64,000 bases of DNA from Mya arenaria (taxonomy: Eukaryota; Mollusca; Bivalvia; Myida; Myidae), in NCBI RefSeq assembly GCF_026914265.1, contig NC_069124.1, positions 15,273,088-15,337,087 of the forward strand, written 5' to 3'. Below are positions 1 to 64,000 of the stretch, in pieces; positions within the stretch are counted from its first letter, which is position 1, and each line of letters starts with the position of its first letter. Under the pieces are notes generated by a model. The model worked only from the letters and a program-made list of their open reading frames with translations. It made no database searches and was not told where the DNA came from. Made by a program: the position numbers and the translations under genes.

Positions 1-1145
1 AATTATCATGCTATTTTGAATTTTCCTCTCCAGCGGCTTGAGCAAATATGACCAACTACGGTATAGTAACCTTTATTTTAAGAGTAAGTAGCCAATCCAT
101 TTGTGTTGTTTCCGGTGGGGTCATCAATATCATAAGCCTGTGGGGCACTGCCAGAATGTAACCATAGTAAGAGCTTATCTTATGTTTAACGTGCATTAGT
201 GTGAAGCAGTGTCATACAAGGAACGCGTTGCAAATTCCTGAAGGACGACAATTAGTATTTTTTCAATTAGGAGGGGAATCGAGTCTGTGACCCCAGGAAT
301 CAAAGTCAAGCTTGTTACAATTAGACCACGGATCAGCCGACCAAATGATTTTAACCTTGCGGCGTTAACCGATCGCGATTATTTAAGTTTTAGGTTTAAT
401 TGTTATCAAGGCCAATTACTGAGCACATCAGCTGACACAAAAGCATTGCATGTATAAAGTGAAACATCAACAATAATATGGTATTGATTCAAAATGATTT
501 AATGAAACAGCACATTTTGAACAATGAAAAGAATATGTATCATAATGTAAAACAAGTTTCGTCAAAATTATTTTGCTTTCGGTTGTGTTCTTATTTGTTT
601 TAGGCAAATAATTGGTTTTGAATTATAATTTCAACAAAATCACAATTCTTATGAATTGTCGAATTGAACCTTTAATTGTTGATCGACTTTATCAAACATT
701 GATTATTAAACTTGTAAGTAAACGTTGTACACACTGCGCAACCAAATGTCGTTATGACGTTATGTAATCCTAAACAGTAATCTGTCTTCAAATAAACATA
801 TGGCAAACTTCTGCTGCTTTGAAATAGTTATTTACTATAAAGTTATCTGAGCCCTTAAGAATGCATAAGTCATCCTAAACTGCACTTGCGTCGTAATAGG
901 AGGACTTCCAGTCTCGTCGGTGTCACAAGTCTCCAATGTGCATTCACATAATCTTAAAATAACAAACATCGGTTCTGAACAGTGACAATTATTAGCGCTG
1001 TTATCTTAATTAAATTCTACATTGCATGTACAATTTAATCGACTATACAATATTAAATACGACTCATTTAACACGCAGTGCATGTAGACAACGTATTTCA
1101 AATTTCAAGTAGATTTGAACCTTTAACTGTCTTGGTTGTTTACAG
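1..1145. other. intergenic, nothing recognised
   Basis: AT-rich sequence without a convincing exon, RNA gene or repeat. The last ~130 bases (from about 1018) closely match the bases before exon 2 of the downstream SRCR gene (about 7100-7222), so they belong to the duplicated block described next. Confidence 0.6.
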
Positions 1146-1578
1146 TGCGCCTCATGCGTGGCAATGACTTTCTTTGTATGGTCCAAATTCATGAAAACGG
1201 AAGGTGGAATAACCTTTGTGCGGATGGGTTTGATAGAAAAGATGCGAAAGTTGTGTGCGCACAACTTGGGTTCAAGGTACCGATTCTGTTCCTAAAGGCT
1301 CAAAATAAAATAAAGGGTACCTGGACATGTCATGGTCAAAAATTAAGTTAACAAGTAAAAACAATGAGTAATAATACCTTTCATTTTAAACTACTCTTCT
1401 TGAATCCGAAATTATATTTTCTTACAAAGAATATAAATAAATATAAATAAAACAAAATATGTTTCAGATAGGAATCGCTTTGAAAATGAGTTCTGGAAAC
1501 TATTTGAATTTAGTTCGTCCGAAAATTGCTTGTAAGGGCAATGAGAGCTTGATAATGAAATGCAGATATTTTCAGTAA
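1146..1578 (+). pseudogene. decayed duplicate of SRCR exons 2-3
   Basis: Two pieces match exons 2 and 3 of the SRCR gene at 4736-17592. The first, 1146-1276, is 131 nt, the same length as exon 2, and has a good acceptor and a GTACCG donor. The second, from 1468, encodes IGIALKMSSG and continues to CRYFQ, where the frame closes at TAA 1576-1578. The intact copy continues there through the last SRCR cysteines. Upstream intron sequence is also duplicated (about 1018-1145 versus 7100-7222), so this is a genomic tandem duplication, not a retrocopy. No signal-peptide exon is visible upstream within the window. It could be an alternative 5' exon set, but loss of the domain end argues for a relic. 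Confidence 0.7.
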
Positions 1579-1770
1579 ATAGGAACATAGATGCAAAAAT
1601 AGAATTTCACAGGTGAATATTCATAAAGAGTTAGCCCTAAAACACGAGTGAATAATTTGTTAAAAAAAAACGTTCGTGCATTTCCTGTAGATCGGAACAT
1701 AGATGCAAAAATAAAATTTCACATGTGAATATTCATTAACTGTTAGCCCTTAAACACGAGTAAATGACAA
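1579..1770. repeat. two ~80-bp direct repeats
   Basis: Two similar blocks share 'GGAACATAGATGCAAAAATA' followed by a matching stretch ending 'AAACACGAGT'. They lie at about 1582-1655 and 1693-1765. They begin just where the duplicated SRCR exon loses its homology, so this repeat may have replaced the end of that exon. Confidence 0.6.
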
Positions 1771-4735
<2,965 letters not shown>

Positions 4736-4826
4736 ATGATATTTCAGAACGTTCTAGCTTCAACGTCAGCACTTGTTGTTGCACTCATTCATTTAGGATA
4801 TATGAATGTGGTGGGTTCTTCTGAAG
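4736..4826 (+). CDS. SRCR gene exon 1, signal peptide
   Basis: The exon runs from ATG to a GTAAGT donor and ends in phase 1. It encodes about 30 residues with a hydrophobic core (ALVVALIHLGY) followed by small residues (VVGSS) suitable for signal-peptidase cleavage. The phase-1 end joins exon 2 in frame to give VRL, the usual first strand of an SRCR domain. Confidence 0.75.
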
Positions 4827-7800
4827 GTAAGTGGTTACTAGCAAATATCTCATACCTTAATATTTTGTGAACAGGACATTCTGGTTATAACCATCAAAAC
4901 TGTATTATGTAGAAGTCCAAGCTTTGAGGTCGGGGCTGGTTCGCTTACAACCATTACAAATATAATTCAACATAGTCAGACAACTTCTTTGATCAAGGAC
5001 ACTCCGTTTATAGTCATTAGGGCTAATTGTTCATGAGCCCAATGACAGGGACCAGGGACAGTAATGCTATAACCACAGGAACTTTATTATTCATGTTAAA
5101 ACCACTTCAACTGTACTCGAAATTAGTCCAAGCGTCTCAGGGACAGTCCGGATGGATTCACTTTATCTTTATATAACATAAGTCTCAAATTCTGAGAACT
5201 TGAGCATCCAAGTAAGGACTACAACACATATATCATACCGATATCATGAGTCTCATATCCTAGGAAACGGGACATTCAAGAAATAACTACAATAATTATA
5301 TTATACATGAGTCTCGAGTGTTAAGGACTTGGGCAGTGTAGTACGAACGATTTCAAGCCTCTTAGATCTACTTCCACTTTATAATAAATGTTTTCAACGT
5401 TTAAATCAAAGACAGACCAGTTTGAAATATTATGACTATATCATATACATATCCAAACATCTTCGACCAGGGGCGGTCCGGTTAGAACTACTACCACTAT
5501 ATTATATATCAGTCCATAATGTATATCATGGGCACTCCGGTTAGAACTACAACCATTATATTATATATCAGTCCATATTGTATATCATGGGCACTCCGGT
5601 TAGAACTACAACCATTATATTATATATCAGTCCATAATGTATATCATGGGCACTCCGGTTAGAACTACAACCATTATATTATATATCAGTCCATATTGTA
5701 TATCATGGGCAGTCCAGTAAGAACTACAACCATTATATTATATATCAGTCAATGTTGTATATCATGAGCAGTCCGGTCAGAAATACAACCACTGAATTAT
5801 AATTATATCAGTCACAGGTTGTTTATCAGGGGTAATCCGGTTAGAACTACAACCATTATATTATATATCAGTTTAGTTGTATATCAGGGGCAGTCCGCGT
5901 AGAACTGCAACCATTATAAAATATATCAGTCCATGTTGTATATTAGAGGCAGTCCGATTAGAACTACAACCATTATATCATTTATTTGTCCAAACTTCTT
6001 TGATCAAGGTTAGTTCGGGTATAGCCGCTCACATTTTTTACCTATAATCAAAGACAATTAGATCAAGGACAACAAAAATAACTGTTATTTGTCACAAGGT
6101 GAGAATAGGACCCCTCGCTATCAGGGCGAGTGCACTACCGACTGAGCTACCGAACCGCTTACCTCCTCAACACCTGTATAGGTATCGGTACCGTGACATA
6201 CTTCCCCGCAAACTGGAAATTCGTCCTCGAATTTGAGGAACACCAGTGCTTAGGAATTCACATAATTAACACTGAGAGCGCGTTATACTGCCAAACAGTG
6301 CTACCACGGTCCCTTGTTGGGCGACAAATGTCACGGGGTGAGAAAAGTGTGCAGCCAGATCGGGGCTCGAACCCGCGACCCCTCGCTATCATGGCAAGTG
6401 CTCTACCGACTAAGCTACCGGAATGCTTACACACCTCCTCACCACCTTTATCGGTATCGGTACCGTGACATATACATAGGTCAAAGCTTATTCCATCAAA
6501 GACAGTCTGGTTTTAACCTCTACAACTATATGCTAAATAAAATCACCATTTCAAGTAAGTTGTACATCAGTCCAAGATAATTAGAACAGGTGACACCTTG
6601 TTTCAACCTCGTTTACTGTATCATATAGGATTTCTTAGATAAAGGACGGTCCGTGTTGGAACCATTACAAGTATAAAAGCATAAGTTAAAGGTACCAAGG
6701 TTGAGAAGAAGGGCGCTTAAATTCACTACAATTATAGTATTCATGTTTCCGGGCATTTCAAATCAACGACATTCGGGTTTAAAACCACAACAACAGTTTA
6801 AGATTAGTCCAAGATTCTTAGATCCTCTAATGTCAATTTTAGTCTTCCGAAAATCCATTCGTTTGTTGAAACGCCGCAATGTCGTGTTTCCTGCCATGCT
6901 GGTAATTTATTGAACGGTCTTTACATCGATTACACCTAGAACCAATTCCGTTCCACTTTATTTACATAAGCTTACTAAATCCGTTACAAGTCAGTGTTCG
7001 ACGATGATAACGAAATAAACGTCATACCTGCAACTTACATTTCTCTTCTTTCAGACAGGATCAACAATTTGCATATCACAGAGTATATGTAAATGTATCT
7101 GCTTGTACAATTCAATCGACTTTACGATATTAAATACGACTCATTTAACACGCAATGCGTGTAGACAACATATTTTAAATTTCAGGTAGATTTGAACCTT
7201 TAACTGTCTTGGTTGTTTTCAGTGCGCCTCATACGTGGCAATGACTTCCTTGGTATGGTCCAAATTCATGAAAACGGAACGTGGCATAACCTTTGTGCGG
7301 ATGGGTTTGGTAGAAACGATGCAAAAGTTGTGTGCACGCAACTTGGGTTCAAGGTACCGGTTCTGTCCTTAAAGGCTCAATGTACAATAAAGGGTACCTG
7401 GACATGTCATGTTCATAAATTAAGTTAACAAGTAAAAATAATGAGTATGAATACCTGTCATTTTAAACTATTCTTCTTGTATCCGAAATTATATTTCTTA
7501 CAATGAATATAAATAAATCAAAATATGTTTCAGATAGGAATCGCTTTGAACATGAGTTCTGGAAGACATTTGAATTTAGTTCGTCCGAAAATTGCTTGTA
7601 AGGGCAATGAGAGCTCGATAATGAAATGCAGATATGACAAAGGAGGACGTTGCAAGGAGAGACGGAAAAATGCCGGAGTTATATGCTACAACCAAATCAG
7701 TGCGTGAGACGGTTGTATGTTTCATATAATTCCAGAACAAAAACTTACTTTTGCCGGGATTGTTATTACTTGCGTATATATTAATTAGCATTCTGATATG

Positions 7801-10800
7801 ATCATTTTGCAATTCTGCCACTTAGCTATTCTAACATTTTCCCCATTTTTTTACTTTATTGTTTCCATTGAAACACATGCATTGACTTCTTGATAACAGC
7901 CATACACTATGTGTTCAATAAAGCACTATGATTTGATTCCTCAGAGCCTACTGTACGAATGAACGGTACATCAAATTCCGGTGTGGTTGAGATTCAAGTG
8001 GACAACCATAATTTCACAATATGTGAACATCAGCGGGATATACAGTGGGGGCATGGTCCATCTGGCACAATCTGCAGACAACTAGGCTTCAACGATGGGA
8101 AAGACAGGTATAACACGTTTTGTGATTCACGTTAAGTGTGCATATGTTCAACGTTATGTAGTTAGTGCATCAAAGAGATAGTATGGAGTATTGAGAGGAT
8201 TGTACAAGTGACGTTTGCTCTCAAGTACCCTGAGTGGAAATATGCATTTTTATCAAAATCATTTCTACTAGTTCCTAAAATATAAACAGAATACAAGTAC
8301 CAATATTTGATGAAAATAACATGTCTAGTCGATACGGGGTGAAGTGATTGAGGTTACATTGGTTAGATGTGGGATAACACTGGTTTGTGGTGGAAAACAT
8401 GACCAGAGGTGTGAAATATCATCAAAGTAAGCAAATAATTTGATATGTTTATTTGTAGCATGACCACTTTTTATTATTGGATCTGTGTATGTATTTGGTT
8501 CTCTCCACATTATCCCCGTTTCCCAAATTATTCAGGAAAACACAACAAGCTTTGAAAATTCATAAACAAACAGATCCAGAAGAAGCACGGCAAGATGAAC
8601 TACACACTTACTGTGTCGAAATTTGAACTAGTTTATTCATTAATCTTTGAGTTGATAACATAAACTGCATTCTCAAAGGCATGTTGCCCGGTGAAAATGT
8701 CGCAACAAATGTTGACGCGTCCATCAAATTTTAAAAACGCTTTGTTCTAGTTAACCTACAAGTCAATGCCAATTATGGCGTCTACATGTACATAATGGGT
8801 GGTCAAGAGTGTGTTTACATATATTGCATTACTTCTCTAGTTAAACACTTTCGCTCGTTGGTTTGTGCTTTCAAGGTATATATTACCAATTTCAAAAACA
8901 TTGCCACAGACTACGAGTTTTAATGTATTTTCTTAACGACGAATCTTATGCAAGAAGTATGGAAGGTATTGACACAGTTTTCGTGAAACATATTGCCCAA
9001 AAGACAGCAACCATGTCTTGGCACTCCGTGATAGGTTTTCGAAATACAAATTAAGTAACAAAACATTGATAACATGAATAGTTGAATTTCCACATTTATC
9101 TTAAATAGTTTCTATTCGAAACAAACGTACGAGGATTTCCTTATCGTATCACATAGTTGATTATAGATATAAGATATATAAGTTAAGCTGACCTTTTTAA
9201 CAAATTATTCCTACCGATTTGACTTACTTGATCACCTTTTAATACACACATTGAATATAGCTACTTTTCAAGTGAGCAATGTTTTTTAAAGAAGTTGAAA
9301 ATACATAACGTTTCTTATTAAAACACTTTGTGCACAATAAAGGTGGCAATAGTAGACGAAATATAATATATTTAAACACCCTCAATTACAATCGTAGTCG
9401 TTAATAAAAGCAAAACGTATCAAAATACACTACAGATAAGATATTTCCTACTAACAGAACTTGTCTATTCATTATTTGGTCGTGTTTTATGCTGTTTTTA
9501 ACTTTCAAAGCTTGTGTATCATACTTCCCATGAAAATGTCGTGCTTTTCCAAACAAATGGAGAAAGGACGGCATTGTGAAAAAATGAATTGCATACAATG
9601 ATTTAAAAAGTAAGATGTGGTCAACAGTTTTTGATTGAGGTTGGTTTTGAGTACACTCTTCATCTGATTTAGAAATATAATTCAACATAACTTTAAATAT
9701 GAGTTAGATTGTATAGGACATTATTTAAAATATTAACTAAGTCGTTTATAAACCTTAACCAGGATATATCCAAATGGTGGCCGGACTATGCTAGCTGTAA
9801 GCCTCTCGTGTGATAACAACCACAAATCCATTTTCTCGTGCTCCTGGTCTTTTAAAGACAATTTCGAATGTCTACAAGAGAATAGTACTGCTGGTGTGGT
9901 GTGCTACAGTAATGGTACGTTTTCTTAAAAGAGCTGAGTAATTACTTTTTTTAGTGAAAGCGCTAGCCATGTTAAGTAATAAAAATATAGTCTAGAAGCA
10001 CTAGATATGCGACTTTTTAACATGATTTCTCTAGTGTTTTTTTCAGTATTCTGAGCGTGGGTAATCTTATCAAATTGTACCGTTGATTGTTATGCCGAGT
10101 AAAATCTAAGACATCTACAATCTACGATCTAAGACAAATTCCAGTAAAAGTATTTCATTTCGTCCACTGTGTACTCATTTAGTTTCGTCCACAGTGAACT
10201 TATCTGTTTTCGTCCATAGTGTAGTTATTCTTTTGTCCACTGTACATTTATTTATTTTCGTCCAGGGTGTACTTATTCCTTTTCGTACAAAGTGTAAAAC
10301 ATGCCTCGATCCACCATGAAGTTATTTGTTTTCATACTCAGTGTACTTTTTTATTCACAGTGTAGTCTTTCACTTTCGTACATATTGTTATCATTTATTC
10401 ATGTTTTCAGTGTACTTGTCATTTACAGTGTAGTCATCTTTTTCGCCTTTGTGTACTTTTTTTTCAAAGTGTAGTGCTTTAGTAACGTGAATAAAGATAA
10501 ATTATTGATTTGATTGTAATATCGTATCAAAATGTTTTTAAACTGTATAGTTTATCTCATTATAAATGTTGTATGATACACAACTTTTAAATCCCACTCA
10601 ATGTCAATCGTATTACGAAATAAGACTGTTAAAAAGATAGGAAATATATTATAAAATATAGAATGTGTGTTCGAATATTTGATTACGTCTTATGTGTTGT
10701 ACGATAGAATATAAGGTAATGATATGCAATTCTTTTTTAAGATCAGATTTTTATTTTGACATATCTTAATTGTTCAAAGGTGAAGTGCTCAGTTTTGATG

Positions 10801-13800
10801 AATGGGAAGTAACTACTAAAATTAAGAGATGAATTCAAAAGAAGTAATTATGTTAACTCTTCAATTTGCAGTAAAAGTATCATTTAATATTCCATATTTC
10901 AACCCAAGGCAAGAAAGAAAATTATTTATTTTTATTCACAATATCGTTGTTTATTTTTTCACAATGTATTTAAATATATAAATGTCCATAGTGTAATTAT
11001 TATGTTCTGACCAGTCGCGATCAATGTATGACAATGATCCACAATTGAATGCATACGGTGTTGCCCTTTCCATGATTGTCTAGTATGATCTTTTTTGTGC
11101 TTTGAAGGAACATTTTTCAAAATGTATTTACTCTAATTGCATATTGCTGTATAACAACAGTGCGTATTTCTGGTGGTTGGGAGAACGACACAATGATTGC
11201 TGGTGTCGTTGAAATGTATCATCCCGGCTATGTTGCCGATACGAATTGGTTCACCATGGGTCATACCGGTTTCGACGAAAGAGAGGCGCTGGTTGTGTGT
11301 CGAGAACTGAGATTTCCTAACAGCAAACTTCTACCGTTAGGTAATTTGTTTAGGCAAATACAAGTTTTCTACCTCAGATCTTTGAAAAGCAAGCGTTGCT
11401 TTGCCGTGCAACTAATGCATTATTTTCAATATCGATTTAAGTCGAATTAATTCGGACGTCATATCGACTTGCTAATAATGTTATTCATATAGCAAGGACT
11501 TTTTTCCAGGATTATTTGGAATAAAGAGCATTCCCATTTTCCACCAATTTAATTGTAGTGGAAATGAAACTAACTTTACTGACTGTGACTACGTAAAGGC
11601 AAACCTGAGAGACTTCCACACCGAGTATTCCTGTGTAAGTGCACATGGAGCATGTTTGGGAGGATCATTCAAGACCTACGAATACTCTTCTGTTGTTTGC
11701 TCCGAATACCCTATAGGAAACACAGGTAACGACACCGGAAATGTAATATAAAACGTGCCTTTTAGCTGTTCACTCGTATATTTGATTGTTCCCAACTTCT
11801 TATAGTATTGCAGCTTAATGTTGTTATTAGTGGTTTGACGATATCAAAGACAAATATATAATTTAAACCAGCCTCTCAGTCAATGATATGATCTTCCTGT
11901 GTATGTTTCGAAACTTAAAACAGCAAAAAGCGATCGCAGCACACATACCAGCAAAACCGTTGTATATATTTTGTATCTATTATCGCAATGCAGGAATTAA
12001 GGTCCTTTCCATTGATCAGTCACCTTCAATAGTGTATGTGGAGAAAGACGGAATAAAGGGGGTCATCCACCCTGAATATTGGGACGATGATGACGCCAAG
12101 GTCATGTGTCAACAGCAAGGTTATAAAACAGGAGTCGCCCTCGGGCCCCGGAATGCAGGTATATCGTTAATTAAATTATCAATTACAGACGACTCTAGCC
12201 AGTATTATAGTTATAATAGTTATAAAACGTACATACGAATAGCAGAGGACATTGATGGTTAGCATGTGTAATGTATTGTTATTGATTAAATTACTTTACA
12301 ATCCATTGCATATAGAATTTTAGTAAATAATTCAAACGTTCACACCGAACCAAATATAAAATAAGGCCAACATTTACCAATATTTACACCTCAACTTCCA
12401 TTCCTTAAATGAACTGCTTTTCGGCAATTGCGTTCATCAATCGATGAACGCAACATCTTCGGATATGTTCAGATCGTAATTCATTGTATAACAATATACA
12501 TGAAAGCTATTGATCTTGTTATTGGTTGCATTGTGTCTGCAAGTCCCGTAAAATATAGATCAACATTTTTAAAAGTGTTAGTTTATTATATTTTAAATAT
12601 ATTGGTACCAGAAGTGTTTTAATTTTACGTTTTTAAGTGATTTCAAGTGGTTGATCTTTTCCCGCGTTATTGTTACGTCATTTGAAAAAAATTGTTTCCG
12701 GTTATAATCGGGTCGTTCTATTTACAGAATGGGTAAGAACGGATTACTGAAAGGTTTTCTTAAATGAAATGAAGTATTGTTTTAACAATTAAATGAAATA
12801 TTGAACTATTGGTGTAAATATAAGGAATGAATTGCGGGGTTGATGTCATTATCGGGGATATGAACGCAATTGGGTTGGTCAAAGTACGCGTGGAGTCCTT
12901 CGGCCTCCACACACATTGACCAACCCAATTGCGTTCATACCCCGATAATGACATCAACCCCGCAATTCATTCCTTAAATGAAGAGATTGTATGATAAGTG
13001 AGACCTTGCTGCGGTTTGTTTGTTTTGACTTGATTTTTGTGCCTGTAAACCTGATTTATTAACATTCCAAGAAACTTGACATGTCTCTGAAGTTTCAAAT
13101 GTTTTACACAAATATATGTTATTTATAACAAAAGATCCCAGATACCCATATTGGATGTCAAAAGTGCAATGTCATGGAACAGAAGGGCACATCGAAAATT
13201 GCAAATTTGATGAAAAACCTCCTCTGTGGAAAGACAACTCATTTAGGGGATCTCGCAGCGTCGCACAAGTCCATTGTACAAATGGAACAGGTATAGCAAT
13301 TGCTGCAGACGTATATTGAGACATACGGAAGCCCACTGAGAGGTCTTATTTAGATTTATCACATTGTTTACCAATTGACAACATCTGAAAGTAGTGTAAT
13401 GTTAGTCATTTTTATATTGTTTGGAGCCTGTTTAATCTTCAACAATGTGCTTTTATACAGGGCCTTGTTTATATGTTTTGTTATTCTGCAATTTTGCATT
13501 GTTCTAGTCTAAGAAAGTAGTTTTTAACATGTTCATAGATACAACAATCACTTTAAAAACAAACATGAATTTTTGACATAACGAATTATTTAAAAGAGCA
13601 TTTGTCAGAGTTGTAATCAAGTTTTGTCGTATAATCCAGATACAAATAGAAAATATAACAACAGATTGACTGAAATAAAAACATACTAAAGTGCATGTTT
13701 GCTATATGTTTTTATATGTTGGCAAACGAAAATAATTATGAAAAGGTAGGAAATGGATTTAATACATCCAATTTAATAATGTTAGATAAATACAAACAAT

Positions 13801-16800
13801 TAAATGAATGCAAATATGGATTAACAAACAAAATACATCAAAATAAATTGACTTTATATGCATTGATAAAGGTACATCTAAAATATACACTAAACGGGGG
13901 ATCCTTCAAAGGGAAAAACTATTTCCAAAACTTTAAAATATAAGTTATGGCTGGATTTAAACTGTTAATTAATAGTTATGAAAATTTATATAATGTCATC
14001 GCTTTCTATGACAATTGTAAGACTCATAAGCACACATTAGACCAATAGGCCAATATAAAATGACCAAATTAATAACATCATACTATAATAAAAGACGTGT
14101 CGGTTGTAAGTGTGTGAAATGACAATAACCGTCCACTTTGTCTAACCGTATAAGGTCATTCGGTCGTCATGATGCCTGTTGTAGGTGTCGAGATAAAACT
14201 TGAGTCAGGGACATCGCCAAATTCGGGAATGGTAAAGGTTTCTGTTAGCGGTGAATGGGGCGTTATCTGCGATATGAACTGGACTAATATGGACGCCAGG
14301 GTAGCCTGTCGGCACTTGGGTTTTAAAGATGGTTATGCTGGTACCAAGGTTATCAAATCAATAGGAACAGGTACAATACTAACAAAATGGTTCTCTTTTA
14401 GAAGTGATTTTAATAATTCAGGCATGACTGTTTTTTATTCAAATCAGTTCTGTTTTTTTTTTAAATAGCATTTAATGATAATGTTTAAATCAATGAGTGA
14501 AAATTTCAACAACTAGTATGTTTTAATTACGTATGTGACCAACATCTTAAATGGTGGTTTGATCTTATATGTGTGTTCAAAGTCTTGTTTTGTTAGGGCG
14601 TTTATGGTTGTACAACATTGATTGTACTGGGGTAGAGCAGTCTATTTTCTCCTGCCCGGCACATTTCAATGTTACGAACCAACAGTACAATGCTTACTGC
14701 ATGCCGTACGTTTTCTGTTCAAAAAAAGGTACGGTCAATTTTGCATTTGTTCAAGTTAACGAAATGAACTGTATGATATATTGCACAAGATAAGCTTACT
14801 ACTGCATCTGTTTAGTTTGCTCAAAATTGAAGCTTATGATTAGAAAATGAGGGTCTGACAAAGAACCCCTAGTCTGGAACGTTCCGGTGGCTATAGATGA
14901 AGCAGAAGGATTGTGTATTTATACATTTTATATGTTTAGCAAATATACGAATTTGCGATTAAAAACCCCTTATTAACATGAATTCATTGATGTAAAAACA
15001 TAATTCATTAATACGAATGTATATTTCTTAATTGTTGCAATATGCGTTTATATGAAATTATAATTAATTATCAAAATGGTAAAGTCGTTGCTACTTTCTT
15101 TTCACATCACTATTATCGTTACCAGTTCGTCTCCAACCAAATGTGACATTTGGCGCAGTTCAAGTATGGGACAGGGATAACTATCACCTTGTGTGTGCGG
15201 AAGGTTTTGATGATCTTGCTGCACAAGCAGTGTGTCGATCTCTTGGGTTCGCCTACGGGACAAGCATATGCTGCTCCGCTTTCGGAAGGATGGAATACAG
15301 CATTATTTATAGCAATGTTAAATGTACTGGTATCGAGTCAGATTTACTCGAATGCGATTATGTTAAATACATTCCAAACTGTACAAGTGGACATTACGCC
15401 TCTGTAGCGTGCTCAAATAATCCTAAAAATGAAGGTATGTTGAAGCTTTTTTGTCGTTCACACGTTTGATCATTCAATCGCATACAGTTTGTTACTTGAA
15501 TGAATTTCTAAATTGTCACTCATATGTTTCTGTTTAGAAACGACTGAAACAGTTCACAATTGTCTTCTTATCAAACGTCTGATAGAGTTTGAATCATGTT
15601 TGTTCGGAATGCGATGGTATGCAGTTGTTCGTGTTAGTTGAATTGTTGATTACTCAATATGTAGTTGTCTTTACCTGTTTTTCATAAACAACTGAGTCTC
15701 AAAGCATTCTTTACAGATTATGAATTAAAGATACATCCATCTGGAAAAGTAACCACTAGACATTTTGATAATTCGGGCTTTATCTGCGCTAATGGTTTTG
15801 ACGATAAAGAAGCGACAGTTATTTGCAAGGAGATGGAATATAAAGGTGGATCTGCGTACTTCCATTCAAGGCATACGAAATATTCAACAGTCCCACTTCT
15901 AGGTAAAACAAATATTTTACTATAATGTAATTCCGAATGAGAAGAACGGTTTCCGTTTCAAATATATCTCGGAGTTTGGTTATCATTGATGATTTACTGT
16001 TTATATAAAACTCATTCTGTATGATAAAATGTTTCCAGTATAAAACAGAATAGAGTTAATATATCGATTTCATTATTTTAGAAAAAAAAAAACACATTTC
16101 AAAATGTTTGTTTATTTCAATAATATTCTAGGAGTTCCATGGTTAGCAAATATTGCTTGCAAGGGAACCGAAAAGAATCTAGGAAAATGTGGAAAAATCT
16201 ATTGGGGCTCAGTTGGTTCTTGCGATAATAACAGAATACCTGCAGTTTACTGTTACAACAAATCGGGTACATACGTTTTTTGTTGTTGAGCTTAAGCTTA
16301 GTTTAGGTCATGCGTACCTAAGCATATGTCTAGCTTAGGCTGCTCTAGATTTTTTTACCAATGGTTCTTAACCTTATTTCTGGATACGGGTATTTCAGCA
16401 AAAGTTAGGCTTTGGCTGCTCAATGTTAATATTTTATGCTACGAGTTTTTAACAGTTAAGGCTAAGCTAACTTAACATTGTTCTAGGCTACTTTATTTAA
16501 GCTTTGTATAGACGGTTGTGTATTTAAGTTTTGTTTAAGTTAGGCTTCCGTATTTCTAATTTTATTCTAGCTAACAGGTACTTATCATAGGCTCACATTT
16601 AGCTATATTTATCTGATTGTTCATTATGGGAAAGAACGCTTGCATTTGGCTCTAAGTATTTGAGGCCACAGATATAAACGAGTTAAAGCGCATGCTTGTG
16701 TTGAAGCATGCCTCGTCTGCGGCCATCTCGATTTCTTGCATACTTTGAATATTAATTATGTTTATAGTAAAGTCAAAATCTGATCTTCATGACCAATGCC

Positions 16801-17592
16801 AGTTCTAACCAGTAGTTTACTTTTATTTCACAGAATATCTACAGTGTATTGATACAACAAAACGCTTACTTAACGATATTTAAGGTTCCAATCATGGTGC
16901 TTTCTTGTCTTGCTTATCATCATAATTTTACCTTTGTTATCTGCTTTTATTTCCTTTGCATTCTACACAACATAATTCCTCCAGTTTACTGTTACAACCA
17001 GACGGGTACAAGGGTGTTAATTTTACATTTGCAAACACTTATATGTAACAATAATGGAAATCATCGAATAATCTTTCATAGTGTTTCATGATAACTACGT
17101 TTTAATTTATTTCCTTTAAATACAGGTTTTGCTTTCGCGCTAGTAAATGGAACAGATAAAGGGAATGGGCTTGTTGAAATCACCCTAGATGATAAAAAAG
17201 GCGCAATATGCCTTCGCCATAGCCGTATACAAGAACGACAAAAGATTGCAGCCATAGTATGTAAACAACTTGGATATGGAGATGGCAGCCTGCTTTTGAA
17301 TGGTACTGATGTTGATAATGAAGTCGCTTTAATGCAACAATTTCCTGGAAAGTTGGAAATGTTTATAACCAATGTAAAGTGTAACGGAAATGAGAGCAGC
17401 CTAGCGGAGTGCACGTTTAGGATTTTAGAAGACTGGTCGTCGTTCACTGAGGACTGGATACGGATAACTACTAACGACTGTACCGACGCAGGTTGTATGA
17501 GAGCACGAATGTACTACCGAGTACATGAGATGGAACAAGAACTCTCATGTTGGGGAGGAAAACGACGTCTCGCTGTCAGATGCTTCATTTAA
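4736..17592 (+). CDS. secreted protein with eight SRCR domains, 15 coding exons
   Basis: Predicted exons: 4736-4826, 7223-7353, 7534-7699, 7945-8107, 9763-9914, 11161-11340, 11510-11725, 11994-12158, 13135-13290, 14185-14370, 14597-14728, 15126-15434, 15717-15902, 16132-16266, 17126-17592. All junctions are GT-AG and the phases match throughout, giving 2835 nt, or 944 residues plus stop. Exon 1 encodes a signal peptide (MIFQNVLASTSALVVALIHL), so the product enters the secretory pathway. No transmembrane segment or anchor follows the last domain. Domains 1-5 and 7 are each split over two exons; domains 6 and 8 are each in one exon. SRCR proteins are known as pattern-recognition or scavenger molecules that bind microbial surfaces, and they are expanded in marine invertebrates. 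An immune role here is inference. A tail-to-tail paralogue lies at 61643-64000. The start ATG was chosen for its signal peptide and phase-1 link to exon 2. Confidence 0.85.
4915..6890. repeat. 59-bp minisatellite in SRCR intron 1
   Basis: Units of about 59 bp contain 'GTTAGAACTACAACCATTAT' and 'GTATATCATGGGCA'. About nine recognisable units lie between 5465 and 5990. The units around 5490-5760 are nearly identical and spread outward into degenerate copies from about 4915 to 6890. Two SINE-like pieces interrupt the array at 6090-6473. Confidence 0.8.
6090..6473 (-). mobile_element. tRNA-derived SINE head, two copies
   Basis: On the - strand, 6421-6352 reads like a tRNA. An A box lies in TAGCTTAGTCGGTAGAGCA and a B box in GGTTCGAGCCCC (+ strand 6362-6373). 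A second, neighbouring copy (about 6090-6203) shares the A-box part and the outer sequence but lacks about 30 bases including the B box. Both share the outer motif 'GGTATCGGTACCGTGACATA'. A SINE or SINE-related repeat fits better than a functional tRNA because the anticodon arm and acceptor stem are not convincing. Confidence 0.65.
7223..7699 (+). CDS. SRCR domain 1 (exons 2-3)
   Basis: Exon 7223-7353 encodes VRLIRGND...WHNLCADGF...AKVVCTQLGFK, the typical N-terminal half of the domain. Exon 7534-7699 encodes the C-terminal half with PKIACKGNESSIMKC and the closing GVICYNQ. The donor chosen is GTGCGT at 7700, which gives the phase 1 needed by the next exon. Confidence 0.8.
7945..9914 (+). CDS. 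SRCR domain 2, divergent (exons 4-5)
   Basis: Exon 7945-8107 encodes KPTVRMNGTSNSGVVEI... and GTICRQLGFNDG. Exon 9763-9914 encodes a C-terminal half ending TAGVVCYSNG. The half-domain boundary is in phase 2 here, unlike its neighbours. The domain is recognisable but diverged: the usual WG(T)VCD strand reads FTICEHQRD. Confidence 0.75.
10155..10475. repeat. degenerate ~30-bp tandem repeat in SRCR intron 5
   Basis: Repeated variants of 'TTTTCGTCCACAGTGTACTTAT' run through this stretch, about ten diverged copies, with further single copies nearby (for example around 10983). No coding signal. Confidence 0.7.
11161..11725 (+). CDS. SRCR domain 3 (exons 6-7)
   Basis: Exon 11161-11340 encodes VRISGGWEND...DEREALVVCRELRFPNSK. 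Exon 11510-11725 encodes FNCSGNETNFTDCDYVKAN and ends SSVVCSEYPIGNTG. The second half is longer than usual, with an extra cysteine pair in an insertion (YSCVSAHGACLGG). Confidence 0.8.
11994..13290 (+). CDS. SRCR domain 4 (exons 8-9)
   Basis: Exon 11994-12158 encodes GIKVLSIDQSPS...GVIHPEYWDDDDAKVMCQQQGY. Exon 13135-13290 encodes WMSKVQCHGTEGHIENCKFD and VAQVHCTNGTG. The intron between them holds a repeat with a long hairpin (12375-12976). Introns on both sides are phase 1. Confidence 0.8.
12375..12976. repeat. interspersed repeat with long hairpin in SRCR intron 8
   Basis: This 600-bp segment is alignable with 54350-54862 (shared 'TTACAGAATGGGTAAGAA', 'TGATTTCAAGTGGTT' and both ends near 'ATTCCTTAAAT'). 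Its right part is a nearly perfect inverted repeat, 12821-12976, with arms of about 62 bp around a ~30-base loop that itself pairs (GTGGAG..CTCCAC). The second copy lacks the left arm of this hairpin. It is probably a non-autonomous mobile repeat; the class is unknown. Confidence 0.7.
14185..14728 (+). CDS. SRCR domain 5 (exons 10-11)
   Basis: Exon 14185-14370 encodes VEIKLESGTSPNSGMVKVSV, then EWGVICDMNW...ARVACRHLGFKDGYA, the most canonical N-terminal half in the gene. Exon 14597-14728 encodes LWLYNIDCTGVEQSIFSC and ends YVFCSKKG. Confidence 0.85.
15126..15434 (+). CDS. SRCR domain 6, single exon
   Basis: One 309-nt exon holds the whole domain: VRLQPNVTFGAVQVWD, LVCAEGFDDLAAQAVCRSLG, then YSNVKCTGIESDLLECDYV and YASVACSNNPKNEG. 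It begins and ends in phase 1, so it could be skipped or duplicated without a frame change. The partly visible exon at 63901-64000 of the paralogue matches its end. Confidence 0.9.
15717..16266 (+). CDS. SRCR domain 7 (exons 13-14)
   Basis: Exon 15717-15902 encodes DYELKIHPSGKVTTRHF...FICANGFDDKEATVICKE. Exon 16132-16266 encodes GVPWLANIACKGTEKNLGKC and PAVYCYNKSG. The paralogue has exons of exactly the same lengths (186 and 135 nt) at 63436-63621 and 62714-62848. Confidence 0.9.
16978..17012 (+). pseudogene. remnant of a duplicated SRCR exon end
   Basis: The sequence 'CCAGTTTACTGTTACAACCA' plus GACGGGTAC copies the 3' end of exon 14 (16240-16268) including its donor site, inside the following intron. 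Only about 35 bases are recognisable. It suggests that a further SRCR exon once existed here. Confidence 0.55.
17126..17592 (+). CDS. SRCR domain 8 and C-terminus, last exon
   Basis: A 467-nt terminal exon from the TACAG acceptor to TAA at 17590-17592. It encodes GFAFALVNGTDKGNGLVEIT, KKGAICLRHS, AAIVCKQLGYGDGS, VKCNGNESSLAECTF and RRLAVRCFI. An insertion before the last strand carries extra cysteines (NDCTDAGC). No anchor follows, so the protein is probably secreted. The paralogue's terminal exon is also 467 nt. Confidence 0.92.
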
Positions 17593-18100
17593 TTCCATGT
17601 ATTGTGCTTTTTAAAAATTCGACATAATAGCACCCGTTTGATTATTTTTCTAGTAATTTTCAGAATACTATCCATGCCTGGAACTCATAGGACCATGCGT
17701 CATTAAAATACGATTGGGCACACTCTAAACATGTTAAGAGTTTGCAATCAACAGGAATAAAAGTATAGTTTTACATACAATTAGAATAAGAGTTGATCTA
17801 CAGTGATTTAAGTTTCTGCACGCATGTAGACTACTTACTCAAGGGTTCAATAAACGAATGGTTTAAGAAATGCCCAATAGATACCGCTTTTTTTAATTGA
17901 GTTTTCCATATGATGATGTATCAAATGTGTAAAAGTATAGTTTTACATACAATAAGAATAAGAGTTATTCTACAGTGAGCTCAGTGTCTGCACGCATGTA
18001 GACTACTTACTCAAGGGTTTATATAAACAAATGGTTAAAAGAAATGATTAATTATATAATTTATAAAGAAATGCCCAGTAAATACCGCTTAGTTTAATTT
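17593..18100 (+). other. SRCR gene 3' end with duplicated poly(A) region
   Basis: An AATAAA at 17756-17761 and another at about 17849 follow the stop codon. A ~170-bp block starting 'AAAAGTATAGTTTTACATAC' occurs twice (about 17758-17905 and 17930-18098), so the poly(A) region is tandemly duplicated. Which site is used cannot be told from sequence. Confidence 0.55.
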
Positions 18101-18120
18101 ACGAATAAAGTTTAATAACA

Positions 18121-18240
18121 CCACACCTCGATCGATATGACCACGCCTCGATCGATATAACCACGCCTCGATCGATATGACCACGCCTCGATCGATATAA
18201 CCACGCCTCGATCGATATGACCAAGCCTCGATCGAAATGA
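18121..18240. repeat. 20-bp minisatellite with 40-bp higher order
   Basis: There are six 20-bp units of 'CCACGCCTCGATCGATATGA'. The units end alternately TGA and TAA, so the true period is 40 bp. Each unit contains the palindrome ATCGAT. Frames across it are repeat artefacts. Confidence 0.95.
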
Positions 18241-20137
18241 CTCTCAGTTAATATCAGATCATATTCAATGGTGCACTGGTCAATAATTGTATAATATGTG
18301 AGGCAGGTATCTGAAAGGATGTCGCACATTTTCAAACAACTATTTAGACCGTTTACATTTAATAACACACATTTGAAGATTGTATTTTTATGTTGTATAT
18401 TGGATTTTAGGAATATAATCAAAACAACGACCTAAAATATTAGAAGTATTTTTTTTCGATTTGGCCTAAGGCTCTAGGTAACAACGCTATTGTAATGGTC
18501 CGCTGTAGGCGGATGTGAGTTCATGGATTCTAATTCCGTTATAGACGGAAGTACGTTCATAGTACGTCGATATACTTGTTTGGTAATATGCAAATAAGGA
18601 AAACCCTGTCTCTGTGTCGATTAAGCATTTACTGTTTATAAAGACAATAAATAGAATAGACAGTAAATATAAATATAGTCGACCCCGCCATAGTGGAGCA
18701 TGCTTTTCTCTGATGGGATCTGTTGACCTTGTTTGGCTCGCACGTTACACTATTAAGGGCTTTCATCGGTACTCAAGTGGGTGAGAAAGAGGTAATATGC
18801 TCATTACTCCAAAACTATTTTTTGATGTCTCAAACTTTTCACCAATGTTTCAACAATATTAGTTTGTGATTAAAGAAGCCATGCTATAGTAGTGAAATGT
18901 ATTGTAATTTATTGTGTCCGACTATGGTTGTATAGGGTGAAAGTTTACTTTTTACAATTTTTGAACAATATAAACAATGCAGACTCTTTCCTTGTAAGGA
19001 AGTCCCCATTGAACCCGAAGGGTCCTACCTTTAATTGATTTTCCTTTTCTTTAATTGACTTCTTATGTTTAAGAATAAATTAAACCAGGATATACCTGTT
19101 ATAAGTAATACTAATTGATAAAGACTATTTCTTGAAACAGTATACAGGTAGCTATACATATAATTAAATATATAAAATGAATAAACAAACAATCCAACAG
19201 AATTAAAGAAGTACATCCTTGTTCACAATTCACTGCTTCGTTTCCAGTCGGAACATTTGGAACTCCGCTACTTTCAATGTTTCCCATGACGTGAAAAAAT
19301 GGTCTTTCTTTATTAGTTGTGCATACTTATGTACGGATCAAATCCTCCTTCTCTCTTATATGTTATCCCCAAAGTAATAATTCAATTCTGTAATAGTTTA
19401 TAATGTTGTCAGACTTTCTTTTTTTTCAAATTCAATGTATATCACATGAGTAAAATAATCAAGCAGTATCTTTGAAAATTGATCGATGAAAATTAAATTT
19501 TGAATCTCAGACAATAAATAGTGTATGAAAATGGCAGAAAGTAAATACAAATTATATATTATAATAATTATTATGGGATCTTACACTAAATAATCTATAC
19601 AATAATGTTACATACTATAAAAATAGTTATCCTCTTAAGTTTTAACTTATATACATGTACAATAATAAAATAATGTTAACGACAGTGCTTATGCCATCTA
19701 GAGCACGGCAAAAAGTTATCAAGAAATGGTAATAATATATGTATGATATAAGTATGATTTGTAAGTACAAAGAGCATATTAACATAACTCTGTGTCTTAC
19801 AACAGCCAGAATACGGCCCTTTCCCTACGACCAGTTCCATAACATCATCAAGGCGAGAACTTATCGCAGACTTAAACACTCCTTGTTCCAGGTTTACATG
19901 CAAAACATATATTTTAAGAGGTATCATAGTAAAGCTGTAACATGTTTAAGTTCACAAATGTGAATTTTGGACGACTGGATGTTTGGATGTTACTTTGTAT
20001 CATCTTAAAGGGTTTTATGTCTAGAAGAAGAATATGTGAAAAAAGAAATATACTCAGCAAACTGGGAAGTTTTGTTTTGATGTTTGAAAAATTAAAATGG
20101 AAATGGAATGGACTTGGGGAAATAGGCTGATAGAAAA
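18241..20137. other. intergenic, nothing recognised
   Basis: AT-rich. Open frames near 19676-19963 exist on both strands, but neither has a recognisable domain or consistent splice signals. A short homopolymer-rich stretch of C runs follows at 20138-20190. Confidence 0.5.
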
Positions 20138-20190
20138 GCCCCCCCCCCCTTGTTGAAAATCCCCCCCCCCCTTATTTTCACCCCCGTTTT
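20138..20190. repeat. three poly(C) runs
   Basis: C runs of about 12, 11 and 5 are separated by short AT-rich spacers just upstream of the first virus-like gene. Homopolymer length here may be uncertain in the assembly. Confidence 0.9.
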
Positions 20191-20257
20191 CTGTATTCCA
20201 TTATTTGTCGTGGCTACAAAGAACTCATGCACACATACAAACGCACAAACATACAAT

Positions 20258-20620
20258 ATGACAGCCGATACAGCCGAAATGTCAAAATGTATATCAAGTA
20301 TTTCGTATGATAAGAGATTCGGAAAACGTTTTCGATGTTGTGAGTGGTGTGGTGGTTACAGTAACATTGATTATCTCTTACTCGTTATGAAAAACTGTGC
20401 GCTCGAACATTCCGCGTGTCCAAGCTGTTTTGATAAATACAACGGCGTTTGTCCTGCTTGTTGGTTGAGCCATCCAGTAGCGTTAAAACACATTAAAGAA
20501 AGGAAACGATACTACAAGAAATTGGGTATCTCAGAAGGAAAAGATTATCTGACTAGAATCAAGCAAAGCGCAAGAAAACAGTTTAAGCGCTACTGGATGT
20601 TGAGATTTGCATTATTTTAG
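20258..20620 (+). CDS. virus-like RING-type zinc-finger protein
   Basis: An intronless frame of 120 residues. I start it at ATG 20258, which gives MTADTAEMSKC and follows an AC-rich leader like its neighbours, not at the upstream near-cognate codon. Residues ~25-70 hold CEWC, then C-ALE-H-SACPSC and CPAC, a RING-like spacing that could bind two zinc ions and act in ubiquitin transfer. The C-terminus is basic (KHIKERKRYYKK...RKQFKRYW). It stands 56 bases before the next gene on the same strand. Virus origin is inferred from the intronless, compact setting and the Cys-rich neighbours. I do not recognise the exact family. Treated as part of an old virus-like element; the frame looks whole. Confidence 0.6.
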   Translation: MTADTAEMSKCISSISYDKRFGKRFRCCEWCGGYSNIDYLLLVMKNCALEHSACPSCFDKYNGVCPACWLSHPVALKHIKERKRYYKKLGISEGKDYLTRIKQSARKQFKRYWMLRFALF

Positions 20621-20676
20621 GGCCACGGTTTTGAATATATCTTGCTGAAATCAACAAAAGTCAAACAAAACGCATA

Positions 20677-21192
20677 ATGACAAGCAATTGTATTGAGAAC
20701 TGCCAGTGTGACGACTGTAAGTTTTTCAGATTAAATTATGATGACCATAAGTTTTTCGAAATTGAGAACAGCCAGTGCGACGAGTGTAACTACACAAAAC
20801 AGAAAACAGAGAGGTACAACGCTGTTACAATTAATACAGATCAATGTCTTGAAAACTGCCAGTGCGACACACGTAAGTTGTACAGAAAGGTTTTCTGCCA
20901 GTGTGATAAATGTAAGTTGTACTACACAGAACAAGAAGAGATGCTGGTTGATGATTGTACATCGAACTTGAGCGCTAAAAGAAAAACTGAAAACTGTGAA
21001 ATGGACAGCGATGTGAACAATGTAAAAAAACAGAAAACCAGCCATGATACTGCCCCCCAACAGATGGATGCTGAAATGTCGGGAAAGGACGAAGACTTTC
21101 AAAACGCTATGGGTTCCTGTCCGACAATGACGTATGGTCCTTATAACAATAGTACCAATAACTGCCAGTGCGACGGCTGTACTGCCGAGTAA
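20677..21192 (+). CDS. virus-like protein with repeated CQCD motifs
   Basis: An intronless 171-residue frame. A short motif of the type (N/S/F)CQCDxC(K/N/T) recurs about five times: NCQCDDCKFF, SQCDECNY, NCQCDTRKLY, CQCDKCKLYY and, at the very end, NCQCDGCTAE. The region between repeats 4 and 5 is polar with a basic patch (SAKRKTEN...VKKQKTS) that could be a nuclear localisation signal. The repeated Cys pairs suggest metal binding. A related CQCKCC appears near the end of the protein at 22066-22683, linking the two genes. A long antisense frame overlaps it (20731-21282) and is a shadow. Function unknown; part of the virus-like element. Confidence 0.6.
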   Translation: MTSNCIENCQCDDCKFFRLNYDDHKFFEIENSQCDECNYTKQKTERYNAVTINTDQCLENCQCDTRKLYRKVFCQCDKCKLYYTEQEEMLVDDCTSNLSAKRKTENCEMDSDVNNVKKQKTSHDTAPQQMDAEMSGKDEDFQNAMGSCPTMTYGPYNNSTNNCQCDGCTAE

Positions 21193-21194
21193 CA

Positions 21195-21475
21195 TTATTG
21201 AAATCACAATGATGTGAAAACATTTCTGAATAAACATACAAACGAATGCTTTAAACTTGTTTTTATTGAATTCAGTATGCACTTGTACCTACAGTATTTT
21301 CAGTGTAAGAACTGTCAACCCAAACCTAGTACGCTCATGGCAAAGCAAATTTGAAATTACAGTGATGTGAACATAATTCTGACTTCTGACAATATAAAAT
21401 AAACATAAAAAACGAATGCTTTGAAATTGCTTTTTATTGAATTTCGTAATATTCACTTGTAGGTGGCAAAGTAAA
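21195..21475. repeat. duplicated 3' ends with AATAAA between convergent genes
   Basis: Two copies of a ~100-bp block (about 21196-21300 and 21348-21470) share 'GAAAT.ACA.TGATGTGAA', 'AATAAACATA', 'AACGAATGCTTT' and 'TTTTTATTGAATT'. Each holds an AATAAA on the + strand and a TTTATT (poly(A) signal for the - strand). They sit between the + gene ending at 21192 and the - gene ending at 21481, so they may serve as bidirectional poly(A) signals. Confidence 0.6.
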
Positions 21476-21480
21476 GCAAT

Positions 21481-21882
21481 TCATGAAAAATCTTGAGTGT
21501 TTTCGTTGAATAGTTCCATACAGGCAGCTTCGTCTAAGGATTGCAGGTTGTCTGTTTGAGATTTCAAGCCCAAAACTTCGTCTTCCAATGCCGTGTTATT
21601 TTGCTTAAGCTGATTGTTTTCCGCAGTCAGCTGTGACAGATTCAATGTCAAGCGTGTAACTTCGTCCTGCAATAGTTGACTATTGTCCGTATTCAAGTTG
21701 TGCACATGAGTTTGCTTATACCGATCGTTCTCTCTGATCAACCTAAACACCTTTTGCTGTAGTGCGCCACATTTCTTGCGGTACTCAGTCGTTACTAGTT
21801 TGTTTTGCAGAAATGTTTTTTCGATATTGTCAAGTATTGAGACGATTTCTTTGAACGTAGACTCGTGCTTGTTATCACCCAT
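21481..21882 (-). CDS. virus-like coiled-coil protein
   Basis: An intronless 133-residue frame on the - strand, MGDNKHESTFKEIVSILD... Residues ~50-120 are heptad-like with Leu and Asn (LLQDEVTRLTLNLSQL, LEDEVLGLKSQTDNL), predicting a long coiled coil, probably a homo- or hetero-dimer. No zinc ligands or catalytic motif. It is convergent with the CQCD gene and divergent from the Rep-like gene at 22066. The compact arrangement without introns matches the rest of the cluster. Family not recognised. Confidence 0.55.
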   Translation of the reverse strand: MGDNKHESTFKEIVSILDNIEKTFLQNKLVTTEYRKKCGALQQKVFRLIRENDRYKQTHVHNLNTDNSQLLQDEVTRLTLNLSQLTAENNQLKQNNTALEDEVLGLKSQTDNLQSLDEAACMELFNENTQDFS

Positions 21883-22042
21883 ACATAGTCTCGCTACGAA
21901 GCCGGTAATTTGTTAATTAAGGTTGCTTATGTCCGTCATGTTTATTGTGAGCTAGTTCACTGTAGGTGTTATATATCGTAGAAAGAAAACACAAAAAAGT
22001 GAATTACTTTGTTATGATATAATGACTGTTGTTAAGATTAGT

Positions 22043-22070
22043 GTCATACACACTCTCAAACAATTATGTC
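22043..22070 (+). promoter_or_regulatory. shared start-site motif, copy 1
   Basis: 'CTCAAACAATTATGTC' with upstream 'GTCATACACA' overlaps the start codon of the Rep-like gene. The same string lies at the start of the next gene (22809-22836). Two neighbouring genes sharing an identical sequence across the start suggest a common leader or promoter element, or recent duplication of the gene's 5' end. Confidence 0.5.
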
Positions 22071-22683
22071 GAGCCAATCAGCCACTCATTCTGATGATGA
22101 TTCTTTCGAGCGTGTTGTAACCGAATACTGTAACGGTGATTGTTCTGATGATGATTCTGCTGGTGATTCTTTCAAGGAAATTGAAGCCGAATATGAAGAT
22201 TATATTGATTATGATATATTGAATCGTGTACAGGATGCTTTAGCAGGCATGGACAAAGGTAAACTTATGGAAAAGTATGAAGGTGGATATATATTCAGCA
22301 ATGGTAGAAGTGTAGATATCAAATATATGGACAAAGGACAGTCGTACGTAGTATTTGATTTGTTTAGAAGTCGCAAGGAACGCATTAACTACGAGATCAC
22401 TGAACTCAAATATGGGAGTTTCGACAACACGAAATATGAAAGTAAAGAGTTTGATCCACCAGTAGTGATAGTTTTCAGTAATGATGTTCCATGTTTGAAG
22501 AAATTTCCAACGTATCGATGGCGCGTGTGGAATATTATAGACAATAGACTGAAAAGTTATGATCAAGAAATGTGTCAATGCAAATGTTGTAGAAATTCTT
22601 CCACATCAACACCGAAAAAAGAAAAGATAAAACACTCAAGAAATTTTAAAGATAAATGTCTTTACGAGATGTTTATTTCCTGA
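22066..22683 (+). CDS. Rep-like superfamily-3 helicase domain protein, virus-like
   Basis: An intronless frame of 205 residues starting MSSQSATHSDDD. The first ~60 residues are acidic. The middle matches the C-terminal part of CRESS-DNA-virus Rep helicases: YIFSNGRSVDIKY, a Walker-B-like YVVFDLFRS, INYEITELKYGSFDNTKYES, motif C PPVVIVFSNDVP and an arginine-bearing RWRVWNI. The tail has Cys-rich CQCKCC and a basic stretch. In Reps this domain unwinds DNA in rolling-circle replication; only part of a Rep is represented, so a binding or regulatory role is equally possible. It shares its start motif and first residues (MSSQ) with the next gene. The assignment rests on motif order that I recognise, not on a search. 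Treated as a virus-like fossil part. Confidence 0.65.
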   Translation: MSSQSATHSDDDSFERVVTEYCNGDCSDDDSAGDSFKEIEAEYEDYIDYDILNRVQDALAGMDKGKLMEKYEGGYIFSNGRSVDIKYMDKGQSYVVFDLFRSRKERINYEITELKYGSFDNTKYESKEFDPPVVIVFSNDVPCLKKFPTYRWRVWNIIDNRLKSYDQEMCQCKCCRNSSTSTPKKEKIKHSRNFKDKCLYEMFIS

Positions 22684-22808
22684 AAATTAAAATAACAATT
22701 ACTAATATAACTACTCTGTCCCCATCTCCGTCTTTAGCCTCCACTCAATAGATAGTTGGAGACAACGCATTATTTTTTTCATATTATAAGGCTTGAAATT
22801 TGTTACTT

Positions 22809-22836
22809 GTCATACACATTCTCAAACAATTATGTC
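22809..22836 (+). promoter_or_regulatory. shared start-site motif, copy 2
   Basis: A second copy of 'CTCAAACAATTATGTC' with upstream 'GTCATACACAT', across the ATG at 22832. It decides the start of the following gene at 22832 over the upstream near-cognate codon. Confidence 0.5.
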
Positions 22837-23161
22837 CAGTCAAGCATCGACACAGCAAACAACGCCTTGTGAGAATACAAGTGAAAACGAGCAAAAAAGC
22901 GAATCTTGTTCTCAGCAACCCATGAATGATATCAATGAATATGAAAAAATGATGGAGATGGCAGAAGATTATTTGCGAGATGCTGAAGAACAAAAATCGA
23001 GCGAAATCGAATCCATGCAAGATGACAACCCAGACGGGGCAGCTTGTTATATGAGAAATTGCTGCGTTTGTGACGGTTACTGTTATGATAGTGATAATTT
23101 TAAAGACATTGAGACCGTAGACGAGGAAGTAAAATTTTTTGTGAGCGAAAACAAGAATTGA
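22832..23161 (+). CDS. virus-like small acidic Cys-containing protein
   Basis: An intronless 109-residue frame, MSSQASTQQTTPCENTSENE... The first four residues equal those of the protein encoded at 22066. The protein is very acidic (EYEKMMEMAEDYLRDAEEQ) with one Cys cluster near residue 78 (YMRNCCVCDGYCYD). No recognised domain. It lies 149 bases after the Rep-like gene on the same strand with its own copy of the start motif. Probably a paralogous or co-regulated member of the virus-like cluster. Confidence 0.5.
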   Translation: MSSQASTQQTTPCENTSENEQKSESCSQQPMNDINEYEKMMEMAEDYLRDAEEQKSSEIESMQDDNPDGAACYMRNCCVCDGYCYDSDNFKDIETVDEEVKFFVSENKN

Positions 23162-24119
23162 CATTAGTTTTCAATCCGCTCAAACATGATGATACTGTCA
23201 GTCATATAAGATGATTCACAAAATAACAGATCTCAGTTGTTTGAAACACTGTCAAAAGACTCCATTTTCTTAAAGCGTTAGAAATGCTTTTTAACCATAA
23301 ATATATCCATTTTCAAACAAAGATACGTACAAATGTTATCTGATCTTCTATCAGCAATCTTTTATCACTGGTTTTCAGACATTTTTTTTGTCAAAATGGT
23401 CAGTCTGAGAATGCAGCTTTAAACTTGAGCACTGTATTTACAATGATGAACAATTTTAGTTATGAAAATTAAAATACATAGGAGCAGATGTATTGAATCA
23501 TTCAAGTCTTGAAATATTATGTAATAATAACATTAAACATGATATAATTCAATAACAATAAATTGTCCTTGGTATGCAATAATCCCTTTAAAGGTTCATT
23601 TGCCAAGGGTTAAAAACCCACATCTTGTGGTCTCTTGTTCGACTGTTATCGGCTATAAAGTGTTGTTTCACATCCTGTGTCATAATTTTAAGTTCTAAAT
23701 GTCTACTTTTTGTACCAAACATTTAAATTTATGTCACTTGTGTGCATTTCTTTAGTCCTTGTAGTCAAGGAAAGTTTTCATTCATATTGACACACTTATT
23801 GAAACACTTTCTGTATATGAAAATATGATTATAAAGGTATACCTCTTAGTACATTACATATATTAAAGCTTAAAAACATCCCCAAACAACATTTAGGTAT
23901 AATTTAATCAGATTATGGTAGATTCCGGTGGATTCCGGTAATAAGGGGATTCCGGTAATTCTATGGACCGGCAGAAATACGAAATGGCAAATCATGCAAG
24001 ATTGATAAATATCTTCTTCTATTTGTTTGTTTGAAAAATATGTTGAAAATTATTTTTTTTAAACCAGAGACGGCAGTTCAGATGCAGTCGTCCTGTGTGT
24101 CAGAAAGCTGGTGATCAAA
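23162..24119. other. intergenic, nothing recognised
   Basis: AT-rich sequence with no open frame that I can support. It separates the compact virus-like genes from a stretch with splice-site-bounded exons. Confidence 0.5.
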
Positions 24120-27100
24120 ATGGTTGAAGGTAGTACCCAAGAAAGTACATTTACAAGTAAGTAAAATCACTGAAAATTAATTCCATGAATTGAACTGTCA
24201 TATCATAATCTCAGTGCTTAGTCTGTTTGGAAATATGCTTGGAATAATTTTTATAAACTGATAATTTATCTAATAACAGACACTGTGTTTGATTTATTAC
24301 ATTGAACTGCTATTAGATAAATTTTCAGTTTGTGTTTGATATCTACCAATGCCATAAATGCATAATTTTGTTCCTGTTGTGAATGATAAGAAATGTTGAG
24401 AACATAATACCTTCTGCATGTGAACAGTTTTTCTGTGTCTGTTTGTATGTAGGAAGTATTTTGTTTTCAGGATTATTTCAACATTGTTGATGTGGATGAA
24501 ATGTGCACTTAGCCATGCTTTTAATGGAATGAAAAATGTAAAAAACTAACAAGCAATATGTGCAGTTTTGTTAATAAAATGTTTTGTTTTAGAGTTGTGA
24601 GGAGTAACCTAGCCTATATAACCTGAAGCCTACCCAATATGCAGTGTGTTCTGCTCTGTCAATAACAAGTAAGTAATTTCACCAAATTTCATCAGAAACA
24701 AATCTCAAAGTTGCAATGAACAGTAAAGTTAACTCATCTTGGTACTTTAATATACTGAAACACTGAACCAACATGATTTGATTTTGCTCTTTTAACTTAT
24801 TTCACATTATGGTAGCAAAATAACAGCTATGTGTCAAAGAGATTCATGACATTTAGCATTTGTCATACATTTCACTCATTCAGTTGTCAAACCAAATGCT
24901 AAGTGTCAAATAGATTTATGATATTTAGCATGTGTCATACATTTCACTATATTATTTGTCAAACCGAAAGATGAATGTCAAATTATTTACACATGCTTAG
25001 CAGTTTATCATAAACTTTACTCATTTTATTTGTCAAACCAAAAGATGAACGTCAAATTATTTGAAGATGCTAAGCATCTTATCATACATTTTACTCTTTT
25101 TATGACAAATCGACTCACAAATTTAAGCAAACCATGTGACGATGTACAATTAATTTAGGGTGACGAGCTTTTTGGTTACCTCGCACAGCCCAACTAAAAG
25201 ACTTAAAGTATATCTATAAGTCTTTTAGTTTGGTCGGGCGAGCGAGCCAAAATCTCGTCACCCCAAAATATTTGTACATCGTCACTTTGTGTGCTTAATT
25301 TTGAGATTCAACTAAATCGTTCTAAATTCAATGTAAAAAAAAGTTTCATAAGGGGGGTACTCAGCGTGAAAAAACTACATCGCTTAAACGCAAATGCGCT
25401 TTGGTAGGTATATAGCTAAAAAGCGAATGCGCTATGGTGAAAATCCAAAGTCAAAAATTTTGAAAAATTTGAAAAGTTGTCAAAAAAATCATAATTTTAA
25501 GCACGTTGTTAGTGTACTGCTCTGTCATTTGTAAATCAAAACTGAGAGAATGGTTAATATGTTTTGAGACTAAGCATTTACAACTCACTGAAAATATTCT
25601 TTGGTGGTCAAAGACTTAATAGAAGTTAATTAGCCAGTGTTCATATTTAGTAAATGAAAATTAGTGAGTTGAAGCTTATATTGTTAAGTTTTATTGTATA
25701 TCATCTGGCAGGGAAAACAAGATCATTTAAGATTCATGTTTTTGGTGGCAAACAAATTGAACAAGTATTGTTCTTATTTTACTCATTGATGTTTTCATTT
25801 TTCAACAGAAATGGTTTGTTTTTTCAGCTCTGTATGGCTGGTCTGACCTCAGTGGAAGTTGTTCGTTTAAATGGTTTCGGGACATTGAAGTAAAACAACA
25901 CGAGGTAAAATACAAAGTGCTTATTTATTTTTTAACTTGTTTATCCAGTAGTATATGATAAAAAGTTTTTGAACTTGTTCATCCAGTATTATATGGTACA
26001 TACAACAATAATGTAGAATATTAAATCACTGAGTTGCGGCTTCTCTGAACAAACATCTGTTCACTTTATGTCCACAGTTTTTTGAGAAACAAACAGGGCA
26101 TCTGTTTTCCCAGTTTGTAGATTTTCTCGTTTTGCAGAATGTCCCACCAAGAGTGAAGGGCTGCCTGTTTGCTTCATATTCTCAGTCCTCCTCGCTGATG
26201 ATTTCTGAAGTCCTTACGCAGTCACCCCAGTCTTCAACCTCGGTTTTAACAGGTGATAATGTTTTTGAACCATAGTTCATTGTCATGTCATTGGAGTTGT
26301 TCAGCTGCTCCAGTTCTGACTGTAACTCTGTTTTGAGTACAGCAAGTCTAGCCTCAAGAATGGCAATTCTTTTAATTTTGCGATTAAGTCTCTCCATTGT
26401 ACAGATCATAAATTGCTGTAGGTTTCAAGTTTTGTAATGATATTAAGTATGTGTTACATATTAAATATGCACAAAAATAATGCATTCGATCTGCATTTCA
26501 CAAGTGTAAAACATCACAAATGAATGGTATTTCAATCTACTTTTTTGTCAAACCATATGACATTATTTGTTCATGACATTTAGAAATAGTCATACAATGC
26601 AAATTCTTCTAGTACACAATCGCAAATAAATAATTCTTTCAGTTGTCAAACCAAATGCTAAGTGTCAAATCGATTCATGACACTGAGCATTTATCAAACA
26701 TTTCACTCTATTATTTGTCAAACCAAAAGATGAACGTCAAATTATTTACAGATGCTAAGCAGTTTATCATACATTTCACTTTATTATTTGTCAAACCAAA
26801 AGATGAATGTCAAATTATTTGAAGATGCTAAGCATCTTATCATACATTTTACTCTTTTTATGACAAATCGACTCACAAATTTAAGCAAACCATGTGACGA
26901 TGTACAAATAATTTAGGGTGACGAGCTTTTTGGTTACCTCGTCCAGCCCAACTAAAAGACTTAAAGTATATCTATAAGTCTTTTAGTTTGGTCGGGCGAG
27001 CGAGCCAAAATCTCGTCACTCCAAAATATTTGTACATCGTCACTTTGTGTGCTTAATTTTGAGATTCAAATAAATCGTTCTAAATTCAATGTAAAAAAAA

Positions 27101-27520
27101 GTTTCATAAGGGGGGTACTCAGCGTGAAAAAACTACATCGCTTAAACGCAAATGCGCTTTGGTAGGTATATAGCTAAAAAGCGAATGCGCTATGGTGAAA
27201 ATCCAAAGTCAAAAATTTTGAAAAATTTGAAAAGTTGTCAAAAAAATCATAATTTTAAGCACGTTGTTAGTGTACTGCTCTGTCATTTGTAAATCAAAAC
27301 TGAGAGAATGGTTAATATGTTTTGAAATTAAGCATTTATCATTTTTGTAAAAATCCAATGTTATTAATGAAACCAAAATTTACCAGAGTAAACATTAATT
27401 TGCTATTGTATGTAAGAATGTTTCGTCTTTTACACTGTTTCATTTCATTTTTTTCAGATGAGATGCCATACACAGGGGATCCGACAGAAGACAGCAGACA
27501 GAATTCGTCAATGTATTTGA
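24120..27520 (+). CDS. possible small spliced gene, unrecognised
   Basis: Three pieces bounded by good splice sites join in phase: 24120-24156 (MVEGSTQESTFT, donor GTAAGT), 25828-25904 (LYGWSDLSGSCSFKWFRDIE, after TTTTCAG) and 27458-27520 (MRCHTQGIRQKTADRIRQCI then TGA, after TTTTTTCAG). They would encode about 58 residues with a basic end. A further GT-AG-bounded piece, 24593-24668, would not stay open and may be an alternative or non-coding exon. No domain recognised. The intron before the last exon contains an opposite-strand frame and both introns contain one copy each of a 690-bp direct repeat. A non-coding RNA is equally possible. Confidence 0.3.
24885..25575. repeat. 690-bp direct repeat, copy 1, with fold-back core
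   Basis: Nearly identical to 26640-27335. It begins with short tandem units (~73 bp, containing 'TTTGTCAAACCAAAAGATGA' and 'GATGCTAAGCATC'). The middle is an inverted repeat, about 25109-25312, with outer ends near 'GTGACGATGTACAA' and an inner perfect stem 'AAAAGACTTA...TAAGTCTTTT'. It ends with AT-rich unique sequence. The fold-back core looks like a MITE-type hairpin embedded in the larger duplicated unit. Confidence 0.8.
26027..26409 (-). CDS. unrecognised coiled-coil plus Cys/His-rich frame
   Basis: On the - strand, 26409-26182 encodes MICTMERLNRKIKRIAILEA... and LKTELQSELEQLNNS, a leucine-rich coiled coil followed by an acidic end. Directly beyond it, 26181-26027, the same strand encodes a Cys/His-rich stretch (GGTFCKTRKSTNWENRCPVC, FSKNCGHKVNRC) whose codon use also looks coding. 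Whether the two parts form one product, for example by splicing, cannot be decided. No family recognised. It lies between two 690-bp direct repeats. Confidence 0.35.
26640..27335. repeat. 690-bp direct repeat, copy 2, with fold-back core
   Basis: Matches 24885-25575 with only a few differences by eye. The fold-back core lies at about 26866-27070, with 'GTGACGATGTACAA' at 26893 and its complement ending at 27042. The two copies bracket about 1.07 kb holding a + strand exon candidate and the - strand coiled-coil frame. Confidence 0.8.
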
Positions 27521-28169
27521 AATGTCATTGTTTATTTGAAAAAAGTTACCTATCCACACTTGTTCGTTTTAAATTGCTGTATTATATGTGCTTTGTACCG
27601 TTGCGTTGTTTCATCAGTAATTCTCCAACACTTGTTTTTCGTGTTTTACATGAACATTGAAAATTTAACATACAGTAAATCATTTCAAAAAATAAAAATC
27701 AAATGGAGAAATACTGATTTATCTGTTTGCTTTTATGTTTGTGCTGTCTTGCTTACCCCAGTAACGCGGGTCTTGTTTGCTATTGTGAGTACTGTTGTTT
27801 GTTTTTTTGGCCATCCAAAGTATTGTTCACGAAAGATAACACATTTGTTTTCATAAAATTGGTTACATTTTGGTGTGTCGATTTTTTTCATTGAAACCAC
27901 AGTCAAACGGTTTTTCACTATATTTATTTATGAGAAACAGCCAGACTTGGTCACGGCTGAAACCGAGGAACATTTGTGATTGAACAAAATTTTAGCAGTA
28001 ATGCTGCTTGTAATTCATAAATTTATTAAGCTTTGGTCTTGTCATATTGATTACGATATTGGTTGGAGCATAACTTGGTAAATGGTAAACATTTTGATAG
28101 TGTACACAAGAGCAAAATGTGCACTGCATTCTAAAATGTTTCATCATTGCGAAATGCTGTTGACAAAAT

Positions 28170-28760
28170 GATTTGTTTGCTCGTGCCAGCATGGGTCGAC
28201 GAGATTCGTTTCTCACTGTCCTTTATGCGGCGGTTTAAGATGCAAGCCTGTTGTTTTGTCAATGTCTACAAAGTTCAGCTTGAATGAAAATTGAAATCAA
28301 TATTGCAAGATCAAGCACTTTTTTAAAAAAATGTTAGAATGTAGATGCGTTGTGAAATGTACTAGGCTCATTGCATTCTTAGTTTGGTTTCGAAGTGCAA
28401 AACTTCATTCATCACAAACATTCCTCTTGAACGACCGAACATTGATATGTGGCAATGTTTTCGTTCAGCAAAATGATTTGGCAAAAGTAATTTAAAGGCT
28501 AGCATGAGTATGGAGGTGTCGTTAGACCAGCTTAGTATTGGTGTACAGTGCCAATACTAGGAACCGCTCATGTTCACCATGTCACGCTACAGGCAATGAA
28601 AAATAGGGAGTGGCAACCTCTTTGTATCGCCGTGGTCCGACAGTCCACACAGTCTTTACAATGAGAGGGGAAACATAGGCAATCGGATGCTTCTTCCTAA
28701 GTGTGCCTTGTCGAGTAACTGCCTTTGGCGTAGCCTTTATTTTCAAATTTGTGAACAAAT
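28170..28760 (+). repeat. structured direct repeat, copy 1
   Basis: Aligns with 45540-45960 in the same orientation: 'GAGTATGGAGGTGTCGTTAG', 'ACCAGCTTAGTATTGG', 'GGCAATGAAAAATAGGGAGT', 'GGCAACCTC', 'GCAATCGGATGCTT' and 'GTCGAGTAACTGCCTTT'. It contains a clean stem-loop: AGTATTGG, a 9-base loop, then CCAATACT, inside an outer pair CATGAG..CTCATG. No long conserved open frame. It may be a non-coding RNA or a cis-acting region of the virus-like element. It ends about 180 bases before the Harbinger insertion. Confidence 0.6.
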
Positions 28761-28936
28761 AAAACTAGGTTAGGACCACATAATAGGGTTACGATGAAAA
28801 TTAGTTTTCCCTTTTAATGCTTGAAGATAACAGCCACTGGCGTTATACTTAAAAAAAATGGCTCGAAATACACATATCACACAAACATTCAACATTTTGT
28901 CAGCAGCATTTTTCATTTTTCAAAAAAAATACTCAG

Positions 28937-28990
28937 GGTCCGTATTACAGAAGCATCTTAATATTTATTTTAAGTAATATTTTATCCTTG
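28937..28990 (+). repeat. Harbinger left terminal inverted repeat
   Basis: Starts GGTCCGTATTACAGAAGC right after the CAG target duplication. It matches the reverse complement of 43458-43511 closely, with a few small differences. Confidence 0.85.
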
Positions 28991-29307
28991 AATAATTTCC
29001 TTAGGTAAGGAAAAAAAAGAAGATTTTCTTAAGTAGTATTCCTAAAAAATCTTAAGGAAATCGTTCGTAAAATATTCCTTATCTTTATTTTTAACCTTAA
29101 AAAATATCTATCCGCGTTTCTAAGGAACTTCGGTAATTCCGTGTCTAAATATAGAACGGAAATTGGAATTCCAATAGTTCGCCAACTAAATATAGAACCG
29201 GAAGCTGGAATTCCGGTATTTTCCAGCACAAAAATAGAACCGGAATAAGGAAGTGCGCACTAAATATATCGTGCAGACGGCATTTGTCATCGTTTACCTT
29301 TGTAAAT

Positions 29308-32300
29308 ATGGAAAAACAAGAGGTCAAGAAACGTTCTCCGAATTTTTCCCTGCATGATTGTATGCTGTTGGCAGAGGTTATGGGAGGACCAAGCGGAACA
29401 CAAAATCTAACCCGTTACCAATACGTGCATAGAAAGCACACACCCTGTGAGTATATCTGTACAACTAAAATATATCTAAGCAGTAGTCAGTGCCAACTGA
29501 CGGCAACTGTTACAATATTGCATCCTGACTGTACGAAACAGAACGAATGGATACTAAAGGACTAGTGATAAATCATCGCTAAATTATAACTACAGTAACT
29601 TCCAAATTGCATGTATACATGTTTGTATCACAGAGGCAGCAGAGTGCGTTGTTGATTTGACACACCCCTTTGACCACGCCCCCCCCCATTTTATTTTAAA
29701 TCCAAGTCTCATTTATAATGATGGTGAACTTGTTACTATTGATAACTTACAAAAACAATGTTTTTTGGAATTTTTATTCTGTTATCTTTGTAATGTACAA
29801 AGTTAAGATAATCAAAATTCCAACTACACACCCTGCCCCTGTGGTTTGTTCAATAGTCAGACCGAACAGTCGAAATATTGAGACTAGTGTGATCTTATGT
29901 GTGTATCAAAACTTTTTCACATACATTTTTTTTTAGCGTTGTATTAGAAAGTTTTGAATTTAGACACATTGAGTGCATTTTAAAGAGCTACAGACTCACC
30001 TATTCTTATTGTTTTTTTTGTTTTTGTTTAAGCTATTACAACAAAAACCAAGCGGTACATGTGGGAGGAGACCATACCAAAGATGTATAACGCTGGGTCA
30101 GAGTTCCCACGCTCATCCATTGATCTTCTGAAGAAGTGGGACAACTTGGTGCAGAGGCATAAAAACTTATACCAAGATTACATCCAAAATCAACAAAAAA
30201 CTGGTATAATTCATTAAATTCATTAAATGTATTTTTGTTGCTATTCATATTCTATGTTCAGTACACAAAAGTAATGCACTTTATGGATAAAATTGCTGTC
30301 AAAATGGCTTTTCTTTATATAAACTTTTATTCTTCATATTGTGTGTCATATAATTGAAGTGACAATCTTATTCAAAATCAATACATTCACATGTAAAACA
30401 TACATCACTTTTGACTGAAAAACCATACAACTACTTACTAAATAATGAATTTATAGAAAAAATTAAATACTGATAAGGCCAAAAAGAAAATGTTTGTTTA
30501 GGGTAACCTTCCCAAAATTTCTAGGTAGGGTAGGTAGGGATTTTTATTTATTTTTTTTTTTTTTTTCAAAATCTGTCGTAAGTTCAGAGTGTTTTCTTGC
30601 ACATGGCAGTCTTTCCTACATTACTGTCATTGCCTGACTTTGTTTCATCATATAAACAATAATTCTGATTAAAATCTGCATTTATCCGCCCTTCGTTACT
30701 CTCTTTTCGCTAACGAATACTTTTTTTGCTCAGAAACGGAAAAAAAAATAGTTAGGGTCAGCACATTTTTATAGGTAAGGTCGGGTTACCCGAAACAGAC
30801 ATATTTCTTTTTAAGGCCTAACAAGATTTTAACTGTATATTTAATAGCTGAAAGCGCAAAACAATATTAATGATTGATGAACGCTTAAAGATTTACTATG
30901 GTCTACTATAGTCTCACAAAGAAGAAATACCGTGTTTTATGCTTATTTCTTTCAAATTTAACTCGGTACCCTTCAAAAGAACCTTTGTGTTGGATTTGTT
31001 TATAAATACATTTATGACACTAGTAAGGAAAAGCATATGTCATGTGTTTGCAAATTTATCATTTTAATATTGCAACAGTTGATCATGTATCAAAAAATCT
31101 TAATACAAGGAATTACTATTGTTTATCCATTTTTTCGATTATGTTCCACAATGATAATCATTTACACTGCACTTATTCCAGGTGGTGGACCTAATGCTGG
31201 GACCATTGGTCTATTGACAGATGCTGTAATATCTGTAGTTGGGAAAAAAGCCTGCAGCCTAATTGGAATCTCCGCCCAGGCCGGAATGCCAATGGACTCG
31301 GGATTTCTACAGCTGCCCTCCAACAAGTAAACTCATTAATCGTTGCATGTATAGCTGTAATAGTTACCTCCCGACCATATTGAGTGTAACAGATACTGCT
31401 TTTGTTACCATTAAACAGCTAAATACTGGGATTTCTCGCTACCCATTTCTAATGTAAAAGCAGGGTTGGTTTCTTTTGCGATCAGATATGAGATTTTTCA
31501 CCATGTTGATTTCTAGCCTCTTACATTTTAAGCGAGTTGCAAACACCTTAACTTTAGAACCTCTCTTCTTATCCATGTTTCCTTAGTGCATCAGACTAAT
31601 ATTTTCATAGTATCATTCATATATAGAAAGACAACACTGCGATAAATAAAAAAATGCATTCATTCAAGTGTTTGTTATTGCTTATAAAATTGTAAAGATT
31701 AAATAAATAAAGCTAATGACATGTAATAACTAATGGGGTTATCATTTTTTAATTGTTCACCTGCAGCACATGCTCATAGATGAAACATAAATAAGCACTC
31801 AATTCTTCCAGGAGTGGGTGCATTAATAAGTATTAACACTGTACATACAAAGAACTTTTATAAAAAGAATGAAGTTACATATTTTTAACAAATTGTTCAG
31901 GTAGTGAATGCATCTTGATTGATTAAACTGTTTTCATAAATGTTTTATGTATCACAAACTGAACATTTTAATTTCATTGCAATCATAAACCAGAAAACTG
32001 TTTATATTTTTCAGTGTGTCTACAGGCATTTCCACAACTAATGGGAGTGATCTTAACAGGTAAAAGTATGGCTATAGTAAAAGCAACTTTTAAAATAAAT
32101 GTTAGGATTAAGAAACAATATCAATTTGCAAATATACTGTCTGACAGTTAAGTTAATATGTAAACTGGTTATACATATTATCAGTTATCTCATATTGATA
32201 CATTTCTGTTTAGATTGTGATGAAAGCTATCACTATATATAATAAATAGAAAATTTGTATCTAGTTCAAGTGAACAAAGGAAGAGGCCACAAGAACAACA

Positions 32301-33478
32301 ACAACAGGGCTATGTGAAAAGCTGAGAATGCAAATTCAAAATTCAAAATGCAATAATTTTATTGTGTGTTGTTTTTTTCCAACTACTTTAATTGTAAATG
32401 ATATCTGTATTTTATTATTTGTACCAAGTATTTATATCTCCTAAAACCATTACAGTGCATCAACATGGGGAATAAGTGCCAGTTCCAATGCAAGTCTTAG
32501 TGCCAGTGAAGACTTGGTTACAAATTACAGGTAACTTTTCAGGACTGTATCATTTATTATTATTATAAGGAGTTGCCAAAACGGTCAATTTTTGAGAGTG
32601 CATGTTAATGCTGAAATTCACTTGTGTGTGTATATATATTGGTCCAGGGCTGGTCATATTTTTCAATATTGGGTCAGCAAATATGTATACATGTAGTACC
32701 ATTTCAGGGTTTGCTCTCACCAGATATGGTTTCCTTTCCCCTGTATATCCCATAATGGGTCACCTTATAATCTCTGCAACTTATATTATACAATGAAGTA
32801 CAATTATACTTCAATAGTGGTTAAAACTTGCAGCTGTTATGTTCTTCATACATCAATATATTATAAGTCATTTTTCTCAAGCTATTCATTTTTAATGTAA
32901 TGAAATATTTTTTTTCTTTCAGCCCAGTTCAGATGGTGACAGACCTTAATGTGACCAGTGAGACATACAACATGTAAGTAACACATTCATGCCATTTTTT
33001 TTACTGCAAACTGTGTGAATAATGTCTATTCATAAAATGAAGTTGTAAACTTTTCATCAGCACATCATCCAATGATTTCAGGCCATGGCACAATCTAAAA
33101 CAAAGGATAAAAGTTGTCACTGTTAATAAATGAACTGTATATGTATGTACAAAGTAGAAGAAAGTCTCACAATCAATTCTTGTACTGTATTTATCAGTAC
33201 CAAGTTAACATATAATATGTTATTGAATGAAACTTTATACAAAATGCTTATACTTATATGGCAAACCTGTTTCTGTGGTAACTTTGTTTGGGGTGTTCAA
33301 ATCACCTTTAGTGATAGCTCAAGTTTCTTTTTATACTTGTAATTAAAACTGACTTATTGTTTGCAACAGTGACTCAGTGATCTGCACCTGTTCCTGCCAT
33401 ACTGTGATGCAAGGTTTGTGGGAAGAGAAGCTACGGCTCCAGATCAGGGTGCTCAAAAAACAGCTTGGCGAAGAATGA
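29308..33478 (+). CDS. Harbinger MYB/SANT-like DNA-binding protein, left copy
   Basis: Exons 29308-29446, 30033-30203, 31182-31326, 32015-32059, 32456-32530, 32923-32973 and 33370-33478 are GT-AG bounded and join in phase to 735 nt (244 residues). Exons 1-2 form a trihelix MYB/SANT-like domain: RSPNFSLHDCMLLAEVM, TKRYMWEETIPKMYNAG, then DLLKKWDNLVQRHKNLYQDY. The middle is Ser/Thr-rich and low in complexity. The end is a short coiled coil (LWEEKLRLQIRVLKKQLGEE). In Harbinger elements this second protein binds the transposase, carries it to the nucleus and recognises the ends. The frame looks fully intact. The gene is convergent with the transposase exon ending at 33957. Confidence 0.85.
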
Positions 33479-33956
33479 TTATAGCCTCGGATTCATTTGT
33501 ACTTTTAATGTTCAGGTATAAGATCATAATATATTTCACGGAGTGACCACCAAAATCTCTATTTCACAATTGGTGTAGCTCATCTGTGACATATTTGCTT
33601 CTGGGTTTACAATGTGAAATATTTTGCTATCTTACACTGAAATCAACACTTCTTTTATTATATGCATAAATATATGAGATAAAATAATTAAAATTTATTG
33701 GAAGTTTTTCAGGCAACCGGCCAAAATTTAGGCAAATGTAATGTCATTTCAGAATTGACATCATAAAAAGTGTGTACCAGCACTTTGCACGTTCATTTTG
33801 TATATGCATTTCCTTTCAGTAGGAGCTTGTTAAATTTAAAAAATTAAAGAATGGTATCAAAATGTTATTTCACCTATTGAAATATCCTTTTTAATTCATC
33901 GGTTAATCTCTATATATCATTATAGAGGATATAATAAAAAAACTTACATGTACTGC

Positions 33957-35266
33957 TTAAAAGTAGGTGTTGGCGAAGTAATCTCTGTACTGCATACCAT
34001 GTTGAGGAGCAATGTTGTTGTCCATGTTGTTAGCATTGCCGCCGTCATCAATCACGTCTGGCATTGGTATGTTCCGCGCTTTACAGATATTGTGCAAAAC
34101 AGCGCAGGTCAGAACAATTCTGTAATTTAGAGAAACAATGGAATGTTCTTATTCAGAAATTTAAGAACACTACTGTTCAATTTCAGAATAATTATGTTAA
34201 CACCGCAAATAACTTGTTTTCTTTAATGTTTTTGAATTAATGAATTGATACACTTTAATAGTATAGATTTTCAGTGATTTTTTGGGAGATTATTTTTACA
34301 GCCTGTGCCTTGCAATTTGGAAAAAAGGTTCACTTTGGGAAAAATAAACAGGTCACATTGGCTTAAGTAATGGCAAATATACATGTTTTTACCTTTTTAT
34401 GAATACATTATCATGTGAAAGAGTAAGTTTTGTAGAGATTTTGTTCATTTTCAAGAAATTCATTGTTTTTTTTATTTATTAAAGTAGCCTTCATTAATTA
34501 ACTTGGAAAAAATATATGATTTTGGTGGGGGGGGGGGGGAGGGGGGAGAATTACACGAGGGTAAACAGCCTTTAGAAGGCAGTAAATTGCAACCAAAAGA
34601 GCAAAAAAATAAAATAATTTGAAACAAAGCTGTTTCATATTATGTATTGAATCTAATAAAATTAAATGTAGTAAAAACCTAATATGAAAAAATCAGTTGT
34701 ATATTCAGATATTGTTTCAGAAAATGTCTGGTAATCCAGTATGTAAGTAAACATTGAAATCAACAAACCACACTGACCAAAAATAATAATAATACCATAA
34801 ATGTGTTTTTTAAATGGATTGAATTTACAAATATTGTCAATTTAATTTTGTAAATTTGAAAGGGTTCTTTCAACAACATTAAACAAAAAGGCTCCATACA
34901 TTGTCTAAACACAGTATTAAGTGCTTTTTGGTTATTTCAATGTATTAGGATTTGATTAACAGAGTGTTAAATAGTAAATACATGTCAGTACTGGGTGTTT
35001 GTATGTCAAAAGAAATCATTTTTAACTGAATCTTTAATCATATTAAGAGGGGTTAATGCACCCGGTGAAAGGTTGTTTTCATTTTCTAATTTAACATATG
35101 TTTGCATATATATATATAACTGGAACAGTGAGCTCATGAGTTGTATGTTTGACATGTTATGCTGTAACTTTGCTGGACATAACAAATGCAGGAATGAGTT
35201 GAATAAAACAGTATGTGTTCAGTAAATTTTCTGTGTCATGCTTATGTTTGTAACAGTAATGCTCCT

Positions 35267-35310
<44 letters not shown>

Positions 35311-37258
35311 TTTATTTAAAGAAGGTAACACATTAAGACATAGGCATCATATTATAAACAAACATAACACACGACTTATTTACAATGTGGCCTTCTGAAA
35401 GAACATACACACGCACACACACATAAATGCTTAGAATGAAAACGCAAGCATAAATTTATGTTATTTCAAAAGGGTACGTATTAAAATGTTATACGAAAAC
35501 ATAAAAAAACATGAATATAATACATTAATTATAAGATCAATGCCGAACAATACATCAATTTGTACCTAAAGGTTAACAAATCGTATCATTAAAATTTATT
35601 AACTGAGTAAGTAGGACAGTCACACATGTATTTAACACCTTAATCGAGATATATATAATGTAAAAACAATAGTCATGGAATTATGCGTACAATTCTTACA
35701 ACGGTTTTTGCAATTGATGATGTAAAAAGAACTTCTTGCAGCAGGCTTTAAATGTATTTTCCGTGTTCGATTTACGTATTCGTTCTGGTAAAGAGTTCCA
35801 AACTGTCCCGCTGTAGCATGCAAACGAGTGTTTCTTGTATTGAGTTTTATGTCGAATGTGGGCAATGTCTTGTCGCGTAGAAGATCGTAATCCATATCTT
35901 GTATTGTTTGATAACTTTATAATGTCTCTTATATAACTCGGTGTAAGATTGTTAATAGATTTATATACCATAACAGCCGTTTGATATTTGCAACGGTATT
36001 CAAATTGAAGCCATTCTAATTGTTTAAATAATTCATGCGATGGCGTTCTAATAGGCTTAAAGAGAATAATTTTAGCAGCTCTTTTTTGAAGCATGGTTAT
36101 TCGTTTCGTATGCGTTTGCTTGCCTTTCCCCCAAACACTACAACAATAGTCAAACATAGGAAGTATATACGATTTATAAAACAAATGTCTCATTTGATCC
36201 GTTAAAAAGTAATTAAGTCTTTTTAAAAGAGCTATCTTTGCAGTTACTTTCTTGCAGACAAAGTCAACTTGCAGGTTCCATGACAATGATGAATCAATAA
36301 CAATTCCAAGCAATTTCTTCGAAGTTACATTTTCAATAAGTACATTGTCTACGAAATTAAGCTTACACAAATACTTGCTTGTTTTTTAACTAAAAACTTT
36401 CCTTAAAGTTTTGGCCTAAAGTTTTGGCCTATGTATTTTGTCTAGGACACAATAGCTAAAATTTTCAGCTCAATGTCACCATAAAACGTTTGATATAAAC
36501 CTCCAAATCAATAGGGTCACCTACCCATAATCAACATGTCCATCAAGTTCCTGGGCCAAACATGTTCATTGTTTCATTAGGAACTACTCTTCTGACAATG
36601 GCCACATGCCCATACATCAGTTTTGTTTTTGTTTGAAAAAGTGCATGAAACTTAAAAGTATACTTTTTTATGCAATTTTTGTTTTGCATATTACTAATAC
36701 CTGCAAGCTTTTTCTGGCTGCACCCTAATTTCACCATGGAGAACACCGAATCGTCTTTTAAGTTGGCCTATGCCTCTCTCCACCTTGGCTCTAGTAATTT
36801 TATGGGATCTGAAAAAAAAAATATGTATATATATCATTACATATACATTGACGAGTGTAAATAAGATTATTTTCTTACCACTGCCATATCAAAGCAAATG
36901 CACCGTGAGAACATGTATGCATCAGTGTATTCAAAGGAGTTCAGAAAGAAAATAATGAAGAGGGCATTGTTGTTTTTAATTACTTTGATGAAGATATAGG
37001 TTTAGTTATGTCTCGTGAAAGCTTCTAGTGTTACAGATCACCTTATTACATGATTAAATTTTACAATTTTCTTTCAGTGTTGACAAATGTTTCAATAATT
37101 GTTCACTTTGTTTACTATATCAATGTCATGCAGAATAATTACATTTACCTGTTGTATGCTGTTTGGCTACCAGGCTGGGGATTGAGGTATGGGGTAAGTA
37201 GCCACCTTCGCCCAGCATATCCGCTGTCCCCAAGAAGATGTGGGACAATGTAATTAAT
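33957..37258 (-). CDS. PIF/Harbinger (HARBI1-like) transposase, C-terminal exons
   Basis: Three - strand exons join in phase: 37258-37149 (IVPHLLGDSGYAGRRWLLTP, with the second Asp of the DDE triad), 36808-36701 (ITRAKVERGIGQLKRRFGVL, with the catalytic Glu) and 34119-33957 (IVLTCAVLHNICKARNIPMP to the stop YFANTYF). This is the last ~125 residues of a DDE_Tnp_4 nuclease. Exons for the N-terminus (HTH and first Asp) are absent: sequence upstream of 37258 soon becomes the inverted right arm. The intron between the last two exons took a LINE insertion (35265-36390). The copy cannot encode a complete transposase by itself. Confidence 0.8.
35265..36390 (-). mobile_element. 5'-truncated LINE, RT C-terminal end with (TAA)n tail
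   Basis: A - strand frame, 36370-35696, encodes the C-terminal part of a non-LTR retrotransposon ORF2: SKKLLGIVIDSSLSWNLQVD, YKSYILPMFDYCCSVWGKGK, then the typical end RYGLRSS...WNSLPERIRKS. About 390 bases of 3' UTR and a (TAA)n run (35265-35310 on +) follow. The pattern fits the CR1/L2/Jockey-like group. It is dead on arrival (5' truncated) and sits in the spacer of the Harbinger palindrome, present once, so it inserted into the transposase intron or the spacer. Confidence 0.8.
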
Positions 37259-37337
37259 CTGCATGACATTGATATAGTAAACAAAGTGAACAATTATTGA
37301 AACATTTGTCAACACTGAAAGAAAATTGTAAAATTTA
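37054..37337. repeat. small inverted duplication around a transposase exon
   Basis: About 90 bases of intron (37054-37146) recur inverted at 37248-37337, including 'TTACAATTTTCTTTCAGTGT' and 'CAATGTCATGCAG'. The loop between them is the transposase exon with LGDSGY. This hairpin abuts the inner end of the right 6.2-kb arm, so it marks the junction where the large palindrome was made. Confidence 0.85.
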
Positions 37338-38326
37338 TATTTATATATATATATGCAAACATATGTTAAATTAGAAAATGAAAACAACCTTTCACCGGGT
37401 GCATTAACCCCTCTTAATATGATTAAAGATTCAGTTAAAAATGATTTCTTTTGACATACAAACACCCAGTACTGACATGTATTTACTATTTAACACTCTG
37501 TTAATCAAATCCTAATACATTGAAATAACCAAAAAGCACTTAATACTGTGTTTAGACAATGTATGGAGCCTTTTTGTTTAATGTTGTTGAAAGAACCCTT
37601 TCAAATTTACAAAATTAAATTGACAATATTTGTAAATTCAATCCATTTAAAAAACACATTTATGGTATTATTATTATTTTTGGTCAGTGTGGTTTGTTGA
37701 TTTCAATGTTTACTTACATACTGGATTACCAGACATTTTCTGAAACAATATCTGAATATACAACTGATTTTTTCATATTAGGTTTTTAATACATTTAATT
37801 TTATTAGATTCAATACATAATATGAAACAGCTTTGTTTCAAATTATTTTATTTTTTTGCTCTCTTGGTTGCAATTTACTGCCTTCTAAAGGCTGTTTACC
37901 CTCGTGTAATTCTCCCCCCTCCCCCCCCACCAAAATCATATATTTTTTCCAAGTTAATTAATGAAGGCTACTTTAATAAATAAAAAATTTCTTGAAAATG
38001 AACAAAATCTCTACAAGACTTACTCTTTCACATGATAATGTATTCATAAAAAGGTAAATACATGTATATTTGCCATTACTTAAGCCAATGTGACCTGTTT
38101 ATTTTTCCCAAAGTGAACCTTTTTTCCAAATTGCAAGGCACAGGCTGTAAAAATAATCTCCCAAAAAATCACTGAAAATCTATACTATTAAAGTGTATCA
38201 ATTCATTAATTCAAAAACATTAAAGAAAACAAGTTATTTGCGGTGTTAACATAATTATTCTGAAATTGAACAGTAGTGTTCTTAAATTTCTGAATAAGAA
38301 CATTCCATTGTTTCTCTAAATTACAG

Positions 38327-38489
38327 AATTGTTCTGACCTGCGCTGTTTTGCACAATATCTGTAAAGCGCGGAACATACCAATGCCAGACGTGATTGATG
38401 ACGGCGGCAATGCTAACAACATGGACAACAACATTGCTCCTCAACATGGTATGCAGTACAGAGATTACTTCGCCAACACCTACTTTTAA
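38327..38489 (+). CDS. transposase last exon, right-arm copy
   Basis: A mirror copy of 34119-33957: acceptor TTACAG, then IVLTCAVLHNICKARNIPMP to YFANTYF and TAA at 38487-38489. No upstream transposase exons lie on the + strand before it, so this copy is an orphan exon. Confidence 0.8.
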
Positions 38490-38968
38490 GCAGTACATGT
38501 AAGTTTTTTTTATTATACCCTCTATAATGATATATAGAGATTAACCGATGAATTAAAAAGGATATTTCAATAGGTGAAATAACATTTTGATACCATTCTT
38601 TAATTTTTTAAATTTAACAAGCTCCTACTGAAAGGAAATGCATATACAAAATGAACGTGCAAAGTGCTGGTACACACTTTTTATGATGTCAATTCTGAAA
38701 TGACATTACATTTGCCTAAATTTTGGCCGGTTGCCTGAAAAACTTCCAATAAATTTTAATTATTTTATCTCATATATTTATGCATATAATAAAAGAAGTG
38801 TTGATTTCAGTGTAAGATAGCAAAATATTTCACATTGTAAACCCAGAAGCCAATATTTCACAGATGAGCTACACCAATTGTGAAATAGAGATTTTGGTGG
38901 TCACTCCGTGAAATATATTATGATCTTATACCTGAACATTAAAAGTACAAATGAATCCGAGGCTATAA

Positions 38969-41900
38969 TCATTCTTCGCCAAGCTGTTTTTTGAGCACCC
39001 TGATCTGGAGCCGTAGCTTCTCTTCCCACAAACCTTGCATCACAGTATGGCAGGAACAGGTGCAGATCACTGAGTCACTGTTGCAAACAATAAGTCAGTT
39101 TTAATTACAAGTATAAAAAGAAACTTGAGCTATCACTAAAGGTGATTTGAACACCCCAAACAAAGTTACCACAGAAACAGGTTTGCCATATAAGTATAAG
39201 CATTTTGTATAAAGTTTCATTCAATAACATATTATAAGTTAACTTGGTACTGATAAATACAGTACAAGAATTGATTGTGAGACTTTCTTCTACTTTGTAC
39301 ATACATATACAGTTCATTTATTAACAGTGACAACTTTTATCCTTTGTTTTAGATTGTGCCATGGCCTGAAATCATTGGATGATGTGCTGATGAAAAGTTT
39401 ACAACTTCATTTTATGAATAGACATTATTCACACAGTTTGCAGTAAAAAAATTGGCATGAATGTGTTACTTACATGTTGTATGTCTCACTGGTCACATTA
39501 AGGTCTGTCACCATCTGAACTGGGCTGAAAGAAAAAAAATATTTCATTACATTAAAAATGAATAGCTTGAGAAAAATGACTTATAATATATTGATGTATG
39601 AAGAACATAACAGCTGCAAGTTTTAACCACTATTGAAGTATAATTGTACTTCATTGTATAATATAAGTTGCAGAGATTATAAGGTGACCCATTATGGGAT
39701 ATACAGGGGAAAGGAAACCATATCTGGTGAGAGCAAACCCTGAAATGGTACTACATGTATACATATTTGCTGACCCAATATTGAAAAATATGACCAGCCC
39801 TGGACCAATATATATACACACACAAGTGAATTTCAGCATTAACATGCACTCTCAAAAATTGACCGTTTTGGCAACTCCTTATAATAATAATAAATGATAC
39901 AGTCCTGAAAAGTTACCTGTAATTTGTAACCAAGTCTTCACTGGCACTAAGACTTGCATTGGAACTGGCACTTATTCCCCATGTTGATGCACTGTAATGG
40001 TTTTAGGAGATATAAATACTTGGTACAAATAATAAAATACAGATATCATTTACAATTAAAGTAGTTGGAAAAAAACAACACACAATAAAATTATTGCATT
40101 TTGAATTTTGAATTTGCATTCTCAGCTTTTCACATAGCCCTGTTGTTGTTGTTCTTGTGGCCTCTTCCTTTGTTCACTTGAACTAGATACAAATTTTCTA
40201 TTTATTATATATAGTGATAGCTTTCATCACAATCTAAACAGAAATGTATCTGTATGAGATAACTGATAATATGTATAACCAGTTTACATATTAACTTAAC
40301 TGTCAGACAGTATATTTGCAAATTGATATTGTTTCTTAATCCTAACATTTATTTTAAAAGTTGCTTTTACTATAGCCATACTTTTACCTGTTAAGATCAC
40401 TCCCAATAGTTGTGGAAATGCCTGTGGACACACTGAAAAATATAAACAGTTTTCTGGTTTATGATTGCAATGAAATTAAAATGTTCAGTTTGTGATACAT
40501 AAAACATTTATGAAAACAGTTTAATCAATCAAGATGCATTCACTACCTGAACAATTTGTTAAAAATATGTAACTTCATTCTTTTTATAAAAGTTCTTTGT
40601 ATGTACAGTGTTAATACTTATTAATGCACCCACTCCTGGAAGAATTGAGTGCTTATTTATGTTTCATCTATGAGCATGTGCTGCAGGTGAACAATTAAAA
40701 AATGATAACCCCATTAGTTATTACATGTCATTAGCTTTATTTATTTAATCTTTACAATTTTATAAGCAATAACAAACACTTGAATGAATGCATTTTTTTT
40801 ATTTATCGCAGTGTTGTCTTTCTATATATGAATGATACTATGAAAATATTAGTCTGATGCACTAAGGAAACATGGATAAGAAGAGTGGTTCTAAAGTTAA
40901 GGTGTTTGCAACTCGCTTAAAATGTAAGAGGCTAGAAATCAACATGGTGAAAAATCTCATATCTGATCGCAAAAGAAACCAACCCTGCTTTTACATTAGA
41001 AATGGGTAGCGAGAAATCCCAGTATTTAGCTGTTTAATGGTAACAAAAGCAGTATCTGTTACACTCAATATGGTCGGGAGGTTACTATTACAGCTATACA
41101 TGCAACGATTAATGAGTTTACTTGTTGGAGGGCAGCTGTAGAAATCCCGAGTCCATTGGCATTCCGGCCTGGGCGGAGATTCCAATTAGGCTGCAGGCTT
41201 TTTTCCCAACTACAGATATTACAGCATCTGTCAATAGACCAATGGTCCCAGCATTAGGTCCACCACCTGGAATAAGTGCAGTGTAAATGATTATCATTGT
41301 GGAACATAATCGAAAAAATGGATAAACAATAGTAATTCCTTGTATTAAGATTTTTTGATACATGATCAACTGTTGCAATATTAAAATGATAAATTTGCAA
41401 ACACAAGACATATGTTTTTCCTTACTAGTGTCATAAATGTATTTATAAACAAATCCAACACAAAGGTTCTTTTGAAGGTAACCGAGTTAAATTTGAAAGA
41501 AATACGCATAAAACACGGTATTTCTTCTTTGTGAGACTATAGTAGACCATAGTAAATCTTTAAGCGTTCATCAATCATTAATATTGTTTTGCGCTTTCAG
41601 CTATTAAATATACAGTTAAAATCTTGTTAGGCCTTAAAAAGAAATATGTCTGTTTCGGGTAACCCGACCTTACCTATAAAAATGTGATGACCCTAACTAT
41701 TTTTTTTTCCGTTTCTGAGCAAAAAAAGTATTCGTTAGCGAAAAGAGAGTAACGAAGGGCGGATAAATGCAGATTTTAATCAGAATTATTGTTTATATGA
41801 TGAAACAAAGTCAGGCAATGACAGTAATGTAGGAAAGACTGCCATGTGCAAGAAAACACTCTGAACTTACGACAGATTTTGAAAAAAAAAAAATAAAAAA

Positions 41901-43140
41901 AATAAAAATCCCTACCTACCCTACCTAGAAATTTTGGGAAGGTTACCCTAAACAAACATTTTCTTTTTGGCCTTATCAGTATTTAATTTTTTCTATAAAT
42001 TCATTATTTAGTAAGTAGTTGTATGGTTTTTCAGTCAAAAGTGATGTATGTTTTACATGTGAATGTATTGATTTTGAATAAGATTGTCACTTCAATTATA
42101 TGACACACAATATGAAGAATAAAAGTTTATATAAAGAAAAGCCATTTTGACAGCAATTTTATCCATAAAGTGCATTACTTTTGTGTACTGAACATAGAAT
42201 ATGAATAGCAACAAAAATACATTTAATGAATTTAATGAATTATACCAGTTTTTTGTTGATTTTGGATGTAATCTTGGTATAAGTTTTTATGCCTCTGCAC
42301 CAAGTTGTCCCACTTCTTCAGAAGATCAATGGATGAGCGTGGGAACTCTGACCCAGCGTTATACATCTTTGGTATGGTCTCCTCCCACATGTACCGCTTG
42401 GTTTTTGTTGTAATAGCTTAAACAAAAACAAAAAAAACAATAAGAATAGGTGAGTCTGTAGCTCTTTAAAATGCACTCAATGTGTCTAAATTCAAAACTT
42501 TCTAATACAACGCTAAAAAAAATGTATGTGAAAAAGTTTTGATACACACATAAGATCACACTAGTCTCAATATTTCGACTGTTCGGTCTGACTATTGAAC
42601 AAACCACAGGGGCAGGGTGTGTAGTTGGAATTTTGATTATCTTAACTTTGTACATTACAAAGATAACAGAATAAAAATTCCAAAAAACATTGTTTTTGTA
42701 AGTTATCAATAGTAACAAGTTCACCATCATTATAAATGAGACTTGGATTTAAAATAAAATGGGGGGGGGCGTGGTCAAAGGGGTGTGTCAAATCAACAAC
42801 GCACTCTGCTGCCTCTGTGATACAAACATGTATACATGCAATTTGGAAGTTACTGTAGTTATAATTTAGCGATGATTTATCACTAGTCCTTTAGTATCCA
42901 TTCGTTCTGTTTCGTACAGTCAGGATGCAATATTGTAACAGTTGCCGTCAGTTGGCACTGACTACTGCTTAGATATATTTTAGTTGTACAGATATACTCA
43001 CAGGGTGTGTGCTTTCTATGCACGTATTGGTAACGGGTTAGATTTTGTGTTCCGCTTGGTCCTCCCATAACCTCTGCCAACAGCATACAATCATGCAGGG
43101 AAAAATTCGGAGAACGTTTCTTGACCTCTTGTTTTTCCAT
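38969..43140 (-). CDS. Harbinger MYB/SANT-like DNA-binding protein, right copy
   Basis: A mirror copy of the left gene: start ATG at 43140, stop near 38969, seven exons at mirrored positions. Small differences exist, for example an Asn to Ile change in the fourth exon (GISTTIGS versus GISTTNGS), and the splice sites that I checked are kept. Two intact MYB-like genes in one element are unusual; together they face inward, each convergent with a transposase tail. Confidence 0.8.
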
Positions 43141-43457
43141 ATTTACAAAGGTAAACGATGACAAATGCCGTCTGCACGATATATTTAGTGCGCACTTCCT
43201 TATTCCGGTTCTATTTTTGTGCTGGAAAATACCGGAATTCCAGCTTCCGGTTCTATATTTAGTTGGCGAACTATTGGAATTCCAATTTCCGTTCTATATT
43301 TAGACACGGAATTACCGAAGTTCCTTAGAAACGCGGATAGATATTTTTTAAGGTTAAAAATAAAGATAAGGAATATTTTACGAACGATTTCCTTAAGATT
43401 TTTTAGGAATACTACTTAAGAAAATCTTCTTTTTTTTCCTTACCTCAGGAAATTATT

Positions 43458-43511
43458 CAAGGATAAAATATTACTTAAAATAAATAGTAAGATGCTTCTG
43501 TAATACGGACC
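43458..43511 (-). repeat. Harbinger right terminal inverted repeat
   Basis: Ends CTTCTGTAATACGGACC, the complement of the left end, followed by CAG at 43512-43514, the second copy of the 3-bp target duplication. Confidence 0.85.
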
Positions 43512-43514
43512 CAG

Positions 43515-45120
43515 ATGTACAAAAATAATGCAAAACATGAACAGCAAATTCACAAATTCTGCTGTGTTGAAATTTAAAAAAAATCAAACATGAGATTGTA
43601 TGAAAAAGCTTCTTTTTTATTTTCAAACATGTTAAATCTCACGATCATAAGCCATATGTACAAAAATAATGCAACTCTGAATTGTAATTGCATGCTCTCA
43701 ACAGCAAAATATGCATCGAAAATTGCGAAAAATTGTGAAAAATCTAGAAGTTGACGAGGGATCTCAAGATTTCAATAAAACGAACTATAGGCTTTATTTC
43801 ACACAATATTTCATGAAAAAAAAATCAAATCTTCATAATGTTCAAAATCTAGAAATTAACGAGGTATCTCAAGATTTCATAAAAAAATTATAGGCTCCAT
43901 TTATTCAAAATTATAGGCTCATGCAATTCTTTCAAAAAAAATAACAAATTTCAATATTGTGAACTCGCGTCCATGTAGCACGCAGAAAATGTTCTTGCTT
44001 CAAAAAACTAGCTCCGACATGAAATTTTCATATTCAATCTTTTTTTTTTTCAAACAATTGAGATATCACAATCATAAGCCATATGGACAAAAATAATGCA
44101 ACTCTGAATTTAATTTCATGCTCTCAACAAAAAATATGCATCGAAAATTGTGAAAAATTGTGAAACTCTAGAAATTAACGTGGGATCTCAAGATATCAAA
44201 AAACGAACTATAGGCTTCATTCTTCAAAAATTATAGGCTTCATAAAACTCACTCAAACACTCAGATTTCAAAACCTTCAACATTTGTGCTCTGAAACTAG
44301 CGTTCACACCAGTTTTCATGAGAAAAAAAAATTACAAATTTCACAATCATAAGCCATATGCACAAGAAAATGCAGCTAAGTCCATGAAACTTGAAAAATT
44401 GGTATCTTATTGAAACTGGCGTTCACACAAAATTTCAAAAAAAGTTATAGGCTTCATTTATTCAAAAAATTATAGGCACATGCAAATCTCACAGATCTCA
44501 CAATCATAAGCCATATGCACAAAAAAAATGCAGCATCAAGTCCATGAAACATGAAAAATTGATATCTTTCTGAGACTGGCGTTCACACAAGATCTCATGA
44601 AAAAAATCAAATCTTCATATTGTTGAAAATCTAGAAATTAACGCGGGATCTCAAGATTTCAAAAAAAAAATATAGGCTTCATTTATTCAAAAAAATTATA
44701 GGCTCATGCAAATCTTTCAAAAAATTATAGGCACATGCAAATCTCAAAAAAAATACAATTTTCACAATCATAAGCAATATGCACAAAAATGCAGCATCAA
44801 GTCCATGAAACTTGAAAAATTGATATCTTTCTGAGACTGGCGTTCACACAAGATTTCATGAAAAAAATAAAATCTTCATAATGATCAAATTCAACAAATC
44901 AACATTTGCAGCAAATCTCACAGATCTCACAATCATAAGCCATATGCACAAATTCCACCAAGTCCATGAAACTTGAAAAAAATGATATTTTGCTGAAACT
45001 GATTTCACATAATCTTCATAGAAAAACTACTTCATTCACAGATTTCAAAATCTCGAGCCATTTGTACAAATATAATGCGGAATCAAGTGATAATTCTGGA
45101 ACTATTTCATATGAGCGTAT
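43515..45120. repeat. degenerate ~160-280-bp tandem repeat array
   Basis: About six copies of 'CACAATCATAAGCCATATG' (near 43645, 44068, 44345, 44504, 44764 and 44929) are each followed by A-rich sequence. Recurrent modules are 'AAGTCCATGAAACTTGAAAA', 'TGAGACTGGCGTTCACACAA', 'AAATCTAGAAATTAACG' and 'AAAATTATAGGCTTCAT'. The modules recur in the same order but with variable loss. No open frame of note. The array lies within the virus-like element next to the Harbinger insertion and could be a cis-acting homologous-repeat region. Confidence 0.75.
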
Positions 45121-45539
45121 AAATAAAAACGGTAAAAAAATATTCCTAACCTTTTATGCACAATTATAATGCGATGCGCATTAATTTTGGCCATCGGGTA
45201 TATAAGCTCCACATTTTTCAATATTCGTCATTCCAGTAGCAAGCTCTTAGCTCAGAAGTGCTGTTAGTCTGCTGGGATTGAACTTCTCAGATTTCTCCTC
45301 GCACTATGAACTTGGTGCATCAGAGATACAGAGAAAATATCTGAGAGGTTTTTTGACCTTCTGGTTTGAACATGAGAACCGTATGTCGCGATACCTCATA
45401 GTTTTTCGCTCTTGAGTCTGGCCAGCTCATGTTGTCGATCACTTTGACATCACCTGACGAATACGATCATTCTCTGTGATAGCCATTAGATCATATACAA
45501 AAAGCGATTTTGGCAAGTGATTTGTTATTTGCGTCTGGT
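45121..45539. other. non-coding stretch, nothing recognised
   Basis: Higher in GC than the array before it and without an open frame. It contains a TATATAAG string at about 45199-45206 followed by AAGCTCTTAGC, which could be a core promoter for a non-coding transcript through the structured repeat that follows. Confidence 0.3.
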
Positions 45540-45960
45540 AGCATGAGCATAGAAGTATAGCTTCGACGAGATTTGTTTCTCATTGCTCAATATGCTACGG
45601 TCTTGGATGCAATGCAATGATTTTGTCAACTTCGCAAAAACATTTTGGCAAAAGTAAAATTTGAGAGGCTACCATGAGTATGGAGGTGTCGTTAGACCAG
45701 CTTAGTATTGGTGTAAGGTGATGTACAGTACCAATACTAGGAACCGCTCATGGTCATCATGTCGCGCTACAGGCAATGAAAAATAGGGAGTGGCAACCTC
45801 GATGTATCGCTGTGGTCCGACACTCCACACAGTCTTTACAAAGAGAGTGGAAAACACAAGCAATCGGATGCTTATTCCTAAGTGTGCCCTGTCGAGTAAC
45901 TGCCTTTAGCGCTGCCTCAGTTTTTTTCAAAATTCAAAATTCAAACTTCAATCGCTTCTT
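45540..45960 (+). repeat. structured direct repeat, copy 2
   Basis: Same orientation and order as 28170-28760, with about 85 percent identity by eye. The stem AGTATTGGT..ACCAATACT and the outer pair CATGAG..CTCATG are kept, while the loop is 10 bases longer. Conservation of the stem with a changed loop suggests an RNA structure. Confidence 0.6.
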
Positions 45961-46968
45961 TGCTCATAAGTTGCGATACATAAAAGGAAATGCTTTCTGA
46001 GATTAAAGTTAGCATTTCCTGCCTGCAAGTAAAGCGAGCAAATATGCCTCTATGTGCTTAAGAGGTGTGTTTGAAAGTGAACTCTGTAGCCTTCTCTTAG
46101 ATCAAAAGAGAAATAAGTCTACGAGTTTTCGAGCCTAGCTTGTGGTTTTGGGTACTTGAAGTTGATCGCATATTTCCAATCGTTCACTGATCGATCTATG
46201 CGGCTGTAGCACTCGATTCTTGCTTCAGTATAGCCATTCATGTATCTGAGATCATAAGTTCGGCGTTGTGCCTACAACGAGTCAGCAATACCCCGTTTGT
46301 TACACCCGAGTAGTCCAGCACTCTACATTATAGGTGTAGCAAATTGTAGAAGGTCGCCTGGAAGGCCTCTAATGGGTGCTGATTTTGCGTAGTGTATGAT
46401 ACTAGGAAAATAGGTTTCTGGCTCAGAGTTACCATTTTCCGACCTCGCTGATGCCGTGGGTAACCTGACCAATGCCAGTCACAAGTCTGGATGAAAAACA
46501 GGGAGTGACAACATTGCATAACAAAAATACTTTTCACATTGAATGTTTGACATTATAACAATTGTAAACATTTGCTTGTGTTTGATTTCATGAAAACAAT
46601 TGTGTATAATTATGTATATTGATATGTTTGCAATGTTATGAATACTATGCATGTTTGTACTTTGTTATCTGCTTACATTTTGAATAAAACATAAACTGAA
46701 ATTAGAAGCATTAGTTGTATATGAGAAATTTTCAATAGTTATGCAACGATTGAGTGAAACAAAATTTAAGCATCATGAAGACTTTCGTCTTTTGAAATGC
46801 TTCAAACTGCAAAGCTCACTTCACTTTCACGTGAAAGCAATTTTTAAATTTCATCTCATATAAATCTTCAAACATAAGAAAAAACTCATGTTTCCTTTGC
46901 ATTATAATTTCAAGCTCTTATAATCTTCACTTCTCAGTCATTTATTCATTCTTGAGTTGAAGTCAAAC
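45961..46968. other. non-coding stretch with possible third weak repeat copy
   Basis: A weak match to the structured repeat lies at about 46440-46520 ('GATGAAAAACAGGGAGTGAC'). Otherwise I see no gene. The last 60 bases lead into the RING gene. Confidence 0.35.
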
Positions 46969-47577
46969 ATGTCAGATACAACGTTAAGCTTAATTAGCAA
47001 TTTGGCAGATCGTGTAAAACACTGCGAATCTGACTTGCAGCAAATAAAGATATTCATTAGTACGCGAAGTAGCAAGCGCACTTTGGACGTGCTAAGAAAA
47101 TTTCTTTCACTACTTCACAAATGTGTGAAAATATTGCAAAATACAGCGATTTCCATTAAACCTCCAAACAAGGTGTGTAAACCGAAACAGAAGACCGGAG
47201 ACCTATTGTCACAGGTTCAAAAGCTAAAAAATGACTTGAAAAATTTAAAAACAGACTTGAACAACATTTCACAGCGCTGTGGTAGGGAGAAAGAAGTTAA
47301 CATTTTGGCTGACATGCGATTAGTATCCAAGATATTTCGAAAGACCACCACACTAGGAGACCTTCTCTGGCATCACCTCAGCATGAAAGAAGAAACGCGA
47401 CAAGAGTTGCAACTACAAAACGATGAAAAAAACATTTGTCAAATTTGTGTTACGGACAAAAAGTGTATTGTGTTTACGCCTTGTGGCCATTTGACGTGTC
47501 ATGCATGTTCAATCAAAACTAGTAAATGCTATTTTTGCAGAACTGTTGTTATTGGAAAATATCAAATTTATGAATAA
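46969..47577 (+). CDS. virus-like C-terminal RING-finger protein
   Basis: An intronless frame of 202 residues starting at ATG 46969 (MSDTTLSLISNLADRV). The first ~145 residues are helical and basic, with a coiled-coil stretch (LSQVQKLKNDLKNLKTDLNN). The last ~45 form a C3HC4 RING: NICQICVTDKKCIVFTPCGH, LTCHAC, then CYFC. This resembles the RING of IAP-type proteins and of many large DNA viruses and would act as a ubiquitin ligase in the cell. AATAAA overlaps the stop. It belongs with the intronless genes at 20258-23161, now separated by repeats and the Harbinger insertion. A host RING gene is possible, but lack of introns and the neighbours argue for virus-like origin. Confidence 0.65.
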   Translation: MSDTTLSLISNLADRVKHCESDLQQIKIFISTRSSKRTLDVLRKFLSLLHKCVKILQNTAISIKPPNKVCKPKQKTGDLLSQVQKLKNDLKNLKTDLNNISQRCGREKEVNILADMRLVSKIFRKTTTLGDLLWHHLSMKEETRQELQLQNDEKNICQICVTDKKCIVFTPCGHLTCHACSIKTSKCYFCRTVVIGKYQIYE

Positions 47578-47839
47578 ATCGTAAACAATTATTTGTATTT
47601 TTGCTTTCTGATTATTTCATTTTCCGCTAAGGTGAACTGTGCTAATCACTCAAACACTACCAGTTCTGATTTACACAGCTATGTTGTAGACAGCCGCAAT
47701 ACACTAGTTAGCTCAAATTTCTAACATTGGTTAGCAAAGTTGACGAATGCAAGCTCGAGAAATAATGTATACGCTTTTTTGCGCACTTCAAACTATTTAA
47801 ACATACAGCGGGGACTGTACTATTCACACTTCACTTACT

Positions 47840-48139
47840 ATGGCAAAACGATATACTGACATCGTTGGGTTTGCTGGACTACAGTACAATGATTATTTCA
47901 AAACATTCTGTTGGGAATGCCAATTGTGTTGTGTTGGAGTCTTTACCGTAGAACCTTGTCAACGACATGATCTTTTGAACATTTTCCCTCCAGCTGGCTA
48001 CTGCCAAAACTGTTTTCGATATGTGTGGTACTGTAATGATTGTAAGGCTGATGGAACGCCACCAAAAGTGCGAATGAGAAACTATTGTTTGTCATGTTTC
48101 TTCCACCGATTTGAAAATCTTGCAATCTTGGCCGGCTAA
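47840..48139 (+). CDS. virus-like Cys-rich (zinc-binding) small protein
   Basis: An intronless 99-residue frame, MAKRYTDIVGFAGLQYNDYF... Cys pairs are spaced through it: CWECQLCC, CQRH, CQNC, CNDC, CLSC plus a late His. These could bind two or three zincs. The leader 'TTCACACTTCACTTACTATG' resembles those of the cluster. AATAAA-like signals follow at about 48190-48200. No family recognised. It is the last gene of the virus-like block. Confidence 0.55.
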   Translation: MAKRYTDIVGFAGLQYNDYFKTFCWECQLCCVGVFTVEPCQRHDLLNIFPPAGYCQNCFRYVWYCNDCKADGTPPKVRMRNYCLSCFFHRFENLAILAG

Positions 48140-48266
48140 CCCTGACTTGGTTGAAGAAAGTTTTCGATTTGACAATTATCTTGTTTCACAAAATAAAAAA
48201 TAAAAACTTGAAATAAATTACTTTGTTTTTGTATCTGATACCAAGACGCTCATTTTTTTCTGATGA

Positions 48267-48350
48267 TTTTCAATTTTCATTTTCAATTTTCATTTTCAAT
48301 TTTCATTGTAAATTTTCATTGTAAATTTTCACATTTGTCAATTTTCATTT
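48267..48350. repeat. 12-bp tandem repeat (TTTTCAATTTTC-like)
   Basis: Seven or so units of 'TTTTCATTTTCAA' or 'TTTTCATTGTAAA' follow the poly(A) region of the last virus-like gene. It may mark the edge of the element. Confidence 0.8.
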
Positions 48351-49910
48351 TCACCCTCGTGGGACTAAACGCACTCACCGCCGATATCGGGTTGTGTACT
48401 CATGCAGACAGGCTGTTGTGGTCTTGTTACTGTGCTAAATAGTTAATAATTAGGATTTCAGTAGGGACTACGATATCTTTATCAGAATGTATTTTCTGTC
48501 AATGATTTTACAGATAAATAATCCGCAACCAATATCCTTCAAACGAAAAAACAGGTTTGGGGTCACCATGCAAAAAAAGAATCTTTGTCATTATCTAAAT
48601 GAATCGGCGTAATGAGTATGAGCATAATACCAATGATAACCCACACTTTTTTAAAACATGTTGACCTTCATATTATATACCTTTATTATACCCACAACCC
48701 TCATCATTGAAAATGTCCACTCACAATTATGCGCCCCTATACATATTAAAAAAATCGATTTGTTGGTGCCGAACCTTTTGAACAGTTAATTATTTGTAAC
48801 CAAATACAACAATTTTCAGTAGTTTCTCATTATTTTGTTCTAAACGAAAACGAGTTAAAAAGGAGAAGGGGTTGTTAACCATACGAATGGTTAAGGCTTC
48901 CTGAAACTCTCCGTTTTGTGCCTATAATGATATATATTATTTCCACTTTTTCTAGTATTTGTATCAATGATTGGTTGGGGGAGATTTTGTTAATCTGCAA
49001 AAGTGTATGAGCGTGTGTAGAGACATTTGCATGAAAAATTCAAACAAAAGAGTTTGATTCTACATCTATGTCAGAAAATTAAACATGCATCTGTCACGAG
49101 AGAATTTGTGTGATGTTTGATTACTAAACGATTAAAGAAGGACTAATTTTGTTTGATGAAATTGAAAAATCACTATTATTCAAGCGTGCTATTACGCATT
49201 TTATACTGGATGAGCTCAATCAATATGTCCGTAGGTGACGTAACTGTAGTGCACCTTTATGTTATACATTTGACTCGAATAATACGAAACAAAATTCAAC
49301 AGACATCCCGCCTACTTTTTAGTTTATAAATCAGCCATGTTTGTAGTTGATAGGTGTCATGGTGTCGGCCAGCACCAGCAGCATCCATTTTAGGTATTTA
49401 AAAACTTGGGAGGAAAAGTGTGCCCGGTATGTGCCTGAAACCCATGACCACCATTACACCAGCAAGGTGCCTCGACCAACCAAGCATCAACCGGCCGGTC
49501 CTAACCCGTATCCAAACACACTACAATGTCCATATATATTTAGTTAAAATATCCCTCACAAGACACAATGTTTGTTTGCGGGAGGGGGCACCCCGACCGA
49601 ACCTTCGCCGTAAAACTTTTATGTATATTTCACTCGCTCAGGATCAGTGTTGCTCGGCAGGAAAGGAAACCCTGCCAAACAATGTTCAGTTGTTTATTTA
49701 TTGGTTGACTATGTGTTTGAGTCAATCTCCCACAAACATTGTCACTTCCTCAGTCAAAGTGAGTTTTAAATAAGATTAGAACATCATAAATATCATGCCC
49801 ATCTCAACTGTCAAACTGACATTATAGATAACAACATATTCATATAGCACCTTTTCCGTGACTAACTCTGCTAAGTGTTGACAAAGGTCGAAATTATATC
49901 TGTAATCAAG
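48351..49910. other. intergenic, no gene recognised
   Basis: The segment 49347-49640 has higher GC and a frame reading MVSASTSSIHFRYLKTWEEK, but without splice support or a recognised domain. It could be part of a dispersed repeat. Confidence 0.4.
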
Positions 49911-52563
49911 GACGAATGCATACTAAATAATGTCCGAAATGTATTCCAAAATCCATCAATGCCTGCCAGAGAAACCGAAATACTCACCATCGTGCGTATG
50001 CATATTTTTAATGAAAAATTGAATACAAAGTATTTTTCTCCCAAAACATAAAGGGTTATAATTTGTCTGTGCATTATTTGCCCACACTGTTCGTTTTATT
50101 TGTTAATAAGTAGCCTTTAAAATATGTTGATAATTACTTGAAAACTATATTTTGCATCTATTTTTCTTGTTTTTCCATGTTGATATTTTTACGAAAATAG
50201 TACTTAATTAACGATGACAAAACTATCGAATTCAGTTTCACCACGTCCTGATGATATTTTGGTATTTTTATACTCAAAGTGGTTGAACTTTCAAAAGAAA
50301 GTAAGGCTTATTGTAAACGCGTAAACGCGTATACATATAGCCTTAAACGCGTATACATATAGCCTTAATAAGGGTCGGCTGATCCTGTAAAATATTTTCT
50401 AGGGACAACATTAACGCAAGAAATGTCATATTTGATACAAACATTGGATTTCGACACTGCACTTTCGACATATCTGAACGACAGAGTCCCTTGGATTGAC
50501 GGGGAGCATAAACACGTTCCAACATTTCGAAGTATGTTTCCCTAGTATTTATTGCATTATGTAATCAAATAAATCATCATCTATGTGATCTCTGGTAAAC
50601 TACTAACACTAGATACTATACCTTTCCGTATACATATCACCACGATGTTGTTTATTCATACTGGATGTTATGATTGTCGTTTTTGTTGCCGTATTTTTTG
50701 TTCACAACTTCATTGTCTTTTCAATCATTTCAATTTTGCATGAATCTTTTGACACGTGTATATGTTTATTTATTTAGAAAATGTTCATTTAAACACGTTG
50801 TAGGTGTTGATGCCGTTGAAGAGCCAAAACGACCACATTGGCAAAGGTATTATTTTTTCTTTAGCTGCATTTTAAATAGTTGCTTAATTATAATCGTTGA
50901 TGTTATGAACGTTCATCCAATCGGCAATGTGTTTTGGTATCACATATCCCTTTGCAGCAAAATAATGTTGGATTCGTCGCTTTAACATTTAATTGCTGTG
51001 CAAAATAATCAAAGTCTCATTCATATCAAATATCACGGAAATCAGAGAGACAAGCTCACTCTATATTTTGGTTGCTAGACTTGTCTATATAGTTAAAATA
51101 GCATTACATTATATAATTTATACAACATGCCGACACGCAATCCTACATTTCCAGTTCTGTACGGTTCGTGGGCTGATCATGTTCTTGGTTATTGGAAGAA
51201 GCGTGATTGTGGAAACATTCTGTTCACTAAATACGAGGAAACCGTAAATGTAACTAAATTCTTTGTATCTTTTGTATTGTATGACCTAAAAACAAATTTA
51301 TTAGATAAAACAGCCATTGTGTAAACAGAAACTTTTGAACATGCAAGGTGAAAATTTTGATAAATGATATTTGGACTCACAAATTGAAATTATACAAATG
51401 AATCTGATAGACCTATGTAACAAAAGTCGCCCATTGACGAGTATTCATTCCAATATGTTTGATCATCGCACACTTATTGGTGATCCTTTAGAATTAGCAT
51501 ATTTTTGCATATTATATTTAAGTTCAATGTGTAAAAGGGACTCGTTTCCCTTTCACACGGTCAGACATCTAATAGAAAATCGTGCGAAAATTGAACAAAA
51601 TGCTAACAAGGATAAAAAAATCCGCAAAAAATCAAACTCTAATGTTTATAATTATTAAATGTGCGGAAAATGCCTTATCCTTATCTTGCGGTAAAGCGTT
51701 TGTCACAAATTTAACAAGGAGCTATTTAAGTCATCGGATTTAGAAAAAGAAATCGGCATTAATGAATATCTGCAAGGCGCATTTGTCGTGTTTGTTCGTT
51801 AATATAAATGAAATAGCTATGGTTAAAAAATCATTGACAACAATAACATCAAATAAGTGAGTGTGTCCATTCAAACAAAAACATAAAGACCAAAATGTCA
51901 ATAATAAAACACTTTGTTATAGTACTTGAACATTTAGGAAAACACTGCATTAATGGGGTTGTATATTTCACTGTAGGATTCTCTCGGAAAATGGCGACAC
52001 AAAGATCAGAATATTTGGTCGATGTCGTTTTTCCAAGGGCTTGTTAATTTAGTAAATGCATGCTTTATACGGCTTGTATTTTACATTTTGATACCTTCTA
52101 TTTCAGGATTTGTATAAGGCAGTGCAAAATATTGCAGGCTTTGTAGGCAAGTCCCTAACGAAAGATGATGTCACAATGATCAGTGAGCACTGTCACATAA
52201 GCCAAATGAGGCAAAACCCGACGACAAATTGTGAATATATCTCCAAGTACATGCACACAAGGGACGGCGTTGGAAAATTCATCAACAAACGACTCACATT
52301 GTTTAAACGTAATACGAATCAAATTTACATAACGAGTAAGGACATTATTATTGCTTAATTAATAACACTTTGTGGTTTATGTTAATTTTTACTCTGTATC
52401 AGTATAGGTTTTTCTTTTAACTAAAGTTATAACTTAAAAGTTTATAATATATACAGGCCAGCTGGGGATCTGGCGAGACATTCTTTCACCGGAAATGAGT
52501 GGCAAGCTGGACGTGTTGATTAAAAGATTGGACGGATCTGGACTCTCATTTGATTTTTGTTAA
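49911..52563 (+). CDS. cytosolic sulfotransferase-like gene, degenerate
   Basis: Exon pieces with matching phases: 49911-49995 (VRNVFQNPSMPARETEILTI), 50403-50531 (TTLTQEMSYLIQTLDFDTAL, NDRVPW), 50804-50846 (VDAVEEPKRPHWQ), 51155-51249 (YGSWADHVLGYWKKRDCGNI, LFTKYEE), 52107-52309 (NIAGFVGKSLTKDDVTMISE, HCHISQMRQNP) and 52457-52563 (QLGIWRDILSPEMSGKLD, to TAA). The order and motifs follow the SULT fold that transfers sulfate from PAPS to small alcohols or amines. Two key parts are not seen: the TYPKSGT loop that binds PAPS reads IVRTT across a junction, and the strand with the RNPKD-type motif between 50847 and 51154 is not clear. The usual GDWKN reads GIWRD. Either a pseudogene or a strongly altered member. 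The first exon may lie upstream. Confidence 0.6.
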
Positions 52564-54163
<1,600 letters not shown>

Positions 54164-54349
54164 ATATATTAAAGGCTCATCAAGTGTTGTTTGATGTTAT
54201 CAAATAAGAAACGATTATGCAACTTTTAAAAAGTGTAAAAGTCAAAATCAATCCAAGCAGAATTCGAAGCCCGGTGCGTTAGGTTTACATTCGTTGACCA
54301 TATTTCATCACATTATGGTAGACTGAATTTTGGTTATATTGAAACACTT

Positions 54350-54862
54350 TCAATAACATATATTTACACTACAACTTCCATTCCTTAGATGATGTGCAAA
54401 TGCGAATACTTTCCGATAAACGGAACATCTTCGGACATGTTCGGATCGTATAGCAATATACATGTAGATCGAATGAAAATTATCTTGTTACTGTTTGTAT
54501 TGTGTCAACAGGCCCTGAAAAACTTCAATCAGCATTTAAGAACGTGTTTATCTATGAAATGTTAATGTTTTTTGTCCAAATTGTTTCAATTGTACGTTTG
54601 AAGTGATTTCAAGTGGTTTGTCTTTTCCCGTGTGTTTTTTTAATTAAATTTGATAAACAGTTTCCGGTTACGGTCTTGTGGTTCTATTTACAGAATGGGT
54701 AAGAAAGAATTAAAGTTAGATTTTCTAAAATGATACGACGTATTTCTAACCTTTCGTGAATGAAACAATAAACTATTGTTTCTTCGGACTCCACAATTTT
54801 TTGTCAGCCCAACTGCATTCTTATCCCGATAACAACATCATCACCACAACTTGTTCCTTAAA
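54350..54862. repeat. second copy of the SRCR-intron-8 repeat
   Basis: Aligns with 12375-12976 in the same orientation, starting at 'ATTTACAC.*CAACTTCC' and ending 'GTTCCTTAAATAAG'. It lacks the left hairpin arm present in the other copy and is more diverged. Dispersed copies support a mobile repeat, not intron homology alone. Confidence 0.7.
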
Positions 54863-57800
54863 TAAGAAAATTGAATAAGGTAATAAAACAACAACAGTTA
54901 ATATTTTAAATAGCTGGAAACGTTTTTCTTATGTTGGAAAATACTTGTGTACAGATATAAGTGATTTCATAGGATAAATATTTTAAAAAACGATTTTATT
55001 GATAACTTAATAATTACGTAGGCCATTTATGACAAAACCAACGAATTAATCATTTTCATACAGTTGGATACTTGATGATTATATGAATACACGCATACAC
55101 GCTGTTCTAAATTTTGTTATAGGCATAGGTATTAATACATGAAGTTTCAACTTGATATCATAATAATATTAATTCGATAAAACGAAAAACAGCATCCTCG
55201 ACAGGCAATGAAAAATGTCCATTCCTATTTTCCCGTATTTGGCGATTTCAGTAACCAATCAAAACGGCTGCAACTCGTATTAGCCTAATTTTGCGAGTTC
55301 TGGCATATATTTTCGTCAATTGTAATGTGTAGATACTATGAGTATTCCTTTATCTTGTCCAATACGTAATACTTAATTAATAATAGTTAAACACAATTTG
55401 GTCTGTAAAATAAAAAGCATTATATAAACAAAATATTGCTCACAAAAAGCATACACATTTTTAACGAAACAAACATAAACGATTTAAAAGGTTTAATGGG
55501 GACCAGTCGACATATTACGATAGTGATTAATGAAATACGTCGGCACACTTATTTGACTAAGAATGAAGTTAAACTGAACGTGGCATTTATTATAACATTC
55601 ATATTAAAAACTTAAGCATAAGTTTTATTTATAGCAAATGATAGATAAGTTGCACTTTTATTCAATACGTTATCACAAGAAATTAAGTTGTTAAATTCTG
55701 TCAAATTCTGTACAAAGGACATACTTACAAAAAGTGATATTCAATTTCTTCACCATCGGCATTACATTTATAGCATCTTATTGTTCTTAATTTCTATATA
55801 TTCCTTTTTCAACAGTGTGGTTGTGTGCCGAACATCTGAATCTAGTAAGTTAATAACATTAAAATACTCATAATGATAGTCTTTACATTTAACATCGGAT
55901 GCAAAATAAATCATCATTCAATTGAAAACTTTTTTATAAAACTAACATAACATTGTAGTGTTTCTGAATATCAAACATTTGTAAACCATCGTTGTAGGTA
56001 ACTAAGTAGCAAATAATCATCTAACAACAGCTTCAATCTGTAAATTTGTTACATTTCCAATTGTAAATACATAACCAAATTCAAGCGCATCCTCCCTCAA
56101 ATTAATTATTCGCGTGTTCATATACTCGTAATGAATAGATTTAATATTAAATGACCTATACATCAGCGAGTCAGGAAACCGTTTGACTTTACACCAGTAC
56201 TAAATAATTCGTATTTTCATGGATATACTTAATGGGATTCTTGCCAATTCACAATAAACGGCAGCATTGCATGATGGCTTTCTTACACATTAAATTTGTT
56301 TTCAAGAATTTTAGTTGTACCCTCTCGCGATATCCTGGACTTTATGGTAACGCCATACCTCAACACCATTATAAAGTTTAGAGGTTATTTTCATAGCATC
56401 AACTAGGTTAAGTTTATCACTTACATCTAAAGGCCTTACAGCAAAAAATAAATTCGATGAGAACAAAGCACTCAGTGCCTGCTCTGATAACTAATTAAGG
56501 GCTTGCAAAAAAGTTTTATTTTGTGATAGAGTATTATCTGCATACAACGAAACAATAGTAGAATTTGTTAGTAAATAGTGATTAAGTTAATTTAACATAA
56601 TATTAGAATCTCTTCCATATCATTTATAATACGAAAACAGATGTAACTATGTTGAAAGCTGTTCACCTTCTTTGACACCATTATAACTGTCGAGTTAATC
56701 AAAATATTGCGATTTTACACGTACTGATCAGGTCATTTGGTATTGATAAATCTTTTTAATCTTTGATACAAATTGTGTAGAAGCACCTAATTGTTATGAT
56801 TGTATCATATACCATTTTTAAATACAATATTGCATACCTTATGAAAGTTCCTGAATGCACAGTACAACTTCTTTTAGCATTGTGTACCCTCTACATAACA
56901 TATTGATAATCTGCTTGAAGATTAACATCATTCTTCAACTAACCATATCCATCAGTATAGGACATACGTAAGAAAATATACTTGTATGGGTTATATCGTG
57001 ATACTTGTTAACATCATTGAGATAGTCATTAAAAGTCAATCATTCCTTTTATCCAACTGTGTTGCTATACACAAGGAAGAGAAATATATACGAAGTTTAA
57101 CACAATTACATTCACTTTACATTCCAGGCGTTAAATAATCAACTACACCGCTTTAACATCTTTCAATAAACGTGTAGCTTTTACACCTTATTCTAACTTC
57201 AAACACATTGTCTAACTGATTTATATTAACGTTTTCATTCTTTTGAAAGTGATCAATATATTTCTTGGGAATAAATTGTCTTAAAAAATAGTTTTTAAAT
57301 GATTTAAAAAAAATCATCTTTTATGCTTTTCGAAATATTTGAGTTTCATCGTTGAAATAACAAAAGTGAAAATATCAAATTGATATTTTACTGCAGACGA
57401 GTGAAAATATTAACCTTTAGACCTACTTTTAAAAGTCATTGTAGCTACTTCCCTTTTAAATAAAATAAACACATTACCTTTGCTCATCTTTAGACATTTT
57501 ATTGAACTTTGAAGCTGAATCTTCAAATATTTGCTTCCGAAAAATTATATTACGGACGAAAACAACAGCTCGAACATAAATTCAATATTATTATATTATA
57601 TTAATATTTATGATATAATAATATATTATGATATTATATCAATTATGTTTATAAAAACAGAGTTTCTGGTTCATCTGTGTTGAAAAGAAAGGTACCTAAT
57701 TTAGATGAGAGCTTCAAAAGGAAAATTGCACAAATATAAGTATTGTTTATGAATGTGAACTCACATTCCTAAGCTCGTCAAACACAACTGTTTTCACTTA

Positions 57801-60800
57801 TCAGGTTTACTGAATCTAGTGGGGGCATTCAAGAACACGAGAAAAGGAATAAAAGGAAACCAGATATATCGTATTGTACATCCATGCAGTCAGATATCAT
57901 TTGTTAAATACACATTACATTATTGATATATATTAAAATGTGTTTTTGATGAAAAGAACGTAGAGAATTATTCATAACAACTCCAGATTAGTGTCGTTTG
58001 GTCTTGTCGTTAATGATACATGTTTGCATACTTGTATGCTGATAATGTTCACTTATTCTATAAAATATATAATTATTAAGATCATTTTCATTTGTAGGAC
58101 AATGCTACTCTCAATGAAGCACTATTCATTTTTATTACTACCAAACAGGCATTTCAGGGTTGACATAAAGCTGTCCAGCACATTTTAAAAGAAATCTTTG
58201 CTCCAGACTTTGATCCGGATGATCACAACTTCCAGCCGCAAGAATGGCCTGATATTATCATCATGGGAGTGACAGACTTTAACTTTGTATAAACAAATAT
58301 TATCAAGAACCTGCCTTATCCGTCGATGATTTTTCATATTTTTAGTTTTGGTTTTTAATACAGTATTTTCCACAGTAAAGTAAGAAAATAAGTAAGGATA
58401 ATATCGCCATTCTTTGGAACTAACATTTGATTGTAAAGTGACCATGAAATCCTTGAGATAAGTGGCCAAGTATTGTGTACGGAATTGATAGAACTGCCAT
58501 TGACCAACCACTATTTGTAGTCAGGAAGATGGGGCAATTAAGAACACGACGGACAGGTAGAAGAGAAAGACGAAAATGAGAGACTCCCAGTCGTATCAAG
58601 ACTAAGCAATGTAGAAGACAAAAATGAAGAGGTGTTAATTATCCCCAATGGTGCCTGAAACACTGCTTGAAATGTATCCACAGAAACAGTGTACCAGATA
58701 TGGAAAGCACATCGAAAGGAAAATCAAGACAATTGGAAGTTTTATAATTATACCATAGAATGTATTTTCAAATGTTAATAGGAAGTATTTACCAGAATCA
58801 ATAGACAAGAATTGCTAATGTCGTTCGACTGATAAATTGGTAAATGCTTACTAATTCACTTCAACCAGGTAGATGTTATATTATGTTTATAACATCCCTT
58901 TCAATATCTATTAACTGTTTTTGTGCAAAACACAAATAAGTTAATTGGATGGTGCATATTCAGGTACAGCACACACTGAAATGCGTAAGCCATACCTCTG
59001 CTGTGTGTTCAAACGACCAAATGTAAACACTGTTTAAACAGCTAACTTACTAGGTTATTATCATAAATGATGATAAATTGAATTATATAGATGATTCCTT
59101 TTAGAAAATAATGCCATGCAATAAGACAAAATATAATTTTAAACACTATATAAAGTATAGACAGCATTTTACTGTAAAAAGTTACAATTTTTATTATGAA
59201 CTGTTTTTAATTCAAATCAGACATAATTTTTCTTCATAATAATGCAATAATTAGTTGTTTTTATTTGCCAGTACGTTAATTATTTAAGTTAAATTATAAA
59301 GCAATGTTATTAAGAAATATATATTTTGTATTCCTAGATAATAATTATATGGAGATACTTCATGGTAGATCTTTATTACAACTAACAAATAAAACTACGT
59401 ACGCCTATTTTCGACGGAAGACACTTTGTATTATGTTTTTGTAAAAATGAACAATTTTACGGTAAGTTTGTCGTTAGCGTTTACCCAGTGCCATTAAACC
59501 GGGTTTATGTTCAAACTTTTTGCTACTGAGCTTGTTTCTTCAGCTTTTTGCATAAATATTGTCCCTTCGTAGTCATTTCATCATGAAATGTCTTGTCCGT
59601 GTTAATCCTAAGTCCCTTGCATCTTATTTTTATTTTTACATGATATCTCACAGTGAATTTGCGAAACAACCCTAAACCGATTGCTCGTGGCTTCTTCCTA
59701 CGAGTTTTTAATAGTTATAAAAACTTTTTCTTATGATTGAATAAACAAAATTGCACACCATGGAATTAATTCATGATTTAATAATATAAACATACGTTAT
59801 GTAGATATCTGCCTTTATCAAATTGGGTTACAGTGTCATTTTCAAAAGTCATCGACATGATTGTAGTTTCACGTTACATACTATAACTACAAATATTATA
59901 AATAAGTCATTATAACATGGGAGGTACAGTGTCCTTTCGTCAACAAGTATATTGTAAGGTCATGTATTCAAAAGTGATGTCATTGAAAGTTTAGAGAAAC
60001 AAAAAATGAACGAGCATATTTTCTTCATTTTTATATATTCTTCATAATGTAAGATACTATCTTATAATAAAAGATGTGTTGTATTTTGATAAATTTCTCA
60101 TTTGAAAACGTTTTAAAAAACAAATAGATGAAGAATCTATACTTTATATACATTATATAACCAAATAACCTATTTGCATGACCAAGTTGACAGTTTTAGA
60201 GCTAAGCAACATTGAATCCTTGTTTGGTTTAAACACTGAAACCTTCCAGCCTAATATAAAACATTCTTGATTTAATAATGAATTTGAAATTTCAAAGCGT
60301 GAATTGAGATTTGGAAAAACAATGTACACAAAACATTATACTGATGAATTCCGTACATTGTAGAATATGAAACATAAAAATGATTGATGCATAACGCGTT
60401 AAAGTAAGAAGCAGGCCAATTTCCAATACAAGTGTGAAAAACATAATGTGTCCAAAACATTTTTAAAACCTTTTTGAAGGCGAAACATTTCCTAAGATAG
60501 TATTGATATCTCCTAAAATAAGGAAATCGTTGAAATAGATATAGATTTTATATTTAACTATATTAGATAGAAATCATTACAGTTTAGTGCTTCTACAAAA
60601 CCTGTCATGATGCTTAAATAGATTTCTGAAAAAAGTAAAGCCATGCGTACATCGCAATAGTGAATTTTTTGGAAGTAATATAGGTGTCAAACAAGGTGAA
60701 CAGCGTACACGCCTTTTTATTTTTGTTATCTATCATATTGAAGAGTATCTAAATTATATATAATATTAACGTTGTCCCGACTGAAGAAATCCGACCTTTT

Positions 60801-61642
60801 TCATTTATTTTTCGTTTGCAGGTGATACTGTTTGTTGGTAATATCTGTAAATGTAGGCAAATGCTATGATTTGAGACAAAGGAAATAGAAAAAAAATGTT
60901 GATTTGCACTATGATGGTTATAAATTGGATGTTGTTAAAAACATACCTATCCAGGCTTTACTCTATCACAACATAGAATTATTCGAAAGCACATCAAAGT
61001 TATCGGAGCAGACACGCGTGCTTTGTTCGCTTTGAATAAACCTTTTGATCTTATGCTTGAAGACACAAGACTTAGTGAAAGACTTAACCAAATAGATGCT
61101 TTGATATGTTATGGAAATTCCTACACTATATAAAGGTACTATAAAGCACAGGATACCAAGAGATTCTTTAAACAAATTTTGGACAGTCATCACGCATTGC
61201 TGCCGTTATGGTAATTTGGGAAGATTCCCAAGTTTGTTCAGGAGTATACGAACGATTTAGTACTGGTTTAAAGTCAAACGATAACTTGAGTCTTTTATTT
61301 TATGTCAGTTTATGTAAAACTATTTTTTTGTATCAATGGCAATGCGTTAAGGATATTATTTGCTAGGGCTAGATACTCGGAACAAAATCTTAATATAGAA
61401 GAAGACATAGGAACAAACACCGAGAAGATAAACATGAAATGAATATATTAAATTATGTAAAAAACAAATGTCTCTTTTTATTAGTATGTTCTCATTTTCG
61501 GGAATTACGTACAAATTATTTTTCCAAGTATTCTTTTTACATTTTAATGTCTTGTAATAGCAATAAATATTATGTCATAGCGTTATTTATCAATTGCTAT
61601 ATATATATTATGTATACTTAGCTTTTCGTAATTAACACGGTA
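54863..61642. other. AT-rich intergenic, no gene supported
   Basis: Nearly 7 kb without an exon that I can defend. Noted items: an AT-rich inverted stretch at about 57580-57650, and a region at 58480-58750 whose + strand reads like decayed coding sequence (RKIKTIGSF) but with frequent stops. Poly(A) signals for the - strand SRCR gene should lie just below 61643; a TTTATT at about 61477 is a candidate. Confidence 0.45.
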
Positions 61643-64000
61643 TTAAAGGAAACATTTGACAGCTAAACGTTGTTTTCCTCCCCAACACGAGAGTTCTTTT
61701 TCTATCGCATACATTCGGTTGTAATTTCGTTCTCTCATACAAGACCAGTTGTGACATCCATCTGTTGTAATCGATATCCAATCTTCAGTGAACGTCGACC
61801 AGTCTTCTACAATCCTAAACGTACACTCCGTTATACTGTTTTCGTTTCCGGTACACTCGACCTTGGTTATAAACATATTCAACTTTCCAGGAAATCTTTC
61901 CATTCCGACGACGTCATTATCAGCTTCTGTACCATTTAAAAGCAGGCTGCCGTTTCCATAGCCAAGCTGTTTACATAAAATGGCTGCAAGTTTTTGCCGT
62001 TCTCCAATAACGGAATCGCGTACACATATCGCACCGTTTTTATCATCTACGGTGAACACAACAAGTCCATTACCATTATCTGTTCCATTCACAAGGGAAA
62101 AAACGAAACCTGTATTTAAGAAATAAAACGTTGTTATTATACATTAGAAATTAAAATGAAATAATAAGAGATACTATATGCATACCGATGACTGTCATTG
62201 GTCAGAAAGAGGTATGGATTGCATATATACAAAGAAGACTAAACATACATTCTGAAATTAAAATGAAATACTGGTAGGTTACTGATAGCCAAAACTATAA
62301 ATATTTGCAGATATGTAAAGAACACAGGAAAACAAAATAACCACAATCTATAACCTACTTAACTACAGGTAGCCGTAACAAGCGCAAACCCGCGACCTAA
62401 GAAAAGCTCAATTACACGTAGCCAAAGTAAGCCGTAGCCTAGAATAAGGTTAAGTAAGCTTAGCCGAAGCTTTTAATACTTGTTGCCATGAATACTATTG
62501 AGTAACCTTAGGCTTGAGTAAGATTAAATATAAGTAGCCAAAACAAGCTTTAGCTCCCGTATTGAATAGGAGCTTAGTAACACGCAGCTTAGAATAGTCG
62601 TAAATACTCTAAGCCAGACATGAGTTTTAGTACCCATGACCTAAACGAGGCTTAAGTATCAGAATAAGAAATACGCTTCAGTTCCCCAATTCAAAAATAA
62701 TTTGTTTATGTACCCGTTTGGTTGTAACAGTAAACTGCAGGTATTCTGTTTTCATCGCAAGTCCCAACTGAGCCCCATTTGTCTTTTTCACATTGTCCAA
62801 GATAGTATTCGGTTCCATTGCACGCAATGTTTGCTAACCATGGAACACCTAGAATAACATTTAAAGAAACAAATATAAAACGAGGTTAATCTTCAAATTC
62901 AATATTTGAATTGATACACATGTTTATCACTTTTATACAATGTGGTTATTAGTAATGCACTTCTATCCGGGAGGTTGTTTTCCCTCTCCACGAATCGAAA
63001 TCGCCAATAATCTACGAGGGTCAAATACGATATGCCGAATCGAAACACATTTATCATATACTTTCCTGATAACTTCGTATAATATCATATCACTTAAATG
63101 GCACCTCATTTCATAATAAATATCGTTTTAATGACACACTATTTTGTTTTATGACGTCATTTTAACTTCGCGCAATGATAAGCACATGATGTAGCGCCAG
63201 TAGAGTGAAATAAATTCGTATTGCACTTTAGGGGAATACGGACTAGACAACCGTAGTTTGCGATATGTATTGCGCATGGATATAATACAATCAAACGATT
63301 GTAATATTTAAACATTTAAAATCAAGATACAGTGTTATGTAAACAATATATTATCTCACTGAGTAAAAAAAACTATTGGAACGAAAATCTTTTTGCTTAT
63401 TCTGGGAACTATTTAAAAGTAAGTAGTTCATATACCTAAATGTGGGAGGGTGTTATATTTAGTATTTCTGGAATGGAAATACGCAGATCCACCTTTATAT
63501 CCCTTTTCTCTGCAAATTACTGTTGCTGTTGCATCATCAAAACCATTAGCACAGATAAAGCCCGAATTATCAAAATGTCTTGTGGTAACTTTTCCAGATG
63601 TATGGATCTTTAATTCATAATCTGGCAAATACATGATTAAGGGAAAGCAATCAGAAACAAAAACATTTCGAAAATAACAACAATGCTGTTAATCATTTGA
63701 TCGCTCTCAGAACAAGCGTTTTTTGTTTTGTTTTGTTTTAAAATTTTAATGAACATTTCGATAAAAAGACACTTCTTAAACCTAAATACTTAGTTTTTAG
63801 GACAATTAAACATTCGTACAAAGAACAACGATTCATTATATATAAAACTTTTGAATAATAAAATGTGAATTACAAACAAAACGGTCAAAATTGAACACAC
63901 CTTTATTTTCCGGTTGATTCGAGCAGGCTACAGAGGCGTAATGTCCACTGGTGCAATTGGGAAATAATTTGACATAATCGCATTCGAGTATATCTGACTC
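61643..64000 (-). CDS. SRCR-domain protein, paralogue, 3' part (runs off window)
   Basis: Exons on the - strand: 64000-63901 (partial; ESDILECDYV...YASVACSNQPENK), 63621-63436 (DYELKIHTSGKVTTRHFD), 62848-62714 (GVPWLANIACNGTEYYLGQC), and terminal exon 62109-61643 (VNGTDNGNGLVVFTVDD to KQRLAVKCFL, stop). Complete exon lengths 186, 135 and 467 equal those of the gene at 4736-17592, and all introns are phase 1. It therefore holds SRCR domains equivalent to 6 (end), 7 and 8 of that gene. The intron 62110-62713 shares AAGCTTAGC-rich sequence with the matching intron 16267-17125. The product should be secreted if the unseen 5' end resembles the other gene. The pair is tail to tail, as from an inverted duplication. 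Confidence 0.88.

Follow-up and report, generated by a model that had tools for sequence, protein, structure and literature searches.

How does a transposon with short terminal repeats come to be a palindrome? It may be remade in place by way of those short repeats, or a form with two identical ends may be moved by the transposase. A locus in the bivalve Mya arenaria, lying within a stretch of 64,000 nucleotides of contig NC_069124.1 (termed the window here), poses this as a clean and testable question. Long terminal repeats and fold-back elements are already well known. At this locus, the change that turned a short-repeat transposon into a palindrome can be followed in one place, through both joins, 13 two-ended relatives and the empty target.

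A palindromic element at a single target site

The presence of a palindrome of about 14.6 kb at one insertion site is confirmed. The element occupies positions 28937-43511 of the window (14,575 bp), while the span of 28934-43514 given in an earlier note on this DNA includes the CAG triplet on each side. Arm alignments and comparison with family copies show that the left arm (28937-35119, plus strand) runs inward from the family L end, and that the right arm (37341-43511, minus strand) is the left arm inverted, again reaching the L end. The 6.2-kb inverted arms described in that note were recovered by BLAST, with 99.29% identity over 6,194 columns (28930-35119 against 43519-37341). A separate repeat search returned the same inverted arms in pieces of 500-2,300 bases at 99-100%; inverted matches so long and so alike made a shuffle control needless. 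The outer ends are perfect, as had been reported: the outermost 24 bp, GGTCCGTATTACAGAAGCATCTTA, are identical at the left (28937-28960, plus strand) and the right (43488-43511, minus strand), and this terminal inverted repeat is common to the L and R ends of ordinary copies. Base 25 differs between the arms, being A on the left (28961) and C on the right. A search of Rfam gave no matches. If the arms are transcribed through, long double-stranded RNA and small RNAs might result, as the earlier note suggests.

The CAG triplets lie at 28934-28936 and 43512-43514 (both plus strand), and the sequences beyond them belong to a dispersed repeat. The same assembly was searched with 603 bases of left flank (CAG at the end) and 601 bases of right flank (CAG at the start). 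Left and right matches overlap by exactly 3 bases in 28 of the 39 left-flank paralogues listed; the remaining 11 are absent from the right-flank list, which holds the best 40 of 104 candidates. Six paralogous sites aligned with the joined flanks carry a single CAG within continuous repeat sequence. As the flanks meet at exactly one CAG in the 28 paralogues, the locus represents one insertion with a true target duplication at a single site, these paralogues being empty sites with a single CAG. The empty sites matter because the target is CWG, for which the triplets of unrelated sites agree about half of the time. At 13 other two-ended loci the flanking triplet is CWG on the left in all 13 and on the right in 12, and the pair matches in nine (the four unmatched loci being L009, L019, L022 and C5_42.2).

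Ordinary copies, joins and coding remnants

A search with the L end listed 34 matches, two of which are the window's own. Twenty stretches, seven of them extended, were retrieved to cover 22 of the other 32 matches, with ten weaker places left out, and genome copy counts, which rest on the best-scoring candidates, are lower bounds. The R end (with up to 2 mismatches) is also present in 13 of these 20 loci, and a second, inverted L end in none. Uninterrupted copies (L009, L010, L011, L014 and L022) measure 7.8-8.6 kb. L017, at 7.9 kb, carries a deletion and an insert, L019 is 5.2 kb long, L020 and L021 are 1.2 kb, and large inserts are found in C5_37.84, C5_42.2, C7_61.7 and C8_67.7. In the ordinary layout, a MYB gene lies behind the L end and the transposase is read from the R side towards the interior. 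Ordinary L and R ends have the 24-bp repeat in common and then diverge; further words occur in both in the same direction, for example TAAAATATTCCTTA and TTTATCCTT, which are AT-rich and were noted without a chance control. The window copy has L-type sequence inside the repeat on both sides and so, compared with ordinary copies, possesses two L ends and no R end, in keeping with the earlier description of two copies of the same end. Apart from the window pair, no inverted L-end pair within 20 kb was seen among the other 28 L-end places, nor did any two of the 45 listed R-end matches form an R-R pair within that distance. A copy on contig 10 (98%) matches the window only from 30759 inwards, and its L end was not found with up to 3 mismatches.

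From the L end, the window copy tracks ordinary copies up to 37240 and then departs. Six bases absent from ordinary copies follow (37241-37246), then the inverse of 37145 back to 37055, then a jump to 35119, from which the sequence runs backwards to the L end. The first fold-back, at 37240-37247, thus creates an inner inverted pair, 37055-37145 and 37247-37337, with 101 bases between its members. In ordinary copies the sequence of the left member is flanked by transposase exon pieces, and the right member was identified by repeat and junction searches. The second join, an AT-rich step at 37338-37340, takes the inverted sequence from 37055 directly to 35119. The arm junction placed earlier at 37340 is correct for the long arms, yet it is the second of two joins rather than the only one. 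The right arm skips 37054-35120, leaving a centre stretch (35120-37054) with no right-arm counterpart. Within it lies a LINE-like fragment (35268-36355, minus strand) that is found at 97-100% in at least 39 other places in the genome and is missing at this position from family copies spanning the point. The peptide of its ORF (35696-36385), read by eye, resembles the final part of a reverse transcriptase; Pfam gave no reverse transcriptase match for it. The earlier note had proposed a search of the genome for other copies that share the arm junction, and the outcome was negative: of 41 matches in the assembly, none but the window's own extends over the full junction query.

Each arm carries two exon pieces of the MYB gene, piece 1 at 29308-29382 (plus strand) on the left and 43066-43140 (minus strand) on the right, and piece 2 at 30041-30205 (plus strand) and 42244-42408 (minus strand). 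Piece 1 is conserved in family copies and has no Pfam match on its own. Piece 2 falls in an ORF (30032-30217) with a marginal match to Myb_DNA-bind_5 (E 2e-4, 21.7 bits against a cut-off of 21.7). Both pieces are open and their residues are identical between the arms. The claim that both MYB genes are intact is thus supported in part, at the level of the exon pieces.

Of the transposase, a C-terminal exon piece is recognized in both arms by family comparison (34011-34106, minus strand, without a Pfam match on its own; 38340-38435, plus strand). The last part of the DDE domain is found at 36700-36807 (minus strand), where the ORF 36694-36888 matches DDE_Tnp_4 with an E value of 7e-4, below the Pfam cut-off. 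Residues 211-241 of the 241-residue first exon remain at 37148-37240 (minus strand), and family homology stops at 37240. The N-terminus of the transposase has been lost, as previously stated, and the missing 210 residues include the DGTH motif, which we take to hold the first catalytic aspartate. A Pfam search of eight window ORFs at E values up to 0.1 revealed nothing beyond two sub-threshold matches. In the ordinary copy L010, the DDE_Tnp_4 match is clear (6743-7465, minus strand, E 3.5e-20) and exon 1 encodes 241 residues without a stop, but without the GDSGY motif. The CWG target together with MYB and DDE transposase genes bears out the earlier assignment to a Harbinger-type element. The palindrome encodes no complete transposase, and it could move only with the help of a complete copy, provided that two L ends work.

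Divergence of the arms and origin of the palindrome

Further comparisons were made with 16 family loci, drawn from the L-end set (15 of the 20) together with the copy on contig 10; L021, which is a twin of L020, and the diverged loci L025-L028 did not enter them. Within the element, 24 substitutions and 6 indel events (two of them 9 and 5 bases long) separate the arms; a further tabulated position, 28935, is a base of the target duplication and is excluded from the count. With up to 13 loci per site, the derived state lies in the right arm for 14 substitutions and in the left for 9, with 1 undecided. Across 5,137 sites that do not vary among the other copies compared, both arms share 21 changes, with 5 more confined to the left and 12 to the right, indicating that the arms separated late in the private history of the window copy. 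Private changes in the nearest copies amount to 0.54% (C5_37.84), 0.55% (C2_37.3), 0.70% (C10) and 1.17% (C5_42.2). By this measure the arms seem to be of more recent origin than three of these four insertions; the value for C5_42.2 means that the subfamily is not a clean star, and arm-to-arm conversion could make the arms seem younger than their true age. The ratio of transitions to transversions is 6:18 between the arms, whereas three pairings of other copies gave 72:97, 99:89 and 44:44, and part of the arm differences may thus be sequencing errors.

Long palindromes are a known artefact of long reads. Either a read folded back on itself or two copies misjoined during assembly might be proposed, and the 6:18 ratio is nearer to that of random errors than to those of the family pairs. 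Against this, the right arm ends at the terminal repeat and is followed by the flank that adjoins the left flank at one CAG in 28 of the 39 paralogues listed. The arms also differ by a 1.9-kb stretch with the LINE-like fragment and by 6 small indels, and polarized differences fall on both of them. A read-level fold-back is very unlikely because the left flank should then reappear in inverted form, whereas the right flank is correct; taken broadly, an artefact of reads or assembly is highly improbable. Less credible still is a fusion of two facing insertions, with flanks from two sites whose CAG triplets match by a one-in-two chance. A CWG target does allow chance matches at about 50%, and flanking triplets differ in 4 of the 13 two-ended loci, but the right flank directly adjoins the left with a 3-base overlap in the same 28 of 39 listed paralogues, and the six aligned empty sites agree around the CAG. 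Both readings were rejected on the empty sites.

Conversion in place fits slightly better than movement as a unit, and that an ordinary element was inserted and then converted into a palindrome where it lay is, by a narrow measure, probable. The insertion at a CAG in the dispersed repeat would have been that of an ordinary NuwaI/Harbinger-type element of about 8.5 kb. Later, copying or repair would have broken off about 6.5 kb inside the L end, reversed direction through a loop of some 95-101 bases to give the fold-back seen today, and run outward over the left part. Fold-back joins commonly show a short loop and filler bases. At the 24-bp repeat, the same in L and R ends, copying could then have rejoined the right flank, so that a second L end would have replaced the R end and left the flanks untouched. 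The absence of the centre stretch from the right arm and the presence of the LINE-like fragment in the left part are both visible in the sequence, and may have come about in either order. This sequence of events is favoured by the L-type sequence on both sides, whereas ordinary ends differ, and by the 20 L-end loci, 13 of them with an R end and none with an L end repeated in inverted form. A single match to the whole junction and the lack of another inverted L pair among the L-end places are what a local event predicts. However, this uniqueness is weak evidence given the low copy number, and a single copy is also expected of a cut-and-paste unit that moved once. The apparent youth of the arms relative to three near insertions points the same way, an argument weakened by possible arm-to-arm conversion, possible read errors (6:18) and the 1.17% of C5_42.2. 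Nor has an individual with an ordinary element at this site been seen, which counts against conversion in place. Base 25 of the right arm is the first base inside the 24-bp repeat, and the chance of one of the 24 differences landing there is 0.4%; it was kept as weak evidence and does not prove a switch there, the right-arm C being the base of neither end type (A in L, T in R). A model in which two separate gap-repair tracts meet in mid-element was also considered and rejected, as it fails to explain ends at 37240 and 37145, 95 bases apart.

Alternatively, the palindrome may have formed elsewhere, by fold-back or by fusion of broken sister copies, gained two L ends in the proper orientation and been transposed whole into the CAG with a helper copy. 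This is a substantial possibility, if somewhat short of probable. It agrees with the earlier proposal of an element inserted as one unit, which is possible. Exact termini and a true 3-bp target duplication would be expected of it, but the duplication cannot separate the two readings, because replacement of the right part in place leaves the same termini and duplication. A single rearrangement plus ordinary transposition would suffice, whereas conversion in place requires a second switch exactly at the terminal repeat. Since L and R ends have the 24-bp repeat and further words in common, the L end may do both jobs. Helper copies are conceivable, in the sense of an open transposase exon 1 rather than a proven whole gene: four of the 16 family loci (L009, L011, C8_67.7 and C5_42.2) have the full 241 residues, no stop and both checked motifs. 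In the available part of its description, excision of the PIF/Harbinger element mPing is usually precise (PMC2836001), and precise excision of this kind leaves no terminal repeat for excision-linked repair in place. Movement as a unit is opposed by the lack of a second copy with the fold-back junction, or of another L-L element among the L-end places, and by arms that appear younger than three near insertions. That the palindrome moved as one unit on two copies of the left end is accordingly put forward as a tentative second choice to conversion in place. If true, one end type would suffice for excision and insertion in this Harbinger lineage, and a fold-back rearrangement could make half an element into a new mobile form with two MYB genes.

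Relation to known elements

Membership of the Foldback (FB-type) elements was considered and rejected, for the two-ended relatives have 24-bp repeats and the window copy is the sole palindrome among the places seen. In Foldback-type and long-repeat Mutator-like elements, long repeats are the norm of the family and not the property of a single derivative. These elements resemble the window copy in their long terminal inverted repeats and, in the accounts available, belong to other transposon families (PMC3310237, PMC4079207, PMC3169594).

Judged by its features, the palindrome can be placed among the NuwaI (CWG) elements related to PIF/Harbinger, as a structural variant new to the group. NuwaI is described, in the available part of its account, as the CWG-target group of the PHIS superfamily, related to PIF/Harbinger (PMC4482050). 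The features in common are a 3-bp CWG target duplication, here demonstrated by the empty sites, terminal repeats that are short (24 bp, against 12-61 in the group) and separate genes for a DDE transposase and a Myb/SANT protein, the DDE match being clear in L010 and the Myb match marginal. Unlike NuwaI, the terminal repeat starts with GGTCC; GGG is 'usually' the NuwaI start and so sets no defining bar. The ordinary copies, at about 8.5 kb, also exceed the mean of about 4.5 kb for autonomous candidates, and the window copy is unlike the group in being palindromic with two L ends (PMC4482050).

Among the papers listed by searches of open-access literature, none is, by title or abstract opening, on a palindromic or fold-back Harbinger element. 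Defective derivatives are known from Medicago PIF/Harbinger elements, as here; there they are described as direct deletions and ascribed to abortive gap repair, and the available text of that study makes no mention of an inverted duplication, palindrome or fold-back (PMC2213677).

A parallel is provided by the '2RT' copies of Galileo in Drosophila mojavensis, which, as far as the available text describes them, have extended terminal repeats and make up 38 of 170 copies (PMC3573991). In these, as in the window, internal sequence has been recruited in inverted orientation, lengthening the terminal repeats of copies without a transposase ORF, and repair or recombination has been proposed for Galileo. 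The Galileo form belongs to the P superfamily, with 7-bp duplications and a longest terminal repeat of 1,260 bp, and recurs in its genome, whereas the window form is single and has 6.2-kb arms (PMC3573991). The window palindrome represents this type of change in a different superfamily and takes it considerably further.

Repeats around the palindrome and elsewhere in the window

The target repeat, a dispersed repeat in which the palindromic element lies, has its flanking parts at 28334-28936 and 43512-44112, on either side of the palindrome. Among the best 40 of 189 candidates from the same assembly, the left-flank query (603 bases ending in CAG) finds the repeat at 39 other places, 93-96% alike. 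A shorter unit, positions 287-428 of the right-flank query (601 bases starting with CAG), is found again close to many copies.

Arrays of 72-74-base tandem units are overlapped by a direct repeat of ~705 bases (24876-25580 and 26635-27338; 96% alike). Inverted pieces at 15335-17600 and 61635-64000, which are 79-86% alike, may be a facing pair of old copies from a single repeat family.

Flanking triplets of two-ended copies

The flanking triplets are unlike in four of the 13 family copies in which both the L and R ends were seen, reading CTG and CAG in L009, L019 and the copy at 42.2 Mb of contig 5 (L013 with L030), and CTG and AAG in L022. We read these as target duplications that have been mutated or rearranged.

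Tandem arrangements at the element ends

Close to the R end of ordinary copies, short units form a tandem array (L010 element positions 7181-7826), the length of which varies from copy to copy; no match to it was found in the window palindrome.

L ends are also repeated in like orientation. At 37.82-37.84 Mb of contig 5 (L015 with L029), two same-family L ends lie 4.8 kb apart, each preceded by the flank letters TACTCCAG; this looks like a tandem duplication that included the flank. The diverged copy L024 carries L-type terminal repeats at positions 246 and 494, spaced 248 bases apart and likewise in the same orientation.
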